64,000 nt of DNA from Anaerolineae bacterium. GTDB lineage: Bacteria > Chloroflexota > Anaerolineae > Aggregatilineales > Aggregatilineaceae. The DNA is taken from NCBI GenBank assembly GCA_023382715.1, contig JAHDWP010000005.1, positions 1 through 64,000 on the forward strand. Reading direction: 5' to 3'. This document shows, one piece after another, positions 1 to 64,000 of this stretch. A program made the position numbers and the translations under genes. The notes beneath the pieces are model-generated. The model worked only from the letters and a program-made list of their open reading frames with translations. It was not told the DNA's origin and made no database searches. Numbering within the stretch: the first letter of the stretch is position 1; every line of letters starts with the position of its first letter.

Positions 1-6
1 TGTTCC

Positions 7-36
7 CGTAGGGGCGTATTGCAATACGCCCCTACG
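7..36. repeat. Perfect 30-bp palindrome, 'GTAGGGGCGTAT' family
   Basis: The 15-bp arms (7-21 and 22-36) are exact reverse complements with no spacer. Related copies lie at 21100-21126, 38177-38203 and 50556-50585, always between genes. This is a dispersed intergenic palindrome; its function is unknown. Confidence 0.8.
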
Positions 37-39
37 GAC

Positions 40-132
40 CTCACCCCCGCTCGGCGCTGGTGCGCCTCGCCGCCCCCTCTCCATTCGAATGGAGAGGGGG
101 CAAGCCGAGCGTAGCGAGGCTGGGGGTGAGGT
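40..132. repeat. Intergenic CCCTCTCC-type inverted repeat
   Basis: A C-rich arm ending CCCCCTCTCCATTC at about 81-94 is followed directly by its G-rich complement. Outer CTCACCCCC / GGGGGTGAGG arms flank it. Nearly the same block occurs at 14567-14650, and related hairpins sit in many other gaps of the window. No gene is seen in positions 1-233. Confidence 0.6.
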
Positions 133-158
133 AAGCCAGGGCGCAGAGAGAAGGGCAG

Positions 159-204
159 AAGAGCAGGCTTCCGAAGTCTCCGCAGACTTCGGAAGCCTGC
201 TCTT
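159..204. repeat. Palindromic element, AGACTTCC family, 21-bp perfect stem
   Basis: Arms 159-179 and 184-204 are exact reverse complements around a 4-nt loop. The core AGACTTCCGAAGTCT motif recurs at 14674, 20991, 42734 and 52173, with a variant at 34981. The element lies just downstream of galK (minus strand), so in RNA it would form a strong hairpin; there is no U tract. Confidence 0.85.
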
Positions 205-233
205 GTCCTCTCGGCGGTGAATTTCTCTCCCCG

Positions 234-1418
234 CTACTCCACCGCCAGCAGCCCCGCGCCGGGCGCAGCTTCGACCGCGTAAACCGCGCTCTCGATGCCG
301 GTCGCTTCCCGGTAGGCGGCGCAGACGTGCGCGCCGAAATCGCCCACGCAATCGCGCTCGACAAAGGCCACCAGGCACCCCCCGAAGCCCGCGCCCGCCT
401 GCCGCGCGCCGAGCACGCCGGGCGCGCCGTGTATGGCGGTGAGCATCGCTTCCATCTGCGGCACGACGATCTCGTACAGGTCGCGCGCACCGGCGAATGA
501 CTCCGCCGTCAGCGCGGCAAGCGCTGCCGCGCCCTTCTCTGGCAGCGCCGCCGCCAGGTCGAGCACGCGCTGATTCTCCTGGACGATGAAGCGGCTGCGC
601 CGGTAGACGGTCTCGTCGAGCGCCTCACGCGCCGCGTCCAACTGCTCCAGAGTTACGTCGCGCAGCGTGCGCACGCCGGGGTAACGCGGTGCCAGGGTCG
701 CCGCGCCCGCTTCGCACTGGGCGCGGCGCTGCGGGTATTCGGAGCCGGTCAGGGCGCGCTTGTAGCGCGTATCGCAGATGACGATGCGGATGTCCGGGTG
801 AATGGGGGCGACGGTGTGCGCCAGGTGGCGGCAGTCGAGCAGCAGGACGTGCCCGGCCCGCCCTGCCGCCGACGTGTACTGGTCGAGGATGCCGCAGTTG
901 ACGCCGACGAAGGTGTTCTCCGCCCGCTGGCAGAGCACGGCCAGCCGCACCGGGTCGAGGCCCAGCCCGCTCAGCTCGTTGAACAGCGTCGCTGTCGCCA
1001 CCTCCAGCGCCGCCGATGAGCTAAGCCCGCTGCCGAAGGGCACTGTGCTGTGCACCAGCCCGTCGAAGCCGCGCAGGGCATAGCCCTCGTCCTGCAGCAC
1101 CTTCGCCACGCCGCGCACGTAGTCTGTCCAGGGGACCGCCGTGCTGCGCTGGATGTCACCGTCCAGGCTGAAGGTCTCGCCGCCCTCGATGTTGAGCGAG
1201 TGCACCGCCACCTGGCGGTCGTCGCGCGGGCGGGCAGCGATCCACGTGGTGCGGTCAATGGGCATGGTCAGCACATAGCCCTCGTTGTAGTCGGTGTGAC
1301 TGCCCATCAGGTCAACGCGGCCCGGCGCTTGCGCCCAGAGGACCGGCTCCCCGCTGTAGAGCGCCGCAAACGCCGTCCGCACGTGCGCGATCCGCTCGTC
1401 CGTCTCGCTTAACGCCAT
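234..1418 (-). CDS. galK: Galactokinase-like GHMP kinase with altered sugar-site residue
   Basis: A 394-residue GHMP kinase expected to phosphorylate a sugar at C1 with ATP. The family signature starts at residue 31 (APGRVDLMGSHTDYN), the glycine/serine-rich ATP loop is at about 126-136 (VPFGSGLSSSA), the catalytic Asp is D179 in GILDQ, and the C-terminal GAGFGGC motif is at about 343. Length is normal for GalK. Oddity: family members usually read GEHTDYN, but here residue 40 is Ser, and that Glu is known to contact the galactose C6 hydroxyl. The substrate may therefore not be galactose. The start has a GGAGGGAG ribosome site and lies 10 nt inside the upstream UroD-like gene, so the two are probably translationally coupled. 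It is the last gene of the ABC/UroD-like operon. Confidence 0.85.
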   Translation of the reverse strand: MALSETDERIAHVRTAFAALYSGEPVLWAQAPGRVDLMGSHTDYNEGYVLTMPIDRTTWIAARPRDDRQVAVHSLNIEGGETFSLDGDIQRSTAVPWTDYVRGVAKVLQDEGYALRGFDGLVHSTVPFGSGLSSSAALEVATATLFNELSGLGLDPVRLAVLCQRAENTFVGVNCGILDQYTSAAGRAGHVLLLDCRHLAHTVAPIHPDIRIVICDTRYKRALTGSEYPQRRAQCEAGAATLAPRYPGVRTLRDVTLEQLDAAREALDETVYRRSRFIVQENQRVLDLAAALPEKGAAALAALTAESFAGARDLYEIVVPQMEAMLTAIHGAPGVLGARQAGAGFGGCLVAFVERDCVGDFGAHVCAAYREATGIESAVYAVEAAPGAGLLAVE

Positions 1419-2443
1419 GCATCTCCCTCCAGTTCGGCGAAAGCGTCCAGCAGCGCCTCGACATTCGTCAGCGGGATGTCCTGCATCATACGGTGCGAAG
1501 GCGCGATGACCAGCCCCGTGCCGTCGGGGGCCAGGGCGCGCGCCGCCGCGAACACGGCCTCGCGCACTTCCGCCGAAGAGCCGTGCGGCAGCACTGTCTG
1601 CGTCGAGACGCCGCCGTAATAGGCCAGCCGCTCACCGAAGGTCGTCCGCAGCCAGCCATGATCGATCACCTCCGGCTGCACCGGGTTGAGCGCCGTCAGC
1701 CCGATCTCCACCAGGTCGGGCAGGATGGTGGCGATGTCGCCGTCGGAATGCATCAGCACGGGCAGCCCGGCCTCGCGCGCCGGCGCGAACAGCCGCGCCA
1801 GGCGGGGCTTGATCAGCGCGCGCCACATGCGCGGCGAGAAGAGCGTGTGCTTCTGCGCGCCGTAGTCGTCGCCGAAGTAGAGGCCGTCCACGCCCAGGAC
1901 CAGAAAGCGGCGGATCAGCGTCTCCTGGATGGCCGTGATGCGATCCAGCAGCTCTCCGGCGAAGTCGGGGTCCAGGGCCATGTCCGCCAGGAACGTGTCG
2001 AAGCCGCGCAGGGTGTAAGCCCGCTCGAACAGGGCGAAGCCGAAGTTGGGCGCGGCGAAATGCTGGCCTGCATCGGCAGCGATGGCTCGCTCGGCGTCGC
2101 GCAGCAGATCGGGGGCGTGCGGGTCGGGCCAGGGGAAGGCGTCGAGGTCCGGGTTCTCCGCCAGCGGGCTGTGACGGATGAAGTAGCCCTCTTCTTCCGT
2201 GTCGAAGCCCGCACCCCACCAGTCGTAAACGACCTTGCCGTCGTCGCTCAGGCGCGGGGTATGGCTGATGTCCACGCGCAGCAGATGGTTGCCCAGGCGG
2301 TTGGGCAGGTCGGCGCGTGTCACGCCGAAGTGGGCGGCCAGGCGCTCGCCCACCGCGCCGGTGTAGTTGATCTGGGTAGGCAGGCGGTCAACCGGCTCGT
2401 AGCGCAGCGCCCGCTGCATGCGCTCCTTGGGGATGAGTGTCAT
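1409..2443 (-). CDS. UroD-like protein 1 (uroporphyrinogen decarboxylase superfamily)
   Basis: A 344-residue TIM-barrel protein of the UroD/MtaA superfamily, starting MTLIPKERMQRALRYEPVDR, a typical N-terminus for this group. The segment LMHSDGDIATILPDL at about 240-255 stands where corrinoid methyltransferases carry the zinc ligands His-x-Cys; here it is HSDG, so the Cys is gone. No other haem gene is nearby, and the gene sits in a sugar importer operon, so true haem synthesis is unlikely. Many such UroD-like proteins accompany carbohydrate loci and their reaction is unknown. It overlaps galK by 10 nt. Function is not assigned. Confidence 0.8.
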   Translation of the reverse strand: MTLIPKERMQRALRYEPVDRLPTQINYTGAVGERLAAHFGVTRADLPNRLGNHLLRVDISHTPRLSDDGKVVYDWWGAGFDTEEEGYFIRHSPLAENPDLDAFPWPDPHAPDLLRDAERAIAADAGQHFAAPNFGFALFERAYTLRGFDTFLADMALDPDFAGELLDRITAIQETLIRRFLVLGVDGLYFGDDYGAQKHTLFSPRMWRALIKPRLARLFAPAREAGLPVLMHSDGDIATILPDLVEIGLTALNPVQPEVIDHGWLRTTFGERLAYYGGVSTQTVLPHGSSAEVREAVFAAARALAPDGTGLVIAPSHRMMQDIPLTNVEALLDAFAELEGDAWR

Positions 2444-2523
2444 GGAGTGTGTCCTTCAGGCATGTATACCTCCAGTGCGGGGGAGAGCTTCGAACCCTCC
2501 CGCAAGCGATTGCCTTTTCCGCC

Positions 2524-2560
2524 AAGTTCCCCTCTCCAGCTCGGCTGGAGAGGGGAACTT
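2524..2560. repeat. 17-bp hairpin in the gap between UroD-like genes
   Basis: Arms 2524-2540 and 2544-2560 are perfectly complementary around loop TCG. It belongs to the CCCCTCTCC hairpin family of this genome. It lies in the 206-nt space between the second and first UroD-like genes and may affect transcript processing. No other element is seen in that space. Confidence 0.7.
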
Positions 2561-2649
2561 TGACCGGCTGGCATGGCATTCCCCCCCTGACCTGGCCGGG
2601 CAGGGGCATTCCGCCCAGCCTGTGCTCTGCTTCCCCCCAGCGCCCCCGC

Positions 2650-3738
2650 TCACAGATCGCGGTAGGCCGTCTCGCGAACGGTGTGGATCATCGCCCAGAA
2701 GTTCTCCAGCGGCGTGTCGAGCTGCACGTGGTGCGTGGGGCCGATGATCAGCCCGCCGCTTTTGCCAAGCGTGCGCAGGCGCTTCAGCACCTCGGCGCGC
2801 ACGTCGTCCGGCGAGCCGTAGGGCAGAGTGTGCTGCTCGTCAATGCTGCCCCAGAAACACAGCCGGTCGCCGAACTGCCGCTTGATCTCGGCGGGGTCCA
2901 TGCTGGCCGGCTGGATGGGATTGAGAATATCCAGGCCGATCTCGATCAGCTCCGGGATGATCGGCAGGATGTTGCCGTCGCTGTGATAGGCGACCTTGAG
3001 CGCCGGGTTGATCGCCTTGAGTTCGGCGATGAAGTGGGCCATGCGCGGCTTGAGGAAGCGCCGCCAGTGGCGCGGCGAGATGAGCATGGCCTGCTGCGCG
3101 CCCACGTCGTCGCCCGTCCAGATCATGTCCACGCCCATCTGCACCAGCTTTTTGGCGGCGGTCAGGTGATACTGGTAGGGTATCTCCAGGATCGCGTCGG
3201 CCAGGTTGGGGTCTTCGACAAAGTCCACCAGCATCTGCTGCAGGCCGCGCAGCGCCCAGGCCGTCTCGAAGATAGTCGTCACCGTCACGCCGACGATCCA
3301 GTAGTCGTCCTGGAAGTCGCGCACCACGCGCTCGGCCTCGGCGTATAGCTCTGGGCGGTGCGGGTCGGGCGGCTTGTAGGAGAGCAGCGCCTTGTCGCCG
3401 GCCAGCGGGTGCGAGACGATCTCGGTGTAGTGGCCCACGCCAAAGGGCGTCTCGTAGGGATGGGAGGCCCAGCCGATGCCCCATTCGTCAATGTACGCGC
3501 CCGGCTGCTGGTAGTACGAGTTGGCCCAGCCGACCGAAGTGAGCAGCATATCCTCGCCCAGCGCTCGCTCCAACTCGTAGGTGTTGCCGCCGCCGTGCGG
3601 ATTGTGGACGCTCTGGCCCTTCATCTGCAGGTCGGCGCGCAGACGGTCGGCGAACTCCGGCGTGAAGCTGACCTGCATCGGGCAGCGGTCTGGTTCTTCA
3701 TGGTTCAGGGCGGCCAAGATGCGCTCGCGTGGTTTCAT
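2650..3738 (-). CDS. UroD-like protein 2 (uroporphyrinogen decarboxylase superfamily)
   Basis: A 362-residue paralogue of the neighbouring UroD-like protein, starting MKPRERILAALNHEEPDR. It shares the segment AYHSDGNILPIIPELIEIG (about 245-265), again with HSDG instead of the HxC zinc motif of MtaA-type methyltransferases, and the family-typical IIGPTHHVQLDTP near the C-terminus. It has the same orientation as its neighbours, 206 nt before the next UroD-like gene. An AAAGG ribosome site precedes the ATG. It could be a lyase, decarboxylase or isomerase acting on the imported sugar or its acid, but nothing in the sequence proves this. Confidence 0.8.
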   Translation of the reverse strand: MKPRERILAALNHEEPDRCPMQVSFTPEFADRLRADLQMKGQSVHNPHGGGNTYELERALGEDMLLTSVGWANSYYQQPGAYIDEWGIGWASHPYETPFGVGHYTEIVSHPLAGDKALLSYKPPDPHRPELYAEAERVVRDFQDDYWIVGVTVTTIFETAWALRGLQQMLVDFVEDPNLADAILEIPYQYHLTAAKKLVQMGVDMIWTGDDVGAQQAMLISPRHWRRFLKPRMAHFIAELKAINPALKVAYHSDGNILPIIPELIEIGLDILNPIQPASMDPAEIKRQFGDRLCFWGSIDEQHTLPYGSPDDVRAEVLKRLRTLGKSGGLIIGPTHHVQLDTPLENFWAMIHTVRETAYRDL

Positions 3739-3993
3739 GGGATAAGCCTTTCTGGTTGGAAGTGTGCGTGACCGGCGATCGGTTTTCGATGATCAGTTTT
3801 CGATGATCGGCGATCAGCGGTCTGTGGTAGGTGTCTGGGTGGCACTGGATGCCGGGCAAAGATGCGTTCCAGAATTGTGATGAATGGGCAGCACGGGGCG
3901 CAGCAGAGCAGCGCTCCTACCAGAACCCCGCGCTGATCCCTGGCCACTGAAGACTGCTCACTGGCCGCCGACAACGGATCGCTGACCACTCGC
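3739..3993. other. Gap with degenerate short repeats
   Basis: No gene is seen. At about 3773-3830 the words CGATCGG / TTTTCGATGATC / GGCGATCAG recur in both orientations. At about 3894-3920 there is a copy of the dispersed GGGCGCAGCAGAGCAGCGC motif also present at 41006-41034, 42770-42796 and 50586-50612. Confidence 0.5.
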
Positions 3994-5103
3994 TCAGAAG
4001 ACGCGCCTGCCGTTCCAGCGCGCGACGCGCTTGAGCAGGTCCAGCTCTTCCTCTTCGCTGTGCGTGCCGATCCACAGGAAGATGCCCTCCGGCTCGACAG
4101 CGGCCATGAAGTCGTCCAGCTCGCTCTGGTGGAGGTCTACGATGACCGGCGCGCGGGCCTGAATCTCCTTGATCAGCGGCACCCACTGCATGATCGGCTG
4201 GTCGTCGCCCACGCCCTGCACCCACTGGATGGCGTGCACGCCGGGCACGCTGAGGATCATGTCCAGGTGCCGGGCGACGCCCTTGCCGTCCACATGGAAG
4301 ACGTTGTGGGTCATCGTCTGCACTTCGCGCTGCAACACCGGCAGGCAGAACCGCTCGAACAGGCGCGGCGAGATCAGCGACGAAAAGTCGCAGCTAGGGA
4401 TGTGCATCCGCCCGAAGGACGGGATGCCCATCCAGCTTCCCGAAGGCTGGCCGGCGGCCTTGAGCATGGCGTCGTAATAATCATAGATGCGCTCGAAGTC
4501 GCCGATGGCGATGTCAATCAGTTGGCGCGCCTCGTCGGGGCTTTCGATCAGGTCTATGCAGAACTGCTGCGGGTCGCGCCAGGCGGCGGCGCAGTCCACG
4601 CCGGGGTGCAGGTCGGTGTAGCCGATCAGCGCCTTGCCGCGCAGCCGTTCGAGGGCCAGGCGCGTGATTTCGTCGAGCTTGGTGAAGTATTCGTTGCCCA
4701 TGTCGAGCTTCAGGCGGGCCATGTCGTCCCAGGCCCGCACAGAGGGCACCGACCACGAAGTGACCTCGCCGTATTCGAGCGTCGTGCCGTAGAAGGCCGC
4801 GTAGACTTCTGGCCCCAGGTTCGGCCAGAAAATGGGGAACGTTTCGCCGTGAAAACGCCGCCCTTCGACGGATTTGAGGAACGTCTCGACCTGAAACTCG
4901 GCGTCGAACCAGCGATCTTTGAGGTTGTCAGACGGGTAATCCTGATTCGCCTGCTCGACAAAGGCATTGTGGGCTACGAAGCGGATCGGCGGGCGGTCGA
5001 GCACCGCCCCTTCGAACCAGGCGTGGGCCCGTTTCATGGCTGCCTCGAAGCCGGGCATCCCTTCCAGTTCAATCGTCCACCAGGTCGGCTGTGTTGCTGT
5101 CAT
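3994..5103 (-). CDS. UroD-like protein 3, divergent
   Basis: A 369-residue protein starting MTATQPTWWTIELEG, chosen as the only ATG near the conserved N-terminus; the reading frame stays open far upstream across the permease gene in another frame. It resembles the divergent UroD-like family that carries FHVDGKGVARHLDMIL (about 275-290) in place of the HSDG segment of its two neighbours. A WVQG motif follows, as in other divergent members. It lies 65 nt downstream of the permease gene, so it should be co-transcribed with the importer. Three different UroD-like proteins in one sugar operon suggest successive or alternative steps on one substrate; the chemistry is unknown. Confidence 0.7.
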   Translation of the reverse strand: MTATQPTWWTIELEGMPGFEAAMKRAHAWFEGAVLDRPPIRFVAHNAFVEQANQDYPSDNLKDRWFDAEFQVETFLKSVEGRRFHGETFPIFWPNLGPEVYAAFYGTTLEYGEVTSWSVPSVRAWDDMARLKLDMGNEYFTKLDEITRLALERLRGKALIGYTDLHPGVDCAAAWRDPQQFCIDLIESPDEARQLIDIAIGDFERIYDYYDAMLKAAGQPSGSWMGIPSFGRMHIPSCDFSSLISPRLFERFCLPVLQREVQTMTHNVFHVDGKGVARHLDMILSVPGVHAIQWVQGVGDDQPIMQWVPLIKEIQARAPVIVDLHQSELDDFMAAVEPEGIFLWIGTHSEEEELDLLKRVARWNGRRVF

Positions 5104-5168
5104 TGCGCTGTCCTTGTCAGGTATGGCGCGCTCCCAACTGGCTCCTGCGGGCGGGCGTGTGGGATCGC

Positions 5169-6185
5169 TTAGCTGATGCGCTTGCGCAAGATGGTGTGCA
5201 TGGCGACCGACACGGTGATGATCAGGCCGTAGATCAGCTTGGTCCAGTAACCGGTCAGGCCAATGGCGATGATGCCCGGTTGGATGGCGCCGATGATGAA
5301 GCACCCGACAAACGTGCCCAGGATGGTGCCCGTGCCGCCGAAGACTGACGTGCCGCCCAGAAAGACGGCGGCCAGCGTGTTCATCAGGTAGCCTTCGCCC
5401 AGGTTTGGCCAGAAGTACCACACGTCCACGCTCTGGATGATGCCGCCAAAGGCGGCGGCCAGGCCCACCAGCGCGAAGAGCAACATGCGCGTCCGCTCGA
5501 CGTTGACCCCCATCAGGCGGGCGCTGTTCTCGTTGTCGCCGATCAGGTAGACGTGCGCGCCGAATTTGTGGCGGTTGAGCAGCATCCAGACGGCGATGCC
5601 GATCAGCACCATCCAGATCACCTGGGCGGGGAAATAACCGTTGATCTTGCCCACCAGGCTGTCGCGCAGGATGGTGCCTTTGGTCAGCACCAGCGACTCG
5701 CCCTGCCCACCGCGAATGACCTCGACGACGCCGCGCCAGAAGAACTGCGTGCCGATGGTGGCGATGAGCGCGGGGATGCCCAGCCGGACGATGATGATGC
5801 CGTTGAGCAGCCCGACCAGGAAGCCTACCGTCAGGCAGCCGACGAAGGCCACGCCCAGGCTGCCCGTCCACTCGTACACTTGCCAGAAGGCGACCATACC
5901 CACGGCCATGATCGAGATGAACGACAGGTCAATATCGCCGGCGATGATGACCATCGTCAGGGGCAGGGCGATGACACCCCAGTAGGGCACCGAGGTCATC
6001 AGGGCGCGGTAAATGTCGGGCTTGAGAAAGGTGTTGGGCGCGCCGGCAATGAACAGGAGCCACAGCCCAAACAAGACGCCGATAATGCCATATTGCAGCC
6101 CATTCTTGCGAACGTGCTGGGCTATGCGCGCCGTCCACAGACGGTCCGTGCTTCCCTGCCTTGGAGTTTCTACGCCTGCGGTCAT
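5169..6185 (-). CDS. Sugar ABC transporter permease, RbsC/BPD_transp_2 type
   Basis: A 338-residue inner-membrane permease of the ribose/xylose/autoinducer importer family. Hydrophobic segments run from residue 32 (YGIIGVLFGLWLLFIAG) to the C-terminus, about nine or ten in all. The conserved ALPLTMVIIAGDIDLS segment at about 73-90 and TIGTQFFWRG at about 145 are typical. AAGGAAGGG precedes the start. It lies 50 nt after the ATPase gene. Such permeases form a homodimer that takes monosaccharide from a periplasmic-binding-protein-type receptor. Confidence 0.9.
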   Translation of the reverse strand: MTAGVETPRQGSTDRLWTARIAQHVRKNGLQYGIIGVLFGLWLLFIAGAPNTFLKPDIYRALMTSVPYWGVIALPLTMVIIAGDIDLSFISIMAVGMVAFWQVYEWTGSLGVAFVGCLTVGFLVGLLNGIIIVRLGIPALIATIGTQFFWRGVVEVIRGGQGESLVLTKGTILRDSLVGKINGYFPAQVIWMVLIGIAVWMLLNRHKFGAHVYLIGDNENSARLMGVNVERTRMLLFALVGLAAAFGGIIQSVDVWYFWPNLGEGYLMNTLAAVFLGGTSVFGGTGTILGTFVGCFIIGAIQPGIIAIGLTGYWTKLIYGLIITVSVAMHTILRKRIS

Positions 6186-6235
6186 GCAGAACCCTTCCTT
6201 AAAAGGTGCCTAGAGAATGTGTCTTGGCCAACAGT

Positions 6236-6991
6236 TCAGTCCAGGCTGCCGGTCTGCGCCACCCGGTACATCTTTTCCATCAGGTCATCCAGCGTGATGT
6301 CCCTGGTCAGGAATTCCCCGGCCACGCGCCCGCGATCGAGCACTACCACGCGGTCGGCCACCGAGTACACATGGAACACATTATGATCAATGAAAATGGC
6401 CGATTTGCCGGCGCTCTTGATGCCGCGCACGAAGTCAATCAGCTTGCGCGTCTCCTGCAGCGAGAGGCCCATCGTCGGCTCGTCGAGGATGACCAGCTCG
6501 GCGTGAAAATAGAGCGCCCGTGTGATGGCCACGCCCTGCTTCTCGCCGCCGGAGAAGGTCTTGATCACCGCGTCGGGGTTCACCGCCGAAGAGGTGTACT
6601 CCATCGCTTCGACCATCAGGCGGTGTGTCTCGCGCTTCATCTTGCTGACATCGAGGAAGCCCGCGCGATTGCACAGCTCGCGGCCCAGGAAGATGTTGCG
6701 CCACAGCGTCTGCAGGTCGGCCAGCGCGCGCTCCTGATAAACTGTCTCCACGCCCAGCGCACGCGCCTTCGGCACGGTCAGGTTTTCCACTTTCCGGCCG
6801 TGAAAATGAATCTCGCCGCGGTCGGGCCGGTGATAGCCGGTGATGATCTTGATCAGGGTGGACTTGCCCGCGCCGTTGTCGCCCAGCAGGCCGACGATTT
6901 CGTTCTCGCAGACGCGAAAATCTATATCGCTCAGCGACTGCACTTCGCCAAACGACTTGCAGACGCCACGCATTTCGAGGATGTTGCCCAT
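6236..6991 (-). CDS. Sugar ABC transporter ATPase, single nucleotide-binding domain
   Basis: A 251-residue ATPase starting MGNILEMRGVCKSFG with an AAAGGAA ribosome site. Walker A is GDNGAGKST (about 35-43), the signature is FSGGEKQG, Walker B is LVILDEPTMG and the switch His is in IDHNVFHV. RbsA-type proteins of this importer family usually hold two ATPase domains in about 500 residues; this one has only one, as in FrcA-type proteins, and should work as a homodimer. It energises the adjacent RbsC-type permease. Confidence 0.9.
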   Translation of the reverse strand: MGNILEMRGVCKSFGEVQSLSDIDFRVCENEIVGLLGDNGAGKSTLIKIITGYHRPDRGEIHFHGRKVENLTVPKARALGVETVYQERALADLQTLWRNIFLGRELCNRAGFLDVSKMKRETHRLMVEAMEYTSSAVNPDAVIKTFSGGEKQGVAITRALYFHAELVILDEPTMGLSLQETRKLIDFVRGIKSAGKSAIFIDHNVFHVYSVADRVVVLDRGRVAGEFLTRDITLDDLMEKMYRVAQTGSLD

Positions 6992-7133
6992 TGAGCATTC
7001 CTTTTCACGCTGGAGGAGCAAGCGGCGCGAGAGTAGGGTGAAGCACTCTGCTGGCCAGAGACTGCCCGACTGGCCGCGGGCTTGCGGGCACGACGGGCCA
7101 GGCCGCCTGCTCCTCAGAGATACCAGCCTATCT

Positions 7134-7160
7134 TGGGGGCGAGTGGCACACTCGCCCCCA
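7134..7160 (-). promoter_or_regulatory. Hairpin after the binding-protein gene
   Basis: A 12-bp perfect GC-rich stem (7134-7145 / 7149-7160) with loop GCA, 19 nt downstream of the binding-protein stop codon and upstream of the ATPase gene. No T tract follows on the minus strand, so it is more likely a processing or mRNA-stabilising hairpin than a full terminator. Such hairpins keep binding-protein mRNA above that of the membrane components. Confidence 0.55.
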
Positions 7161-7179
7161 GAGCAGCAACCGGATCGGG

Positions 7180-8190
7180 TTAGCGGATGACCGCCTCTAC
7201 CAGCGGAGCCAGCATTTCGATGTTGTCGGCGCTGGCGAAGCCGCCGCCCGTGTCGATATGCAGGCCGGAGAAGCCGAATTTTTCGGTCAGGCAGATTTGC
7301 AGGATGGGCAGGTAGCCTTGCAGCCACTGCTGCTGATCAATGACCAGGTCGGTGTAGCCGCTGCGGATGGCCTCAACGGTGGCTGGCGACAGGTCGAAGC
7401 CCGCGCCGTAGATGTCATCCGGGCCTTTGCCGGCGCCTTCCAGGTACGATTGCAGCGTCGCCGTCAGGCCACCGTGATCGGTGACCACGGCCTTGACATC
7501 GGGGTTGGCCGAGACATAAGCCACGAAGCTGGGGATGCCCGCGGGCGGATCGGCATTGGTGGCCGTGTCGATCTCCAGGTAGTCCACCGTCAGGCCGGCT
7601 TCCTCAAAAGCGTCAATGACGCCCTGGGTGCGCAGGCCGCGCGTGGGCTGCGAGAGCAGGCCCCAGACCATCGCCCGGTCGCCCGATACCAACCCGGCGC
7701 GACGGATGATCTCGTTGCCCAGGTTGTAACCGGTGGCGTACAGCTCCTGGCCGACATAGCCGAAGCCGGAACCGGCGTACCTGCTTTCGATGCGCGGCAG
7801 GGTGGTGTTCTGGCTGGTGACGATGATGCCCTTGGCTTCGGCCTCATCTACCAGCGGCTCGAAGGCGTCCTCGCCAGGATGACCCATGACGGCGATGCCG
7901 TCCGGGTTCATGGCCATGGCTTCGGCGAACTGCTGGATCATCTTCTGCGGATCCCAGTCTGACCAGACGTAATCCACATCAGCGCCCAGGTCGCTGGCCG
8001 CCTGGAGCGCGCCGTTGTAGACGTTCACGGCGAAGACGCCGCCCGCTGGCCCGCCGGGGAAGAAGACAATCTTGACTCCACTGCACCACTTTTCTTTGGG
8101 GCCCCCGGAGCCCTGGCCATAAGCCACAGTGGGCAGGGCCAGGGTCAGCACGAGGACAAGAGCCATCACAAGTCCCGCTTTTCTCAGCAT
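7180..8190 (-). CDS. Sugar ABC transporter substrate-binding protein, RbsB type
   Basis: A 336-residue secreted binding protein. The signal peptide is residues 1 to about 25 (MLRKAGLVMALVLVLTLALP..). The mature part is a type I periplasmic-binding fold with FFPGGPAGGVFAVNVYNGAL, a MNPDGIAVMGHPGEDAFEPL hinge segment and QQQWLQGYLPILQ near the end. The start is set by a strong AAGGAGG site upstream of ATG 8190; an in-frame extension to 8325 lacks a signal peptide and a ribosome site. First gene of the importer operon. Ligand unknown, probably a monosaccharide. Confidence 0.9.
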   Translation of the reverse strand: MLRKAGLVMALVLVLTLALPTVAYGQGSGGPKEKWCSGVKIVFFPGGPAGGVFAVNVYNGALQAASDLGADVDYVWSDWDPQKMIQQFAEAMAMNPDGIAVMGHPGEDAFEPLVDEAEAKGIIVTSQNTTLPRIESRYAGSGFGYVGQELYATGYNLGNEIIRRAGLVSGDRAMVWGLLSQPTRGLRTQGVIDAFEEAGLTVDYLEIDTATNADPPAGIPSFVAYVSANPDVKAVVTDHGGLTATLQSYLEGAGKGPDDIYGAGFDLSPATVEAIRSGYTDLVIDQQQWLQGYLPILQICLTEKFGFSGLHIDTGGGFASADNIEMLAPLVEAVIR

Positions 8191-8452
8191 CTTAAAATCC
8201 TCCTTAGAAGGTAAGCAATGCGGGCAATTCTTACTGGAAGCGATCCCACCGCGTGGGGACTTCCTGCTTAAAGACGTGGCTCGGCGAAGGTGCCATCTTC
8301 CGCGAGACCTGGCGTCCTTTTGCACACCTTAAGCTTATGCTCGCTGGCGGAGCTTGTCAATGACTCGACAGATCGCTCGTGGGCCTCCGGCCCTGTGGCG
8401 ATCCTGGTGCAGAAAACCGGGATCGCCAAACGCCGGGCATACCGCGCCGTGC
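8191..8452 (-). promoter_or_regulatory. Long structured 5' leader of the importer operon
   Basis: If transcription starts near 8467, the message has about 275 untranslated bases. Hairpins are visible: GGCGATCC/GGATCGCC at 8398-8405/8420-8427, GGGCC/GGCCC at 8381-8393, and TCCCAC/GTGGGA around 8244-8259. No known riboswitch is recognised. The rest of the gap (8510-9090) has C-rich hairpin repeats at about 8570-8600 and 8680-8712 and no gene. Confidence 0.4.
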
Positions 8453-8466
8453 TGTTAGCGCAAACA
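8453..8466. promoter_or_regulatory. LacI-type operator of the importer operon
   Basis: TGTTAGCGCAAACA is a near-perfect palindrome that closely matches the dyad at 9122-9135 before the LacI gene. It begins 7 nt downstream of a -10 box on the minus strand, thus over the expected transcription start, a classic repressor position. Confidence 0.7.
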
Positions 8467-8473
8467 TACCCTC

Positions 8474-8503
8474 AGTATATGCTACTCTGCTCTACCGAGT
8501 CAA
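8474..8503 (-). promoter_or_regulatory. Sigma70-type promoter of the importer operon
   Basis: Minus strand: TTGACT (8503-8498), 18-nt spacer, TATACT (8479-8474). Both boxes are close to consensus. The LacI-type dyad follows directly downstream. Confidence 0.65.
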
Positions 8504-9092
8504 GCAGTTCGGCAGGAACGGGTACACGAGCAGGCTGTTGGGCGATTGCAGAACGCCCCTATCTCCCGGCTCCTTCCCCTGGCTTTGCTGGGGGAAGGGG
8601 GAGAAGCACCTGCCAGATCGTCCCTGGTACATCGGGGCGGAAATAAGTATACGGTTTGGTCTGGTTCAGCCCCCATCCCCGGTCCTTCCCCCCTCGTGGG
8701 GGGAAGGGAGCAGGGCGCAGACTTTCAGCCCCGCCCTGCTGACGGGGAGAGGTTTAGGGTGGGACAAACCATCGAACTGCCGCTGGTGGACTCCCGCCAT
8801 CATGTGCCAGCTCGGCTCGAGGAGAGATTGAGGGGCGAAGCGTTCGCTGAGCAGCCATGATCTTCTCTGGCAACAGCATGTTCGTGGACCCGGCAGGGGC
8901 GGGGTTTGAGGCTCACTCCCACGGTGACGCACCGCGCTCCACAGCCGACATGCGCCCTTCAGGATGCGCCGGGACGCCGGGCCGCGTATCTTTGCGCGCT
9001 CCGGCGGCACCTCAGCCAGGGACTTCCGAAGCTTGGCAAGGCGTCGGGAATCTGAATCGCGCCGCAGGCGAGAGCTATGCGCCGCACCCTGC

Positions 9093-9122
9093 TTGACCTG
9101 CGGCTTTGTCCCGTGATATGAT
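9093..9122 (+). promoter_or_regulatory. Sigma70-type promoter of the LacI gene
   Basis: TTGACC (9093-9098), 18-nt spacer, TATGAT (9117-9122). It has the same spacing as the importer promoter and is followed immediately by the dyad at 9122-9135. Confidence 0.6.
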
Positions 9123-9135
9123 GTTAGCGCTAGCA
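9122..9135. promoter_or_regulatory. LacI-type operator, probable autoregulation site
   Basis: TGTTAGCGCTAGCA is palindromic apart from one position in each arm and shares nine leading bases with the site at 8453. It overlaps the last base of the -10 box and lies 26 nt before the chosen ATG. Confidence 0.7.
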
Positions 9136-9161
9136 GAATGATTCTGGAGACTGGGGAGAGC

Positions 9162-10241
9162 ATGGCGGAGACAGACTCAAAGCGCGCAACGCTGAACGAC
9201 GTCGCCCAGGCGGTGGGCGTGTCATCGCAAACGGTGTCGCGCGTCGTCAACGGCCATCCTTACGTCTCCGACGAGACGCGCCGCCGCGTCCAGGACGCGA
9301 TCCGCAAGCTGGGCTACCGCCCTAACCGGGCGGCGCGCAGCCTGGCCACCCAACGCACGTGCATGTTGGGCATCGTCACCTTTGGCATTGATCATTACGG
9401 CCCGGCCCAGATGGTGACTCACGTCGAGCGGACGGCCAGGGCGCGCGGCTATGGTGTTACGCTCTCGGCCATCCGGGCGCTGACCCCGCACGAGATTCGC
9501 GCCGCGCTGGACGCTCTGGGCGGCAGCGTGGTGGACGGCCTGGTGCTGATCACGCCGGTGACCGGGCTGAGCGCCGCCGACATCGAGGCCTTGTGCGGCC
9601 ACATCCCCTTTGTCCAGATTGACACGGAGCTAGGGGCGAATGTGCCGTCCATTGTCATTGACCAGCATTTCGGCAGCCGCCTGGTCACCCAATACCTGAT
9701 AGACCTGGGCCACCGCGCCCTGTGCGAGATCAGCGGGCCGCTCAACTGGTACGGGGCGCAGGCCCGCCACGAAAGCTGGCTCAAGACCCTGCACCGGGCC
9801 GGGCTGACGCCCGGTCTGTCCGTCGAAGGAGATTGGACGGCGGAAGGCGGCTTTCGTGCTGCCCTGCGCCTGCTGGACGAGGGCGCTGTCTTCAGCGGCC
9901 TGGTGGTCGGCAACGATCAGATGGCGTTGGGGGCCATTCGCGCGCTGCGCGAGCGCGGGCTGCGCGTGCCGGAGGATGTGTCGGTGGTGGGATTTGACGA
10001 CATCCCCGAAGCCGCGTACTTCGAGCCACCCCTGACCACCGTCTGCCAGAACTTCGCGGCGCTGGGCGAGCAGAGCGTCGAATACCTGGTGTCGCTCATT
10101 GACAACCCGCTCACGCCGGTTCATCAGCGCGTGCTGCGCCCACAGTTGATCGAGCGCCATAGCGCCTGCCCGCCGCGCCAGGGGGCGTTCTTTCTGGAGG
10201 GCGAAATCGCACTGTCGAGGCGCAGCGAAGAGGCGGATTGA
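9162..10241 (+). CDS. LacI-family transcriptional regulator of the sugar importer operon
   Basis: A 359-residue repressor. The N-terminal helix-turn-helix (residues 8-28, LNDVAQAVGVSSQTVSRVVN) and hinge (about 48-60, with the Leu-Ala typical of the minor-groove helix) precede a sugar-binding core related to RbsB; VPEDVSVVGFDDIPEAAYF is the family signature. The start at 9162 has GGGGAG seven nt upstream; an ATG at 9138 lacks a site and would sit almost on the operator. It is divergent from the importer operon and should repress both operators until the sugar binds. Confidence 0.9.
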   Translation: MAETDSKRATLNDVAQAVGVSSQTVSRVVNGHPYVSDETRRRVQDAIRKLGYRPNRAARSLATQRTCMLGIVTFGIDHYGPAQMVTHVERTARARGYGVTLSAIRALTPHEIRAALDALGGSVVDGLVLITPVTGLSAADIEALCGHIPFVQIDTELGANVPSIVIDQHFGSRLVTQYLIDLGHRALCEISGPLNWYGAQARHESWLKTLHRAGLTPGLSVEGDWTAEGGFRAALRLLDEGAVFSGLVVGNDQMALGAIRALRERGLRVPEDVSVVGFDDIPEAAYFEPPLTTVCQNFAALGEQSVEYLVSLIDNPLTPVHQRVLRPQLIERHSACPPRQGAFFLEGEIALSRRSEEAD

Positions 10242-10252
10242 GGTTGGCGTGT

Positions 10253-10290
10253 CCCCTCGCCTGCGTGCAGGTGAAGGGTCTTCTTTTTGG
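10253..10290 (+). terminator. Rho-independent terminator after the LacI gene
   Basis: Arms 10253-10264 and 10267-10278 pair with one mismatch and one G-U wobble around a very short loop, and are followed by GTCTTCTTTTT. It starts 12 nt after the stop codon. It separates the LacI transcript from the downstream kinase. Confidence 0.55.
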
Positions 10291-10389
10291 CAAAGGATTT
10301 TTGATCATGGAATGTTCTTTCCGGCGCGCGATCGTACTGGTCGCCCTTCTGATTTTCCTCGCCCGCAGCGCCCACCAGGATGGTGCGCG

Positions 10390-11907
10390 ATGAGCCTGCT
10401 GGGCATTGACATCGGAACCACCGGCTGCAAGCTGCTCGCCCTGGCCACGGACGGGCAGATCATCGCCACCGCCGCCCGCGAATACGACACGCTGCGCCCG
10501 CAGCCCGACTGGGCCGAGCTGGACAGCGCGCGCGTCTGGGCGCTGGTCTGCGACGCCATCCGCGAAGTCGCCGCGCAGACAGCCCACGATCCCATCACCG
10601 CTATCTGCGCCGCTTCGATGGGCGAGGCCATGACGCCCGTCTCGGCGGAGCGCGCGATTCTCGGCAACTGCATCCTGGGCTTCGACACGCGCGGCGCGGA
10701 GACGCTGAATCAGTTGGCCGCGCTCGACCCGCTGGCCTTCTTCGCGCGCAGCGGCAATGCGCCCGCCGTCGTCTACGGCGGCCCCAAGCTAATCTGGCTG
10801 CGCGATCACCGCCCGGAGCTTTTCGAGAAGACGTACAAGTTCCTGTCCTGGGCGGACCTGGCCATGTACCTGCTGGGCGGCGAGCCAGTCGCCGACTTCG
10901 GGCTGGCCAACCGCTCGCTGTTCCTGGATGTGGAGGCGGAGGCGTGGTCGGGCGAGACGCTCGCCCTGGTGGGGATGCCCGCCGACAAGCTGCCCGCCCT
11001 GGCGCGCCCCGGCACGCCGGTGGGCACGGTGCCGCCCGCTGTGGCCGCCGAGCTGGGCCTGCCGCCCGGCGCGACTCTTGTCGTCGGCACGCACGATCAG
11101 TGCGCCAACGCCCTGGGCGCGGGGGCCATTCGCCCCGGCATGGCCGCCTACGGGCTGGGCACCTATGTCTGCATCACGCCCGTCTACGACACCCTCCCCC
11201 CCGCCGCGCCGATGATCGCCGCCGGGCTGAATGTCGAGCACCACACCGTGCCGGGTCTCTTCGTCAGCTTCTATTACAACCTGACCGGCGGCGCGCTGCT
11301 CAAGTGGTTCCGCGACACGCTCGCCCCGCTGGAGCACGCGGCAGCGCGGGCGCGCGGCGAGGATGTCTATGACCTGCTGCTGGCCGAGATGCCCGCCGGG
11401 CCGACCGGCCTGCTGGTGCTGCCCCACTTCGCGCCGACCGGCCCGCCCGCCCACGACCCACATCCCTATGGGCTGATCGCCGGGCTGACGCTGGCCACGT
11501 CGCGCGGCGAGTTCATCAAGGGGCTGCTGGAAGGCGTCACCTATTACTTCCGCGAGGGGCTGGATCACCTGGCGCGGGCGGGCATTGCCATCGAGGAGTA
11601 CCGCGTCACCGGTGGCGGTGCGCGCTCGGACGCCTGGCTGCAGATCAAGGCGGACATCCTGGGCAGACCGCTGGCCCGCCCGCGTATCACCGAGGCCGGC
11701 GCGCTCGGCGCGGCGATCCTGGCCGGGCTGGGGGCGGGCGTCTTCAGCAGCACGGAGGAGGCGGTGCGCGCCCTGGTGCAGGTCGAGCGCGTCTTCACAC
11801 CCGATGCGGTGCGCCATCGCCAGTACGAGGAACGGTTCGCCCTCTACGGGCAGTTATACCCGTTCAGCCGGGCGCTGCGCGATGCAGCCCCGGCATCTGT
11901 GCCGTGA
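10390..11907 (+). CDS. FGGY-family carbohydrate kinase, xylulokinase-like
   Basis: A 505-residue ATP-dependent sugar kinase. Phosphate loop 1 is GIDIGTTGCK at residues 5-14; the C-terminal ATPase fold has YRVTGGGARSDAWLQIKAD and EAGALGAAILAG (about 415-450). Length and domain order fit xylulokinase-like FGGY enzymes. The start follows an open frame without a good ribosome site, so the exact N-terminus rests on conservation of MSLLGIDIG. It lies between the LacI gene and araB in the same direction. The substrate (a ketopentose, another ketose or a polyol) cannot be read from the sequence. Confidence 0.85.
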   Translation: MSLLGIDIGTTGCKLLALATDGQIIATAAREYDTLRPQPDWAELDSARVWALVCDAIREVAAQTAHDPITAICAASMGEAMTPVSAERAILGNCILGFDTRGAETLNQLAALDPLAFFARSGNAPAVVYGGPKLIWLRDHRPELFEKTYKFLSWADLAMYLLGGEPVADFGLANRSLFLDVEAEAWSGETLALVGMPADKLPALARPGTPVGTVPPAVAAELGLPPGATLVVGTHDQCANALGAGAIRPGMAAYGLGTYVCITPVYDTLPPAAPMIAAGLNVEHHTVPGLFVSFYYNLTGGALLKWFRDTLAPLEHAAARARGEDVYDLLLAEMPAGPTGLLVLPHFAPTGPPAHDPHPYGLIAGLTLATSRGEFIKGLLEGVTYYFREGLDHLARAGIAIEEYRVTGGGARSDAWLQIKADILGRPLARPRITEAGALGAAILAGLGAGVFSSTEEAVRALVQVERVFTPDAVRHRQYEERFALYGQLYPFSRALRDAAPASVP

Positions 11908-12233
11908 GGGGTGGGCAGCGTGTCTGTACTTCTGAGGAACTTTAGAGACCGCTTGAGAAGTTGTTTCCCCCCACCCCAAACCCCTCTCCCACAAGGAGGG
12001 AGGGGCTTAGCGGGTGCGCTTTTCTCCCTTCCCCCACAAGGGGGGAAGGGTCGGGGATGGGGGTAAAGCCAGGCGCACGAGTTCTCAAACGGCCTCTTAT
12101 GCTGGATTGGCTGCCTTTTTCTCCATTTCTCAGGTTGAGCGGGGGCAAGGGCCGGGGATGGAGGGACGCAATGCGGCAGGGGCGATCTCGCTAGAAGTCG
12201 GCAGTCCTGGACAACGAAGGAGTGGAACCATCT
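11908..12233. other. Gene-free gap with C-rich inverted repeats
   Basis: Blocks of CCCCTCTCCCAC.. / GGAGGGAGGGG (about 11978-12010) and CTTCCCCCAC / GGGGGGAAGGG (about 12028-12052) form hairpins of the dispersed family. No gene is seen. A GAAGGAG ribosome site for araB lies at 12216-12222. Confidence 0.5.
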
Positions 12234-13901
12234 ATGGCGAACGACACATACGCGATTGGCGTGGACTTCGGGACGGAATCCGGGCGTGCGGTGATCGTGC
12301 GCGTTCGCGACGGGGCGGAGCTGGGCAGCGCCGTCTACCAGTACCCCGACGGCGTCATTGACGAGCGCCTGCCGACCAGCGGCGAGCGGCTGCCACCGGA
12401 GTGGGCGCTGCAAAACCCGGACGACTATATCGGCGTCTTCAAGAATGCGGTGCCGGCGGCGCTCAAGGCCAGCGGGATCGATCCGGCGGACGTGATCGGC
12501 ATCGGCATTGACTTCACCGCCTGCACGATGATGCCCACCCTGGCCGATGGCACGCCGCTGTGCCGCGTCCCGCAGTGGCGCGACAACCCGCACGCCTGGG
12601 TCAAGCTGTGGAAGCACCACGCCGCCCAGCCCGAAGCCGACATGATCAACGAGACGGCGCGGCAGATGGGCGAAGGCTGGCTGGGGCGCTATGGCGGCAA
12701 AATCTCATCGGAGTGGTTCTTCAGCAAGGCCCTGCAGATCCTCAACGAAGCGCCGGAAGCCTACCGCGCTGCCGAGCGGCTGATCGAAGCGGCGGACTGG
12801 GTGGTGTGGCAACTGTGCGGCGTCGAGACGCGCAACACCTGCACGGCGGGCTACAAGGCCATTTATCAGGACGGCAAATTCCCGGACAAGAAGTACCTGG
12901 CCGCGCTGCACCCAGAGCTGGCTGCTGTCGTCGAGGCGAAGATGGCCGCGCCGCTGGCCCCCCTGGGCGGGCGCGCCGGCGGCCTGACCGCCGAAGCCGC
13001 CGCCTGGATGGGCCTGAAGCCGGGCATCGCCATCGCCGTGGCCAACGTGGACGCGCACGTGACCGTGCCCGCCGCCCAGGTGACCGAGCCGGGGCGCATG
13101 GTCATGATCATGGGCACCAGCATCTGCCACATGGTGCTCAGCGAGACGCTGCACGAGGTGCCCGGCATGTGCGGCGTGGTGGACGGCGGGATCGTCCCCG
13201 GCCTGTACGGCTACGAGGCCGGGCAGAGCGGCGTGGGCGACATCTTCGCCTGGTTCGTGGACAACGCCGTGCCGCCCGAATATCACGAGGCGGCCCAAGC
13301 GCAGGGCATGGACCTGCACGCCTACCTGGAAGCCGAAGCCGCCCGCCAGAAGCCCGGCGAGCACGGCCTGCTGGCGCTCGACTGGTGGAACGGTAACCGC
13401 TCGGTGCTGGTGGACGTGGACCTGGGCGGCCTGCTGATCGGGGCCACGCTGGGCACGCGCGCCCCGGACATCTACCGCGCGCTGATCGAGGCGACGGCCT
13501 TCGGCACGCGGGTGATCATCGAGGCGTTCGAGCGCAGCGGTGTGCCGATCACCGAGCTGGTGGCGGCGGGCGGCCTGCCGGAGAAGAACAAGCTGCTGAT
13601 GCAGATTTACTCCGACGTGACGGGCCGCGAATTCCGCACCATCGGCAGCGCGCAGGGGCCGGCGCTGGGCAGCGCCATGCACGCGGCGGTGGCGGCGGGG
13701 GCTTACCCGGACATCCAGGCGGCAGCCCAGGCGATGGGCAAGCTCAAGGACGAGGTGTTCAGGCCCATTGCCGAGCACCAGGCCGTCTATGACCATCTGT
13801 TCGCCGAGTACGTCACGCTGTACGACTACTTCGGGCGCGGCGAGAACGACGTGATGAAGCGCCTGCGCAAGATTCGCAACCAGGCGAGAGGGTTGGAGTG
13901 A
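12234..13901 (+). CDS. araB: L-ribulokinase
   Basis: A 555-residue FGGY kinase of the AraB type, converting L-ribulose to L-ribulose 5-phosphate. The N-terminal phosphate loop GVDFGTESGRAV is at about 8-19, followed by the insert typical of ribulokinases; GMCGVVDGGIVPGLYGYEAG (about 310) and VAAGGLPEKNKLLMQIYSDV (about 442) are characteristic. Length matches AraB (about 560). ATG 12234 is preferred over the GTG at 12222, which lies inside the GAAGGAG site. The stop overlaps the araD start by one base (TGATG), so the genes form an operon. Confidence 0.92.
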   Translation: MANDTYAIGVDFGTESGRAVIVRVRDGAELGSAVYQYPDGVIDERLPTSGERLPPEWALQNPDDYIGVFKNAVPAALKASGIDPADVIGIGIDFTACTMMPTLADGTPLCRVPQWRDNPHAWVKLWKHHAAQPEADMINETARQMGEGWLGRYGGKISSEWFFSKALQILNEAPEAYRAAERLIEAADWVVWQLCGVETRNTCTAGYKAIYQDGKFPDKKYLAALHPELAAVVEAKMAAPLAPLGGRAGGLTAEAAAWMGLKPGIAIAVANVDAHVTVPAAQVTEPGRMVMIMGTSICHMVLSETLHEVPGMCGVVDGGIVPGLYGYEAGQSGVGDIFAWFVDNAVPPEYHEAAQAQGMDLHAYLEAEAARQKPGEHGLLALDWWNGNRSVLVDVDLGGLLIGATLGTRAPDIYRALIEATAFGTRVIIEAFERSGVPITELVAAGGLPEKNKLLMQIYSDVTGREFRTIGSAQGPALGSAMHAAVAAGAYPDIQAAAQAMGKLKDEVFRPIAEHQAVYDHLFAEYVTLYDYFGRGENDVMKRLRKIRNQARGLE

Positions 13902-14557
13902 TGCTCGAAAAACTGCGCAAGGTCGTCGCCGATCTGCACGCCGAATTGCCGCGCAACAACCTGGTGACCTGGACCAGCGGCAACATCAGCGGGCGCGACG
14001 CGGCGACGGGTCACGTGGTCATCAAGCCCAGCGGCGTCACCTTCGACGAGCTGGGACCGCACAACATGGTCGTGGTGGACGCGGACGCGCGCGTGGTCGA
14101 GGGCGACCACAAGCCCTCGTCCGACACGGCCACACACTGCGCCATCTACCGCGCCATGCCTCAGGTCGGCGGCATCGTGCACACGCACAGCCCCTATGCC
14201 ACCGCCTGGGCCGCGCTGGGCCGCGACATCCCGTGCGTGCTGACGGCGATGGCCGACGAGTTCGGCGGGGTGATCCCCTGCGGCGGCTTCGCGCTGATCG
14301 GCGGCGAGGAGATCGGGCGCGAAGTGGTGCGCGTGCTGCGCGAGGGGCCAAACCCGCGCTCGCCAGCGGTGATCATGCAGAATCACGGCGTGTTCACCGT
14401 CGGGCCGACGCCCAGGGCGGCGGTCAAGGCGGCGATCATGTGCGAGGACGTGGCGCGCACCGTCTTCCTGGCCTGCCAACTGGGCGAGCCGATCCCGATC
14501 GCGGCGGAGGACATCGCCAGGCTGCACGAGCGCTATACGACGGTCTATGGGCAGTAG
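13901..14557 (+). CDS. araD: L-ribulose-5-phosphate 4-epimerase, class II aldolase fold
   Basis: A 218-residue zinc enzyme interconverting L-ribulose 5-phosphate and D-xylulose 5-phosphate. Visible: TWTSGNISGRD (about 24-34), KPSGV, SSDTATH with the catalytic acidic region, zinc ligands in VHTHSPYATAWA (His pair at about 92-94), and QNHGVF. Some L-fuculose-phosphate aldolases look alike, but direct coupling to araB supports AraD. The start ATG overlaps the araB stop. Confidence 0.85.
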   Translation: MLEKLRKVVADLHAELPRNNLVTWTSGNISGRDAATGHVVIKPSGVTFDELGPHNMVVVDADARVVEGDHKPSSDTATHCAIYRAMPQVGGIVHTHSPYATAWAALGRDIPCVLTAMADEFGGVIPCGGFALIGGEEIGREVVRVLREGPNPRSPAVIMQNHGVFTVGPTPRAAVKAAIMCEDVARTVFLACQLGEPIPIAAEDIARLHERYTTVYGQ

Positions 14558-14566
14558 AACCGATCT

Positions 14567-14650
14567 CACCCCCGTTTCGCTTCGCTCAACTTCCCCTTCT
14601 CCGTTGACGGAGAGGGGGCAAGCCGAGCGTAGCGAGGCTGGGGGTGAGGT
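14567..14650. repeat. CCCTCTCC-type inverted repeat, second copy
   Basis: Near-copy of the block at 40-132: CTCACCCCC outer arm, inner CCCCTTCTCCGT / ACGGAGAGGGGG, and the same AAGCCGAGCGTAGCGAGGCT stretch. It lies just after araD. Confidence 0.7.
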
Positions 14651-14673
14651 AAAGCGGCGCAGGCTCGGAGATC

Positions 14674-14706
14674 AGACTTCCGAAGTCTCGAAGACTTCGG
14701 AAGTCT
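14674..14706. repeat. Palindromic element, AGACTTCC family
   Basis: Two 15-bp arms, each AGACTTCC/CGGAAGTCT-type, at 14674-14688 and 14692-14706 with loop CGA. The arms are themselves partly palindromic. It lies between araD and the isomerase-like gene. Confidence 0.8.
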
Positions 14707-14769
14707 AGAGGCGGGAATCTCCTGCGCCGATTTCTATGAGAGTGGGCCTATCTATCACGAGGGAGAATC

Positions 14770-16188
14770 ATGAAGAAAGAGATCACCTTAGGGCTAATCG
14801 TCGGCAACCGGGGCTTCTTCCCCAGCCATCTGTGCGAGTCCGGGCGCGAGACCGTGCTGAAGGTGCTCGCCGAGGAGGGCATCAAGGTCGTTGCGCTCGG
14901 CGTGCAGGACACCGAATACGGCAGCGTGGAGAGCCTGGGCGACGCGCACAAGTGCGCCGAGCTGTTCCGCGCCCACCGCGACGAGATTGACGGCGTGCTG
15001 GTGACGCTGCCCAACTTCGGCGACGAGCGCGGCACCTCCAACACGCTGCGCTTCGCCGACCTGGGCGTGCCGGTGCTCATCCACGCCTTCCCGGACGACC
15101 CAACCAAGATGGACCTGCAATGGCGGCGCGACAGCTTCTGCGGCAAGATGTCGCTGTGCAACAACCTGCGCCAGTACGGTATCCCCTTCAGCCTGACGGC
15201 GCTGCACACGGTAGACCCTGAGTCGGAGAGCTTCCGCGCCGACCTGCGCCGCTTCGCGGCGGTGTGTCGCGTGGCGCGCGGGATGCGCCGCGCCCGCTTC
15301 GGGATGCTCGGCGCGCGCCCGGTGGCCTTCAACACGGTGCGCTTCAGCGAGAAGCTCTTCGAGCATGCCGGCCTCTCGGTCGAGACGCTCGACCTGTCCG
15401 AAGCCTACGGGCGCATCGCCCGCCTGGCCGACGACGATGCGCGCGTGACGGCCAAGCTCGATGCGATCAAAGCCTACGCCAGCGTCGCCAGGATTCCGCC
15501 GGTGGCCCTGAACAAGATCGCCAAGCTGGGCGTGGTGATGGACGAGTGGATCGCCGCCAATGAATATGACGCGACGGCTGTCCAGTGCTGGACGAGCCTG
15601 CAGGAGTTCTTCGGCGTGGTGCCCTGCACGCTGATGAGTATGCTCAGCGAGGGGCTGATGCCCTCCGCCTGCGAGACGGACATCGCCGGGACCGCGGCCA
15701 TGTACGCCATGGCCCTCGCCTCTGGCAAGCCGAGCGCGCTGGTGGACTGGAACAACAACTACGGTGACGACCCGGACAAGGGCGTGGTCTTCCACTGCTC
15801 CAACTTCCCCAAGAGCGTCTTCGTGGATGAAGTCCAGGACATCAACTACCAGGACATCATCGCCGGCACGGTGGGCAAAGACAACACCTGGGGCACGCTG
15901 CAGGGGCGCGTCAAGGCCGCGCCGTTCACCTACCTGCGCATCAGCACCGACGACCTGAACGGAAAGATCGTCGCCTACGTGGGCGAGGGTGAGTTCACCA
16001 CCGACCCGATCAGCACCTTCGGCGGGCACGGCGTGGTGCGCGTGCCCAACTACCAGAAGCTGCTGGCCTACATCTGCGAGAACGGCTACGAGCATCATGT
16101 CGCCGTCAACCAGACGCTGGTCGCCGATGCCGTCTACGAGGCGCTGACCAAGTACCTCGGCTGGGGCGTGTACTACCACAAGGGGTAG
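14770..16188 (+). CDS. L-fucose/L-arabinose isomerase-family protein
   Basis: A 472-residue protein of the FucI/AraA-like isomerase superfamily (COG2407 type): aldose-ketose isomerisation with a divalent metal. Visible are a Rossmann-like N-domain (LGLIVGNRGFFPSHLCESGR), the central CWTSLQEFFGVVPCTLMSML, the catalytic-type EGLMPSACETDIAGTAAMYA with the Glu and Asp expected as metal ligands (about 297-318), and a C-terminal GGHGVVRVPNYQ. It follows araB-araD with a 212-nt gap, and no classical AraA is in the window, so it may serve as the L-arabinose isomerase. Substrate preference is inferred from context only. Confidence 0.75.
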   Translation: MKKEITLGLIVGNRGFFPSHLCESGRETVLKVLAEEGIKVVALGVQDTEYGSVESLGDAHKCAELFRAHRDEIDGVLVTLPNFGDERGTSNTLRFADLGVPVLIHAFPDDPTKMDLQWRRDSFCGKMSLCNNLRQYGIPFSLTALHTVDPESESFRADLRRFAAVCRVARGMRRARFGMLGARPVAFNTVRFSEKLFEHAGLSVETLDLSEAYGRIARLADDDARVTAKLDAIKAYASVARIPPVALNKIAKLGVVMDEWIAANEYDATAVQCWTSLQEFFGVVPCTLMSMLSEGLMPSACETDIAGTAAMYAMALASGKPSALVDWNNNYGDDPDKGVVFHCSNFPKSVFVDEVQDINYQDIIAGTVGKDNTWGTLQGRVKAAPFTYLRISTDDLNGKIVAYVGEGEFTTDPISTFGGHGVVRVPNYQKLLAYICENGYEHHVAVNQTLVADAVYEALTKYLGWGVYYHKG

Positions 16189-16507
16189 CGGTGCGCCGGG
16201 GCAGATGCGCAGCGCCCCTCCCCCTGGAGGTGCCACGCCCAGCGAAGCAAGTCCCCCTCTCTAGCCGAGCTAGAGAGGGGGATTGAGGGGGTGAGGCATA
16301 AAGGCCCCCTCCCCGGCGCCAGATAGTTTCCGCGCATGCTATAATCTCGCCGTTACGCTGCGGCTGAAATTCAGGCCCTTTTCATATTCTCGCCACGTTT
16401 CGACTTCATAGAACCGTTCAATCCAGGCTATACTGAAGGCGGACCGTCTGAGGCGCGGGTGCCGCGTTCACGGCAGGCAGTGCCCGCTGTATGGGAGGGT
16501 GTGGGTG
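16189..16507. other. Gene-free gap with hairpin repeat
   Basis: It holds a 13-bp CCCCCTCTCTAGC hairpin (16253-16265/16269-16281, loop CGA) of the dispersed family, then an A/T-richer promoter stretch for the protease gene. Confidence 0.6.
16337..16345 (+). promoter_or_regulatory. Candidate extended -10 promoter for the M6 protease gene
   Basis: TGCTATAAT is a perfect extended -10 element, about 160 nt before the ATG; no good -35 is seen. An alternative is TTCATA-18-TATACT at 16405-16434. Confidence 0.35.
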
Positions 16508-19500
16508 ATGAAACGGACTCATAGGGTCTTTCATAGGGCGGGGCTGCTCTCTGCAACGGTGATCGCCCTGCTGCTGACCGTGTCGCTGGTCGCGGCGGCC
16601 CAGATGGAGTCGCCTGAAACCGGCGACTCCCGGGTGTCGGGCCTGGCCCAGGCCACGCCGGTCAAGCCGCCGGTTTCCGGCGCGCAGGCAAGCCCGCTGC
16701 GCGTGATGGTGCCCACCGACCAGACCTGGCAGGCACTGCGGGCCGCCGGCCTCAGCGACATCACGCAGCTTTCGCCCTACCTCGACCCGGTCGCCTCGTT
16801 CTCGCCCGGCCCGCGCATGGAGCTATTCCCCGCGCCAGGAGGCGCGCCGGGCTTTGAAGCGGCCCCGGCCAACCCCTTCCGCACGCTGGCCATCCTGGTG
16901 CAGTTCACCGACAAGCCGGCCCAGGTGGGCGCGGCGTTCTTCGACACGCTGGTCTTTGGGGCGAGCGGCGGGACCGTGCGCGGCTACTACCAGGAAGTGA
17001 GCTACGGCCTGCTGGATATTGTCACGCTCAACCTGCCCAGCAGCATGGGCTGGGTGAGCGCTCCGCAGACTTACGCCTACTACACCAACGGTAGCAACTG
17101 CACGGGCAGCTACCCGAATAATTGCCAGCGCCTGGCCGAGGATGCGGTGGCGCTGGTCAACCCGGTGGTGAACTTCGCCAACTACGACAATAACAACGAC
17201 GGCTATGTGGATACCGTCTTCATCATTCACTCCGGCACCGGAGCCGAGCTCAGCGGCGACCCGAACATCATCTGGTCGCACTCGTGGTGGACGGTCAGCG
17301 AGCCGCTGGTGGACGGCGTGCGCGTCGGCTCGTACATTACCATGCCAGAGTTGTGGACAACACCCGGCGACATGACGCACGGCGTCTACGTGCACGAGCT
17401 GGGCCACGCCTTCGGCCTGCCCGACCTGTACGATATTGACATTGACATTGACAACTCTTCGTGGGGTATCGGCAATTGGAGCCTGATGTCCGGCGGTTCG
17501 TGGAATGGCACCCTGGGCAACTCCCCGGCGCACCTGGACGCCTGGTCGCGCGTGTACCTGGAATTCAACCCGGTGGTCAATATCACCGGGCACAACGGGA
17601 CGATCAGCCTGCCCAATGTGCAGCAGAACCGGATCAACGCCATCTATCGCTACAACTCCGGCAAGGCCAACGAGTACTGGCTGCTCGAAAACCGGCAGCA
17701 GATCGGCTCGGACGCGGCGCTGCCGGGCAGCGGCCTGCTGATCTGGCATGTGGACAGCAACCTGTCCGGCAGCAACCGCTACGAGTGCAAGCAGGTCAAT
17801 AATTACCAGTGCTCGGCGGCCAATCAGCACTTCCGCGTGGCGCTGGAGCAGGCCGACGGTCGCCTGGACCTGGAATACAAACGCAACCAGGGCGACGCCG
17901 GCGACCCGTTCCCCGGCTCGACTGGCAAGACATCCTTCAACTTCACCACGAACCCCAACAGCACGTCCTACTACTCGACGACCAACTGGGGCCTGGACGT
18001 AAGCAGCATCAGCCCGTCGGCCAGCACCATGACGGCCTATATTGGCGATCCTGACACCCAGACGCCGCCGCTATTGCTCTCGCCGGCCAACGGCACTCCC
18101 ACCAACGACAACACGCCGACCTTCACCTGGGGGGCGGTGACGGGAGCGACCTCGTACCGCATCCAGGTGAGCAAGAACGCCGCGTTTTCCAGCACGGTGG
18201 TCAACTCGACCAAGAGCGGCACGACGCACACGCCGGGAACGGCGCTGGCGGACGGGCTGTACTACTGGCGCGTGCAGGCCAGGAGCGCGAGCGGCATCTG
18301 GGGGTCGTGGAGCGCCGTGTGGACGGTGACCGTTGACACGGCCAAGCCCGCCAAGCCGGTGCTGCTCTCGCCGGAGAAGGATGCCCTGGTGACGACCAAC
18401 CGGCCCAGCTTCGACTGGGGCGATGTGCCGGATGCCGCGCGCTACGACCTACAGGTGGACAACTCCTCGGCGTTCGGCAGCCCGGAGGTGGTGGCTGCGC
18501 CCACTGGCTCGGCCTATACGGCGACGGTGCCGCTGGCCGACGGGCGCTACTACTGGCGGGTGCGGGCGGTGGACCTGGCGGGCAACGTAGGGTCCTGGAG
18601 CAGCGCCTGGACGGTGTGGGTGGACGTTGATCCCGCTCCGGCCCCGACTCTGCTCACGCCGCCGAATGGCGCACCCACCAACGACAACACGCCGACCTTC
18701 ACCTGGGGGGCGGTGCCTGGGCTGACCTCGTACCGCATCCAGGTGAGCAAGAACGCCGCGTTTTCCAGCACGGTGATCAACTCGACCAAGAGCGGCACGA
18801 CGCACACGCCGGGAACGGCGCTGGCGGACGGGCTGTACTACTGGCGGGTGCAGGCTAAGGGGGCGGATGGCATCTGGGGGCTGTGGAGCGCGGTGTGGAC
18901 GGTGACCGTTGACACGGTCAAGCCCGCCAAGCCGACGCTGCTCTCGCCGGAGAAGGATGCCCTGGTGACGACCAACCAGCCCAGCTTCGACTGGGACGAT
19001 GTGCCGGATGCCGTGCGCTATGACCTGCAGGTGGACAACTCCTCGGCGTTCGGCAGCCCGGAGGTGGTGGCTGCGCCCACTGGCTCGGCCTATACGGCGA
19101 CGGTGCCGCTGGCCGACGGGCGCTACTACTGGCGGGTGCGGGCGGTGGACCTGGCGGGCAACGTAGGGTCCTGGAGCAGCGCCTGGACGGTGTGGGTGGA
19201 CGTTGATCCCGCTCCGGCCCCGACTCTGCTCACGCCGCCGAATGGCGCACCCACCAACGACAACACGCCGACCTTCACCTGGGGGGCGGTGCCTGGGCTG
19301 ACCTCGTACCGCATCCAGGTGAGCAAGAACGCCGCGTTTTCCAGCACGGTGATCAACTCGACCAAGAGCGGCACGACGCACACGCCGGGAACGGCGCTGG
19401 CGGACGGGCTGTACTACTGGCGGGTGCAGGCTAAGGGGGCGGATGGCATCTGGGGGCTGTGGAGCGCGGTGTGGACGGTGACCGTTGACACGGTCAAGCC

Positions 19501-20956
19501 CGCCAAGCCGACGCTGCTCTCGCCGGAGACGAAAGCGATCCTCAACACGAGCCAGCCCGCGCTCGACTGGAGCGATGTGGCCGATGCGGCGCACTATGAA
19601 TTGCAGGTGGACAACTCCTCGACCTTCGGCAGCCCTGAGGTGTCCACCAGCGTGACCCCCTCGGCCTACACGGTGTCGCCACCGCTGCCCAATGGCAAGT
19701 ACTTCTGGCGCGTGCGCACCTACGACCTGGCGGGTAACAGAAGCGGCTGGACATCCGCGCGCAGCTTCACCCTGACCTACGCGCCTGCGCCGCCGGAGAT
19801 GGCCACGCCTACCCCCACGCTCGCCCTCACGCCCACGCCAGAGACGCCGGTCAGCGGGCCGGGCCTGATCGAGGCGGAGAGCAATTGGGTGGGGCGCAGT
19901 GGGGCCTGGACTGCGCACGAGACGGCGGCGGCCAGCGGCGGGGGCTACCTTTACAGCAGCGGCAGCGTCGAAGATGCCCTGACCCTGACTTTCCAGGGCG
20001 CGCAGGTGAGCGTGATCTACGTCAAGCACCCGGCGCTGGGCGTGATCGTGGTTGAGATTGACGGGACGCCGGCCCAACTGCTGGACAGCGCGGCCCCGGA
20101 GAGCGTCTTCGGCGCGCGGGCAACCTTCGCCCTGGCCGAGGGCCAGCACACGCTGCGCGTCTACCCGATGATGGGCACCATCGCCCTGGACGCCTTCCTG
20201 GTCGAGGCCGGGGTGACCCCCACTGTCGTGCCGGAGGCGACCGCCGAAGTGCCCGTCACGCCGGGCGCCGAGCTGACGGCTGAGCCGCCTGTCGAGCTGA
20301 CGGCTGAGCCGACCGTCGAGCCGACCGCGACACCCCCGCCGCTGCTCACGCCCACGCCGACCGTCACGCCCGACCCGCTGACGATGGTGATCGAGGCGGA
20401 GAGCGCGAGCGTGCTGCCCGGCGGCCTGTGGACGCGGGTGGAGAGCCTGGCGGCCAGCGGCGGCGCGTACCTGATGAGCAGCGGCCAGGAAGCCAGGGAG
20501 CCGGACGCGCTGACGCTCGTCTTCAGCGGCGCGCGCGTTGAGGTGATCTACGCGACCGGCCCGGCGCTGGGCAAGTTCATCGTCGAGGTGGACGGGACGC
20601 CCGTGCAGCTTGTGGATGCGCAGGCAGATCTGCCGGACTTCGCCGCGCGGCTGGCCTTCACGCTGGGGGCGGGGCAGCATACGCTGCGCCTCGTCGTCAG
20701 CGAGGGCGTGGTCGCGGTGGATGCGTTCGTGGTGCCGCTGGAAATCACTCTGCCCGCGACGCCCATCCAGCCGCCTACCGAGCCGCCGACTCTGACGCCG
20801 ACGGCGACACCGCTCCCGACCGAGGAGCCGCCCACGCCGGAGCCGCCGACGGCCACGCCGCTCCCGACCGAGGAGCCGCCCACGCCGGAACCGCCAACGG
20901 CCACGCCGGAGCCGCCCACGCTGGAGCCGACCGAGGGCGGTAACGCGCCGGGGTAA
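16508..20956 (+). CDS. Secreted M6-family metalloprotease with FnIII-like repeats and two binding-like domains
   Basis: A 1482-residue exported protein. Signal peptide at about residues 1-30 (LLSATVIALLLTVSLVAAA). The M6 peptidase domain spans about 110-510 with the zinc motif HELGHAFGLPD at 296 and the downstream GNWSLMSGGSWNG segment, followed by six FnIII-like domains (about 517-1094; motifs PTFTWGAV, SYRIQVSKN, GLYYWRVQA alternating with FDWGDVP, YDLQVDNSS). Then come two similar beta-sandwich-like domains starting LIEAESN and VIEAESA (about 1117-1234 and 1293-1409), resembling carbohydrate-binding modules, and a Pro/Thr/Glu tail of PTATPLPTEEPPTPEP repeats, perhaps a wall spacer. ATG 16508 follows GGGAGGG. 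Likely extracellular protein degradation. Confidence 0.85.
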   Translation: MKRTHRVFHRAGLLSATVIALLLTVSLVAAAQMESPETGDSRVSGLAQATPVKPPVSGAQASPLRVMVPTDQTWQALRAAGLSDITQLSPYLDPVASFSPGPRMELFPAPGGAPGFEAAPANPFRTLAILVQFTDKPAQVGAAFFDTLVFGASGGTVRGYYQEVSYGLLDIVTLNLPSSMGWVSAPQTYAYYTNGSNCTGSYPNNCQRLAEDAVALVNPVVNFANYDNNNDGYVDTVFIIHSGTGAELSGDPNIIWSHSWWTVSEPLVDGVRVGSYITMPELWTTPGDMTHGVYVHELGHAFGLPDLYDIDIDIDNSSWGIGNWSLMSGGSWNGTLGNSPAHLDAWSRVYLEFNPVVNITGHNGTISLPNVQQNRINAIYRYNSGKANEYWLLENRQQIGSDAALPGSGLLIWHVDSNLSGSNRYECKQVNNYQCSAANQHFRVALEQADGRLDLEYKRNQGDAGDPFPGSTGKTSFNFTTNPNSTSYYSTTNWGLDVSSISPSASTMTAYIGDPDTQTPPLLLSPANGTPTNDNTPTFTWGAVTGATSYRIQVSKNAAFSSTVVNSTKSGTTHTPGTALADGLYYWRVQARSASGIWGSWSAVWTVTVDTAKPAKPVLLSPEKDALVTTNRPSFDWGDVPDAARYDLQVDNSSAFGSPEVVAAPTGSAYTATVPLADGRYYWRVRAVDLAGNVGSWSSAWTVWVDVDPAPAPTLLTPPNGAPTNDNTPTFTWGAVPGLTSYRIQVSKNAAFSSTVINSTKSGTTHTPGTALADGLYYWRVQAKGADGIWGLWSAVWTVTVDTVKPAKPTLLSPEKDALVTTNQPSFDWDDVPDAVRYDLQVDNSSAFGSPEVVAAPTGSAYTATVPLADGRYYWRVRAVDLAGNVGSWSSAWTVWVDVDPAPAPTLLTPPNGAPTNDNTPTFTWGAVPGLTSYRIQVSKNAAFSSTVINSTKSGTTHTPGTALADGLYYWRVQAKGADGIWGLWSAVWTVTVDTVKPAKPTLLSPETKAILNTSQPALDWSDVADAAHYELQVDNSSTFGSPEVSTSVTPSAYTVSPPLPNGKYFWRVRTYDLAGNRSGWTSARSFTLTYAPAPPEMATPTPTLALTPTPETPVSGPGLIEAESNWVGRSGAWTAHETAAASGGGYLYSSGSVEDALTLTFQGAQVSVIYVKHPALGVIVVEIDGTPAQLLDSAAPESVFGARATFALAEGQHTLRVYPMMGTIALDAFLVEAGVTPTVVPEATAEVPVTPGAELTAEPPVELTAEPTVEPTATPPPLLTPTPTVTPDPLTMVIEAESASVLPGGLWTRVESLAASGGAYLMSSGQEAREPDALTLVFSGARVEVIYATGPALGKFIVEVDGTPVQLVDAQADLPDFAARLAFTLGAGQHTLRLVVSEGVVAVDAFVVPLEITLPATPIQPPTEPPTLTPTATPLPTEEPPTPEPPTATPLPTEEPPTPEPPTATPEPPTLEPTEGGNAPG
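18060..19795 (+). repeat. Tandem FnIII-coding DNA repeats, 576-bp period
   Basis: Domains alternate A1-B1-A2-B2-A3-C. The segment at about 18453-18953 recurs almost base for base at 19029-19529, an offset of 576 bp (two domains, 192 residues). B1 and B2 differ only in a few bases of their first half. This indicates recent in-frame duplication. Confidence 0.85.
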
Positions 20957-20990
20957 GCCTTTCTGACGTGAGCGAGAATCCGCCGTAAAG

Positions 20991-21023
20991 CAGACTTCCG
21001 AAGTCTCCGGGACTTCGGCAGTC
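20991..21023. repeat. Palindromic element, AGACTTCC family, imperfect
   Basis: GCAGACTTCCGAAGTC..GACTTCGGCAGTC lies about 35 nt after the protease stop; followed by TTGTTGT it could act as a weak terminator. A degraded copy of the GTAGGGGCGTAT palindrome follows at 21100-21126. Confidence 0.65.
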
Positions 21024-21139
21024 TTGTTGTATCAGCCTCGTCCCGCCCAATTTGCGGGCGGCGAGATCTGCATCAGTGAACCGGGCAAAAGTGAGGTCCG
21101 TAGGGGCGTATCGCATACGCCCCGTCTACCATGCCCGGA

Positions 21140-22960
21140 TCAGGCGGTTTCCAGCAGGGCGGCCAGGCCCAGCCTGCGCAGGCGCTCCGGTGTGGGCACG
21201 CCATCGCTGTCCCAGCCCATGATGCGATAGTACTCGTCGAGCATCGGCTCCAGCTCGACCACGTGCCCCGCCGCCGGGCCGGAGGCCATCGGCTGGCTCA
21301 GGTTGCGCGCGGGCAGCGTATCGTGGGCGCGGGCGAAGCCCTCGCGGGCGTTGAACAGGCGGGCCAGCGTCGAAACACGCTCGCCGAGCAGTTGCAGGTC
21401 GGCGGCGGTGGGGTAGTCGAAGCCGGTCGCCGCCGCGACAAGCTGCCACAACTCCTTGAGCGTCATGCCATAGCCGGGGAACAGGCACAGGCAGGCGCTG
21501 TCCCAGGCGGCGGTGTCGGCCTGCGTGTCGCGGAAAAGCTGCGGCTTGCCCTCGATGATCAGCGGATCGGCGGCGCCGCCGAACAGCTCGCCGAGCGGCG
21601 CGCCGCGCAGATGGCACGCCCCCCGTTCGGAGATGGCGTAGGCCAGGGCCGTGCCTTTGGCCGCACTGGGATGGTAGGCGGGCATCTCCAGCTTCTTGGC
21701 GTGCATGGCGAACGGTTTCCCCTGCGGGTAGCGTTCGGCGATAGCGGCCACACCCTGGGCCAGCCACACGCCGCAGCCCTCGCCTCTGGCCATCTTCTCG
21801 ACCAGCGCCTCGGCGGCGACCCCGTCGCCCCAGACGGGCGCGATGCCGTCCAGCTCGGCGGCGGTGATCTGCCCGCGCTGATACAGCTCCATGACGAAGC
21901 CGATCACGCCGCCGACGCTGATCGTGTCCATGCCGTATTCGTCGCACCACCAGTTGAGGCGGATGATCGTCTCGCGGCTGCCGATGGCGCAGTTCGGCCC
22001 CAGGGCGAAGATCGTCTCGTATTCCGGCCCCTCGATCACCTTGCCATCGTCCAGCGGGATCGTCCACTTGCCGCAGCCGATGGGACAGCCGAAACAGGCG
22101 TAGTCCTTCTTCCAGTTGTGGGCGCGGAAGGCCGCGCCGGACACTTCATCGGCCTCGTCGAACTGCCCTTCCTGGAAGTTGCGCGTGGGCAGCGCGCCCA
22201 TCACGTCAACGATCTCCAGGATGTTGGCCGTGCCTTCGCGGGTCATCAGCGTCGTCTTGCTGGACATGCGCACGGCGCGATAGGCCAGTTGCAGGGCGCG
22301 CTCGTACTTTTCCTTGTCGTGGACGTGCACCGGGCGATTGCCGCGCGCCACGATGGCCTTGAGCCGTTTCGACCCCATCACCGCGCCGACGCCGCCGCGC
22401 GCCAGGGCGCGCGACTCGTTGAAGATGCCGGCCACGTTGCGCAACTGCTCGCCCGGCGGGCCGATGACCAGCGACTGCCAGTCGTGGCCGAAGTCGGCGC
22501 GCAGGCGCTCGCTGGCTTCGGTGATGGTCGTGCCCCACAGATGATCGGCGGGGCGCAGCGCGACTTCGTCGTTGTCAATGACCAGCATCAGCGGCGAGTC
22601 CGCCGCACCGGTGATCACCAGCGCGTCGTAGCCGGCGTACTTGAGCATCTGCCCCCAGTAGCCGCCACAGTAGGCGTCGAAGTAGGTGCCGGTGGCCGGG
22701 CTGCGCGTGGTGACGCCGAAGCGCCCCGCCGTCGGGGCGGTCGTGCCGGTCAGCGGGCCGTTGTGGAAGATCAGCCTGTTGGCGGGAGAGAGCGGGTCGG
22801 TGCCCGGCGCCTGCTCGGTGTAGAGCAGCCACGCGCCCAGCCCTTTGCCGCCCAGCAGCAGCGGCATCATCTCGGCGGGCAGCGGCGTAGTGGTGATCTG
22901 GCCGCTGGTCAGGTCTACGCGCAGGATGCGGTCGCAGTATGCCCGTTGGGTGAGGTCCAT
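21140..22960 (-). CDS. aor: Aldehyde:ferredoxin oxidoreductase, tungsten type
   Basis: A 606-residue AOR-family oxidoreductase that oxidises an aldehyde to its acid (or the reverse) with a tungsto-bispterin cofactor and one [4Fe-4S] cluster. The N-domain shows LLGGKGLGAWLLY (about 35-47) and PLTGTTAPTAGRFGVTTRSP (about 69-88, cofactor binding). The cluster ligands are C289, C292, C296 (ACFGCPIGC) and a Cys in ACLCLFPGYG (about 490-492). Length is normal. It is the last gene of a three-gene operon 12 nt downstream of the aldolase-ferredoxin fusion, which is the obvious electron acceptor. The aldehyde substrate may come from the aldolase. Confidence 0.9.
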   Translation of the reverse strand: MDLTQRAYCDRILRVDLTSGQITTTPLPAEMMPLLLGGKGLGAWLLYTEQAPGTDPLSPANRLIFHNGPLTGTTAPTAGRFGVTTRSPATGTYFDAYCGGYWGQMLKYAGYDALVITGAADSPLMLVIDNDEVALRPADHLWGTTITEASERLRADFGHDWQSLVIGPPGEQLRNVAGIFNESRALARGGVGAVMGSKRLKAIVARGNRPVHVHDKEKYERALQLAYRAVRMSSKTTLMTREGTANILEIVDVMGALPTRNFQEGQFDEADEVSGAAFRAHNWKKDYACFGCPIGCGKWTIPLDDGKVIEGPEYETIFALGPNCAIGSRETIIRLNWWCDEYGMDTISVGGVIGFVMELYQRGQITAAELDGIAPVWGDGVAAEALVEKMARGEGCGVWLAQGVAAIAERYPQGKPFAMHAKKLEMPAYHPSAAKGTALAYAISERGACHLRGAPLGELFGGAADPLIIEGKPQLFRDTQADTAAWDSACLCLFPGYGMTLKELWQLVAAATGFDYPTAADLQLLGERVSTLARLFNAREGFARAHDTLPARNLSQPMASGPAAGHVVELEPMLDEYYRIMGWDSDGVPTPERLRRLGLAALLETA

Positions 22961-22972
22961 GCTCGCTCTCTC

Positions 22973-24298
22973 CTAGTCGGTCAGCGGATCGAACGCTTTG
23001 CGCTCGTCAATGAAGATGGCGCCGGTCGGGCAGATGCGCGCGCATTCGGGCGCGCCGCCGCACAGATCGCACACCACCGGGTACCAGGGCAGCTCCAGTT
23101 CTGGCGCGGCGGGCGTGCCGTTGCCGACGATGCGCACGCCCTCGTCCGAATGAACGATGACCTGCGTCGGGCAGATCTCGACGCACTTGCCGCAGCTATC
23201 GCAGCGCTCGACCAGCAATTCGACGGCACCGCTTTCCGGGTGCCAGCGCAGGGCGTCGGTCGGGCAGACGTCAATACACTTGCGACACAGCGTGCAGAAC
23301 ATGACCTTGAACTGGCTGGCGTCTCTGCCGGGATCAATGCGCAGGCGGGTCAGGTGCGTGCTGTAGCCGCCGCCGTCGTGGCTGGCGACGCAGGCGACGA
23401 CGCACAGGTTGCAGCCGGTGCACTTGGCCGGGTGCGCCTTGAGCTTGATGAAGTCCCACACCTCGCCACGCAGGGCCTCGTCCACCGTCCAGCCCTGGTG
23501 GGCAATACCGCACAACTGCTCGATCATGCGCTGCGGGTTCGGCGACTTGGTGACGTTGCGACCCATCAGGCAGCCCGCCGCGCCCGCTTCCTGCGCTTCG
23601 GCGTAGAGTTCCAGCGCATCGCGCTCGTTGTCGGAGCGCGCGCCGCCCAGCACCAGCACGGGCACGTCCGCCGCCTGCACCAGCGCGCGAAAGCTGTCCA
23701 CGTCGCCGGTGTAAGGGATTTTGAGCGCGTCTGCGCCGATCTCCACCGCTTCGCGTGCGCCCAGGATGAGCAGCTCGACCAGGTTCGCGCCGGTCACCTG
23801 CCCGCCGTAGGCGATCGGCTCGATGATGCAGGGCAATCCGGCGCGGCGGCACTCGTTGACGAAGCGGGCGCATTTGTCCACGCCCTCGGCTTCGATGCCG
23901 TCGGTGTAGCCGACGAAGAGGTAGATGGTGATCGCCGACGCGCCCAGGGCGACCGCCTGCTCGGCGGTGAGCATCTTATAGTTGCGCAGCAAGCGCTGCG
24001 GGACGGCGTTGGCCACGTTCGACGTGCCCAGGCGCGGCATGTTCATCCAGTCGGCGCGGACGATCAGCGCCGGGCCGTCGCGCCCCTGGAAGAGCGGAGC
24101 CAGGCGCGTCGCCTGGCCGGGGCTGAGCAGGATGCCGTCCACGCCGCCGCGAATGACCGCTTCCGTCACCGGGCGAAGCTGGACGACGTTGGGCGTCACG
24201 TCGCTCATGTAACCATGATCGGCGGCGACGCAGATCGCACGCCCATCACCGTGCCGGTTGAACAGCCGATCCATGCGAGCCTGCAAGCCTGCTTTCAT
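22973..24298 (-). CDS. DhnA-type class I aldolase fused to a four-cluster ferredoxin
   Basis: A 441-residue fusion. Residues 1 to about 280 form a DhnA/LacD/LsrF-like TIM barrel: AADHGY (25-30), YLFVGYTDG, and Schiff-base lysine K193 in LKIPYTGD. Residues 293-423 carry sixteen cysteines in four ferredoxin motifs: C293/296/299/303, C335/338/341/345, C366/369/372/376, and C410/413/419/423 (last ICPTGAIF), as in AorA- or DmsB-type electron-transfer subunits. Next to AOR the ferredoxin part should carry AOR electrons, while the barrel may make or bind the aldehyde. I know of no described enzyme with this architecture; the joint role is inference. A GHGDGR-rich N-terminus follows the chosen ATG. 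Confidence 0.85.
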   Translation of the reverse strand: MKAGLQARMDRLFNRHGDGRAICVAADHGYMSDVTPNVVQLRPVTEAVIRGGVDGILLSPGQATRLAPLFQGRDGPALIVRADWMNMPRLGTSNVANAVPQRLLRNYKMLTAEQAVALGASAITIYLFVGYTDGIEAEGVDKCARFVNECRRAGLPCIIEPIAYGGQVTGANLVELLILGAREAVEIGADALKIPYTGDVDSFRALVQAADVPVLVLGGARSDNERDALELYAEAQEAGAAGCLMGRNVTKSPNPQRMIEQLCGIAHQGWTVDEALRGEVWDFIKLKAHPAKCTGCNLCVVACVASHDGGGYSTHLTRLRIDPGRDASQFKVMFCTLCRKCIDVCPTDALRWHPESGAVELLVERCDSCGKCVEICPTQVIVHSDEGVRIVGNGTPAAPELELPWYPVVCDLCGGAPECARICPTGAIFIDERKAFDPLTD

Positions 24299-24307
24299 GG
24301 CGTCCCC

Positions 24308-25087
24308 CTACACCGGTTCGGGCACGGAGCCGTGCACGAGCGCCCTGAAAGCTGTCACGAGCGCCGCCGGGTCTGCGCTGGCGAAGACGCGCGCGTCCAG
24401 CCAGAGGCCCGTCGCGCCGAGGCTCAGCGCTTCGTTGAGCGCCGCGTCCGCCGGGTCGAGCGTCTCCGCCCGGACCCACACCGGCAGGCCGGCGGCCATC
24501 GTCAGGATGGTGCGCAGCGAGTCCGCGCCGGGCCAGGGGATAACCACGCCATCGGCCCCGCACTCGACGCTGTAGGACACGCCCAGCTCAATGGCCTTGC
24601 TGTGCAGCACGACGCGCGGGCCGATGGGCTGCACGTCGGCGATCAGCGGCAGGCCGAGCGGCGTGCCCGTCAGGGCAAGCTGCACGATCTCGCGCAGGCA
24701 GCCGGCCTCGGTGTCTTCGTCGTGGCCGAGCAGCACATGGGCGACCAGCGCGCTCGCGCCCAGGTCGAGGGCGTCGGCGGGGTCGAGCAGGGGGATGTGG
24801 AAGATCGTTTCGGGCGGCAGCACGAAGTCCGCCCCGCGCAGGGCGTTCGTCCAGCCGGCGCGGATGAGCAGGGCCGCGTCCGCGCGGGTGCGCCCGCTCA
24901 GGCGGCGGGCCTGTCCGGGGCTGGTGACGAGGCCATCGGCCAGGGGCAGCACCGGCTCCACCGCCGGGGCGAAGCGCTCCAGGCCGGGGGGCGCGCCCAG
25001 GATCAGCCCGGCGCTGGTATCCACCACCAGGCTGCGCCCGTCGGCGGGGCGGACGAATTCGTTGATGCGGTACAGCTTGTTATCCAT
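24308..25087 (-). CDS. Aldolase-like paralogue lacking the catalytic lysine
   Basis: A 259-residue relative of the neighbouring barrel: LADGLVTSPGQARRL (about 49-63) aligns with VDGILLSPGQATRL there, and LLIRAGWTNALRG with LIVRADWMNMPRL. But the position of K193 is V182 (GVVIPWPGAD) and the DHG motif is DTS, so Schiff-base chemistry is improbable. It is probably a non-catalytic subunit or a binding or regulatory partner, or has different chemistry. First gene of the AOR operon, 9 nt before the fusion gene; frame and codon use look intact, so it is not an ordinary pseudogene. Confidence 0.75.
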   Translation of the reverse strand: MDNKLYRINEFVRPADGRSLVVDTSAGLILGAPPGLERFAPAVEPVLPLADGLVTSPGQARRLSGRTRADAALLIRAGWTNALRGADFVLPPETIFHIPLLDPADALDLGASALVAHVLLGHDEDTEAGCLREIVQLALTGTPLGLPLIADVQPIGPRVVLHSKAIELGVSYSVECGADGVVIPWPGADSLRTILTMAAGLPVWVRAETLDPADAALNEALSLGATGLWLDARVFASADPAALVTAFRALVHGSVPEPV

Positions 25088-25137
25088 GGCCTCTCCTTTG
25101 CGCTCCAGCGGCGGGCTGCCCTGCCCGCGCCCTTCCC

Positions 25138-25143
25138 ATTATA
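25138..25143 (-). promoter_or_regulatory. Candidate -10 box of the AOR operon
   Basis: The minus strand reads TATAAT 50 nt upstream of the first operon gene. No convincing -35 is present at 17 nt, so the assignment is tentative. Confidence 0.3.
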
Positions 25144-25300
25144 CCGTCCCTGGCGGGCCGGTGGGCATGTACAGAGGCGACAAATGGAACGATTTACGGC
25201 GCGATTCGGCACTGTTTGCGTGGGGGGTCGCTATGACGAAAGTCAAATCCCGCTACAATGGGAGCCATGATCTCGGTGAGGAGTGAGGAGGCGCGCCGTA

Positions 25301-25957
25301 ATGAGCGTTCCTGATGACATAGAGCTACACGCCTGCATTCCCGTCCCCGTGAATCCCAATCGGCTCAACCCGGATTGTGTGCTGCCCTACGACCTGGAGC
25401 CAGAACATGTTCACCGGGCCATGGGGGATTTCATAGATTTCCTGGGGTTCATCAACCAGCAGCTTCACACAAAAGGAATGCCGCGGCTTGAGAGCTTTCT
25501 CATGCCAGCCAACTTCAGCAGCATGGTTGGCGAGTTTATGAACATCAGCATTCCGAAGTATTGTCCCACTCTGGTCAAGAACCAGCATCACAACGGGCAT
25601 CCAGATTTGGTGCCGAAGGGCATGTTTCCTAACGATGCGGTTCAGTATGCGCTGGAAGGTATCGAAGTCAAGGGATCACGTCATGCAGCGGGCTGGCAGG
25701 GGCACAACCCCGAATCTGTATGGCTGGTTGTGTTCTATTTTGACAGCAGCACGTCCAACGACAGAGCAAAAGGCATCGCGCCCAGGCCATTCCGGTTCAT
25801 GGGGGTCTATGCTGCCCGGCTTGGCAAAGAAGACTGGGCTTTTTCGGGACGTTCAGCCACCAGCCGGCGGACCATCACTGCCAGCGTGACACGAAGCGGT
25901 GTGGAGAAAATGAAGGCTAATTGGGTCTATCAGGTCTCGGACTCAAGTAAGGGGTAA
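25301..25957 (+). CDS. Probable type II restriction endonuclease, PD-(D/E)XK type
   Basis: A 218-residue protein without a family name I recognise. It has the nuclease pattern HPDLVPKG (PD at about 101) followed some 20 residues later by GIEVKGS (E-x-K), the PD...ExK core of many type II enzymes, then a strand VWLVVFYFD. It lies tail-to-tail with a DNA methyltransferase and overlaps its end by 15 nt, the usual arrangement of an R-M pair. Base composition is clearly lower in GC than the neighbours, suggesting transfer. ATG 25301 follows GTGAGGAG. A TACAAT box at 25254-25259 may be its -10. Confidence 0.7.
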   Translation: MSVPDDIELHACIPVPVNPNRLNPDCVLPYDLEPEHVHRAMGDFIDFLGFINQQLHTKGMPRLESFLMPANFSSMVGEFMNISIPKYCPTLVKNQHHNGHPDLVPKGMFPNDAVQYALEGIEVKGSRHAAGWQGHNPESVWLVVFYFDSSTSNDRAKGIAPRPFRFMGVYAARLGKEDWAFSGRSATSRRTITASVTRSGVEKMKANWVYQVSDSSKG

Positions 25958-26887
25958 GCTCAGTTGCGTTTTCTTGATGTATAGCTGGGTCAGTGCAGGA
26001 ACAGCCTGCTGGCTCATGATATAGTATTCTTCGTGCCGCTCGATTCCAATGCAAGCATACCCTACGGCCTCAGCAGCAGCGACGGTAGAACCAGACCCCA
26101 TGAAAGGATCAACCACAATCCCTTCGCCAAGAGGGAGAGCAGCATAGACGATCTGGCGCAAGAATGATTGGGGTTTCAGGCTCGGATGGTTGGCTATTCT
26201 GCGTTCCCTTTGGGGTGTGCGCTCGCTTTCAATCACGTCTTCGAAGGGGTTGCCATCCGGTTTTCTACGCAACCCGCCTGTTTGGAATTCTTTCAGACAT
26301 TCTCCGACCGTCATTCCTTCTGGCAAGGGCTTTCGGAAAAGTCCCCAGGGTTCGTAACAGCCTCGTGGCATTGAGCAAATGTCGGGGAACATTTCTTCTG
26401 CGTTCTTAGGCCTGTCGCCGCCGCGCATCGTTCTCACTAATCTGATGACTTGTCCGCGAAACTCGAAGCCTGCGTCCGCGATGGCCGCGAAGACTGTTTG
26501 CGAAAGGAAGACATTGGACGCCAGGAAAACATGGCCCCCAGGGCGTAACACGTCTAGAACAAGCTTGGCCCACTCGGAGAAATACGCTCGTATTCGTTCT
26601 CTTTCTTTGTGACTGAGCGCCGTGAATCGTGGCAAAGGAGATCGCTTGTGACCGTCAAAAGAGGGGGGGATGCGCCATATGCCGCCATTGCCGTTGGTTC
26701 GCTTCTCTAGCTGCTCAGGATCGTACTCCTTAACGCCGTATGGGGGATCCGTCACAACGGCATGAATGCTTTCTGGCGGTGCTTTGGCCATCCATTCCAG
26801 ACAGTCGGCGTGGAGCACGATAGACTTCGTGAACGGATAGGACTCGTAACCAGGCGCGTATAGCTTCTGAAGCTGATCGATCGTCAT
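25943..26887 (-). CDS. Type II DNA methyltransferase, N4-cytosine or N6-adenine, beta class
   Basis: A 314-residue SAM-dependent methyltransferase. Motif IV TDPPYGV is near residue 47 and the SAM-binding motif I DPFMGSGSTVAAAEA near 266, so IV precedes I, as in beta-class enzymes; IGIERHEEY follows. The target-recognition part lies between (about 60-230). ATG 26887 is preferred because AGGTGA lies 5 nt upstream and the ATG at 26956 falls inside the promoter. It protects the host from the overlapping convergent endonuclease. Recognition site unknown. Confidence 0.85.
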   Translation of the reverse strand: MTIDQLQKLYAPGYESYPFTKSIVLHADCLEWMAKAPPESIHAVVTDPPYGVKEYDPEQLEKRTNGNGGIWRIPPSFDGHKRSPLPRFTALSHKERERIRAYFSEWAKLVLDVLRPGGHVFLASNVFLSQTVFAAIADAGFEFRGQVIRLVRTMRGGDRPKNAEEMFPDICSMPRGCYEPWGLFRKPLPEGMTVGECLKEFQTGGLRRKPDGNPFEDVIESERTPQRERRIANHPSLKPQSFLRQIVYAALPLGEGIVVDPFMGSGSTVAAAEAVGYACIGIERHEEYYIMSQQAVPALTQLYIKKTQLSLPLT

Positions 26888-26946
26888 TGCAGTCACCTGG
26901 TAACAATGGCCTCTCTGCGCACTATCAAGAACTCGTCGCTGATCAA

Positions 26947-26975
26947 ATTGCATCATAGAACAACTGTTTTGTCAA
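26947..26975 (-). promoter_or_regulatory. Promoter of the methyltransferase gene
   Basis: Minus strand TTGACA (26975-26970), 17-nt spacer, TGCAAT (26952-26947). A perfect -35 with a weaker -10; it implies that translation begins downstream, at 26887. Confidence 0.45.
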
Positions 26976-27116
26976 GCCGTCAGCAGAGCGCGCAGAGCGC
27001 CAAGCGCCGGAGCAATGGCGGGAGCAGATCTCGGTACCCCCCTCGATGCTCATTATTTGTATACCAGGGAGCGCGGCCCCATACCCCGACCGCGCTCCCG
27101 GCGCCTTCGCCGCGCC

Positions 27117-28316
27117 TCACCACCACAGCGGCGTGAACTCGCGACGCATGATCGCCTGCACCCACAGGCTGTAAAGCCGCCCGGCGGTGATAAAGCGTCC
27201 CCCCGCGTCGGTGCGCACAGCGGGCAGCGGGTAGCGCACCTCGACCAGGGCCACAGCCAACCCCTCCGCCTCGCTCCCGACCACTGACGCGCTCACCGTC
27301 GCGCCGAACTCCTTGGTTAGCACGGCGTCAGGCCGCACGGACAGCCGGAAGTCCGCGATGCGCCCGGCCAGCACGTCGGCAGCAGCCTGAGCGGTCGGCG
27401 TGTCGGCGTAGACCAGCGCGATCAGGTGCACCTGGTCGTTCCCTGCCTGGCGGTCAGCCAGGGCGACCAGCGTGTAGGGCGGCAGCGGGTCGAGATTGGC
27501 GGCGGGGACCGTCACGCCCGGTGACGCGGGATCGCCGGGGACGGCCCCCAGCGCTGCGCCGTTGAAGAACAACGCCTGGATGAGTAAGCCATCCGGCGCG
27601 GTAATCGCCCCGGCCAGCGCGCGGTAGGCCGGAACGTCGGCCAGCGAGGGCAAATCGCCCTGCGCCGCGCCGATGATGCCGTTGATCAGCGGCCAGCTAC
27701 GCGCGTTGGCCAGCATGTCCGGCAGCAGGGCGATGCGCGCCGCCGCGCCCAGGTGCCCGCCGAAGGGGTCGGCGATGTCGCGATCCGCAACCGAGATGGC
27801 CAGGTCGTCGAAACGGTGCCAGACCGTCACCCCGCTCACATCCGCCTGGCTGAAGTCGCGCGCCCCCAGCGCCGCGCCAATCGCCGCCGCGTCGAAGTCA
27901 CCGTCCAGCAGCAGCCCCATGTCCGGCGGATCGCCGAATTCCAGGCTGCGATCCACGTCGAACAGCCACTCGAAGCCGACCGCAGCGGTCATCTGCCCGG
28001 CGCTGGGGTAGAGATAGCTCAGCGCCTCCGGGCCGGCAGCGAGGCGCATCAGTATGCCAGGGAGCGGCACGGCGGTCTTCAGCAGGTCCAGGTTGCCGAA
28101 ATCACGCAGCTTGGTGATCCCCTCGGATTCGGACAGCGCCGCGTAGTCGGTGTAGCGGACGGCTATCCAGCGGCTGTCGGCGGGGATGGCGCTCTGCGGC
28201 ACGCCAGCCAGCAGCGTCAGCAGCGGGGAGGGAGGCGAGTCATCCTGGGCGAAGGCGCTCGCGCCGGGCAGGAGCACTAGCAGCAGGGCGAGGAACAGGG
28301 ATAGTCGGGCGTTCAT
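27117..28316 (-). CDS. Secreted protein of unknown function
   Basis: A 399-residue protein with a clear signal peptide (residues 1 to about 23, MNARLSLFLALLLVLLPGA.., cleavage after AFA). The mature part is Ala/Leu/Asp-rich with no motif I recognise; segments such as SRWIAVRYTDYAALSESEG and YTLVALADRQAGNDQVHL suggest an alpha/beta fold exported as a soluble or lipid-free protein. AAAGGAGG precedes ATG 28316. It is transcribed alone, divergent from the sensor kinase. No function is proposed. Confidence 0.75.
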   Translation of the reverse strand: MNARLSLFLALLLVLLPGASAFAQDDSPPSPLLTLLAGVPQSAIPADSRWIAVRYTDYAALSESEGITKLRDFGNLDLLKTAVPLPGILMRLAAGPEALSYLYPSAGQMTAAVGFEWLFDVDRSLEFGDPPDMGLLLDGDFDAAAIGAALGARDFSQADVSGVTVWHRFDDLAISVADRDIADPFGGHLGAAARIALLPDMLANARSWPLINGIIGAAQGDLPSLADVPAYRALAGAITAPDGLLIQALFFNGAALGAVPGDPASPGVTVPAANLDPLPPYTLVALADRQAGNDQVHLIALVYADTPTAQAAADVLAGRIADFRLSVRPDAVLTKEFGATVSASVVGSEAEGLAVALVEVRYPLPAVRTDAGGRFITAGRLYSLWVQAIMRREFTPLWW

Positions 28317-28744
28317 AGCATCCTCCTTTGGGATGGCATCTAAGCTTACTCCCACCTCCCTGCCGGCAGCAAGTGGCAGAACTGGGGGTCGTGGGTCGAA
28401 TTCGGTTGAAATGGTGTGGGTGCTGGCTGCCGTGTGCCCCTCATCCCCGGCCCTTCCCCCACGAGGGGGGAAGGGGGAAAAGCGGTGAGCCTGCTCCCCT
28501 TCCCTCTGCGCAGCGTGGGGGAAGGGGGGCCATGCCCGTGTGACAGGTTTCAACCGCAAAGGATACGGTACCCAACCGGAGGGCAGGGCCACCGCATCGC
28601 ATCTCGGCGTGCAGGGCCTGACCTCACCTCCTGGCCTCGCTGCGCTCTGCTGGGCCGAGACACGCCGCCCATCCCCCCGCGCGGTGAATGTGCTATGATC
28701 GGGAGCGTAACACATTCGCCGCGCACCCTGCGAAAGCGCTGCCC
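28317..28744. other. Divergent intergenic region with repeats and a dyad
   Basis: It holds C-rich hairpins (CCCTTCCCCCACGAG.. at about 28449-28475 and 28496-28530) of the dispersed family. An imperfect inverted repeat, GCGGTGAATGTG (28681-28692) / CACATTCGCCGC (28711-28722), overlaps TATGAT just before the sensor kinase. No gene is seen. Confidence 0.5.
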
Positions 28745-30295
28745 ATGTCCAACACTGCTCCCGCGCTCTCCCGGCTCCACCAGCAGGTCTTCGACGAGCT
28801 GCCCGATGGCGTCGTCGTGGCCACGCTGGACGGGAGCGTGCGCGTCGTCAATCCGGCGCTGTGCCGGATGCTCGGCTGCGCCCGCGACGAGCTGATCGGC
28901 CTGCCGCTGAGCGCGTTTCTGGCTCTGCCGGGCGAGGATAGTGCTACGCCGGTGCTGGCGATCATCCGCCAGGAGCCGGCGGTGGCGCTCAACCTGGTGC
29001 GCAAGGACGGCACGCCCGTCTCCGTCGAGCTGCGCAGCGCGCGCTTCGACGATGACACTGGACCGCACCTGCTGATCACCATGCGCGACGTGACCGAGCA
29101 GCTTCAGCGTTACCAGCGGCTCATCCGCAACGAGCACGAGAAGCGCCTCATCGCCGAAGGGCTGCGCGGCATCCTCGATGTGCTCAACTCCGAGCGTCCG
29201 GCGGGCGAGATTCTGGACTACATCATGGTCGAGGCGCAGCGCCTGCTCAAGGCGGGCGCGGTGGCCATTTTCCGGCTGCGCGACAACCTGCTCGTCCTGG
29301 AGGCAACGCGCGCGCTGCCCCCCGACTACGTGGCGCGGATGCAGGTGCCGCTGGGTGTGGGGGCCATCGGCACGGCGGTCGCCGAGCACCGGCCCATCTA
29401 TGCGCCGGACATGCGCTCGGTGCTGCCCGCCTACGAGCAACTGGGCGACCGGCTGCGCTATGACCTGCTGCTCAACCTGATGAAGCGTTATCGCGCGGTG
29501 CTGGCCGTGCCGCTGTGGATGCGCGACGAGATGTACGGCAGCCTGGTGCTCTACTACGCCGAGCCGCTCGACCTGGCCACCGAAGACATCGAGCTGGCCT
29601 CGGCCTTCGGCGACCAGGTGGCGCTGGCCATTGCCAATGCCCGCCTGCGCCAGCAGTCCGAGCAGGCGGCGACTCTGGCCGAGCGGCAGCGGCTGGCGCG
29701 CGAGCTGCACGACGCGGTGACGCAGACGCTCTTCTCAGCCAACCTCATCGCCGAGGTGCTGCCGCAGCTTTTGCAGGAGAATCCCGACGAGTTCTACCAG
29801 CGCGTAGCCGATCTGCGCCGCCTGACGCGCGGCGCGCTGGCCGAAATGCGCACGCTGCTGCTGGAGCTGCGCCCCAGCGCCCTGCTGGAAACGCCGCTGC
29901 GCGACCTGGTGCGCCAGCTTGTCGAGGCGATCACCGGGCGGACGCGCCTGGATGTGCAGTTCACCGCCGAAGGGGGCCAGCACGTCTATCCCGCCGAGAT
30001 TCAGATGGCGCTCTATCGCATCGCGCAGGAGGCGCTGCACAACGTCGTCAAGCACGCGCGGGCCAGGACGCTGCGCGTGGTCCTGATAACGCAGCCGGCG
30101 CTCGTCCGCCTGGTCGTTGAGGATGATGGGCAGGGCTTCGACCCGCAGGACGTGCCGCCGGATCACTTCGGACTGCACATCATGCGCGAGCGGGCGGCGT
30201 CCATCGGGGCGGCGCTGGAGATTGCCAGCCAGTGGAACCAGGGCACGCGCGTCGCCGCGCAGTGGGGCGATTCTTCGCTGGAGGAGGGAGCATGA
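28745..30295 (+). CDS. PAS-GAF sensor histidine kinase, NarL/DegS class
   Basis: A 516-residue cytoplasmic sensor kinase. PAS domain about 12-120 (GVVVATLDGSVRVVNPALCRMLG), linker, GAF domain about 140-300 (AGAVAIFRLRD..., ending QVALAIANARLR), HisKA_3 dimerisation domain with phospho-acceptor H322 (ARELHDAVTQTLF), and an HATPase domain with N box QEALHNVVKHA, G1 DDGQGFD and G2 FGLHIMRERA. No transmembrane segment is seen, so the signal is internal. ATG 28745 is chosen by PAS alignment. It shares ATGA with the response regulator, its evident partner. Confidence 0.9.
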   Translation: MSNTAPALSRLHQQVFDELPDGVVVATLDGSVRVVNPALCRMLGCARDELIGLPLSAFLALPGEDSATPVLAIIRQEPAVALNLVRKDGTPVSVELRSARFDDDTGPHLLITMRDVTEQLQRYQRLIRNEHEKRLIAEGLRGILDVLNSERPAGEILDYIMVEAQRLLKAGAVAIFRLRDNLLVLEATRALPPDYVARMQVPLGVGAIGTAVAEHRPIYAPDMRSVLPAYEQLGDRLRYDLLLNLMKRYRAVLAVPLWMRDEMYGSLVLYYAEPLDLATEDIELASAFGDQVALAIANARLRQQSEQAATLAERQRLARELHDAVTQTLFSANLIAEVLPQLLQENPDEFYQRVADLRRLTRGALAEMRTLLLELRPSALLETPLRDLVRQLVEAITGRTRLDVQFTAEGGQHVYPAEIQMALYRIAQEALHNVVKHARARTLRVVLITQPALVRLVVEDDGQGFDPQDVPPDHFGLHIMRERAASIGAALEIASQWNQGTRVAAQWGDSSLEEGA

Positions 30296-30936
30296 GTCAG
30301 CCGCGCACGGTTCGCGTGCTGATAGTGGACGATCACGAGATGGTGCGCACCGGCCTGGCGGCCTTCCTGCTGGTGCACCGCGACCTGGACAACGTGGGCG
30401 AAGCGGACAACGGCGAGGAAGCTGTCCGGCTGTGCGAGCGCGCCTGTCCGGACGTGGTGCTGATGGACATGGTCATGCCGGGCATGGATGGCCCCACCGC
30501 CATCCGCGCCATTCGCCGCCTGTGCCCGGCCACGCAAATCATTGCCCTGACCAGCTTCAAAGAGCAGGAGCTGGTGCAGGAGGCGATTCAGGCCGGGGCG
30601 CTGGGCTTCCTGTACAAGAACGTGTCGTCGGACGAACTGGCCCGCGCCATTCGCGCCGCAGCCGTCGGCCAGCCGACGATGGCCCCGGAGGCGCTGCAAG
30701 CCCTGATCCGCACCCGGACAGAGACGGCTCGCGTCGGCCACGACCTCACCGAGCGCGAGCGCGCGGTGCTGGCGCTGATGGTCAAGGGGCTGAACAACGG
30801 CGAGATCGCCGACCGGCTGGTGATCAGCCGTTCGACGGTCAAGGTGCATGTGAGCAACATCCTGGCCAAGCTGGGCGCGAGCACCCGCACCGAGGCGGTG
30901 GCCCTGGCCGTCGAGCACAAGCTCGTGGCGGTGTGA
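30292..30936 (+). CDS. LuxR/NarL-family response regulator
   Basis: A 214-residue regulator. The receiver domain (about 7-125) has the acidic pocket VDDHE, phospho-acceptor D59 in LMDMVMPG and the conserved Lys in LYKNVS. The C-terminal HTH (about 150-212) reads LTERERAVLALMVKGLNNGE..ISRSTVKVHVSNILAKLG. GGAGGGAG precedes the ATG, which overlaps the kinase stop (ATGA). It is probably phosphorylated by the adjacent kinase; target promoters are unknown, though the dyad at 28681-28722 is a candidate. Confidence 0.9.
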   Translation: MSQPRTVRVLIVDDHEMVRTGLAAFLLVHRDLDNVGEADNGEEAVRLCERACPDVVLMDMVMPGMDGPTAIRAIRRLCPATQIIALTSFKEQELVQEAIQAGALGFLYKNVSSDELARAIRAAAVGQPTMAPEALQALIRTRTETARVGHDLTERERAVLALMVKGLNNGEIADRLVISRSTVKVHVSNILAKLGASTRTEAVALAVEHKLVAV

Positions 30937-30941
30937 CAACC

Positions 30942-30974
30942 AGGCTTCCGCAGTCTCCGGGAGTCTCCCGTCTT
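30942..30974 (+). terminator. Weak terminator-like hairpin after the response regulator
   Basis: A degraded AGACTTCC-family sequence is followed by CGGGA-GTC-TCCCG (30958-30970) and TCTTCTTCCCC. The short stem with a pyrimidine tract may end the two-component transcript. Confidence 0.35.
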
Positions 30975-31020
30975 CTTCCCCTGCGCAGCGCCTGGCATCG
31001 GCCATCTGGCCAATGCGAAA

Positions 31021-31128
31021 TCAGGCGGATGGCCAATACCGCCGCGCGTATTCTCCGCTATGATCATCACGATTTGTGCCACAGAGCGCCCACGGGCGGA
31101 TGTGGCACAACTGTTGATGGCCGCCTGA
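31021..31128 (+). promoter_or_regulatory. Nested inverted repeats in the kamA leader
   Basis: Outer arms TCAGGCGG (31021-31028) and CCGCCTGA (31121-31128) enclose perfect arms TTGTGCCACA (31074-31083) and TGTGGCACAA (31101-31110), which in turn enclose CGCC/GGCG. This could be a structured RNA leader or a pair of operators. It matches no riboswitch I know. Confidence 0.4.
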
Positions 31129-31182
31129 ACGGAGCCATCGGGTGAGGGGGATTAGCGCGCAGGGATGAGGGAGATACACACA

Positions 31183-32724
31183 ATGGAAGAGACCCGCCTG
31201 GTTGAGACTGAGGAGCCTCCTGGGCCTGCTGCGGCGACGCCTGTTGCCGAGCCTCCAGCAGGTACGCCGGTCCTGGCCGCCACGCCACGACCGGCCATCT
31301 GGACAGATATCCCCGACGAGCAATGGAACGACTGGCGCTGGCAGCTTGCCCACCGCCTGAACACGCTGGACGATCTGGCCCAGATCATCACCCTGACCCC
31401 CGAAGAAATCGAAGGGCTGACCGCCGAGAACCGCTTCCGGGTGGACATCACGCCGTACTTCGCCAGCCTGATAGACCCCGCTGATCCGCATTGCCCGGTG
31501 CGCCGCCAGGTGATCCCGCTGGGGCGCGAGCTTGAGGCGTTCGAGGGCATGATGGAAGACAGCCTGGCCGAAGACCGTCACAGCCCGGTGCCCGGCCTGG
31601 TGCATCGCTACCCGGATCGCGTGCTGATGCTGCTGACGACGCAGTGCGCCAGCTACTGCCGCTATTGCACGCGCAGCCGCATCGTCGGCAACCCCGGCGC
31701 CAACTTCAGCCGCGCCGAGTTCGACCTGCAGCTTGACTACCTGCGCCGCACACCGCAGGTGCGCGACGTGCTGCTCAGCGGCGGCGACCCGCTGACGCTG
31801 GCCCCCAAAGTGCTGGACTACATCCTGTCCAGCCTGCGGGCCATCGAGCATATCGAGATCATCCGCATCGGCAGCCGCGTGCCGGTCTTCCTGCCGCAGC
31901 GCATTACCGACGAGTTCGCCGCGATGCTGGGCCGCTATCACCCGCTGTGGCTGAACATTCACGTCAACCACCCCAAGGAGATCACGCCGGAGCTGAGCCG
32001 GGCGCTCGACAGGCTGTCCCGCGCGGGCATCCCCCTGGGCAACCAGAGCGTGCTGCTGGCCGGCATCAACGACAGCGTGAACATCCAGCGCGAGCTGGCG
32101 CACAAGCTGGTGCGCAACCGCGTGCGCCCCTACTACCTCTACCAGTGCGATTTGGTGAAGGGTGCCGGGCACTTCCGCACGACGGTGGCCAGGGGCATTG
32201 AGATCATCGAGGGGTTGCGCGGGCACACCAGCGGTTACGCCGTCCCGACCTATGTCGTGGACGCGCCGGGCGGCGGTGGCAAGATTCCGGTCATGCCCCA
32301 ATACCTGATCAGCCAGGCGCCGGGCAAGGTCGTGCTGCGCAACTACGAGGGCTACATCACCACCTACGACGAGCCGCTCGACTACGACCCGCACGCCATT
32401 GATCACCTCGACCGCCAGGCCGAGCACCGCTCGGAAGCGGGACAGGTGGGCGTCTTCGGCCTGCTGGACGGGCGGATCAGCGCGCTGAAGCCGGAAGGCT
32501 TCGACGAGACTCACCGGCGCGACGGCATCCAGCACCGCCTGAACGCGGACGAGCACAAGTGGCAGCGCTTCCACATGGGCGAGGCGCTGGGCGCAGAGCC
32601 GCAGGCCGCCCAGCCCGGCAATGGCCACGCGAACGGCGGCGGGCCGAATGGCAAGCCCAACGGCAACGGTAATGGTAACGGCAAGCGCCGCAACGGCAAG
32701 GCGCACCCCAACGGAGGAGCCTAG
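31183..32724 (+). CDS. kamA: Lysine 2,3-aminomutase (KamA family radical SAM enzyme)
   Basis: A 513-residue radical-SAM/PLP enzyme that should convert L-lysine to beta-lysine. The cluster motif is C155/C159/C162 (CASYCRYC), the PLP lysine K367 is in APGGGGKIPV, and the two aspartates that hold the lysine side chain in known aminomutases are present (D323 in YQCDLVKG, D360 in VVDAPGG). The core equals the usual 416-residue enzyme; a Pro/Ala-rich N-terminal arm of about 40 residues and an Asn/Gly/Lys-rich tail (about 478-513) are added. ATG 31183 with GAGGGAG is preferred to ATG 31165. The next gene's ribosome site lies in its 3' end. Confidence 0.88.
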   Translation: MEETRLVETEEPPGPAAATPVAEPPAGTPVLAATPRPAIWTDIPDEQWNDWRWQLAHRLNTLDDLAQIITLTPEEIEGLTAENRFRVDITPYFASLIDPADPHCPVRRQVIPLGRELEAFEGMMEDSLAEDRHSPVPGLVHRYPDRVLMLLTTQCASYCRYCTRSRIVGNPGANFSRAEFDLQLDYLRRTPQVRDVLLSGGDPLTLAPKVLDYILSSLRAIEHIEIIRIGSRVPVFLPQRITDEFAAMLGRYHPLWLNIHVNHPKEITPELSRALDRLSRAGIPLGNQSVLLAGINDSVNIQRELAHKLVRNRVRPYYLYQCDLVKGAGHFRTTVARGIEIIEGLRGHTSGYAVPTYVVDAPGGGGKIPVMPQYLISQAPGKVVLRNYEGYITTYDEPLDYDPHAIDHLDRQAEHRSEAGQVGVFGLLDGRISALKPEGFDETHRRDGIQHRLNADEHKWQRFHMGEALGAEPQAAQPGNGHANGGGPNGKPNGNGNGNGKRRNGKAHPNGGA

Positions 32725-32728
32725 TCCG

Positions 32729-33841
32729 ATGCGGATCGCAGTCCTGGCTAACCTGAAGAAGAACGCCCCCCGCTGGGAAGGGATGCCCGACGACCAGTGG
32801 GACGATCTGGATAGTCCGCGCACCGCCGAGGCCATCGCCGAGGCGCTGCGCAACGGCGGCCACGAAGCCGAGTTCGTCGAAGCGAGCATTCACGCGCCGT
32901 ATGATGTCATCGAGCGCCTGCGCGCTTACCAGCCGGACTTGTGCTTCAACATCGCCGAGAGTCACTTTGGCGACGGGCGCGAGTCGCAGATTCCGGGCAT
33001 TCTGGAGATGCTGCGCATCCCTTATACCGGCAGCAAGGTGCTCGCCCTGGCGGTGGCCCTCGACAAGCCGACGACCAAGCGCCTGCTGAAGTATCACGGC
33101 CTGCCCACGCCGGAATTCCAGGTCTTCGAGAGGGCTGACGCGCCGCTGGGCGCGGACCTGCTCGACGCGCGCGGCGAGCTGCGCTTCCCGATGTTCGTCA
33201 AACCGAGCCGCGAAGGGACGAGCATGGGCATCAGCGCCGAGTGCATCGTGCGCACGGTGGACGAGCTGCGCGCCCAGGTGGACAGGCAGCTCGGCCTCTA
33301 TCAGCAACCGATCCTGGTCGAGCGTTATATCCAGGGGCGCGAGATCACGGTGGGCATGGTCGGCAACCTCGCGCCGGAAGATCGGCGGGTCGCCGAGGGC
33401 GCGCTGGCGGACACGCTGCCCGCGGGCCTGACCTTTCTGCCGCTGATGGAGATTGACCTGACCTACTTCGCCCAGTCCGAAGACCAGCTTTACACCAATC
33501 GCATCAAGACGGAATGGGCCGAGACGTTCGAGATTTACCTGTGCCCGGCGCAGGTTGACCCGGCGCTGGAACACCGGCTGAAGGTGCTGGCGGGCAATGC
33601 CTTCCGCGTGCTGGACTGCAAGGACGTGTCGCGCGTGGACTTCCGCATTGACGCGGCGGATGGCGAGCCGTACATCCTGGAGATCAACACGCTGCCCGGC
33701 CTCAACCCCGACCTGAGCGACCTGTGGCTGCAAGCGCAGGCGGCGGGCTGGAGCTATGACCGGCTGATCAACACCATCGCTGAGCTGGCCGCCGAGCGGG
33801 AAGGCGTTGCCTGGCGAGAAGGGTCACGGGCACGGCAGTGA
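32729..33841 (+). CDS. ATP-grasp ligase, D-Ala-D-Ala ligase-like
   Basis: A 370-residue ATP-grasp enzyme that should join a carboxylate to an amine. N-domain: MRIAVLANLKKN and DLCFNIAES; the ATP-grasp loop lies near FPMFVKPSREGTSMGIS (about 155-172); ILVERYIQGREITVGMVGN and the metal-binding YILEINTLPGLNP (about 312-324) are typical of Ddl. It differs from true Ddl in its N-terminus and gene context: it follows kamA by 4 nt, with an ACGGAGGAG site inside the kamA end, so beta-lysine or a beta-lysyl product is a likely substrate. That link is inference. Confidence 0.85.
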   Translation: MRIAVLANLKKNAPRWEGMPDDQWDDLDSPRTAEAIAEALRNGGHEAEFVEASIHAPYDVIERLRAYQPDLCFNIAESHFGDGRESQIPGILEMLRIPYTGSKVLALAVALDKPTTKRLLKYHGLPTPEFQVFERADAPLGADLLDARGELRFPMFVKPSREGTSMGISAECIVRTVDELRAQVDRQLGLYQQPILVERYIQGREITVGMVGNLAPEDRRVAEGALADTLPAGLTFLPLMEIDLTYFAQSEDQLYTNRIKTEWAETFEIYLCPAQVDPALEHRLKVLAGNAFRVLDCKDVSRVDFRIDAADGEPYILEINTLPGLNPDLSDLWLQAQAAGWSYDRLINTIAELAAEREGVAWREGSRARQ

Positions 33842-34263
33842 CTGGCTTGCTGATGCGGCAGGAGCGGTCGGCCCACGAGTCGGGCAGCTCGCCGGCGCTG
33901 GCCAGCATGTCGCGCGTCCTGGTGATCGAGGCTCATCCCGACGTGCGCGACGCGCTGCGCGTGCTGTTGCAACGGCAGCACACCGCGCCGCTGGAAGTGG
34001 TGGGCATTCTGGACACGCTGGACAGTCTGCCCGACATCATCGCGCGGCTGCGGCCCGACCTGCTGCTGTTGGACTGGGAGCTGGCGGCGTCGCAGAAAGC
34101 CACCCTGGCGACCATTCGCGCGCGCTTTCCTGGCGTGCACATCCTGGCGCTGAGCGTCAAGCCGGAGATGCGCCAGACGGCGTTGAGGGCCGGCGCGGAC
34201 GCTTTTGTGAGCAAGGGCGAGCCTGCCGACGGCCTGTTGCAGGCGCTTGTTGCGCTCACGTAA
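33838..34263 (+). CDS. Stand-alone receiver-domain protein
   Basis: A protein of up to 141 residues with one CheY-like receiver domain: VLVIEAHPDVRDAL (acidic pocket), phospho-acceptor Asp in LLLLDWELA (about 79), conserved Lys in FVSKGEPADG. There is no output domain. The GTG at 33838 overlaps the ligase stop (GTGA), implying translational coupling; an internal ATG at 33907 (MSRVLVIEA) would give the bare domain but has no ribosome site. The acidic pair is E-x-x-x-D rather than DD. Its kinase and role are unknown; co-translation with KamA and the ligase is unexpected. Confidence 0.7.
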   Translation: MTGLLMRQERSAHESGSSPALASMSRVLVIEAHPDVRDALRVLLQRQHTAPLEVVGILDTLDSLPDIIARLRPDLLLLDWELAASQKATLATIRARFPGVHILALSVKPEMRQTALRAGADAFVSKGEPADGLLQALVALT

Positions 34264-34413
34264 GCTGCGAGAGGTCCCGCTGAGTTCCTCTGATCGGAAA
34301 ACCCTATCTCCGGCTGTTGACAGCGGGCTGCGCGCACAGCCCGCTGTTGTTTGCGCGCCGGGTGGCGGGGTATGCTAACTGCACCTGGTGTATCTGGTGA
34401 GGAGAGGCAAACT

Positions 34414-34944
34414 ATGACGCTCGCTGCGGTCGCCCTGGCCCTGGCAATTTTCGGACTGCGCCTGATCAACAACGCCATCAGCACGGTGCGGCTGGTGGTG
34501 CTCAACCGCGACCAGCGCCTGCTGGCTACTGTGCTGGCCGTCTTCGAGTCGCTGATTTTCGCCCTCTCGCTCGGCCCCGTGCTGGCCGACCTGGGCAACA
34601 TCCTCAACCTCTCCGCTTATTGCGGCGGCTACGCCCTGGGCGGCTATCTGGGGCAGGTGATCGAAGCGCGCTACGTCACGTCGTTCATGACGGTCAATAT
34701 CATCGTGCCTGGCCGTGTACACGCCATCGCCGAGAGCCTGCGCCAGCGCGGGTTTGGCGTCACCGAGACGGTCGGCGAGGGGGCCAGCGGCGTGGTGACG
34801 ACCCTGCGCAGTGTGGTCAATCGCCAGGACGTGGGCAGCCTGATCAACGTAGTGCGCCACGAGCATCCCGACGCCTTTGTAACGGTCGAAGAGGCGCGCG
34901 CCGTGCAGCGCGGCTGGCTGCGCGCGGCCCGCCCGGCGCGCTGA
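34414..34944 (+). CDS. UPF0316/DUF5698-family membrane protein
   Basis: A 176-residue protein with about three hydrophobic N-terminal segments (residues 2-20, 33-52, 55-80) followed by a soluble domain of about 80 residues (NIIVPGRVHAIAESLRQRGFG...). This arrangement matches the UPF0316 family, whose function is not established. GAGGAGAGG precedes the ATG. It lies 150 nt after the receiver gene. Confidence 0.75.
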   Translation: MTLAAVALALAIFGLRLINNAISTVRLVVLNRDQRLLATVLAVFESLIFALSLGPVLADLGNILNLSAYCGGYALGGYLGQVIEARYVTSFMTVNIIVPGRVHAIAESLRQRGFGVTETVGEGASGVVTTLRSVVNRQDVGSLINVVRHEHPDAFVTVEEARAVQRGWLRAARPAR

Positions 34945-34980
34945 GCGCCTATCTTGGAGTTGGGCGTTGCGCGGTGAAAG

Positions 34981-35014
34981 AGACTTCCGCAGGCTTCGAA
35001 GCCTGCGGAAGTCT
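34981..35014. repeat. Perfect 34-bp palindrome, AGACTTCC family variant
   Basis: The 17-bp arm starting AGACTTCCGCAGGCTTC is followed with no spacer by its exact complement. It lies between convergent genes (UPF0316 protein and transaldolase) and could end both transcripts. Confidence 0.85.
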
Positions 35015-35031
35015 GCTGAAGTGCGCGACGA

Positions 35032-35670
35032 TCAGCCGGTGGACTGCATCGAGGCGTTGAACTCCTCGATGGCCTGCTGGGTGAAGGGATGATCGCCCAG
35101 GGCCAGGATCAGGTCGAGCGGCAGGGTGATGTGGTGCGCGCCGGCCAGCAGGGTGGCGACGACCTCGTCCATCGTCTTGAGGCTGGCGGCGAGCACCTGC
35201 GTCTGCGTGCCGTTGAGGATGCGCACCATGTCGCGCACGATGGCCACGCCGTCGCCAAGCTGCCGGGTGAGTCGGTTGACGTAGGGCGCCACGTACTCGG
35301 CGTTCACCTGGGCGGCCAGGTAGGCCTGAGCCGGGCTGGCCACCGCCGTGACCAGGCACTCGACGCCGGCCTCGCTGAGCTGGGCGACCAGCCGCATATT
35401 CTCCGTCGTGCCCGGAATCTTGATCACGACCTTGTCCGGGCGCAGCTCGTGCGCTTCCCAGGCCTGGTCGAGCCGCTCAGCCAGCGAGTGGGCGGTCACC
35501 TGGTAGAACACCGGGCCGTCCACCAGGTCCACGATCTCGGTCAGCACTTCCAGGCCGGGGCGGCCCGTGCGGGCGATGTGCGTCGGGTTGGTGGTCACTC
35601 CCCCGACGAAGCTGAGCTGCAGGGCGCGCTTGATCTCATCAATCTGCGCCGAATCCAGAAAGATGCTCAT
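35032..35670 (-). CDS. Transaldolase / fructose-6-phosphate aldolase-like protein
   Basis: A 212-residue class I aldolase of the small transaldolase (FSA/TalC) type. The Schiff-base lysine is K84 in VVIKIPGTTENMRL; N-terminal MSIFLDSAQIDEIKRAL and GGVTTNPT, and EYVAPYVNRL at about 125-134, are family hallmarks. It should cleave or form a C3 unit from a ketose or transfer dihydroxyacetone. The start is set by the conserved MSIFLDSA; a frame continuing to 35748 has no support. Transcribed alone. Confidence 0.85.
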   Translation of the reverse strand: MSIFLDSAQIDEIKRALQLSFVGGVTTNPTHIARTGRPGLEVLTEIVDLVDGPVFYQVTAHSLAERLDQAWEAHELRPDKVVIKIPGTTENMRLVAQLSEAGVECLVTAVASPAQAYLAAQVNAEYVAPYVNRLTRQLGDGVAIVRDMVRILNGTQTQVLAASLKTMDEVVATLLAGAHHITLPLDLILALGDHPFTQQAIEEFNASMQSTG

Positions 35671-36113
35671 GGTGTTGACAACCCTCACCGTGTATTGCTG
35701 AGAACCTGAGACAGAGTATAGCAAACAATCAGGGCGCAGCAGAGCCACGCCCCGCCCAACGGTATAGCTCGCGCTGGGGGCGAAATGCCTGAACCGCAGC
35801 GGCGCAGCGGGCGCGGAGAAGACCTTAAGCGGTCGTAGGGAAAGACCTGCGTCTGCGATTTACCGCACCCCTAAATCCCCTCTCCACACGCAGAGAGGGG
35901 ACTTGACCGCACAGCGACTCCCCCTCTCTGTAAACGGAGAGGGGGTCGAGAGATGAGGTTTCTGTATGGTCTCTAACGCCTTCTCTCCGCGCTACCTTTT
36001 TGCTGCGCTCTCTGCGCCTCCGCGGTGACCGTTCGCCCCGGAAATGAGACATACCCCGCCAACTGCCAAAACTGGCCGGGCTGATCTGGCGCGCCGGCGC
36101 GGGCGGCGCCCCC
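35671..36113. other. Gene-free gap; candidate promoter and hairpin repeats
   Basis: Minus-strand TGCTATACT (35723-35715), an extended -10, lies about 45 nt before the transaldolase ATG. Further right are CCCCTCTCCACACGC / AGAGAGGGGA and CCCCTCTCTG / CGGAGAGGGG hairpins (about 35877-35946). No gene is seen. Confidence 0.4.
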
Positions 36114-36974
36114 TTAGCCCTTGATCGCGCCGGCGACCAGCCCGCGCGTGATGAAACGCTCCAGCAGCAGGCCCACGATGATCACCGGCAGCACGGCGGT
36201 GATGGCCAGCGCCGAGATATACCACCACTCCACACCGCGCTGCGTGTTCTGCCCGGCGATGTACACCGGCAGAGTGATCGCGTTGAAATTGGTCAGCATC
36301 AGCGCGTAGAGGTATTCGTTCCACGAGAAGACGAACGAGAAGATGGACACCGAGGCCAGGCCCGGCGCGCTGAGCGGCAGCACAATGCGCATGAAGGCCG
36401 TCCAGCGCGAAGCGCCGTCCACGCGGGCGCTCTCCTCCAGGTCTATGGGCAGGCCGTTGAAGAAGTCGCGCATGATCCACACGGCGAAGGGGATGTTGAA
36501 CATCGTGTAGGCGATGATCAGCCCGATGTGGGTGTCAATCATCCCCAGGTTCGCGTAGGCGATGAGAAACGGCACGACGAACAGCGCCGGTGGCAGAAAG
36601 CGTTGCGAGATGATCCAGAAGGCGATGTTATCATTGCGCCAGTTCAGCTTGGGCCAGCGGTAGCGGAAGCGCGACAGCCCATAGCCGGCCATCGCCCCGA
36701 TGAACACCGCGCCGACAGTGCCGCCCGACGCCGCGATCAGGCTGTTGCGGAAGTGCCGCCAGGTCACGTCGCGGCGCATGTTGAGCAGGTAGTCCCAGTG
36801 CTCGGTGGTCGGCTCGAAGTCGTAGAACGGGACGTATTTGGGCAGTCGCAACACGTCCAACTGCCGCTTGAACGACGTGGTGCCCAGCCAGTAAAAAGGG
36901 AAGAGCACGATAAAGCACCAGAAGATAACTACTGCGTAGAGCAGAATGGACTGCCCGATGGATCGGCGCGTCAT
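36114..36974 (-). CDS. Sugar ABC transporter permease, MalG type
   Basis: A 286-residue inner-membrane permease of the family-1 carbohydrate importer type, with about six hydrophobic segments beginning [19 protein letters not shown] (10-28). The cytoplasmic EAA loop, which docks the ATPase, is [20 protein letters not shown] (about 186-205). GGGAGGAAG precedes the ATG. It lies 12 nt after its partner permease. No ATPase gene is in this operon, so a shared MsmX-like ATPase encoded elsewhere must serve it. Confidence 0.9.
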
Positions 36975-36986
36975 GGCTCTTCCTCC

Positions 36987-38009
36987 CTAGGCTGCGCGCG
37001 GCACGGCGCGGCGCCCCACCGCCAGGAAGGCGGTGGCGAAGATGATGACCAGCACCAGCAGCACGAACGAGATCGCCGCTGCGTAACCATAGTTGCCGAA
37101 GGTGAGCGCCGTCTTGTAAATATACATGGTCAGCGACTCGGTGGCCGACCCTGGCCCGCCGCCGGTGGTCACCACGATCACGTCAATGATCTTGAAGATC
37201 TCCAGCCCGCGAATCAGGATGACCGTCATAGAGAGCGGCAGCAGGATGGGGAAGGTGATACGCCAGAACATCTGCCACGACGACGCGCCGTCCACCCGCG
37301 CCGCCTCGTAAATGTCGTCGGGGATGGACTGCATCCCGGCCAGCAGGATCAGCGTCACGAACGGGATCCACTGCCAACTATCCATCAGGACGATGGAAGC
37401 GCGCGCCCAGCGTCCGTCGGTCAGCCAGGGGATGATCGGGTCCAGTTGGGAGCCGATCAGCGGCAGGTCGGCAATCCATTCCACGATATGACGCCACAGA
37501 TCGGCGATGGGCGAGCGGTAGGAGTCGAACATCATGCGCCCGGCGTAGGCCACCACGACGGGCATGGTCATCATGGGCATCAGAAAGATCACCCGCACCA
37601 CTTTGCGCCCGATGAAGTCCTGGTTGAGCACCAGCGCCAGGGCCATGCCCAGGATGAACTGCACGGTCACGCCTACAAAAACATAGTACATGGTGTTGCG
37701 CGCGGCGGTGTGCAGCCGCTGGTCGTCGAGCAGACGGCCATAGTTGCGCAGCGTGACGCTGAAATCCATCCCCAGGAATCCCCCGCCCGCCGTCTCAGTC
37801 ATGGCCGCTTCGCGCGCAGTGGTGGAGCCGCCGCGCAGGATGTCGGTGAAGCTGATGCCCAGCGACCAGAAGAGGGGGAAGATCGAGAGCGCGAGCAGGA
37901 CGATGACCGCCGGAGATAAGAAGACGCGCTTCATGATGCGATCTTCGCGGCTGATGTCCATGATCTCTACCTGCTTGCCATCTTCGGTCGGCTTCTTAGT
38001 TTGCTGCAA
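36987..38009 (-). CDS. Sugar ABC transporter permease, MalF/UgpA type
   Basis: A 340-residue partner permease with about six membrane segments starting at [19 protein letters not shown] (about 29-47) and the EAA loop [20 protein letters not shown] (about 232-251). The frame begins with TTG at 38009, which has a strong GGAGAGGAGAG site 5 nt upstream; an ATG at 37961 ([12 protein letters not shown]) has only a weak AGGT, so the TTG start is likely. It lies 225 nt downstream of the binding-protein gene, with hairpins between. Confidence 0.88.
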
Positions 38010-38176
38010 GGCGCACTCTCCTCTCCATCACTACCCCAACAGGCGAAGTGAGTCTGAAGATTGATGTTGCTGCGCTTATTGTAGCACCAAGTGCCACAGC
38101 GAAGGGTAGTGACGTAGCGCCTGGCGGCACCTTACCTGACATACGCCGAGCACCAACGCAGCAATGCTATAGCAGG

Positions 38177-38234
38177 GTAGGGGCGTATCGCATACGCCCC
38201 TACGGAAAACGTCCTGCTTAGCCAGCGAACTGGC
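38177..38234 (-). promoter_or_regulatory. Two hairpins after the binding-protein gene
   Basis: Immediately after the stop is GCCAG-TTCG-CTGGC on the minus strand (38234-38221), a stable UUCG tetraloop stem. Then comes a GTAGGGGCGTAT palindrome (38203-38177, 12-bp stem, 3-nt loop). No T tract follows. They may protect the binding-protein mRNA or partly terminate it. Confidence 0.5.
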
Positions 38235-39719
38235 CTAGCCCGTCCAGCCTACCGACGCGCGGTACTGGGCCAGCTGGCTTTCGCGGCCATACCGGTTGGT
38301 GATCTCTTCCCACTGCGCGGCGGCGTTGTCCAGCGCTTCCTGGGCGCTGATCTCGCCGGCGATGGCGCGGGTGATCTCCACGTCGAGCGTCTGCTGATAC
38401 TCGGGCGTGCCGACGATGCGCAGGTCGAGCACAGCGTTCGGGTGGGCGATGCCGGTCAGGATGGCGTCCAGGTAGTCCTTGGCGCTTTCCTCGTCGAAGC
38501 CGGCGTCAACCCACAGGTCGAGAGCCTCGAACTGGCTGTAGCGGGCCGGGTTGATGCCCGTGCCGCCGGTGACCGCCAGGACCTTGACCAGCTCGGGCCG
38601 GGCCATGAAGGCCGCGAAGTCCAGCGCCGCTTCCTTCACGTCGCTGTCCGCCGCCACACCGATGATCCAGCCACCGAAGGCGATGAAGGGGGCCGTGTTC
38701 ACGCCCTCTTCTGGCGTCACCCACTCGCCGGCCTCGTAGTCCCAGTACTGATCGCCACCAGGCAGCGGAGCGAAGCCCACGTCGCCCTTGACCAGCGACA
38801 CATTCTCGTCAATAGAGATAGGCCCGACATCGCCCCAGTCAATGTTGAAGACCGACAGGCCAGCCGGGAAGTAGTTGCGGGTGTCGGCCACGTCCCAGTT
38901 GATCTGCTCTGGCGGGCCGAGCCTGGTGCTCAGCATGTAGTCTTCGAGCGCCTTGACCCAGCCGGGATTGTTGACCTGCGGGGTCATGTCGTCGCAGCTA
39001 AAGAAGAAGCAGGGGTTGCCGGGGACCTTGCCATAGCCGGCAGCGTGCGAGAAGTAGACATAGAAGGCCTGGGTGCCGCGCTTCTGCGCTTCCATCACGC
39101 CGAAGATGGGGGCCGCCATGCCAGCGGTCTCGACGGTCTTGCCGTTGAAGAACGCGGCGATGTCGTAGTACTGGCTCCAGCTCTTCGGCTCGGCCAGCGG
39201 ATAGCCGTACTCGGCCTCGAAGTCAGCCGCGTACTCGCCGCCATCCACCAGGTCCTTGCGGTAGTACAGCATGTGCGAGTCACCGTCGTAGGGCAGGGCG
39301 TAGATCGTGTCGCCCCAGGCGATGATCCGCTCGCGGTAGAGCGGGATGACATCGTCCATATCCACCGCGTCCAGGATGTCCTGGGGGATCGGCTCCAGAT
39401 AGCCGGGGGCCATGTAGTCGCCCGCCCAGGCCGCCGGGAAGACCAGCATGTCATAAGCGCCGGAGCCGGTCGAGAGGGCGGTCACCGTCTTCTCGAACAG
39501 GTCGTTCCAGGCGAACTGCTGCAGCTCAACATCGCCGCCGGTCAGCGCTTCCCATTCGGGGGCGTAGTCTTCGATCGGGCCGCCGATGGAACGCCCTTCC
39601 TGGGTCACCACGACGACCTTCATGCCTTTGAACGGCTTGTCTTCCTGGGCGACGGCGGTAGGCACGAGTCCCACGACCAGGACCGCGATGATCAGCAGCA
39701 CGACGAGTCTCTTGCTCAT
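38235..39719 (-). CDS. Extracellular solute-binding protein, family 1 (sugar)
   Basis: A 494-residue binding protein. Signal peptide residues 1 to about 24 (MSKRLVVLLIIAVLVVGLVP.., cut after AVA). The mature part is a large type II fold (GMKVVVVTQEG; YALPYDGDSHMLYYRKDL; FGGWIIGVAADSDVKEAALDF). Length is longer than MalE, within the range for this family. GGAGGAA precedes the ATG. First gene of the importer operon, downstream of the GntR gene. Ligand unknown, perhaps an oligosaccharide or a sugar acid. Confidence 0.88.
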   Translation of the reverse strand: MSKRLVVLLIIAVLVVGLVPTAVAQEDKPFKGMKVVVVTQEGRSIGGPIEDYAPEWEALTGGDVELQQFAWNDLFEKTVTALSTGSGAYDMLVFPAAWAGDYMAPGYLEPIPQDILDAVDMDDVIPLYRERIIAWGDTIYALPYDGDSHMLYYRKDLVDGGEYAADFEAEYGYPLAEPKSWSQYYDIAAFFNGKTVETAGMAAPIFGVMEAQKRGTQAFYVYFSHAAGYGKVPGNPCFFFSCDDMTPQVNNPGWVKALEDYMLSTRLGPPEQINWDVADTRNYFPAGLSVFNIDWGDVGPISIDENVSLVKGDVGFAPLPGGDQYWDYEAGEWVTPEEGVNTAPFIAFGGWIIGVAADSDVKEAALDFAAFMARPELVKVLAVTGGTGINPARYSQFEALDLWVDAGFDEESAKDYLDAILTGIAHPNAVLDLRIVGTPEYQQTLDVEITRAIAGEISAQEALDNAAAQWEEITNRYGRESQLAQYRASVGWTG

Positions 39720-40031
39720 AGTAAAAATTCCTCCGGTGTGCTAACTACAGACTCTGTGAGATTGTGCAACGGATTCAGGCTTGCGTCGGGCAACTTGCGG
39801 TGAAGATTTTTGAATGGCGGCCTCCTTTCCGTGGCCTGTGTGACCGCTGAGATGGGTGCGTTGGATGGCAGGTGCGCTGACAAGGGGTGACACTCGCCGC
39901 TACAGAGCACCATCACGCGGACGCTGAACGCGCTCTTACTTGACTTCGGCATAGATCAGCGTATACGAAAACCACTTCGCTGTAAAACGGTTTGGGCGTG
40001 AAATCGAAGCGCCAGTTTCACGCGCGGGCGC
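39720..40031. other. Gap between GntR and binding-protein genes
   Basis: No gene is seen. A possible minus-strand -10 TATACG (39967-39962) follows TTTTAC by about 16 nt. Arms AAACC/GGTTT flank that stretch. Nothing else stands out. Confidence 0.3.
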
Positions 40032-40874
40032 TCAACGGGTGAGCGGACGGACTTTGTTGCGGTAGACCACTCCGCTGCCCCACATCACGCCGGCCAGGTG
40101 ATTGTCCAGGGCGGCCTGTCGGTCGCCCGGCGTGCGGATGCGCAGCAGCTCGACCTCGAAGCGCGTGCGGTCGCCGCGATGCAGCGCGTGATAGTACTCG
40201 ATGGGTGTGCCATCGCTCAGGTAGCTCACGCTGTCGAGCATGATCAGCGGCGCGCCTTTCTTTACCTGCAACAGCTCGGCTTCGATCTCGTTGGCGGCCA
40301 CCGCCTCCACCGTGCGGTGGCCACGCGCAATGACGATGCCGCACGCTTCATCCAGGAAGGCGTACAGCGATCGCCGCGAGAGATCAACGTCCAGCAGGGC
40401 CGGGCAGACGGCGTGCGGGATATAGGTGGTCACAAGCTGGATGGGTTCGTCCTGGATGAAGCGCAACCGCTCGATGACGATGATCGGCGTCTCTGCCGCC
40501 ACACTCAGCCGTTCGGCGACGCGGCGGCTGGCCGGCACCGCCTCCTGGCGCAGAATGCGCGCCGTTGGAGTATAGCCCTGCTCGACCATATCCTGGTAGA
40601 AGCCGGTCAGCTTCTGCACCAGGCTCTCGCTGATCTTGGGTGGAGCGGCGAAGGTCCCCTTGCCCTTCAGGCGCGTCACCAGGCCGTGCTGGGCCAGATC
40701 GCTGAGCGCCTGGCGGATCACCGGGCGGCTGACGGCGAACATCTGGCACAACTCTGGCTCGCTCGGCAGGCGGTCGCCGGGTTGCCAGGTGCCCGCCTGC
40801 AGGTGTTCGCGCAGCGCGTCGCGCACCTGGATGTGGTAGGGAATACCGTTGGTGCGATTAATTGAGAAACTCAA
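40032..40874 (-). CDS. GntR-family regulator with UTRA domain (HutC/FarR type)
   Basis: A 280-residue transcription factor. The N-terminal winged helix (about 8-75) reads YHIQVRDALREHLQAGTW, LPSEPELCQMFAVSRPVIRQAL and LVTRLKGKGTF, diagnostic of GntR. The UTRA ligand domain (about 95-240) has PIIVIERLRFIQDEPIQLVT and GTPIEYYHALHRGDRTRFEV. It probably senses a sugar phosphate and controls the importer and the divergent catabolic genes. The start is set by MSFSINRTNGIPYHIQ. Confidence 0.9.
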   Translation of the reverse strand: MSFSINRTNGIPYHIQVRDALREHLQAGTWQPGDRLPSEPELCQMFAVSRPVIRQALSDLAQHGLVTRLKGKGTFAAPPKISESLVQKLTGFYQDMVEQGYTPTARILRQEAVPASRRVAERLSVAAETPIIVIERLRFIQDEPIQLVTTYIPHAVCPALLDVDLSRRSLYAFLDEACGIVIARGHRTVEAVAANEIEAELLQVKKGAPLIMLDSVSYLSDGTPIEYYHALHRGDRTRFEVELLRIRTPGDRQAALDNHLAGVMWGSGVVYRNKVRPLTR

Positions 40875-40892
40875 TGTCAGCCGCCTGTTATC

Positions 40893-40921
40893 TTGTCATT
40901 ACAGGTGCTTGGCTGTATTAT
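40893..40921 (+). promoter_or_regulatory. Promoter toward the dehydrogenase operon
   Basis: TTGTCA (40893-40898), 17-nt spacer, TATTAT (40916-40921). It overlaps the minus-strand gntR promoter. The leader to ATG 41164 would be about 235 nt. Confidence 0.45.
40900..40917. promoter_or_regulatory. Candidate GntR operator dyad
   Basis: TACAG-N8-CTGTA lies within the spacer of the plus-strand promoter and touches the -10 of the minus-strand promoter, so one bound regulator could block both. The dyad is short and unproven. Confidence 0.4.
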
Positions 40922-40945
40922 AGACTAAACTGATGCGCTCTGCAA
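40917..40945 (-). promoter_or_regulatory. Promoter of the gntR gene
   Basis: Minus strand TTGCAG (40945-40940), 17-nt spacer, perfect TATAAT (40922-40917), about 45 nt before the gntR ATG. Confidence 0.6.
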
Positions 40946-41163
40946 CTGGTTGCTGGGGCGGCGTGTGAAGGCTGACCGCGACGCGCCGGGCGGGGGTGAG
41001 GTCAGCCAGGGCGCTGCTCTGCTGCGCCCCTACCGCCTGACAGGTTTTGCACGCACCCGGTCGCTGGGGCGAGTCTCTGCACCGCTGTTCCGCTGGCCGG
41101 GCATGTGACCGTTGTGCCGTGAGGCATCCAGGCTGCCGCGCGCAGCAAAGAGAGGGAGATCGG

Positions 41164-42123
41164 ATGACATTCCGCGTGCTGGTCACCGCGCGATCGTTCT
41201 GCACGACGGACGGGCCGCATCATGAGTATCTGAGCGCCAATGGCTGCGCCACCGATCTGCGCCCGCCCGATCACCCGCTGGGCGCGGCGGAGCTGGCCGC
41301 GCTCATCCCCGGCTACGATGGCGTGATCCTGGGGCTGGACGCCTGCGACGCCTCGGTCATCGCCGCCGCCGACCGGCTGCGCGTCATCTCGCGCTACGGG
41401 GCCGGCTACGACAAGGTGGATGTCGAGGCGGCGACCGCGCGCGGCATCGCCGTCACGACCACGCCCGGCGCCAACCGCATCGCCGTCGCCGAGCTGGCCA
41501 TCGGGCTGATCTTCAGCCTGGCCCGGCGCATCCCCCAGGTGGCCGCCAACGCCCGCCAGGGCGTCTGGCAGCGGGCGCAGGGCTGGGAGCTGACCGGCAA
41601 GACGCTCGGCCTGATCGGGCTGGGGGCGATTGGCCGCGAGGTGGCCCTGCGCGCCGTCGCGCTGGGGATGCGCGTGGTGGCCCACGACCCGTATGTGATG
41701 GGTGAAGTGGAGGGCGTCCGCCTGGTGGAGCTTGGCGCGCTGCTGAAGCAGGCGCATATCGTCTCGCTGCACTGCGCGGCGACGCCCGAAACGGAGAACC
41801 TGATCAACGCCGAACGCATCGCCCAGATGCGCGATGGGGCGTACCTGGTCAACACGGCGCGCGGCGAGCTGGTGGACGAGACGGCGCTGCACGACGCGCT
41901 CGCCTCTGGCAAGCTGGCCGGCGCGGCGAGCGATGTCTTCCGCCACGAGCCGCCCGCCGGCAGCCCGCTGCTGGCGCTGGACAACTTCATCGCCACGCTG
42001 CACATGGGCAGCACCACCGCCGAATCTGTCGCGCGCATGGCCTTCATGTCCGCGCAGAACCTGGTCGCCGTGCTCAATGGCGAGCCGTGCGAGTTTGTGC
42101 TCAATCCCGCTGTTTTGAAATGA
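41164..42123 (+). CDS. D-isomer-specific 2-hydroxyacid dehydrogenase
   Basis: A 319-residue NAD(P)-dependent dehydrogenase of the SerA/GyaR group, oxidising a 2-hydroxyacid or reducing a 2-ketoacid. NAD site: LIGLGAIGREVAL (about 152-164). Catalytic Arg in NTARGELVDE (about 235), Glu in RHEPPAGSP and His in TLHMGSTT, which replaces the more usual HxGG. GAGGGAG precedes ATG 41164. First gene of the plus-strand sugar set; the GAGGAGGTGA site of the next gene overlaps its stop. The real substrate is probably a sugar acid. Confidence 0.85.
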   Translation: MTFRVLVTARSFCTTDGPHHEYLSANGCATDLRPPDHPLGAAELAALIPGYDGVILGLDACDASVIAAADRLRVISRYGAGYDKVDVEAATARGIAVTTTPGANRIAVAELAIGLIFSLARRIPQVAANARQGVWQRAQGWELTGKTLGLIGLGAIGREVALRAVALGMRVVAHDPYVMGEVEGVRLVELGALLKQAHIVSLHCAATPETENLINAERIAQMRDGAYLVNTARGELVDETALHDALASGKLAGAASDVFRHEPPAGSPLLALDNFIATLHMGSTTAESVARMAFMSAQNLVAVLNGEPCEFVLNPAVLK

Positions 42124-42134
42124 GGAGGTGACTG

Positions 42135-42710
42135 ATGACTGCCTATCTGCCCCCCTTCACGCACCTGGTCAATCTACAGGATGGCACGATCCCCACTGCG
42201 CCGCTGGTGCAGCAGCGCCGCCTGTCCGACATGCGCGGGCTGTACGCCGATCCCGCCGCTGAGTACGCGCTGATGGCCGCCAACCCGCTGATCTACGAGG
42301 TCTATGAGGCGGCGCAGAATCCGAAGGAAGCCGGGCACCTGCTCTATTCGACGACGGTCATCCGCCCCGGCAAAGTCGGCGACGAGTACTTCATGACCAA
42401 GGGGCACTACCACGCCAGGGGGGAGTGCGCCGAGCTGTATTACGGGCTGCTGGGCGAGGGCTATCTGCTGCTCCAGACGCCGGAGGGCGAGGTGAATCTG
42501 CAGCGCATCGTGCCCGGCGCGGCGGCCTACGTCCCGCCTTACTGGGGCCATCGCACGATCAACACGGGGGCGGAGAGCTTCGTTTTCCTGGCTGTCTACC
42601 CGGCGGACGCGGGCTATGACTACAAGACCATCGCCGAGCGCGGCTTCGCCTCGATCCTGGTCGAGCGCGACGGCGCGCCGGTGCTGGTGCCCAACCCGCG
42701 CTACGGGTAG
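42135..42710 (+). CDS. Cupin-type glucose-6-phosphate isomerase-like protein
   Basis: A 191-residue cupin of the archaeal-type phosphoglucose isomerase family. The metal motif is TKGHYHARGECAELYYGLLG (about 89-108) with the two His and a Glu, and the third His lies in YWGHRTINTG (about 138). A strong GAGGAGGTGA site precedes it, 11 nt after the dehydrogenase. It should isomerise an aldose 6-phosphate to the ketose; the exact sugar is open. Confidence 0.85.
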   Translation: MTAYLPPFTHLVNLQDGTIPTAPLVQQRRLSDMRGLYADPAAEYALMAANPLIYEVYEAAQNPKEAGHLLYSTTVIRPGKVGDEYFMTKGHYHARGECAELYYGLLGEGYLLLQTPEGEVNLQRIVPGAAAYVPPYWGHRTINTGAESFVFLAVYPADAGYDYKTIAERGFASILVERDGAPVLVPNPRYG

Positions 42711-42733
42711 CGGGGAGCGGGGGGACGGAGATC

Positions 42734-42796
42734 AGACTTCCGAAGTCTCGCAGACTTCGGAAGTCTACAAGGGCGCAGCAGAGCAGCGCCCCTACG
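42734..42796. repeat. Palindromic AGACTTCC element with adjacent GGGCGCAGCAGAGCAGCGCCC motif
   Basis: The 15-bp arms 42734-42748 and 42752-42766 have loop CGC. The motif GGGCGCAGCAGAGCAGCGCCC follows at 42771-42791. The same two motifs stand near each other at 50586-50662. Confidence 0.75.
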
Positions 42797-42836
42797 TGCA
42801 CGGTACCTGATCTCACGTGTTGAAGGGAGGGGAATC

Positions 42837-43253
42837 ATGTTCGCAGGCAATGTGCAGGGCTTCCAGCATCTCGGCCTGCCGGTGACCGACATCGCCCGGT
42901 CGCGTGCGTTCTACGAACGGCTGGGCTTCCGCGCTGTCTTCGAGACGACGCTCCCGTCGGAAAGCGGCGCGATCCTGGTGGCAATGCTGGACCTGGGCGG
43001 GTTCATCCTGGAGCTATACCAGCCGGCCGGCACGGATCGGGCGGAGATCGCGGCGCGCGGCGACGGGCACGTGGATCACCTGGCGCTGAACGTGGCTGAC
43101 ATCGGGCAGGCCTGGGAAGCGGCGCGCACCGCCGGGCTGACCCCGCTCGAAGAAGCGCCGGTCTTCCTGCCGTTCTGGGACAAGGGCTGCAAGTATTTCA
43201 CCGTGCGCGGGCCGGACGGCGAGAAGGTCGAGTTCAACCAGATTTTGGGCTGA
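42837..43253 (+). CDS. VOC-superfamily (glyoxalase-like) protein
   Basis: A 138-residue metal-binding betaalphabetabetabeta protein. FQHLGLPVTDIARSRAFYERLGF (about 8-30) opens the fold, DHLALNVADIGQAWEAA (about 79-95) the second half, and a C-terminal YFTVRGPDGEKVEFNQ supplies the last Glu ligand. Such proteins act as lyases, epimerases or dioxygenases. It lies between isomerase and kinase genes in one direction, so a sugar-related epimerase or lyase role is possible. GGGAGGGG precedes ATG 42837. Confidence 0.8.
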   Translation: MFAGNVQGFQHLGLPVTDIARSRAFYERLGFRAVFETTLPSESGAILVAMLDLGGFILELYQPAGTDRAEIAARGDGHVDHLALNVADIGQAWEAARTAGLTPLEEAPVFLPFWDKGCKYFTVRGPDGEKVEFNQILG

Positions 43254-43283
43254 TCGGGCAGGCTGCTTGAGAAGGGGATCCCC

Positions 43284-44816
43284 ATGACAAAATACATTAT
43301 TGCGCATGATCTGGGCACGACGGGCAACAAGGCGACGCTGTACGACGCCGATGGCAGGCTGGTCGGCAGCGCCTTCTATGGGTATAGCACCGAGTTCGCG
43401 CACACCGGCTGGGCGGAGCAGAACCCGGAAGACTGGTGGCGCGCCGTCTGCGCGTCCACGCAGGAGCTGCTGCGCCAGACGAAGATTCGCCCGGCGGACG
43501 TGGCGGTGGTCACCTTCAGCGGGCAGATGATGGGCGCGGTGCCGCTCGACCGCGCGGCGCGCCCGCTGCGCAACGCCATCATCTGGGCGGATCAGCGCGC
43601 CGTGCCGCAGGAACGCTGGCTGGGCGAGCGCATGGACCCGGCGGACGTCTACCGCATCACCGGGCACCGCCTCAGCGCGTCCTATTCGCTGAGCAAGATT
43701 CTGTGGCTGCGCGACAACCAGCCGGACGTATACCGCGCGACTTACAAGTTCGTCCACGCCAAAGACGCCATCGTCGCCCGCCTGACCGGCAATTTCGTCA
43801 CCGAGCCGACCGACGCTTCCGGCATGAACCTCTACGACCTGGACGCCTGGGACTGGTCGGCGCGCATCATTGAAGCGGCGGGGCTGGACGCGGACAAGCT
43901 GCCCGCGCTGCGCCGCTCGATTGACGTGGTGGGCGAGGTGCTGCCGCAGGTCGCTGAGGAAGTCGGGCTGCCCGCCGGGACACCGGTGGTCATCGGCGGC
44001 GGCGACGGCACGTGCGCGGCGGCGGGCGCGGGCGTGGTGGACGAGGGCGCGGCCTACAACTACGTCGGCTCGTCGTCGTGGATCGCGCTGGCGACGCGCC
44101 AGCCCATCTACGACGCGGACTACCGCACCTTCACCTGGGCGCACCTGGTACCGGGTATGTACAGCCCGTGCGGGACGATGCAGATGGCCGGCGGCTCGTA
44201 CCAGTGGACGCGCGACCAGCTCGCTCCCCAGGAGCGCGAGGCGGCGGGCGCGCTGGGCCTCAGCGCCTACGAGCTGATGAACCTCAGCGCCCAGAAGTCC
44301 CCGCCCGGCGCGAACGGCCTGCTCTTCCTGCCCTATCTGCTGGGCGAGCGCAGCCCGCGCTGGAACCCCCGCGCGCGCGGGGCCTTCATCGGCCTGACGG
44401 TGCGCCACACGCGCGGCGACATGGTGCGCGCCGTGCTGGAGGGCGTGACCATGAACCTGCGCGTCATCCTGGAGGCGTTCACGGCGCAGGGCGCGCGCAT
44501 TGACGCCATGCGCATCATCGGCGGCGGGGCGCGCGGGCGCTTCTGGAACCAGCTCATGGCCGACATCTACGGCGTGCCGGTGCAGCGCCTGGCCATCCTC
44601 GAAGAGGCGACTTCGATGGGCGCGGCGCTGGCGGGCGGCATCGGCGTGGGGCTGTACAAGGACTTCAGCATGAGTCAGACGATGAACGCCATCGCCGAGA
44701 CGTTTCAGCCCGACCCGGCGGCGCAGGCGGTCTATGGCAAAGTCTTCCCGATCTTCGAGGCGGCCTATCACGCGCTGCTGCCCATCTACGACCAGATCGC
44801 CGAGGCGGGGCTGTGA
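43284..44816 (+). CDS. FGGY-family carbohydrate kinase
   Basis: A 510-residue kinase related to xylulokinase and gluconokinase-type FGGY enzymes. The loop AHDLGTTGNKATLYD (about 7-21) binds phosphate; IIGGGARGRFWNQLMADIYG and ATSMGAALAGGIG (about 412-453) form the ATP site; FLPYLLGERSPRWNP is typical. It opens a tightly coupled trio: its stop overlaps the next start (GTGA). It probably phosphorylates the product of an upstream isomerase; the sugar is not determined. Confidence 0.88.
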   Translation: MTKYIIAHDLGTTGNKATLYDADGRLVGSAFYGYSTEFAHTGWAEQNPEDWWRAVCASTQELLRQTKIRPADVAVVTFSGQMMGAVPLDRAARPLRNAIIWADQRAVPQERWLGERMDPADVYRITGHRLSASYSLSKILWLRDNQPDVYRATYKFVHAKDAIVARLTGNFVTEPTDASGMNLYDLDAWDWSARIIEAAGLDADKLPALRRSIDVVGEVLPQVAEEVGLPAGTPVVIGGGDGTCAAAGAGVVDEGAAYNYVGSSSWIALATRQPIYDADYRTFTWAHLVPGMYSPCGTMQMAGGSYQWTRDQLAPQEREAAGALGLSAYELMNLSAQKSPPGANGLLFLPYLLGERSPRWNPRARGAFIGLTVRHTRGDMVRAVLEGVTMNLRVILEAFTAQGARIDAMRIIGGGARGRFWNQLMADIYGVPVQRLAILEEATSMGAALAGGIGVGLYKDFSMSQTMNAIAETFQPDPAAQAVYGKVFPIFEAAYHALLPIYDQIAEAGL

Positions 44817-45772
44817 GCGAATCGCCGCTGATCCAGACGGTGACCGGGCCGCTGCCTGCCGCCGAGGTGGCGCTGGCCGATGGACACGCTCACGCCTGGA
44901 TTCAGCCGCCGGACGGGGTGACCCCTGGCGCGCGGCTCGACCTGCACGACGAGGCGGCCATCTGCGCCGAGCTAAGCGACTTCCGCGCGGCGGGCGGGAC
45001 GCTGCTGGTGGACTGTCAGCCCGGCGGAGCGGGGCGCGACGTGCGAGCGCTGGCCCGTCTCTCCACCGCGACGGGCGTGCGCATCACGGCAACGACCGGC
45101 GCGCACCAGCGCAGATACTATTCGCCGGACTGCTGGCTGTGGTCGGCTTCCGCTGAGGACGCTGCGGCGTATTTCGTCGAGGAGCTAACCGTCGGGACGC
45201 GCGAGTCCGGCGGGACGGTGCGCGCGGCGACGATCAAGATCGGCTACGAGGGCGCCATCGAGGGGCAGACGCGCGTTCTGCTGGAGGCTGCCGCCGCTGC
45301 CGCGCGGCAGACGGGCGCGCTGATCCTGTTCCACACCGAGCGGGGGGCCAATGTCGAGGCGCTGCTGCCTTTCTTCACCGACCGGGGCGTGCCGGCGGAG
45401 CGGCTGTATCTCTGCCACGTGGATAAGCGGCCCGACCTGGGCCTGCATCGCGAGCTGGCCCAGGCGGGCGCGCTGCTCGGCTACGACACCTTCGCCCGCC
45501 CCAAGTACGATCCCGACCGCACGACGTGGCCGCTGCTGGCTGCGCTGGTGGCCGCTGGCCTGGGCGGGCACATCGCCGTCTGCCTGGACATGGCCCTGGC
45601 CGAGATGTGGCGGCACTACGGCGGCGGGCCGGGGCTGCTCTTTCTGCCGGAGCAGATCGTGCCGCGCCTGCGCGCGCTGGGTCTGCCCGCTTCTACCATC
45701 CGCGACCTCACCGGAGGCAACATCGCCCGGCGGCTCGTCTGGCGTGCGCCGGGCGCAGAGGAGAGTTTATGA
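44813..45772 (+). CDS. Phosphotriesterase-family metal hydrolase (lactonase-like)
   Basis: A 319-residue amidohydrolase-fold protein. Metal residues: DGHAHAW (about 24-30), a Lys in AATIKIGYEG (about 143-150) expected to be carboxylated, His in LFHTERG (about 179), His in LCHVDKRPD (about 204) and Asp in CLDMALA (about 264). Relatives include sugar lactonases. The GTG start overlaps the kinase stop and its own stop overlaps the next ATG, so the three are co-translated. A lactonase or phosphate/ester hydrolase step in sugar-acid breakdown is the best guess. Confidence 0.8.
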   Translation: MSESPLIQTVTGPLPAAEVALADGHAHAWIQPPDGVTPGARLDLHDEAAICAELSDFRAAGGTLLVDCQPGGAGRDVRALARLSTATGVRITATTGAHQRRYYSPDCWLWSASAEDAAAYFVEELTVGTRESGGTVRAATIKIGYEGAIEGQTRVLLEAAAAAARQTGALILFHTERGANVEALLPFFTDRGVPAERLYLCHVDKRPDLGLHRELAQAGALLGYDTFARPKYDPDRTTWPLLAALVAAGLGGHIAVCLDMALAEMWRHYGGGPGLLFLPEQIVPRLRALGLPASTIRDLTGGNIARRLVWRAPGAEESL

Positions 45773-46722
45773 CTGACCAGGCCCACGCCCTTATCCCGCG
45801 CCGCGTGCCGACGATGTACTTCATCGGCGTGACCACGCGCCAGTCATCCATCATGAAGGTGTTCCCCCGCTGGTCGGACGTGCTGGGTCTGGGCGCGCAG
45901 ATTGACGGCTATGATGCGCCGCTGCACGCCCCGGCGGAGCACTACCGGGCCATTGTCGAGCACATCAAGCACGATCCGCTCTCGATGGGCGCGCTGGTCA
46001 CGACGCACAAGATTGACCTGCTGGAAGCGACGCGCGACCTGTTCGACTATCTCGACCCCTACGCTGAGCTGTGCGGCGAGATCTCGTGCATTTCCAAGCG
46101 CGACGGGGTGCTGCGCGGTCACGCCAAAGACCCGATCACGTCCGGGCTGGCCTGGGAAGCGTTCGTCGAGCCGGGCTATTGGGGGCGCAGCGGCGGGCAC
46201 GTGCTCTGCCTGGGCGCGGGTGGCTCGGCGGTGGCGATCAGCGTCTACCTGGCCGAGCGCCCCGACGCTGCCGACCGTCCGGCCAGGTTCATCGCCGTCA
46301 ACCGGGGCGAGTCGCGCCTGACCGAGCTGCGCAGGATTCACGAGCGGCTCCAGAGCGACATCGCCTTCGAGTATGTGGTCAACGAAGACCCGCGCGCCAA
46401 CGATGCGCTGATGGCCGCGCTGCCGCCCGGCTCGATGGTCATCAACGCGACGGGCATGGGCAAGGATCGCCCCGGCTCGCCGATCACGGATGAGGGGCTG
46501 TTCCCGCTGAACGGCATCGCCTGGGAACTGAACTATCGCGGCGAGCTGGACTTCATGCACCAGGCGCTGCGCCAGCGCGAGTCGCGCGGGGTGAAGGTGG
46601 AAGACGGCTGGGTGTATTTTCTGCACGGCTGGAGCCAGGTCGTGGCCGAGGTCTTCGACGTGGCGCTGACCCCGGCCCTGTTCGCCGAGCTGGATCGCGC
46701 GGCGGCCTCGATCCGTTCCTAG
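45769..46722 (+). CDS. Shikimate dehydrogenase-like oxidoreductase
   Basis: A 317-residue protein of the shikimate/quinate dehydrogenase fold. The catalytic pair seems kept: K81 in LVTTHKIDLLEA and D121 in GHAKDPITSG. The nucleotide loop is LCLGAGGSAVAISV (about 152-165). The substrate motif near Q25-S27 (TRQSSIMK) departs from the usual HSxSPxxHN, so the substrate is probably not shikimate. It overlaps the PTE-like gene by ATGA. No other aromatic-pathway gene is near; a polyol or sugar-acid dehydrogenase role is inferred. Confidence 0.8.
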   Translation: MTDQAHALIPRRVPTMYFIGVTTRQSSIMKVFPRWSDVLGLGAQIDGYDAPLHAPAEHYRAIVEHIKHDPLSMGALVTTHKIDLLEATRDLFDYLDPYAELCGEISCISKRDGVLRGHAKDPITSGLAWEAFVEPGYWGRSGGHVLCLGAGGSAVAISVYLAERPDAADRPARFIAVNRGESRLTELRRIHERLQSDIAFEYVVNEDPRANDALMAALPPGSMVINATGMGKDRPGSPITDEGLFPLNGIAWELNYRGELDFMHQALRQRESRGVKVEDGWVYFLHGWSQVVAEVFDVALTPALFAELDRAAASIRS

Positions 46723-47005
46723 AGCGTGCACTTTCAACCCCTATCCCCCGACTCCTTTCCCCATCAGCGGAGAAAGGGGAACGGCTCGCCCCTCTCCCGC
46801 AAGGAGAGAGGGGTTGAAGGCCGGCGCGCTGCTCCCTTCCCCCCTCGTGGGGGAAGGGCCGGGGATGGGGGCCGGGCCGGGCCAGGCTGTATGCTCATTT
46901 CTGTTCTGGAGCGACCTGATTCCCCCCTCCACCACGTGGAAAGGGGGCCGAGGGGTGAGGCTGACAAACTTAGCCGCGCCCCATGAGTGAGGAGAGGAAA
47001 AGATC
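46723..47005. repeat. Gap filled with C-rich hairpin repeats
   Basis: Three blocks with CCCCTTTCTCCGC/GGAGAAAGGGG-like and CCTTCCCCCCTCGTGGGGGAAGG-like arms (about 46750-46880), then a CCCCCTCCACCACGTGG.. block (46922-46960). No gene is seen. GGAGAGGAAA before 47006 is the ribosome site of the aldolase. Confidence 0.55.
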
Positions 47006-47683
47006 ATGGCTCGTTTTGATCGCCTGACCGTGCTCAACACGGTCCTGGAAGATGGCCTGGTGCCGCTGTTCTATCACAGCGACCTGGAGACGGCCAGGAA
47101 GGTTGCCGGGGCGCTGGCTACCGGCGGCGGGCGTGTGCTGGAGTTCACCAATCGCGGCGACTTCGCTATCGAGGTCTTCAGCCCGCTGGTCAAGTACTGC
47201 GCCCAGGCGCACCCGGCGCTGATCATCGGCGTCGGCTCGGTTGAAGACGCCCCGACGGCGGCCATGTACATCGCGCACGGCGCGAACTTCGTCGTCGGGC
47301 CGAACTTCAACGAGGAAGTCGCCCGGCTGTGCAACCGGCGCAAGATCGCCTATGTTCCCGGCTGCGGGACGGTCAATGAGATCACCCGCGCCGAGGAGTG
47401 GGGCGCGGAGATCGTCAAGGCGTTCCCCGGCACGGCGGTGGGTGGGCCGGGTTTCATCAAGGACGTGCGCGGGCCGCGCCCCTGGTCGCGCATCATGCCG
47501 ACCGGCGGCGTCAGCCCCGAAGAGGCCAACCTGCGCGGCTGGTTCTCCGCCGGGGCTGCCTGCGTGGGCATGGGCAGCCAACTGGTGCGTAATGAGTGGG
47601 TGAAGGCAGGTGACTTCGACGCGATCGCTGAGACCGTCAAGCGCACGCTCGCCTTGATCCGCCAGATTCGTGCAGAGGTATAG
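47006..47683 (+). CDS. KDPG/KHG-type aldolase (Eda family)
   Basis: A 225-residue class I aldolase cleaving 2-keto-3-deoxy sugar-acid phosphates (or 4-hydroxy-2-oxoglutarate) to pyruvate and an aldehyde. Visible are the catalytic Glu in LEFTNRGDFA (about 47) and the Schiff-base Lys in EIVKAFPGTAVGGPGFI (about 139), then IMPTGGVSPEEANL. Length is normal for Eda. It lies 283 nt after the dehydrogenase-like gene and 25 nt before the SIS gene, indicating that the locus ends in a ketodeoxy acid. Confidence 0.88.
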   Translation: MARFDRLTVLNTVLEDGLVPLFYHSDLETARKVAGALATGGGRVLEFTNRGDFAIEVFSPLVKYCAQAHPALIIGVGSVEDAPTAAMYIAHGANFVVGPNFNEEVARLCNRRKIAYVPGCGTVNEITRAEEWGAEIVKAFPGTAVGGPGFIKDVRGPRPWSRIMPTGGVSPEEANLRGWFSAGAACVGMGSQLVRNEWVKAGDFDAIAETVKRTLALIRQIRAEV

Positions 47684-47708
47684 CAAAAGGAAAAGGGAGA
47701 GGTAACTG

Positions 47709-48770
47709 ATGGCTGATCTGAAACAACTGGTTGAACAGGCCAAGCAGAGCGTGCTGTTCACCGCGCCGCGCCTGGAAGCCGATCTCGCCGCGTTCCTGGC
47801 CGAGCAGAGCGGGGCGATCACGGCCCTGGCCGCCGAGGCTGTGGCGGGCGGCGTGAAGCATATCTACTTCGTCGGCAGCGGCGGGTCCTGGGCCAATATG
47901 CACTCGGCTGCATACCTGATGGAGCGCTTCACCACCATCCCTGCCGATGCGCTGACCGGCTATGAGCTGGTCTGGCGCGATCCGGCTCGCCTGGGGCCGG
48001 ACTCGTGGGTGTTTGTCACGAGCTATTCCGGCAACACGGAAGACTCCGTCGCTGCGCTGCGTCACGCCAAGAGCAAGGGCGCGCGCACCATCGGCATCGC
48101 CAAGCGCCGCGAGAGCACGATCAATCGCGAGGCTGACGTGCTGATTGACTACGACTCGACGGCCCTGTACATCCTGCCGCTGGCGACGGTGTACCTTTTC
48201 GCGCTGGAAGTGGCGCGCTTGCAGGGGAACAAGACGGTCGAGCCGGTCATCGAGGGGCTGCTGACTCTGCCGTCGCTGTTGGGCCGTGTCTATCGCGAGA
48301 GCGAGGCGCGCGCCGCCGCCCTCAGCGAGCAGTTCGCCGACTCCTCGCTGCTCTACACGGTCGCTGCCGGGCCGCTCTATGGCCTGGCCTACAAGTTCGC
48401 CCTGACCGTGTTCATGGAGAACATCCGCATTCACGGCTCGGTGATCGCCAGCGACGAGTTCCGCCAGGGGCCGGTTGAGGCGCTCGACCGCCAGGGGATG
48501 GACCTCGTCTTCCTGCTGGGCACGGACGAGTCGCGGGCCATGACGCAGCGCGTGCTGGACACGGTGCGCAAGCGTCCGAATGTGCGCACCATCGTCTACG
48601 ACATGGCCGACTACCCGGACGTGCACCCGCTGCTGGCGCCGTTCGTGCTGCTCATCCCGCTGCAATGGTTTGTCGTGTACTCAGCGCTGCGGGCGGGCAT
48701 CCACGACCTGGACGAGCGCGTGTTCATGGGGCGCGGCGTCCTGGCGACGGGCGGGGCGACCTGGCCGTAG
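47709..48770 (+). CDS. SIS-domain sugar isomerase / FrlB-like protein
   Basis: A 353-residue protein with two SIS domains like the isomerase half of GlmS and fructoselysine-6-phosphate deglycase. Sugar-phosphate loops: IYFVGSGGSWANMHSA (about 52-67), VFVTSYSGNTEDSVAAL (about 101-117) and the C-terminal IASDEFRQGPVEAL (about 247). There is no glutaminase domain. It may deglycate or deaminate an amino-sugar phosphate, or isomerise a phosphosugar. GGGAGAGG precedes the ATG. Confidence 0.82.
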   Translation: MADLKQLVEQAKQSVLFTAPRLEADLAAFLAEQSGAITALAAEAVAGGVKHIYFVGSGGSWANMHSAAYLMERFTTIPADALTGYELVWRDPARLGPDSWVFVTSYSGNTEDSVAALRHAKSKGARTIGIAKRRESTINREADVLIDYDSTALYILPLATVYLFALEVARLQGNKTVEPVIEGLLTLPSLLGRVYRESEARAAALSEQFADSSLLYTVAAGPLYGLAYKFALTVFMENIRIHGSVIASDEFRQGPVEALDRQGMDLVFLLGTDESRAMTQRVLDTVRKRPNVRTIVYDMADYPDVHPLLAPFVLLIPLQWFVVYSALRAGIHDLDERVFMGRGVLATGGATWP

Positions 48771-48782
48771 AGAGTGGAGATC

Positions 48783-48826
48783 GCGGATTGCGAATTGCGA
48801 TCCACAATTTGCAATTCGCAATCCGC
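48783..48826. terminator. 16-bp hairpin between convergent genes
   Basis: Arms GCGGATTGCGAATTGC (48783-48798) and its exact complement (48811-48826) flank a 12-nt A/T-rich loop. It stands between the SIS gene and the convergent mutarotase gene and may end both transcripts; there is no U tract. Confidence 0.45.
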
Positions 48827-48832
48827 AATTCC

Positions 48833-49249
48833 TCACGGGCTGACCACGCCGATGGTCAGCAGGATGTTGGCGTAGAGCCGCTGCTCGCCGGTGGCGATGA
48901 CCAGGCACACGTCGCGGTCGAAGCACTTGTCGTAGAACTGGAAGCGCTCGGTCGCGGTCAGCGCCAGGCCGGGCAGCAGCCGGCGGAAGTCGGCGTAGAT
49001 GTCCGGCTCCGCCCCGCTGTCGGTGATCATCACGTCGGCAGCCTCGACGGGGATGGCCGTCAGCAGCGTCTCCAGCACATCGGTGACAGTGAGCAGCCCC
49101 GGGGCCAGGTTCAGGTAGACGCGCCGCGCCGCCGGGTTGGCCCGCGTGTTGAAGGGGTAGTTGCCGTCGGCGATGAGCACCTTGCCGCCGTGACCGCTCC
49201 CGCCGAGCACTCCCAGAATCTCCGGGTGCAGCAGTCTGGACTTGAGCAT
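48833..49249 (-). CDS. RbsD/FucU-family sugar mutarotase
   Basis: A 138-residue protein of the D-ribose pyranase / L-fucose mutarotase family, speeding anomer interconversion of free sugars. MLKSRLLHPEILGVLGGSGHGG with the catalytic His (about 20) and VLIADGNYPFNT (about 24-35) are diagnostic; the C-terminus QRLYANILLTIGVV fits FucU. AGGAGGAAGG precedes the ATG. It lies 21 nt after the aldo/keto reductase gene on the same strand. Confidence 0.88.
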   Translation of the reverse strand: MLKSRLLHPEILGVLGGSGHGGKVLIADGNYPFNTRANPAARRVYLNLAPGLLTVTDVLETLLTAIPVEAADVMITDSGAEPDIYADFRRLLPGLALTATERFQFYDKCFDRDVCLVIATGEQRLYANILLTIGVVSP

Positions 49250-49270
49250 GAGCCTTCCTCCTGGGCGGGG

Positions 49271-50281
49271 CTACGCGCCGTCGCGCTTGCGCGTGTAGCG
49301 CGCGATGAAGTTGTACGGCGAGGGCAGCCCGATGGCGCTGGCCTCGTCGAGCCGGGCCAGCTCTTCGAGGGTCAGCCGCCAGCCGACGCAGCCCAGGTTC
49401 TGCTCAAGCTGCTGCGGCGTGCGCGCGCCGAAGATGGGCGCGGTGACGCCCGGCTGGCACAGCACCCAGTTGAGCGCGATCTGGGCGGGAGTCTTGCCGC
49501 GCGCCTCGGCGATGGCCCACAGCGCGTCAATGATCTGCCAGGTGCGCTCGGTCTCGCGCTGTTCGGGCAGGTCGTCCCAGCGGTCGGCGCGCCCCACGCG
49601 GCTGTCGGCGGGCGGGGCGGCGTCGCGGCGATATTTGCCGGACAGCCAGCCGCCGCCCAGCGGTGACCAGGCGATGAAGCCGACGCCCTGCTCGCGGCAC
49701 AGCGGCAGCAGCTCCCATTCGGGGCTGCGCACCAGCAGACTGTACTCCGGTTGCAGGCAGTCGAAGCGCGCCCAGCCGCGCATCTCGCTGAGCATGAGCG
49801 CGCGCATGAGCTGTGAGGGGGTGTAGTTCGACGCGCCGAGATAGCGCACTTTGCCGGCGCGCACCAGGTCGTCGAGCGCGCGCAGCGTCTCGTCGAGCGG
49901 GGTAGAGGCGTCCCAGCAGTGCATCTGGTAGAGGTCAATATAGTCGGTCTTCAGGCGGCGCAGGCTGCCCTCGACCTGGGTGAGGATGTGCTTGCGCGTC
50001 AGGCCGGTGTCGTTGGGGCCGTCGCCCACCGGGAAGAAGACCTTGCTGGCGATGACCAGCCGCGAGCGATCCGGCTGCTGGCTGAGCCAGTTGCCCAGCA
50101 TGGTTTCGGACTGGCCCTCGTTGTAGATGTTCGAGGTGTCGAGGAAGTTGCCGCCGGCGTCCACGAACATGCTGGCCATGCGGTGCGCTGTCGGCTCGTC
50201 AGCGCCCCAGCCAAAGGTCTGCGTGCCCATGCATAGCTCGGACACTTTCAGGCCGGTCCGTCCCAAGAAGTGATAGTCCAT
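49271..50281 (-). CDS. Aldo/keto reductase
   Basis: A 336-residue NADP-linked oxidoreductase. The tetrad is visible: Asp and Tyr in FLDTSNIYNEGQSE (about 47-60), Lys in VIASKVFFP (about 82) and His in LYQMHCWD (about 119). FGARTPQQLEQNLG near the C-terminus binds the cofactor. Similar to the YajO/general stress group. It forms an operon with the mutarotase gene and converges on the SIS gene, probably acting on the same sugar. Confidence 0.88.
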   Translation of the reverse strand: MDYHFLGRTGLKVSELCMGTQTFGWGADEPTAHRMASMFVDAGGNFLDTSNIYNEGQSETMLGNWLSQQPDRSRLVIASKVFFPVGDGPNDTGLTRKHILTQVEGSLRRLKTDYIDLYQMHCWDASTPLDETLRALDDLVRAGKVRYLGASNYTPSQLMRALMLSEMRGWARFDCLQPEYSLLVRSPEWELLPLCREQGVGFIAWSPLGGGWLSGKYRRDAAPPADSRVGRADRWDDLPEQRETERTWQIIDALWAIAEARGKTPAQIALNWVLCQPGVTAPIFGARTPQQLEQNLGCVGWRLTLEELARLDEASAIGLPSPYNFIARYTRKRDGA

Positions 50282-50976
50282 ACCCTTCCCTCCTCAAAGC
50301 TCTTGCAGACTGCATGTCGCGCGTGTTGACGGGTGATTATACCCGCAGCCGGACGACCAGACACCTGCCGATAGGGGTGCGCGCAAAGATTGTCAGCGGC
50401 TCGCTGGGCGCGGGGTATTGCTCACTCCCGCTCGACGCTGGCCCGTCTCGCCGCCCCTCTCCACACGCGGCTAATCGTTCCCCACATCTTGGATCGGGTC
50501 TGCCCCGTCATCTCCGGCCTTTCTTCCGCGGAGGATACTGTTGGCGAAATGCGTCCGTGGGGGCGTATGGCCATATACCCCTACGAGGGCGCAGCAGAGC
50601 AGCGCTTCTACGGGAGGCGACCAGAGGGAGGGGCCTTCTGCCGCGGCAGACTTCCGAAGTCTCATCGCCGAGCGCCCCTGTGACACCAAGACCTGTCCGT
50701 TGAAACGGGGCAAGATCACCCCCAGCCTGTTCCCACACCAAGGGGCAAAAAGCCGGGGGCAGGGGGTATCCCTGTGTGACGAGTTTCAACCGGCAAGAAT
50801 ATACTCTCGTAGCGACGCAAGTTGTACTACCACGCGAGCATGTGATATAAACTTCTTAGGGGCTACGATCGGCGGAGTGCGCCACGCGCCATGGGGCCTG
50901 CCGGCCGTAGGTTTGCCGTCTCCTGCATCCAACATCACGCAACCGATTTGATTGGGAGCGACTTTGGGGAGGTCTC
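50282..50976. other. Gene-free region with degraded repeats
   Basis: It contains a GTGGGGGCGTATGG/CCATATACCCCTAC palindrome (50556-50585), the GGGCGCAGCAGAGCAGCGC motif (50586-50612) and half an AGACTTCC element (50648-50662). Short open frames here show no coding character. Confidence 0.5.
50822..50851 (+). promoter_or_regulatory. Promoter of the P-domain-like protein gene
   Basis: TTGTAC (50822-50827), 18-nt spacer, TATAAA (50846-50851), about 125 nt before the ATG. The surroundings are A/T-richer than the region. Confidence 0.45.
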
Positions 50977-52062
50977 ATGTCTCATCTTGTAGCACGTTTT
51001 GCGCGTACGCCATTGCAACGGGTACTGGTACTGGCAGCCTGGGTTCTCGCGCTGACGGGCGCGTTGCTCGGCGGGCAGCCCGCACAGGCTGCGACCGATA
51101 CCTTTGCCAACCTGACCGCCATCATCGCAGGCCCACCCGCCGGGCCGGGCAGCCTCTATCCCTCGCAGATTGTCGTGGCGGGGCTGGCGGGCAATATCCT
51201 GGATGTCAACGTCACCCTGCACGGCATCAGCCACAACCGCCCGGATGACCTGGATGTGCTGCTGGTAGGCCCCCTGGGTCAGACCGTCATCCTGATGTCG
51301 GACTCCTGCGGCGACATGAATCCCGGCGGCGCCGATTTCACCTTCGACGACGAGGCGGCTGCGCCCCTGCCGGACACTGATGGGGGCACTGCGTGCGTGA
51401 CGGGCACCTACCAGCCGTGGAATTACGCCGGGTTGGGCACGGACGACTACAGCGCACCGGCACCGGCCGGCCCCTATGGCACGACGCTCTCGGTCTTCGA
51501 TGGCACGGTCGCCAACGGGACGTGGAGTCTGTACATCATGGATGACCGCAACTCTTATGGCGGGTTCATCGGCGGGTGGAGCCTGACCATCGAGTCCGAG
51601 GATGTGCCGGTGGAGCCAGGCGAGCCGGCCCTGCCGATCATCACTGCGGAAGATGTGCTGCGCTCGCAGGCGGCCTACTGCGCCAACCTGACCGGGGAAA
51701 CCAACCCGATCGTGCGGGCGGACATCCCCAGCGGCACCGTGACGAACGGCGGCGTGTACTGCCGCGTCATCGCCGAGAACGGCGCGTTCGTGGCCATGCA
51801 CAATGGCGCGGCGGCCATCGGCAACGCGGACGTGCTCGCTCAGGGCGTCATCCACGCGGTGGACGTGTTCGGGATGGCCGGTGGGACGGGCTTCGTCGCC
51901 TTCAACAACCCGATTGAGGTCTGCCTGCAGGGCAGCGGGCGCTTCCTGTTCCTGAACGCGGCCACCTCACCGCGCGCGCTGAGCCAGCTCCCGGCGTACA
52001 GCCAGGGCGGTTACACCTGCGCCAGCGTGCCGGGTGCGGGGACCGTGGTGCTGGTGCCGTAA
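50977..52062 (+). CDS. Secreted protein with proprotein-convertase P-domain-like fold
   Basis: A 361-residue exported protein. Signal peptide about 1-38 (VLVLAAWVLALTGALLGG.., cut after AQA). Residues about 45-205 look like a P/Homo B domain: HGISHNRPDDLDVLLVGPLG and NGTWSLYIMDDRNSYGGFIG with GGWSLTIE. There is no protease domain. After a VEPGEP linker, a C-terminal domain of about 140 residues has conserved cysteines (YCANLTG, YCRVIAENG, VCLQGSG, YTCASVPG) and is not recognised. GGGGAGG precedes the ATG. Probably surface adhesion or protein binding. Confidence 0.75.
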   Translation: MSHLVARFARTPLQRVLVLAAWVLALTGALLGGQPAQAATDTFANLTAIIAGPPAGPGSLYPSQIVVAGLAGNILDVNVTLHGISHNRPDDLDVLLVGPLGQTVILMSDSCGDMNPGGADFTFDDEAAAPLPDTDGGTACVTGTYQPWNYAGLGTDDYSAPAPAGPYGTTLSVFDGTVANGTWSLYIMDDRNSYGGFIGGWSLTIESEDVPVEPGEPALPIITAEDVLRSQAAYCANLTGETNPIVRADIPSGTVTNGGVYCRVIAENGAFVAMHNGAAAIGNADVLAQGVIHAVDVFGMAGGTGFVAFNNPIEVCLQGSGRFLFLNAATSPRALSQLPAYSQGGYTCASVPGAGTVVLVP

Positions 52063-52172
52063 GCGCCTCACAGCGTTCGATGAGCACAGGCCAGCGGCGG
52101 GGGGTGCGCCTCCCGCCGCTGGTTTTTTGCTGGAGAGCGGCGACCGGCGGGGCCGGCGTCTGCTGCAAAAAA

Positions 52173-52208
52173 CAGACTTCCGAAGTCTGCGCAGACTACG
52201 GAAGTCTG
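52173..52208. repeat. Palindromic element, AGACTTCC family
   Basis: CAGACTTCCGAAGTCTG and CAGACTACGGAAGTCTG (one change) with a 2-nt spacer. It lies between the convergent P-domain and lyase genes. Confidence 0.75.
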
Positions 52209-52238
52209 AGGGGCACGCACGCTTCCCCGCTTCCCCGC

Positions 52239-53648
52239 TCACTGCGCCCCTGGCGGCGGCACCGTCGGCGGGAGGCCCGGCACTTCGCCGGGCGCGAGAC
52301 CGTGCGTCAGCGTACCGAAGCACACGTCCTGGCTGCAATCGCCGGGACGGTTGAGCTGAGCCGCCCACTGCGCCACATTCCCAAAGCGAGAGAACTGCGA
52401 GTAGTAGTGGTAGGCCAGCTCCAGCGCCGAGTCGTGCTTCCACTCGGTGTCGCTGTCCACGATGATCGCGTCAATGGCTCGCTCGATAGACCCCCGCCCG
52501 GCGACCAGCGGCGTGGTGTGTGTCTTGCCCCTGAAGTCTACAAATGTGTAGTCGGGGATGTCGGTCAGGTCAATATTGTCGTAGCACGAGCGGTCGCCGC
52601 GCCGCAGCAGCAGCTCGCACTGCTGGATGGCGTTGCCCAGGTGCACCTGCGGGTAATTCTGGTACTCGCCGTTGTAGCGCGGGATGTTGCAGGCTTCCCG
52701 GCGGCGGGCGTCTTCGGGGATGATGCCGTTTTCGGTGATCTGCGACTTGACCGGCGGCCAGTCTTCATACTGCTGTTCGCCGCCCATCAGGTCGCACGCG
52801 CTGCTGGAGTGGTACTCGACACGGTAACCGTTCATGCGGTCGAGTGCCAGCCGGTTGGCGTGCTCGTAGGCTTCTGCCGGGGTGAAGAGCGCATCCTGCC
52901 CGCCGTTGATCTGCGGCGGGAAGCGGTGCGCCAGCAGCACGTCGGACCGATCCCACAAGTAGTCGGCGACAGCCGCCAGCGTCGCCGTCGCCGCCGCGCC
53001 CCAATTGCTCTGGCTGTTTTCGGCAGTGTACGACACCACGTAGTAGGGATTCTTGACCAGCCAGTTCTGGAACAGCGCCTTGCAGTCGCCGGTGCCGATG
53101 GTTAGGTCATCATAGCGGGTGCTCAGCGGCCCGCGGCAAAGCTGGCCCTGCCAATAGTCCTCGATCAGATCGGCGCTGGCGACCAGCTCTGGCGTGCCCC
53201 AGCCGAAGTTGAGCCGGCACTGCTGCTCGTTCAGCGAGATGGTCAGCACCTCGCTCATGATCCGTTCCAGGATGACCTTGACTTCCTCGGCGTAGTGCGT
53301 CTCGCCGGTGAGGTGGTAGGCCAGCGCCCTGGCGTAGAGCCGCTTGACCCCGCGCTCGCTGTGAATCCAGGCCGGGTTGGTCGAGCTGCTGCACGATTCG
53401 TTGGTGTCGAGCTTGTAATCCCACTCGCGGTCTGCCCAGTTGAGCACGTCAGCAACCGCGCTCTTGTACGGCTCCAGCCCTGCTTCCGCTTTTGCGGCGA
53501 TGGCGCGCAGCTCGTCGGGCGTGGTCTGGTACCCGCGCGAGGTGCCCGGCGCGGGCTGCTGAGCGTTCAGCCGGGTCGCTGGGATCGCGCTCAGCAGCAG
53601 TATGGCGATCCCTGGCAGGATGACGAGACGTGTGATGAAAAAGCGCAT
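52239..53648 (-). CDS. Secreted alginate-lyase-family protein
   Basis: A 469-residue exported protein, signal peptide about 1-29 (MRFFITRLVILPGIAILLLS.., cut after LNA). The helical-toroid pattern WADREWDYKLDTNESC, YARALAYHLTGETHYAEEV and ENSQSNWGAAATATLAAVA resembles the alginate lyase (PF05426-like) family; the AlgL catalytic motif NNHSYW is here N-S-Q-S-N-W, as in divergent members. At the end of the polysaccharide locus it may trim the polymer. ATG 53648 is chosen by the signal peptide; an upstream open frame lacks support. Substrate unknown. Confidence 0.7.
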   Translation of the reverse strand: MRFFITRLVILPGIAILLLSAIPATRLNAQQPAPGTSRGYQTTPDELRAIAAKAEAGLEPYKSAVADVLNWADREWDYKLDTNESCSSSTNPAWIHSERGVKRLYARALAYHLTGETHYAEEVKVILERIMSEVLTISLNEQQCRLNFGWGTPELVASADLIEDYWQGQLCRGPLSTRYDDLTIGTGDCKALFQNWLVKNPYYVVSYTAENSQSNWGAAATATLAAVADYLWDRSDVLLAHRFPPQINGGQDALFTPAEAYEHANRLALDRMNGYRVEYHSSSACDLMGGEQQYEDWPPVKSQITENGIIPEDARRREACNIPRYNGEYQNYPQVHLGNAIQQCELLLRRGDRSCYDNIDLTDIPDYTFVDFRGKTHTTPLVAGRGSIERAIDAIIVDSDTEWKHDSALELAYHYYSQFSRFGNVAQWAAQLNRPGDCSQDVCFGTLTHGLAPGEVPGLPPTVPPPGAQ

Positions 53649-53713
53649 GGTCAATGCTCGCAAGAGTGATCGTTGCCGGTTATCAGGTGTCGGTGGGCTG
53701 ACGGTTTGTGCCC

Positions 53714-55537
53714 TCAGCGCAGCGAGAACAGCGCGCGCAGCGTAGGTGCGTCGCGCTCCGCAATGGACCGCATCAGCAGGCGCACATACGGCCCCTGCGC
53801 CAGCCGGGCCGGGTCGAGCAGAGTGGACTGCTTGAGCGCGCGGTGCATCCAACACGTATAGTATAGCGGCTCTATGAGCTGAGTCGGTACCTGAACCTGC
53901 GCGCAGTACGCCCGCGTCACCTCAACCACCAGATGGCCCAGCGCCGACTCCGCGAAGAGATAGCGGGCGAGGCCCGTCTCGCGGTCGGCAAAGCCCTCGG
54001 CACGCGCGGCATTGACCGCGTAGGAGCGCAGGAAGTAGAACAGGTCCCACAGCGGCACGCCCCGCGGCTCGGCGGATTCCCAGTCCAGCAGGGCAACCCG
54101 CCCGTCGGGAGTCACCAGCATGTTCCAGGGGCCGGGATCGCCATGCTGAAAGACGAGCGGGAAATCCCCGGCGGCCTCGCCCAGCCGCGCGATCTGCCCG
54201 GCCAGGAAATCGCGCTCGGCGGCAGGCAGGGTGTAGACGGCCTGGAAGCGCGCGAACAGCGTCTCCAGCACGCCGGCAGCGGCAGCGGGGGTCACCGGGC
54301 GCGGGTCGGCTGTGGTCGCGCCCAACGCCGTCAGCCAGTCAATGGCGGCCCCGGCCAGGGGGCAGTCGGCGCGCAGCGTTGTGCGCTGCAGGAACGGCGT
54401 ACCCTCGATGATCGTTTGCCCCACCAGCGCCAGCCCGCCCGCGTGCCCGGCGAAAACCACCTGGGGCAGCGAATAGTCGCGCGAGAAGGTCAGCGCCTGC
54501 AGCAGGGTGAGGGCGCGCGCTTCGTTTTCCAGGCGCGCGTTGAAGGTCGCGTCGCGCACCATCTTGACCAGGTAGCGCGGCGAGGGGTTGTCGCCCTCGA
54601 ACAGGAAGAACAACAGCTTGCGCGAGCTGTACTGCCCGCCCGCCCACAGTCCCCAACGGTAGCCGTCCAGGTTGAGGCCCGCCTCGTGTGCCAGGGCGCG
54701 CAGATAGGCGGGGGGGCCATCGCCGAGCCTGTCAGCGGACGCAGCGAGCAGCGTTCCGATACGCTGCACGCCCCAGGCGCGTTGCAGCAGCCGCCCTTCG
54801 GTGGTGGCCAGGGCGTGCAGTGCGCGCGCGCTGACCCGGCGCAGCAGCCCGCCGCCGCTGCCGCTCAGACGCACATCGTTCGAGCTTGGCTCCGGCGCGC
54901 CGGCGCTTTCCCTCTCGGATCGCTGGCGCATTCGCCGGGACATGCGTTTCAGGCTGTGTACGGTGATCGCCGGGCTGAACAGGGCGCGCTGCACGAAGGT
55001 GCGCCGGGTGATGCGGTCTTCGGCGGGCACTGCCGTGTGCATTGTGCCGACCAGCGGCGTCAGCCAGAAGCGCCCCGCCACGTGCAGCGTCTTGAGGATC
55101 GGGCGCGCGGGCTGGCCGCGCCTCAGCGTCCACGTCTCGTAATAGACGGCGCCGTTGGGGGCCAGCACACGCGCGATCTCCGCCTGAAGCGCGGCGCTCG
55201 CCCCGACCCGCTGGCGCATCTGGCGCCCGGCCAGGATCACCAGGCCGGCGCTGGCGTCGGGGCAGGGGAGGGTCTCTCCGCTGGCGAACGGGGCGAAGCT
55301 GACCGCCGCGCTGTTTTCGACCCGCGCGAGGGCATCCAGCGCCGCGTGATCGCCGCACACGGTCACCCGCCCGGCCAGCGCGATCACCGTGCGCAGCGCG
55401 CCGGGCGCTGGCGTCCCCAGCCAGAGGACTGTGCCCAGGGCCAGGTCTGGCAGCAGGAAGGCCCAGTTGGCCCCGGCAACCGCGCCGTGCTGGTTGCTGC
55501 CGGGCACAAAATCTGTGGACAGCGTGTGCTCTAGCAT
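53714..55537 (-). CDS. Methyltransferase-like domain fused to aminoglycoside phosphotransferase-like domain
   Basis: A 607-residue protein. Residues 1 to about 200 resemble a degenerate SAM-methyltransferase fold (VLWLGTPAPGALRTVIALAG; LQAEIARVLAPNGAVYYETW) without a clear GxGxG loop. Residues about 290-600 are an APH/choline-kinase fold: catalytic loop FQHGDPGPWNMLVTPDG (about 467-483) and metal Asp in VALLDWESAE, preceded by a weak N-lobe YLVKMVRDATF. Probably a sugar or polymer kinase, not a resistance enzyme, given the flippase and ligase neighbours. 13 nt after the flippase gene. Confidence 0.78.
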   Translation of the reverse strand: MLEHTLSTDFVPGSNQHGAVAGANWAFLLPDLALGTVLWLGTPAPGALRTVIALAGRVTVCGDHAALDALARVENSAAVSFAPFASGETLPCPDASAGLVILAGRQMRQRVGASAALQAEIARVLAPNGAVYYETWTLRRGQPARPILKTLHVAGRFWLTPLVGTMHTAVPAEDRITRRTFVQRALFSPAITVHSLKRMSRRMRQRSERESAGAPEPSSNDVRLSGSGGGLLRRVSARALHALATTEGRLLQRAWGVQRIGTLLAASADRLGDGPPAYLRALAHEAGLNLDGYRWGLWAGGQYSSRKLLFFLFEGDNPSPRYLVKMVRDATFNARLENEARALTLLQALTFSRDYSLPQVVFAGHAGGLALVGQTIIEGTPFLQRTTLRADCPLAGAAIDWLTALGATTADPRPVTPAAAAGVLETLFARFQAVYTLPAAERDFLAGQIARLGEAAGDFPLVFQHGDPGPWNMLVTPDGRVALLDWESAEPRGVPLWDLFYFLRSYAVNAARAEGFADRETGLARYLFAESALGHLVVEVTRAYCAQVQVPTQLIEPLYYTCWMHRALKQSTLLDPARLAQGPYVRLLMRSIAERDAPTLRALFSLR

Positions 55538-55550
55538 CGGCTGCCTTCGT

Positions 55551-57152
55551 TCACGCGCCGAAGAGCCACCGCACGCCTGGAACGCGCAGCAGCTCCGGGA
55601 ACATGGTGTCCAGGTTGAGCAGGGTGCGGTTGAGGCGCAGCACCAGCAGCGACATCAGCGCGGCAATGACGATGCCCATCACCGCCGGGGGGTTGACCAG
55701 CACCTCCAGCACCAGCAGGCCCACCGCGCCCAGGATGATGACCAGGTACATGCGCAGGTAGCGGGGGTCGAGAACGCGGATGCCGGTGTTGAACAGCAGC
55801 CCGGCCTGCTTGAGGATGTTGTACACGATCATCGTGCCCATCGTGCCCACCGCCGCGCCGACTGCGCCATAGCGCGGGATGAGGATCAGGTTCACGACGA
55901 GGTTGATCACGGCGGCGAAAATGTCCACGCTGACCACGTAGCGCAGCTTGCCGAGCACCTTCAGCGTCAGGCCGTTCTGCCCGGTCGCAGCGTTGAAGTA
56001 GTAGCCCAGCGAGAGCATGGCCATGATCAGCGCCGAATCCTGGTAGCGCGACCCGTAGAGCAGGACGGTGATCGGCCCGGCCAGCGAGAAGGTGAGCGCG
56101 AACAGCGGAAAGGAGATGATGGCCATCCAGGCGGCGTTCTGCCAGTACAGGGCGTTGATGCCCTCGCGATCGTTGCGGGCGAAGAGCCGCGCCGCCGCCG
56201 GGGTGAACAGCAGGGCGAAGGTCTGCAGCACGATCTGGTTCAGGCGCGCCGTCGGCTGCACGGCGCGGAAGGCGGCCACGTCCACTGTGCCGCCGCTGCG
56301 CTCCAGCAGCACAGCGTCCACGGTGTTCATGATCACATAGACGAGGTCGGTCGCCAGCAGCGGCACGGTGAACATGAGCACCTCGCGCGCCGGAATCCGC
56401 ACCGTGCGCCGGCTGAAGCGGGCGAGCACGCCCTGCTCGCGCAGCACGCGCCACAGCACCACCGAGAAGATGGTCACGCCCAGCACGCCCGCGCCCAGAT
56501 AGCCCCAGGCCAGGAAGATCACCCCGCTGTCGCCCAGGATGAGCAGGGTCACGATGAGAATCTTCAGGCAGGGACTCAGCACGTACTTGCGGAAGAAGAT
56601 GGCGCGCGGGCGCGAGAACACGGCGAACAGGCCGTTGAGCGTGTTGTCGAGCGCCTGCACCGGCGACAGCGCGATCAGGATGACCAGCAGCTCGACGGCG
56701 CGCCGGTCGCTGATCAGCGTCTCGGAAACCATGTCCTGCAGCACGACCATGCCCACGATCAACGCGACGCCCAGCCCGAGGATCGTGCCCAGCACCATCA
56801 GCAGCGTGCCGAACATGCGCGGGTAGTCGTCGCGCTCCTGGTAGATCGGGATATAGCGCGACACCGCCCGATCCAGGCCCATCGTGACGACCGTCTCGCC
56901 CAGCGCGACGATGGACAGCGCGTAGGCGAACGCGCCGTAGTCGGACTTGCTCAGGTAGCGCACGGTGAGCACCTGCACCACGAAATTGACCACCATGGCG
57001 ATCAGGCGGCCCACCAGCAGCAGGCCAGAGCCGCGAATCTGGCGGCGCGTCGCGGTCGCTGCGCCAGGCTCGGCTGGCGCGGGGCTGCCCCCCGCCAGCG
57101 CAGGAGTCAGCGGGAGCGCGCCGGGCGTGGCATCCGTGAGGTTTGGGTTCAT
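55551..57152 (-). CDS. Oligosaccharide flippase (Wzx/MATE-like)
   Basis: A 533-residue inner-membrane protein with about 12-14 hydrophobic segments, from GSGLLLVGRLIAMVVNFVVQVL (about 44-65) to MGIVIAALMSLLVLRL near the end. The family-typical YLSKSDYGAFAYALSIVALG (about 70-90) is present. It should move lipid-linked sugar units across the membrane. The start overlaps the ligase stop by ATGA; GAGGAAC precedes it. Confidence 0.88.
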   Translation of the reverse strand: MNPNLTDATPGALPLTPALAGGSPAPAEPGAATATRRQIRGSGLLLVGRLIAMVVNFVVQVLTVRYLSKSDYGAFAYALSIVALGETVVTMGLDRAVSRYIPIYQERDDYPRMFGTLLMVLGTILGLGVALIVGMVVLQDMVSETLISDRRAVELLVILIALSPVQALDNTLNGLFAVFSRPRAIFFRKYVLSPCLKILIVTLLILGDSGVIFLAWGYLGAGVLGVTIFSVVLWRVLREQGVLARFSRRTVRIPAREVLMFTVPLLATDLVYVIMNTVDAVLLERSGGTVDVAAFRAVQPTARLNQIVLQTFALLFTPAAARLFARNDREGINALYWQNAAWMAIISFPLFALTFSLAGPITVLLYGSRYQDSALIMAMLSLGYYFNAATGQNGLTLKVLGKLRYVVSVDIFAAVINLVVNLILIPRYGAVGAAVGTMGTMIVYNILKQAGLLFNTGIRVLDPRYLRMYLVIILGAVGLLVLEVLVNPPAVMGIVIAALMSLLVLRLNRTLLNLDTMFPELLRVPGVRWLFGA

Positions 57153-58684
57153 AGCGACTCGTTCCTCGTGGCCGGTTCAGTGCTCTGGGGCAGCGGGACA
57201 GTGTGCGCCTGCCCGGCGCGCCGCCGTTCTTCGATGTGGATGGCTGCCCCGGCCAGCGCGAGCAGGAACCAGTAGTAGCGCGCATACGACAGATGCAGAA
57301 ACACAGCAGTCACCAGGTAGGTGAAGATGCTCAGCAGCAGGCCGGACGCCAGGAAGAACGTCGCCCGGTCGCGGCCAAAAGCGCGGCGGCGCACCCCGAC
57401 GAGCCGCGCCATGGTCAGCGCCACGATGCTGCCGAACAGGGCAAAGCCCACCACGCCGGTGTCGGCCAGCTCTTCCAGGTACAGGTTGTGCGCGCGGCGG
57501 CTGGGATCGAGCAGCTTGAAGCCCACCCCGCGCCCGTAGTCACGGATGAAACGCGGCGTCTGCCCCGGCCCGACACCCAGCAGCGGGTGATCGACGAAGA
57601 TGAGCAGCGTGGCCAGGTTCTCGGTGGCGCGCCCCTGGACAGAAGTGTCCGCCTCGGATGTGTCGCCGCTGAACAGGCCGCTCACATTCCCCAGCGTAGA
57701 CAGGCGGTAGACGTAGCCGGGGGCCAGGGTGAGAATCAGCGCGACGGCCAGCCCGCCCGCCAGGATCGCCGTGCGCGGGCGGATCATGCGCAGCGGCAGC
57801 AGGGCCAGCGCCATCATCACGACGGCCACGCCCGCCCCGCGCGAGAAGGTGTACAGCGCCCCGCCCAGGATGAGCAGGGCCAGCGCCCCCGCGGCCAGGC
57901 GCAGCGCCCAGCGTCGTTCCGACAGGGCCAGCGCTGTCGCCAGCGGCAGCAGCACGACGAGAATCTGGGCGAAGCGGTTCTTTTCGCCGATTGGCCCGGC
58001 GAAGCGCCGCGTCACCGGCTTGTTGCCCATGTAGTCTTCCTGGCCGACGCTGACTTCGGACTCGGTGATCTGGGCGAAGCCACCGAAATCGTTGTCGAAC
58101 GTCTGGGTGATGCCCTGGTAGAGCGTCACCCCGCCCATCAGCGCGCCCGCCAGCAGGATCACCCACAGGCTCCGGCGCAGCATTTCCGGCTGCCGCACCA
58201 CGTTGATCACCAGGAAATAGAGCACCAGCCCTTCCAGCGCGTAGTCCTGAATGCGCTTGAAGGTGAGATCGGGGCGGTCCGACACGGCGGCAGAGAGCAG
58301 CAGCACCGCCAGGTAGCCGATCATCAGGATCATGTTCGGCGTGATGATGATCCGCTGGCGGCGGGTGATCAGGATGTGGAACAGGGGCAGGCCCAGCAGC
58401 AGGAAGAAGCTCCCGGCAAGCTGGGACGGCACCCCGCTGCGGATGACGACGACGGTGATATTGGAGTAGAGCACGAAGAAGACCACCAGCGTCGCCCGCT
58501 CTGGGTTGGACAGGATGCCGAGCGCGACGGCGGCGATCAGCAGCCCGGCGAACCCGAACAGCGGGTTGACCGTCGCCAGCAGCAGCCCGATCGCCGTGCT
58601 GCCCAGCGCGGCCAGCGCAGCCAGGATCAGCAGGGGCCGGCGGCTGGGGGAGTGGCGTTCTGCGTGCTGTGCCCAGGTAGACAT
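57149..58684 (-). CDS. O-antigen ligase / Wzy-like polymerase family protein
   Basis: A 511-residue membrane protein with about 11-12 hydrophobic segments and a large loop near VYRLSTLGNVSGLFSGDTSE. The Wzy_C-type motif ILLGVGPGQ-like (LLGVGPGQTPRFIRDYGRG, about 380) and RRAHNLYLEELADTGVVGF (about 405-423, the His-Asn typical of the family) are seen. It could polymerise units or attach glycan to a carrier. Downstream partner of the flippase. Confidence 0.85.
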   Translation of the reverse strand: MSTWAQHAERHSPSRRPLLILAALAALGSTAIGLLLATVNPLFGFAGLLIAAVALGILSNPERATLVVFFVLYSNITVVVIRSGVPSQLAGSFFLLLGLPLFHILITRRQRIIITPNMILMIGYLAVLLLSAAVSDRPDLTFKRIQDYALEGLVLYFLVINVVRQPEMLRRSLWVILLAGALMGGVTLYQGITQTFDNDFGGFAQITESEVSVGQEDYMGNKPVTRRFAGPIGEKNRFAQILVVLLPLATALALSERRWALRLAAGALALLILGGALYTFSRGAGVAVVMMALALLPLRMIRPRTAILAGGLAVALILTLAPGYVYRLSTLGNVSGLFSGDTSEADTSVQGRATENLATLLIFVDHPLLGVGPGQTPRFIRDYGRGVGFKLLDPSRRAHNLYLEELADTGVVGFALFGSIVALTMARLVGVRRRAFGRDRATFFLASGLLLSIFTYLVTAVFLHLSYARYYWFLLALAGAAIHIEERRRAGQAHTVPLPQSTEPATRNESL

Positions 58685-58714
58685 GTGCTCTCGCTCGCCT
58701 GGTGGGTGCGGGCG

Positions 58715-59875
58715 CTACTGCGCCGCCTGGCGCTGCGGCGTCCAGTGGGTGATGCGCTGGCCGCGCAGCAGGTTCCAGGTGGCGACCAGCGCCGCCGCAT
58801 AGACCACGCAGAAATAGAACGGGATGGTGAGCGGCTTCAGCCGCCCGATGCGCGTGCCGCGCAGCAGCAGCCCCAGCAGCGCGCTGCCATAGAAGGCAAG
58901 CTGGGCCAGCAGCGCCAGCCGGTAGAACCAGCCCGCGTCCCACAGCGGGATCGTCGCCAGGAACAGGACGATCAGCGGAAGGAACATCAGCCGGCGCAGC
59001 AGCTTGTGAGTGAACAGTTGCAGCGCGTAGAAGCCGTGCCGGAACGGGTTGAGCAACTCGCGCATGACCAGCACGCCGCGCAGCCCGCGCGTGATCACCC
59101 GTACCTTGCGCCCGAACTCGACTTCGCTGGACCGGGCGACCGGCTCGTAGGCGACCGCGTCCGGGGCGAAGACCAGCCGGCGGCCCTGGGCGATCACCCG
59201 CGTGGAGGTCACGAAGTCGTCGGTCACGCCTTCCGGCACAGGCAGGAAGAGCGAGCGACGGATGGCGTAGATGGCCCCCGTCGCCGAGATGGTGTTGCCG
59301 GCCCGGCTTTGCGTGCGCTTGAGCAGCCGGTCGAAACTCCAATAGCTCCGCTCGCCCGCGCCGGTCATGCTGGCCTCGCCGCCGCTCAGGTAACGCTGGT
59401 TGCCGGCCACGCCGCCCACCGACGGATCGGCGAAGGGTCGCACCAGCGCGCGAATCGCGTCCGGCGCGTACATGCTGTTGGCGTCCGAGAAGACCAGAAT
59501 CTCGCCGGTCGCGGCGCGCACGGCGTCGTTCAGCGCGCCCGCCTTGCCCTGGCGGGGCAGGGCCAGCACCCTGATCCGCTCATCCGCGTAGCGCGAAGCA
59601 ACCTCCACCGTGCCGTCGGTCGAGCCGTCAGACGCGATCACCACCTGCAAGCGTTCCGGCGGGTAGTCGAGCGCCAGCAGATTCTCGATCTTGGCGGCGA
59701 TGCTGTCCGCTTCGTTATAGGCGGCGATGATCAGGCTGACGCGCGGCTCGATGTCGGCGGCGTGCACTGGCCTGCGCCAGAGAAGCCCGCGCACAGCCAG
59801 GATCAGCGGGAAGAGGGCGTAGGTGTAGGCGAGAAGGGCGATCGCGCCCCAGAACAGGATCAGGCTGATGCTCAT
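58715..59875 (-). CDS. Family 2 glycosyltransferase, membrane-bound
   Basis: A 386-residue enzyme. An N-terminal membrane segment (about 5-28) is followed by the GT-A domain: VSLIIAAYNEADSI (about 47-60), IASDGSTDGT, DxD-type VFSDANSMYA (about 133-142) and ATGAIYAIRRSLF. Two or three C-terminal membrane helices follow (about 290-365). It resembles polysaccharide synthases that extend a chain at the inner membrane. Its start overlaps the GT4 stop by ATGA. Confidence 0.9.
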   Translation of the reverse strand: MSISLILFWGAIALLAYTYALFPLILAVRGLLWRRPVHAADIEPRVSLIIAAYNEADSIAAKIENLLALDYPPERLQVVIASDGSTDGTVEVASRYADERIRVLALPRQGKAGALNDAVRAATGEILVFSDANSMYAPDAIRALVRPFADPSVGGVAGNQRYLSGGEASMTGAGERSYWSFDRLLKRTQSRAGNTISATGAIYAIRRSLFLPVPEGVTDDFVTSTRVIAQGRRLVFAPDAVAYEPVARSSEVEFGRKVRVITRGLRGVLVMRELLNPFRHGFYALQLFTHKLLRRLMFLPLIVLFLATIPLWDAGWFYRLALLAQLAFYGSALLGLLLRGTRIGRLKPLTIPFYFCVVYAAALVATWNLLRGQRITHWTPQRQAAQ

Positions 59876-61140
59876 GGCTGCACGCTCTTTCGGAAGCGCT
59901 CCACCAGCCGGGCGGCGTTGGCCGCCAGGTCGAACTCGCGCAGGACTTTGGCCCGCCCGTCGCGCCCCAGCCGCGCGCGCAGCGCCGGGTCATGGGCCAG
60001 CCGCTCCAGCGCGGCAGCAATGGCCGCCGGGTCGCCGGGCGGGACGAGCAGCCCGCTCACCTCGTGCTCGACCAGCTCCGGGATGCCCGACAGGTCGCTG
60101 GCGACGACCGGCACGCCGGCGCCCATCGCCTCCATCAGCACGACGGGGATGCCCTCGCGCCGGTTGTCACGCGAGGGGACGCTCGGCGCAACGACGACAT
60201 CGGCCTCGCTCAGCAGGGCGATCACTTCCTGGCGCGTCTTGCGCCCGGCGAACTGAACCGCCCCGTTGAGCCGGGCGTGCGCCGCCTGCCCGGCCAGGGT
60301 GGGGCCGTCTGGCCCGTCGCCGACGAAGCGGCACACGAAATCCAGCCCTCGCCCAGCCAGCAGGCGGCAGGCTTCGATCAGGTGCGCCTGCCCCTTGACT
60401 TCGTGCAGCGTGCCAATGCACAGGATTTGCAGCGGCCCGCCGCGCCTTGCCGCGCCGTCATCCGGCTGGAAGGCGCTGCTGTCCACGCCGCAGTGCAGCA
60501 CCTCGACTTTGGCGCGGGCCGTCTCGCCGCACTCGGCGACGAAGATGCGCCGGTTGAACTCGGAGATGGTCACCACGAAGGCAGCCTCGGCGGTCTTGGC
60601 GCAGAGCATGTGCTTGTCGCGGTGCAGGTCGGAGCCGTGCGCCGTGAAGCTGTAGGGGATGCCCGTCAGCCGGTGAATGACGAACGCCGCCGCCGCCGGG
60701 TGGCTGGCGAAATGGGCGTGGATGTGCTCGATCCCGGCGGCTTCCATCATCCGGGCGAAGCGCACCGCCTTCGGAAAGAAGGCCAGCGCCCCGAAGAAAT
60801 AGCGCCGGCTGCCCCAGGTGCCGCGCAGCAGGTCGCGCAGGGCGGCGAAGTAGGCGCGCGGCTTGCGGCGGAGGTAGTGCAGGTGCGCGCGCAGAATTGT
60901 CAGCGAGAGCAGCGGCTGGTAGTGCGCTGCCGCGACGAGCGGAGCCGCCTCCGGGTGCATGACCGAGGTGCGCTCGCGCTGCAAGGGGTATAGCTCAACG
61001 GGCACGCCCTGCGCCTGCACCGCCAGAATCTCGTAGAGGATGAAAGTCTCGGTCAGCTTGGGGAAGCGCGAGACCAGGTAGGCCACGCGCGGGGTGCGCG
61101 TGGGCGCGCTTGGGGGAGGCGTGCCGGTCATCGCCGCCAT
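59872..61140 (-). CDS. Family 4 glycosyltransferase
   Basis: A 422-residue GT-B enzyme. N-domain: VAYLVSRFPKLTETFILYEI (about 19-38), IHAHFASHPAAAAFVI and SFTAHGSDLH. C-domain: QILCIGTLHEVKGQAHLIEA, EADVVVAPSVPSRDNRREGI and the E-x7-E motif in VLMEAMGAGVPVVASDLSGIPE (two Glu about 8 apart). Similar to colanic-acid-type WcaL/AmsK transferases. ATG 61140 overlaps the previous stop by one base. Confidence 0.9.
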   Translation of the reverse strand: MAAMTGTPPPSAPTRTPRVAYLVSRFPKLTETFILYEILAVQAQGVPVELYPLQRERTSVMHPEAAPLVAAAHYQPLLSLTILRAHLHYLRRKPRAYFAALRDLLRGTWGSRRYFFGALAFFPKAVRFARMMEAAGIEHIHAHFASHPAAAAFVIHRLTGIPYSFTAHGSDLHRDKHMLCAKTAEAAFVVTISEFNRRIFVAECGETARAKVEVLHCGVDSSAFQPDDGAARRGGPLQILCIGTLHEVKGQAHLIEACRLLAGRGLDFVCRFVGDGPDGPTLAGQAAHARLNGAVQFAGRKTRQEVIALLSEADVVVAPSVPSRDNRREGIPVVLMEAMGAGVPVVASDLSGIPELVEHEVSGLLVPPGDPAAIAAALERLAHDPALRARLGRDGRAKVLREFDLAANAARLVERFRKSVQP

Positions 61141-62414
61141 CAATGGTTTCCTTTCCTGCCGTTGCTGCGGGCCACGCACACTTCCCAGATGGCCGCGCTC
61201 GCCTGCTGGCGCGACTCGCCCGCCGCGCCGCCCGTCTCGACGATGCGCGCCTGGGGCAATTTCCCGGCCAGCGCGCGGTACGCCTGGCGCTGCGCGCCCA
61301 GAATCTCCAGCGAATGCTCGCCCTTGCGCGCCCACAATGTCTCGGCGGGCGCATCGAGCACCAGCACCAGGTCGGGTGGCGGACAGGCCCGCGCCAGAAT
61401 CCAGCGCCGCGCCCGCTTGAGCGCGTTCTGTCGCGGCGGCGCATTGAGCAGCGCGTCGTAAGAATAGCGGTCGAACAGCACCAGGTGCCCGCGCGCCCCG
61501 GCCAGGCGCGCGCGCAGAACGCGCCGCCACTGCGTCAGCAGCAGCCGGGCGAAGCGCACGCCGGGCAGCCGGTCGAGCGCCGAGGGGCGGCGCGCACCCT
61601 GCTGGTAGAGGCCCATATACACGGTGGTCACAGGCTGGCAGAAGCCCTCGCTCAGCCCCATCACCAGCGTGGACTTGCCCGCGCCGTCCGGCCCCAGCAG
61701 GGCCACCGAGGGCAGCGGCGGGCGCAACAGCCCTCCCAGCCGCCCGACAATGCGCGCTGCGCGGCGCTGAAGATGGCCCAGGCGGGCGGCGGGAGCGCGG
61801 CGACTCAGGTGAGCGATCACGGCGGGCCGCTCGGCCAGCAGCGCGTCCCACTGCTCCCCCGCGATCTGCGCGCTCACACGCTCCCAGGTGGCGCCGGGCG
61901 CCCAGGAGTGGGTCAGCAATGCTGTCATGCGCGCCGGATCGCTGATCTGCTGGCGCAGGGCCAGCAGGCGCTGCTGGCGGTGCGGCGCGAAGTGCCCCTT
62001 GTCGAGCGCGGCGTGCAGCAGCAGCGTCACCAGCTCTTCCTCTGGCGCGGGCGCGTAGACTGCGCCCAGGCGACGGCGGCGGCTGAGACACGCCTCGCCC
62101 AGATCGGTCGGGATCGTGCGCGGGGGTCGTCCGAAGGCGATCTGCGTGACGACATCGAGCTTGAGCCAGGCGTCGCCTGCCCGGTCGTAGGCGATGAAGA
62201 AATGATGCGGCGCGCTGCCGGGCGCGGGCAGGGGGACAAAGCCTTCCTCGGCCAGCGTCCGGCGCAGCGCGGCAAGCTGATCGGCTGGCACGAGCAGGTC
62301 CACCTCGCCGCCGCGCGCCGCGATCTCTTCAAGCCGATCGGCGTCGCGCAGCAGGCAGGCGGTGATGCCCGCCCGCTCCAATGCGCCAAAGGCGTGCGCC
62401 AGTGCGGTCTCCAT
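61140..62414 (-). CDS. Nucleotidyltransferase-like domain fused to thymidylate-kinase-like P-loop domain
   Basis: A 424-residue fusion. Residues 1 to about 200 look like the nucleotidyltransferase-like (MNT/Abi-type) fold seen in polysaccharide loci, with EVDLLVP (D39) and LKLDVV (D87) as likely metal acids. Residues about 235-424 carry a P-loop GPDGAGKSTL (241-250), FDRYSYDALLN and VLVLDAPAETLWARK, as in thymidylate-kinase-like proteins. A canonical dTMP kinase would be about 200 residues and housekeeping; here the fusion and neighbours suggest phosphorylation of an exopolysaccharide precursor. Confidence 0.8.
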   Translation of the reverse strand: METALAHAFGALERAGITACLLRDADRLEEIAARGGEVDLLVPADQLAALRRTLAEEGFVPLPAPGSAPHHFFIAYDRAGDAWLKLDVVTQIAFGRPPRTIPTDLGEACLSRRRRLGAVYAPAPEEELVTLLLHAALDKGHFAPHRQQRLLALRQQISDPARMTALLTHSWAPGATWERVSAQIAGEQWDALLAERPAVIAHLSRRAPAARLGHLQRRAARIVGRLGGLLRPPLPSVALLGPDGAGKSTLVMGLSEGFCQPVTTVYMGLYQQGARRPSALDRLPGVRFARLLLTQWRRVLRARLAGARGHLVLFDRYSYDALLNAPPRQNALKRARRWILARACPPPDLVLVLDAPAETLWARKGEHSLEILGAQRQAYRALAGKLPQARIVETGGAAGESRQQASAAIWEVCVARSNGRKGNH

Positions 62415-62419
62415 GGGGC

Positions 62420-64000
62420 TTATGACTCCGCCGTCTTGCTGGATGCGCGGCGCTTGGCCGGGGTGATCTGAGCGCGGGCGGACTGTGCGGAGGCGCGCGC
62501 TCGCCGCATAGGAGGCCAGCGACGACGCAGGCTGCGCGCGCGCTTCGCCAGGACGATGCCGGCGACCTGCGCGTCCACTTCGCCCAGGCTGTCAACGGCC
62601 TCGCGCACCTGCTGGCGATGGCTGTGCCCGCTGCGGGCCACTATAACGGTTCGGTCGGCGCGGGCGGCGAGCACCGTCGCCGCCGTGATCGCGCCCAGCG
62701 GCGGCGCGGCGATCACCACAATGTCGGCCAGATCATCCAGGCTGGTCAGCGCGCTGGCGAAGCGCGGCGAGGCGACGATGGCGAAGAAATCGGGCGTGTG
62801 CATCCCGGCTGGCAGGATGGCCAACCCCTCAACGTCGGTGGGCAGCAGCAGGTCGGCGATGGCGCTGTCCGAGCTGTGCCATTCGGCCAGGCCGAGCTTG
62901 TTGGCCACGCCGAACATGCGCGAAGCTGTCCGGCTCTGGATGTTGGCGTCGAGCAGCAGGACGTTGTCGCCAAGCTGGGCGAGCACGACGGCCAGGTTGG
63001 CGGCAACTTCGCCCCCGCTCCCGTCCCCGTGCAGATCGCTGACCAGCAGGCGGTTCAGGGCCAGGGCGCGCTCCGCGAAGCGGAACTTCATCGCCAGGCG
63101 GCGGTAGCCCTCTGTGGTGGATGAGCCAGCGTGAGTCAGCACGACAGGCGCGGCGCGATCGGGCGCCGAGCGCGTGACCACGCCGCCCAGATATGGCGCA
63201 CCCGTCACCCCGCGCAGGTCGTCCGCGCTGCGGACGGTGTCGCTGGCGTATTCGGCGCCCAACACCAGCGCGCCGCCCGCGATCAGCCCGGCCAGCAAGC
63301 CGAGCGTCGTCTTGAGCGATACCTGGCGTTCAATGGGCCGGCCACGAACGGCTGGCTCCACGATGGTGATGCGGTTGTTGGGCGTGGTTTGCAGCGCCGA
63401 GTAGAGCGAGATGAGCAGTTTCTCCGCTTCGGCCTTGTAGGCGCGCTCCTGCCGAATCTGCTCGGAGATGAGCGCGCGCTGCTCGGCGGTTGTGGCGCGG
63501 TTCAACTCTTCGCCCAGGCGCTGTAACGTCTCTTCGGCGCTGGCGATGGTGCCTTCCACGCGCGCGATCTGCCCCTGAAGCTGATCCCAGGCGGTGACGT
63601 TCTGCGCGTTGCTGGCCGGGCTTTGCGCCACCAATTGCCCGGCGATGGCGTTGGCGATCAGGGTGGCCTGGTTGCGGTTGTCCTGGTCCACGCGCACGGT
63701 CAGAATCTGGGTGGTCGTGTCGGTGGTCAGGGTGATGTCGCTCTCAAGCTCGCCCGGACTGGTGTCCAATCCCAGGTTGGTGATGATGGTCTCCAGGAAG
63801 GGGCGCATGGTCGGCAGCACAGCGTAGATTTCCATCAACTGGGCCGCCGCGCGCAGGTCGTTCACTTCGGGGTTGAGGCTGTCCACTGCCGGGCCGACCA
63901 GCAGCTTGGCCCTGGCCGTGAAGCGTATCGGCTCGCGGCTGCTCAGCGCATAGCTGCCCGCCCCGGCGAGCAGAGTGGTGAGCGCCAGCAGCCAGAGCCA
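62420..64000 (-). CDS. Wzz/BY-kinase-like chain-length protein, 5' end outside the window
   Basis: At least 526 residues; the frame stays open to the right edge, and the GTG at 63886 is internal because a membrane segment (WLLALTTLLAGAGSYAL) lies before it. A Wzz domain (conserved NPEVNDLRAAAQLMEI, coiled coil at about 63430-63600, second membrane segment LGLLAGLIAGGALVLG) precedes a BY-kinase-like ATPase domain with LLLDANIQSRTASRMFG (Walker A' type) and DIVVIAAPPLGA. But Walker A reads HGDGSGGEVAANLA (about 63000-63035) without the Lys-Ser/Thr of GKST, and no tyrosine-rich tail exists. Likely a non-catalytic regulator of chain length. Confidence 0.82.
   Translation of the reverse strand, partial: WLWLLALTTLLAGAGSYALSSREPIRFTARAKLLVGPAVDSLNPEVNDLRAAAQLMEIYAVLPTMRPFLETIITNLGLDTSPGELESDITLTTDTTTQILTVRVDQDNRNQATLIANAIAGQLVAQSPASNAQNVTAWDQLQGQIARVEGTIASAEETLQRLGEELNRATTAEQRALISEQIRQERAYKAEAEKLLISLYSALQTTPNNRITIVEPAVRGRPIERQVSLKTTLGLLAGLIAGGALVLGAEYASDTVRSADDLRGVTGAPYLGGVVTRSAPDRAAPVVLTHAGSSTTEGYRRLAMKFRFAERALALNRLLVSDLHGDGSGGEVAANLAVVLAQLGDNVLLLDANIQSRTASRMFGVANKLGLAEWHSSDSAIADLLLPTDVEGLAILPAGMHTPDFFAIVASPRFASALTSLDDLADIVVIAAPPLGAITAATVLAARADRTVIVARSGHSHRQQVREAVDSLGEVDAQVAGIVLAKRARSLRRRWPPMRRARASAQSARAQITPAKRRASSKTAES

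Follow-up and report, generated by a model that had tools for sequence, protein, structure and literature searches.

In the published classification of tungsten oxidoreductases (WORs), a large subunit accompanied by the four-cluster small subunit WorS defines Class II, and only five of the 92 clades include an enzyme whose physiological role has been defined (PMC13328260). Class II WORs, such as PfASOR/WOR5 (6x6u, 6x1o) and CbGOR, combine a tungstopterin large subunit with a small subunit carrying four [4Fe-4S] clusters, and the two genes are adjacent. Class I enzymes, including PfAOR, which is the most similar to the aldehyde oxidoreductase (AOR) described here, lack an AorA-type subunit (PMC13328260, PMC10413684). 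The first-pass annotation of this DNA, which stated that a separate ferredoxin of the AorA type is used in known AOR systems, was therefore right only in part. In the Class III complex AorABC of Aromatoleum aromaticum (8c0z), the polyferredoxin AorA and the FAD/NAD subunit AorC (WorN) accompany the large subunit. DhnA-type class I aldolases, represented by the ADH synthase MJ0400, the archaeal FBP aldolase, and LsrF, have a barrel fold with a Schiff-base lysine, an Asp-His motif, and GG/GRN phosphate motifs.

Here, we describe a three-gene operon that shares features with all of these systems. It is located in a 64,000-nucleotide stretch of DNA from an Anaerolineae bacterium, called the window, and encodes a lysine-less aldolase paralogue (PAR), an aldolase-ferredoxin fusion (FUS), and an AOR. 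As in Class II WORs, the genes for the large subunit and the four-cluster small subunit are adjacent. However, the part corresponding to the small subunit forms the C-terminal half of a fusion with an aldolase, the third gene encodes the aldolase paralogue, and the large subunit is, among solved structures, closest to PfAOR, which itself has no small subunit. As in AorABC, an AorA-like polyferredoxin is encoded beside an AOR large subunit, whereas the adjacent genes include no AorC-like subunit, and FUS has no room for the filament helix of AorA. The FUS barrel has the fold and motifs of the DhnA-type aldolases, but it scores well under every equivalog cut-off, has Leu or Ile in place of Tyr146 of the archaeal FBP aldolase, is fused to a ferredoxin, and is paired with a lysine-less paralogue. 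No description of an aldolase-ferredoxin fusion with an AOR was found in the open literature searched.

Organization of the operon

The three genes are arranged head to tail, with gaps of 9 bp between PAR and FUS and 12 bp between FUS and AOR (Table 1). The start codons of FUS and AOR are each preceded by a purine-rich, Shine-Dalgarno-like stretch, and the FUS frame is uninterrupted over its 441 residues. Both flanking genes are on the plus strand, and PAR, FUS, and AOR thus stand alone as a unit in the window. AOR is followed by a gene (16499-20956, plus) that encodes a large secreted protease-like protein with an HELGH motif and near-identical internal repeats. An open frame of 1379 residues is positioned antisense to the whole operon (21131-25270, plus), and antisense frames overlap some of the relatives too. 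This frame is probably a mirror artefact of high GC content and could lead gene callers astray.

Table 1 Features of the PAR-FUS-AOR operon in the window
Feature	Position	Strand	Description	Place in operon
PAR	24308-25087	minus	259-aa DhnA-type barrel, lysine-less, without phosphate motifs	gene 1
FUS	22973-24298	minus	441 aa, predicted DhnA-type class I aldolase and four-cluster WorS/AorA-like ferredoxin	
FUS residues 1-285	23444-24298	minus	aldolase barrel: D27, H28, E160, K193, GG218-219, G246-R247-N248	
FUS residues 286-441	22976-23443	minus	ferredoxin, 16 Cys; CDLCGGxPxC motif as in WorS	
AOR (WorL)	21140-22960	minus	606-aa predicted tungsten aldehyde oxidoreductase large subunit	

Conservation of the fusion and of its gene neighbours

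When 84,980 species genomes were scanned, the fusion was identified in 13 further loci, all labelled as Anaerolineae or Chloroflexota MAGs, with identities of 53-92%. The scan used six exact peptide patterns and may therefore have missed remote fusions. Whole-genome searches located the fusion in four of the five searched genomes of the window's genus, and also in another genus of the family, a second family of the order, and another order. The first-pass annotation had asked whether the two halves might be separate, unlinked genes elsewhere, or whether the fusion might be a frameshift. An assembly error or frameshift was ruled out as the source, because 13 other assemblies carry the fusion, and these loci likewise speak against unlinked halves.

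FUS is preceded by PAR and followed by AOR in all readable loci (12 of 12 in each case). The further possibility raised in the first-pass annotation, that AOR is absent from most neighbourhoods, is thus not borne out. Locus L016 has an unreadable stretch of N immediately upstream of FUS and was left out of the PAR count; L019, which ends inside FUS, was left out of the AOR count. The AOR of L020 is split over three frames, which is interpreted as an error or as decay confined to this record.

The dN/dS values of PAR, FUS, AOR, and both halves of FUS are between 0.03 and 0.28, indicating purifying selection. Between the three genes, pairwise distances are correlated (0.93-0.94), a value that includes the effect of their shared ancestry. 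Linkage to AOR is seen with the fused form but not with the closest unfused barrels. None of the 17 extended neighbourhoods contained an unfused barrel clustered with an AOR, and a plasmid search returned matches to the barrel only.

The large subunit is a predicted tungsten enzyme

AOR matches the families AFOR_N (5.7e-72, 242 bits, cut-off 29.8) and AFOR_C (2e-124, 416 bits, cut-off 27), and the P. furiosus AOR structure 1aor (4e-135). The tungsten-site residues T244, E313, Y429, and H450, assigned according to PMC13328260, correspond to T243, E313, Y427, and H448 of PfAOR. Together with the cluster cysteines C289, C292, C296, and C492, they are invariant in 11 sequences. AOR is therefore predicted to be a tungsten aldehyde oxidoreductase, with the cofactor assigned by homology. 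MoaA was found in nine of the 11 fusion-bearing genomes.

AORs linked to the fusion score at least 974 bits, and the closest non-fusion AORs at most 570 bits. No DhnA barrel is encoded within 1.5 kb of the latter, one of which has a WorS-like gene. The nearest AORs mostly lack a small-subunit gene beside them. A second AOR is present in the same genome as the operon (G000, C42:16059-17387, L169).

The ferredoxin half of FUS resembles WorS and AorA

Pfam places 4Fe-4S domains at approximately residues 288-430 of FUS. The 16 cysteines form four groups (293, 296, 299, 303; 335, 338, 341, 345; 366, 369, 372, 376; and 410, 413, 419, 423) and are expected to hold four [4Fe-4S] clusters. All are invariant among the 13 aligned members except C369, which is His in L020. 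Matches to AorA (8c0z_C) and to the small subunits of WOR5 (6x6u_B, 6x1o_B) extend over all four clusters of the ferredoxin half, including the CDLCGGxPxC motif, in agreement with its earlier designation as AorA-type. This part of the AlphaFold model of FUS has low confidence.

The resemblance to the WorS/AorA small subunits points to a Class II (WorL and WorS) AOR in which WorS carries an aldolase. A four-cluster small subunit is encoded beside the large one, as in Class II, though as a fusion domain. AorC/WorN, the subunit typical of Class III, was not found: in the window, the protease-like gene that follows AOR lies on the opposite strand, and the annotated neighbours elsewhere are TauE or unrelated. 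AorA has a C-terminal filament helix of 20 residues (PMC10413684). FUS ends 18 residues past its last cysteine, which is too short for a cluster loop and such a helix, and so FUS lacks it. The first clusters of AorA contact AorB, and the N-terminus of AorA accepts a tag (PMC10413684). An N-terminal barrel would therefore be compatible with docking of AOR to the ferredoxin half.

FUS combines a putative active aldolase with the ferredoxin

Pfam identifies residues 23-250 of FUS as a DeoC/LacD aldolase (8.6e-26), and in the alignment, the Schiff-base lysine of both MJ0400 and the archaeal FBP aldolase falls on K193. The residues D27, H28, E160, K193, GG218-219, and GRN246-248 are kept in all 13 aligned copies. 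The proton-donor Tyr146 of the archaeal FBP aldolase is Leu or Ile in FUS and is replaced in most of the unfused relatives examined too. The barrel of the AlphaFold model is mostly confident (pLDDT of 73-94 in most ten-residue blocks, lower in two loops), and its best PDB match is the ADH synthase 2qjg. Judged by homology, with the fold, Schiff-base lysine, and phosphate motifs present, the barrel is a DhnA-type class I aldolase. Its scores are below the curated cut-offs of TIGR01949 (2-amino-3,7-dideoxy-D-threo-hept-6-ulosonate synthase; 138 against 299 bits) and NF040816 (archaeal class I fructose-bisphosphate aldolase; 129 against 430 bits). The barrel is likely to be catalytically active. 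The description of FUS in the first-pass annotation, as a DhnA-type barrel with K193 fused to a 16-cysteine, four-cluster ferredoxin, is upheld by the single frame, the Pfam domains, and the conserved residues.

The FUS barrels form one fully supported clade in the tree, as do the PAR sequences, and the placement of the two clades relative to each other is unsure, with long branches. Val occupies the Schiff-base position in PAR of the window, and in all 13 copies the lysine is replaced by Val, Ala, Ile, or Ser and the GG/GRN motifs are missing. Pfam yields only a sub-threshold DeoC match for PAR and NCBIfam a match to ADH_synth (1.8e-18) below cut-off. Without the Schiff-base lysine, PAR is related to the DhnA-type aldolases in fold only. 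Its AlphaFold model is poor (pLDDT 44) and was left out of account. PAR is predicted to be a non-catalytic partner subunit. A pseudogene was ruled out by purifying selection (dN/dS 0.06-0.28).

Proposed mechanism

We estimate at about 0.5 the probability that the operon encodes a Class II-type tungsten AOR, whose WorS/AorA subunit carries an N-terminal DhnA-type aldolase, together with a predicted dead aldolase paralogue, and that these proteins act as follows. The FUS barrel would bind a phosphorylated ketose in its GG/GRN phosphate site, and Lys193 would form a Schiff base with it, in the manner of DhnA-type aldolases. Cleavage of this sugar phosphate by the barrel would yield a triose-phosphate-like fragment and a free (hydroxy)aldehyde, which AOR, docked on the ferredoxin half, would oxidize to the acid. 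The four clusters of FUS would pass the electrons to soluble ferredoxin. PAR would join the FUS barrels in a ring without contributing to catalysis. The Schiff-base chemistry, the tungsten cofactor, and the docking are suggested by homology, and the substrate, direction, channelling, and role of PAR are purely hypothetical parts of the scheme. Several observations count against the scheme: Leu or Ile replaces the proton-donor Tyr in FUS, most of the nearest AORs and the nearest solved one, PfAOR, lack a small subunit, a separate class II aldolase adjoins the trio in three loci, and the neighbouring genes vary between lineages.

A physical complex of AOR and FUS is considered probable. Slightly less than even odds are given to the barrel and AOR working one after the other on a single substrate, although this would be the simplest reason for the fusion. 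The conserved three-gene operon suggests a built-in route from a sugar phosphate to an acid. The channelled aldehyde-to-acid module proposed in the first-pass annotation is thus supported in part. A more elaborate version, which we regard as doubtful, is a single complex in which the aldolase hands the aldehyde directly to AOR, the aldolase polypeptide serves as the electron wire, and live and dead barrels form a mixed ring, possibly reversible to build sugar phosphates from acids. Because an aldolase is covalently joined to the subunit for electron transfer, the fusion indicates a likely partner reaction, and the substrate of an as yet uncharacterised AOR can thereby be tested directly. If the proposed mechanism is correct, C-C bond cleavage and low-potential electron transfer are coupled in one polypeptide, which is unusual.

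Genomic context and alternative explanations

The neighbouring genes vary between lineages without any universal set, and no pathway gene next to the trio is common to the genus of the window itself. In L010, L012, and L019, the trio is immediately preceded by genes for a fucose-isomerase-like protein, a class II aldolase, and an FGGY kinase. A LarA racemase homologue is located just before PAR in L011, L013, and L017 (score of 500 in L013, curated cut-off 460), and a TauE-family gene directly downstream of AOR in five loci. The sugar-pathway, LarA, and TauE neighbours are a hint that the substrate is a hydroxy-aldehyde derived from a sugar and the product the corresponding 2-hydroxy acid. Several of the unfused relatives of the barrel also have an FGGY kinase next to them, in L117 and L118 together with a class II aldolase and in others alone; two Rubrobacter plasmids are among the relatives with this neighbour.

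Where a separate class II aldolase adjoins the trio, the FUS barrel may not be the source of the aldehyde, and this second aldolase leaves room for a structural role of the barrel. The barrel and PAR would then be only a hub, in which DhnA-type rings gather several AOR-ferredoxin units and the aldehyde has another source, such as the class II aldolase; PAR is already a lysine-less barrel. However, this aldolase was found in only three of the 11 fusion-holding genomes. Furthermore, FUS has retained K193, D27, H28, and the GG/GRN motifs without exception, even though PAR shows that the fold can lose them, and the FUS barrel is under strong purifying selection. A purely structural barrel is thus considered unlikely.

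The proposed reaction could also run in reverse, with low-potential ferredoxin reducing an acid to the aldehyde on AOR, and the barrel trapping the aldehyde by aldol addition to form a sugar phosphate. The addition would pull the otherwise unfavourable acid reduction, which counts in favour of this direction. Reduction of acids by AORs has been described (PMC9295118, PMC10816221, PMC12727526). However, the isomerase, FGGY kinase, LarA, and TauE genes flanking the trio in other genomes look catabolic, and we regard the reverse direction as improbable. Even less credible is an organosulfonate system, such as one converting sulfolactaldehyde to sulfolactate with TauE as the exporter. The position of the TauE-family genes agrees with it, PfASOR, a Class II WOR, oxidizes taurine (PMC13328260), and the sole NCBIfam match of the neighbouring isomerase is the sulfoquinovose isomerase SftI. 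However, this match reaches 92 bits against a cut-off of 700, a homologue of the isomerase is part of the window's own arabinose-type cluster, and TauE is absent from the window's operon.

Other genes in the window and near related operons

The isomerase and kinase homologues of the window (10249-16188) are separated from the trio by the large plus-strand gene and were not counted as linkage. The region 9138-16188 (plus) encodes a LacI regulator, a xylulokinase-like kinase, an L-ribulokinase (above cut-off), an AraD-like epimerase, and a fucose/arabinose-isomerase-like protein, and is a probable L-arabinose cluster. Two relatives of MtaA/CmuA-like corrinoid methyltransferases, well below cut-off, are encoded at 1409-2443 and 2650-3738 (minus), near a sugar ABC transporter (5169-8325). 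UPF0261 proteins are encoded near the trio in L011 (6231-8288), L013 (1587-2849), and L017 (1390-2616), accompanied by a PEP-hydrolase-like protein in L011 and by a creatininase-family gene in L013 and L017.
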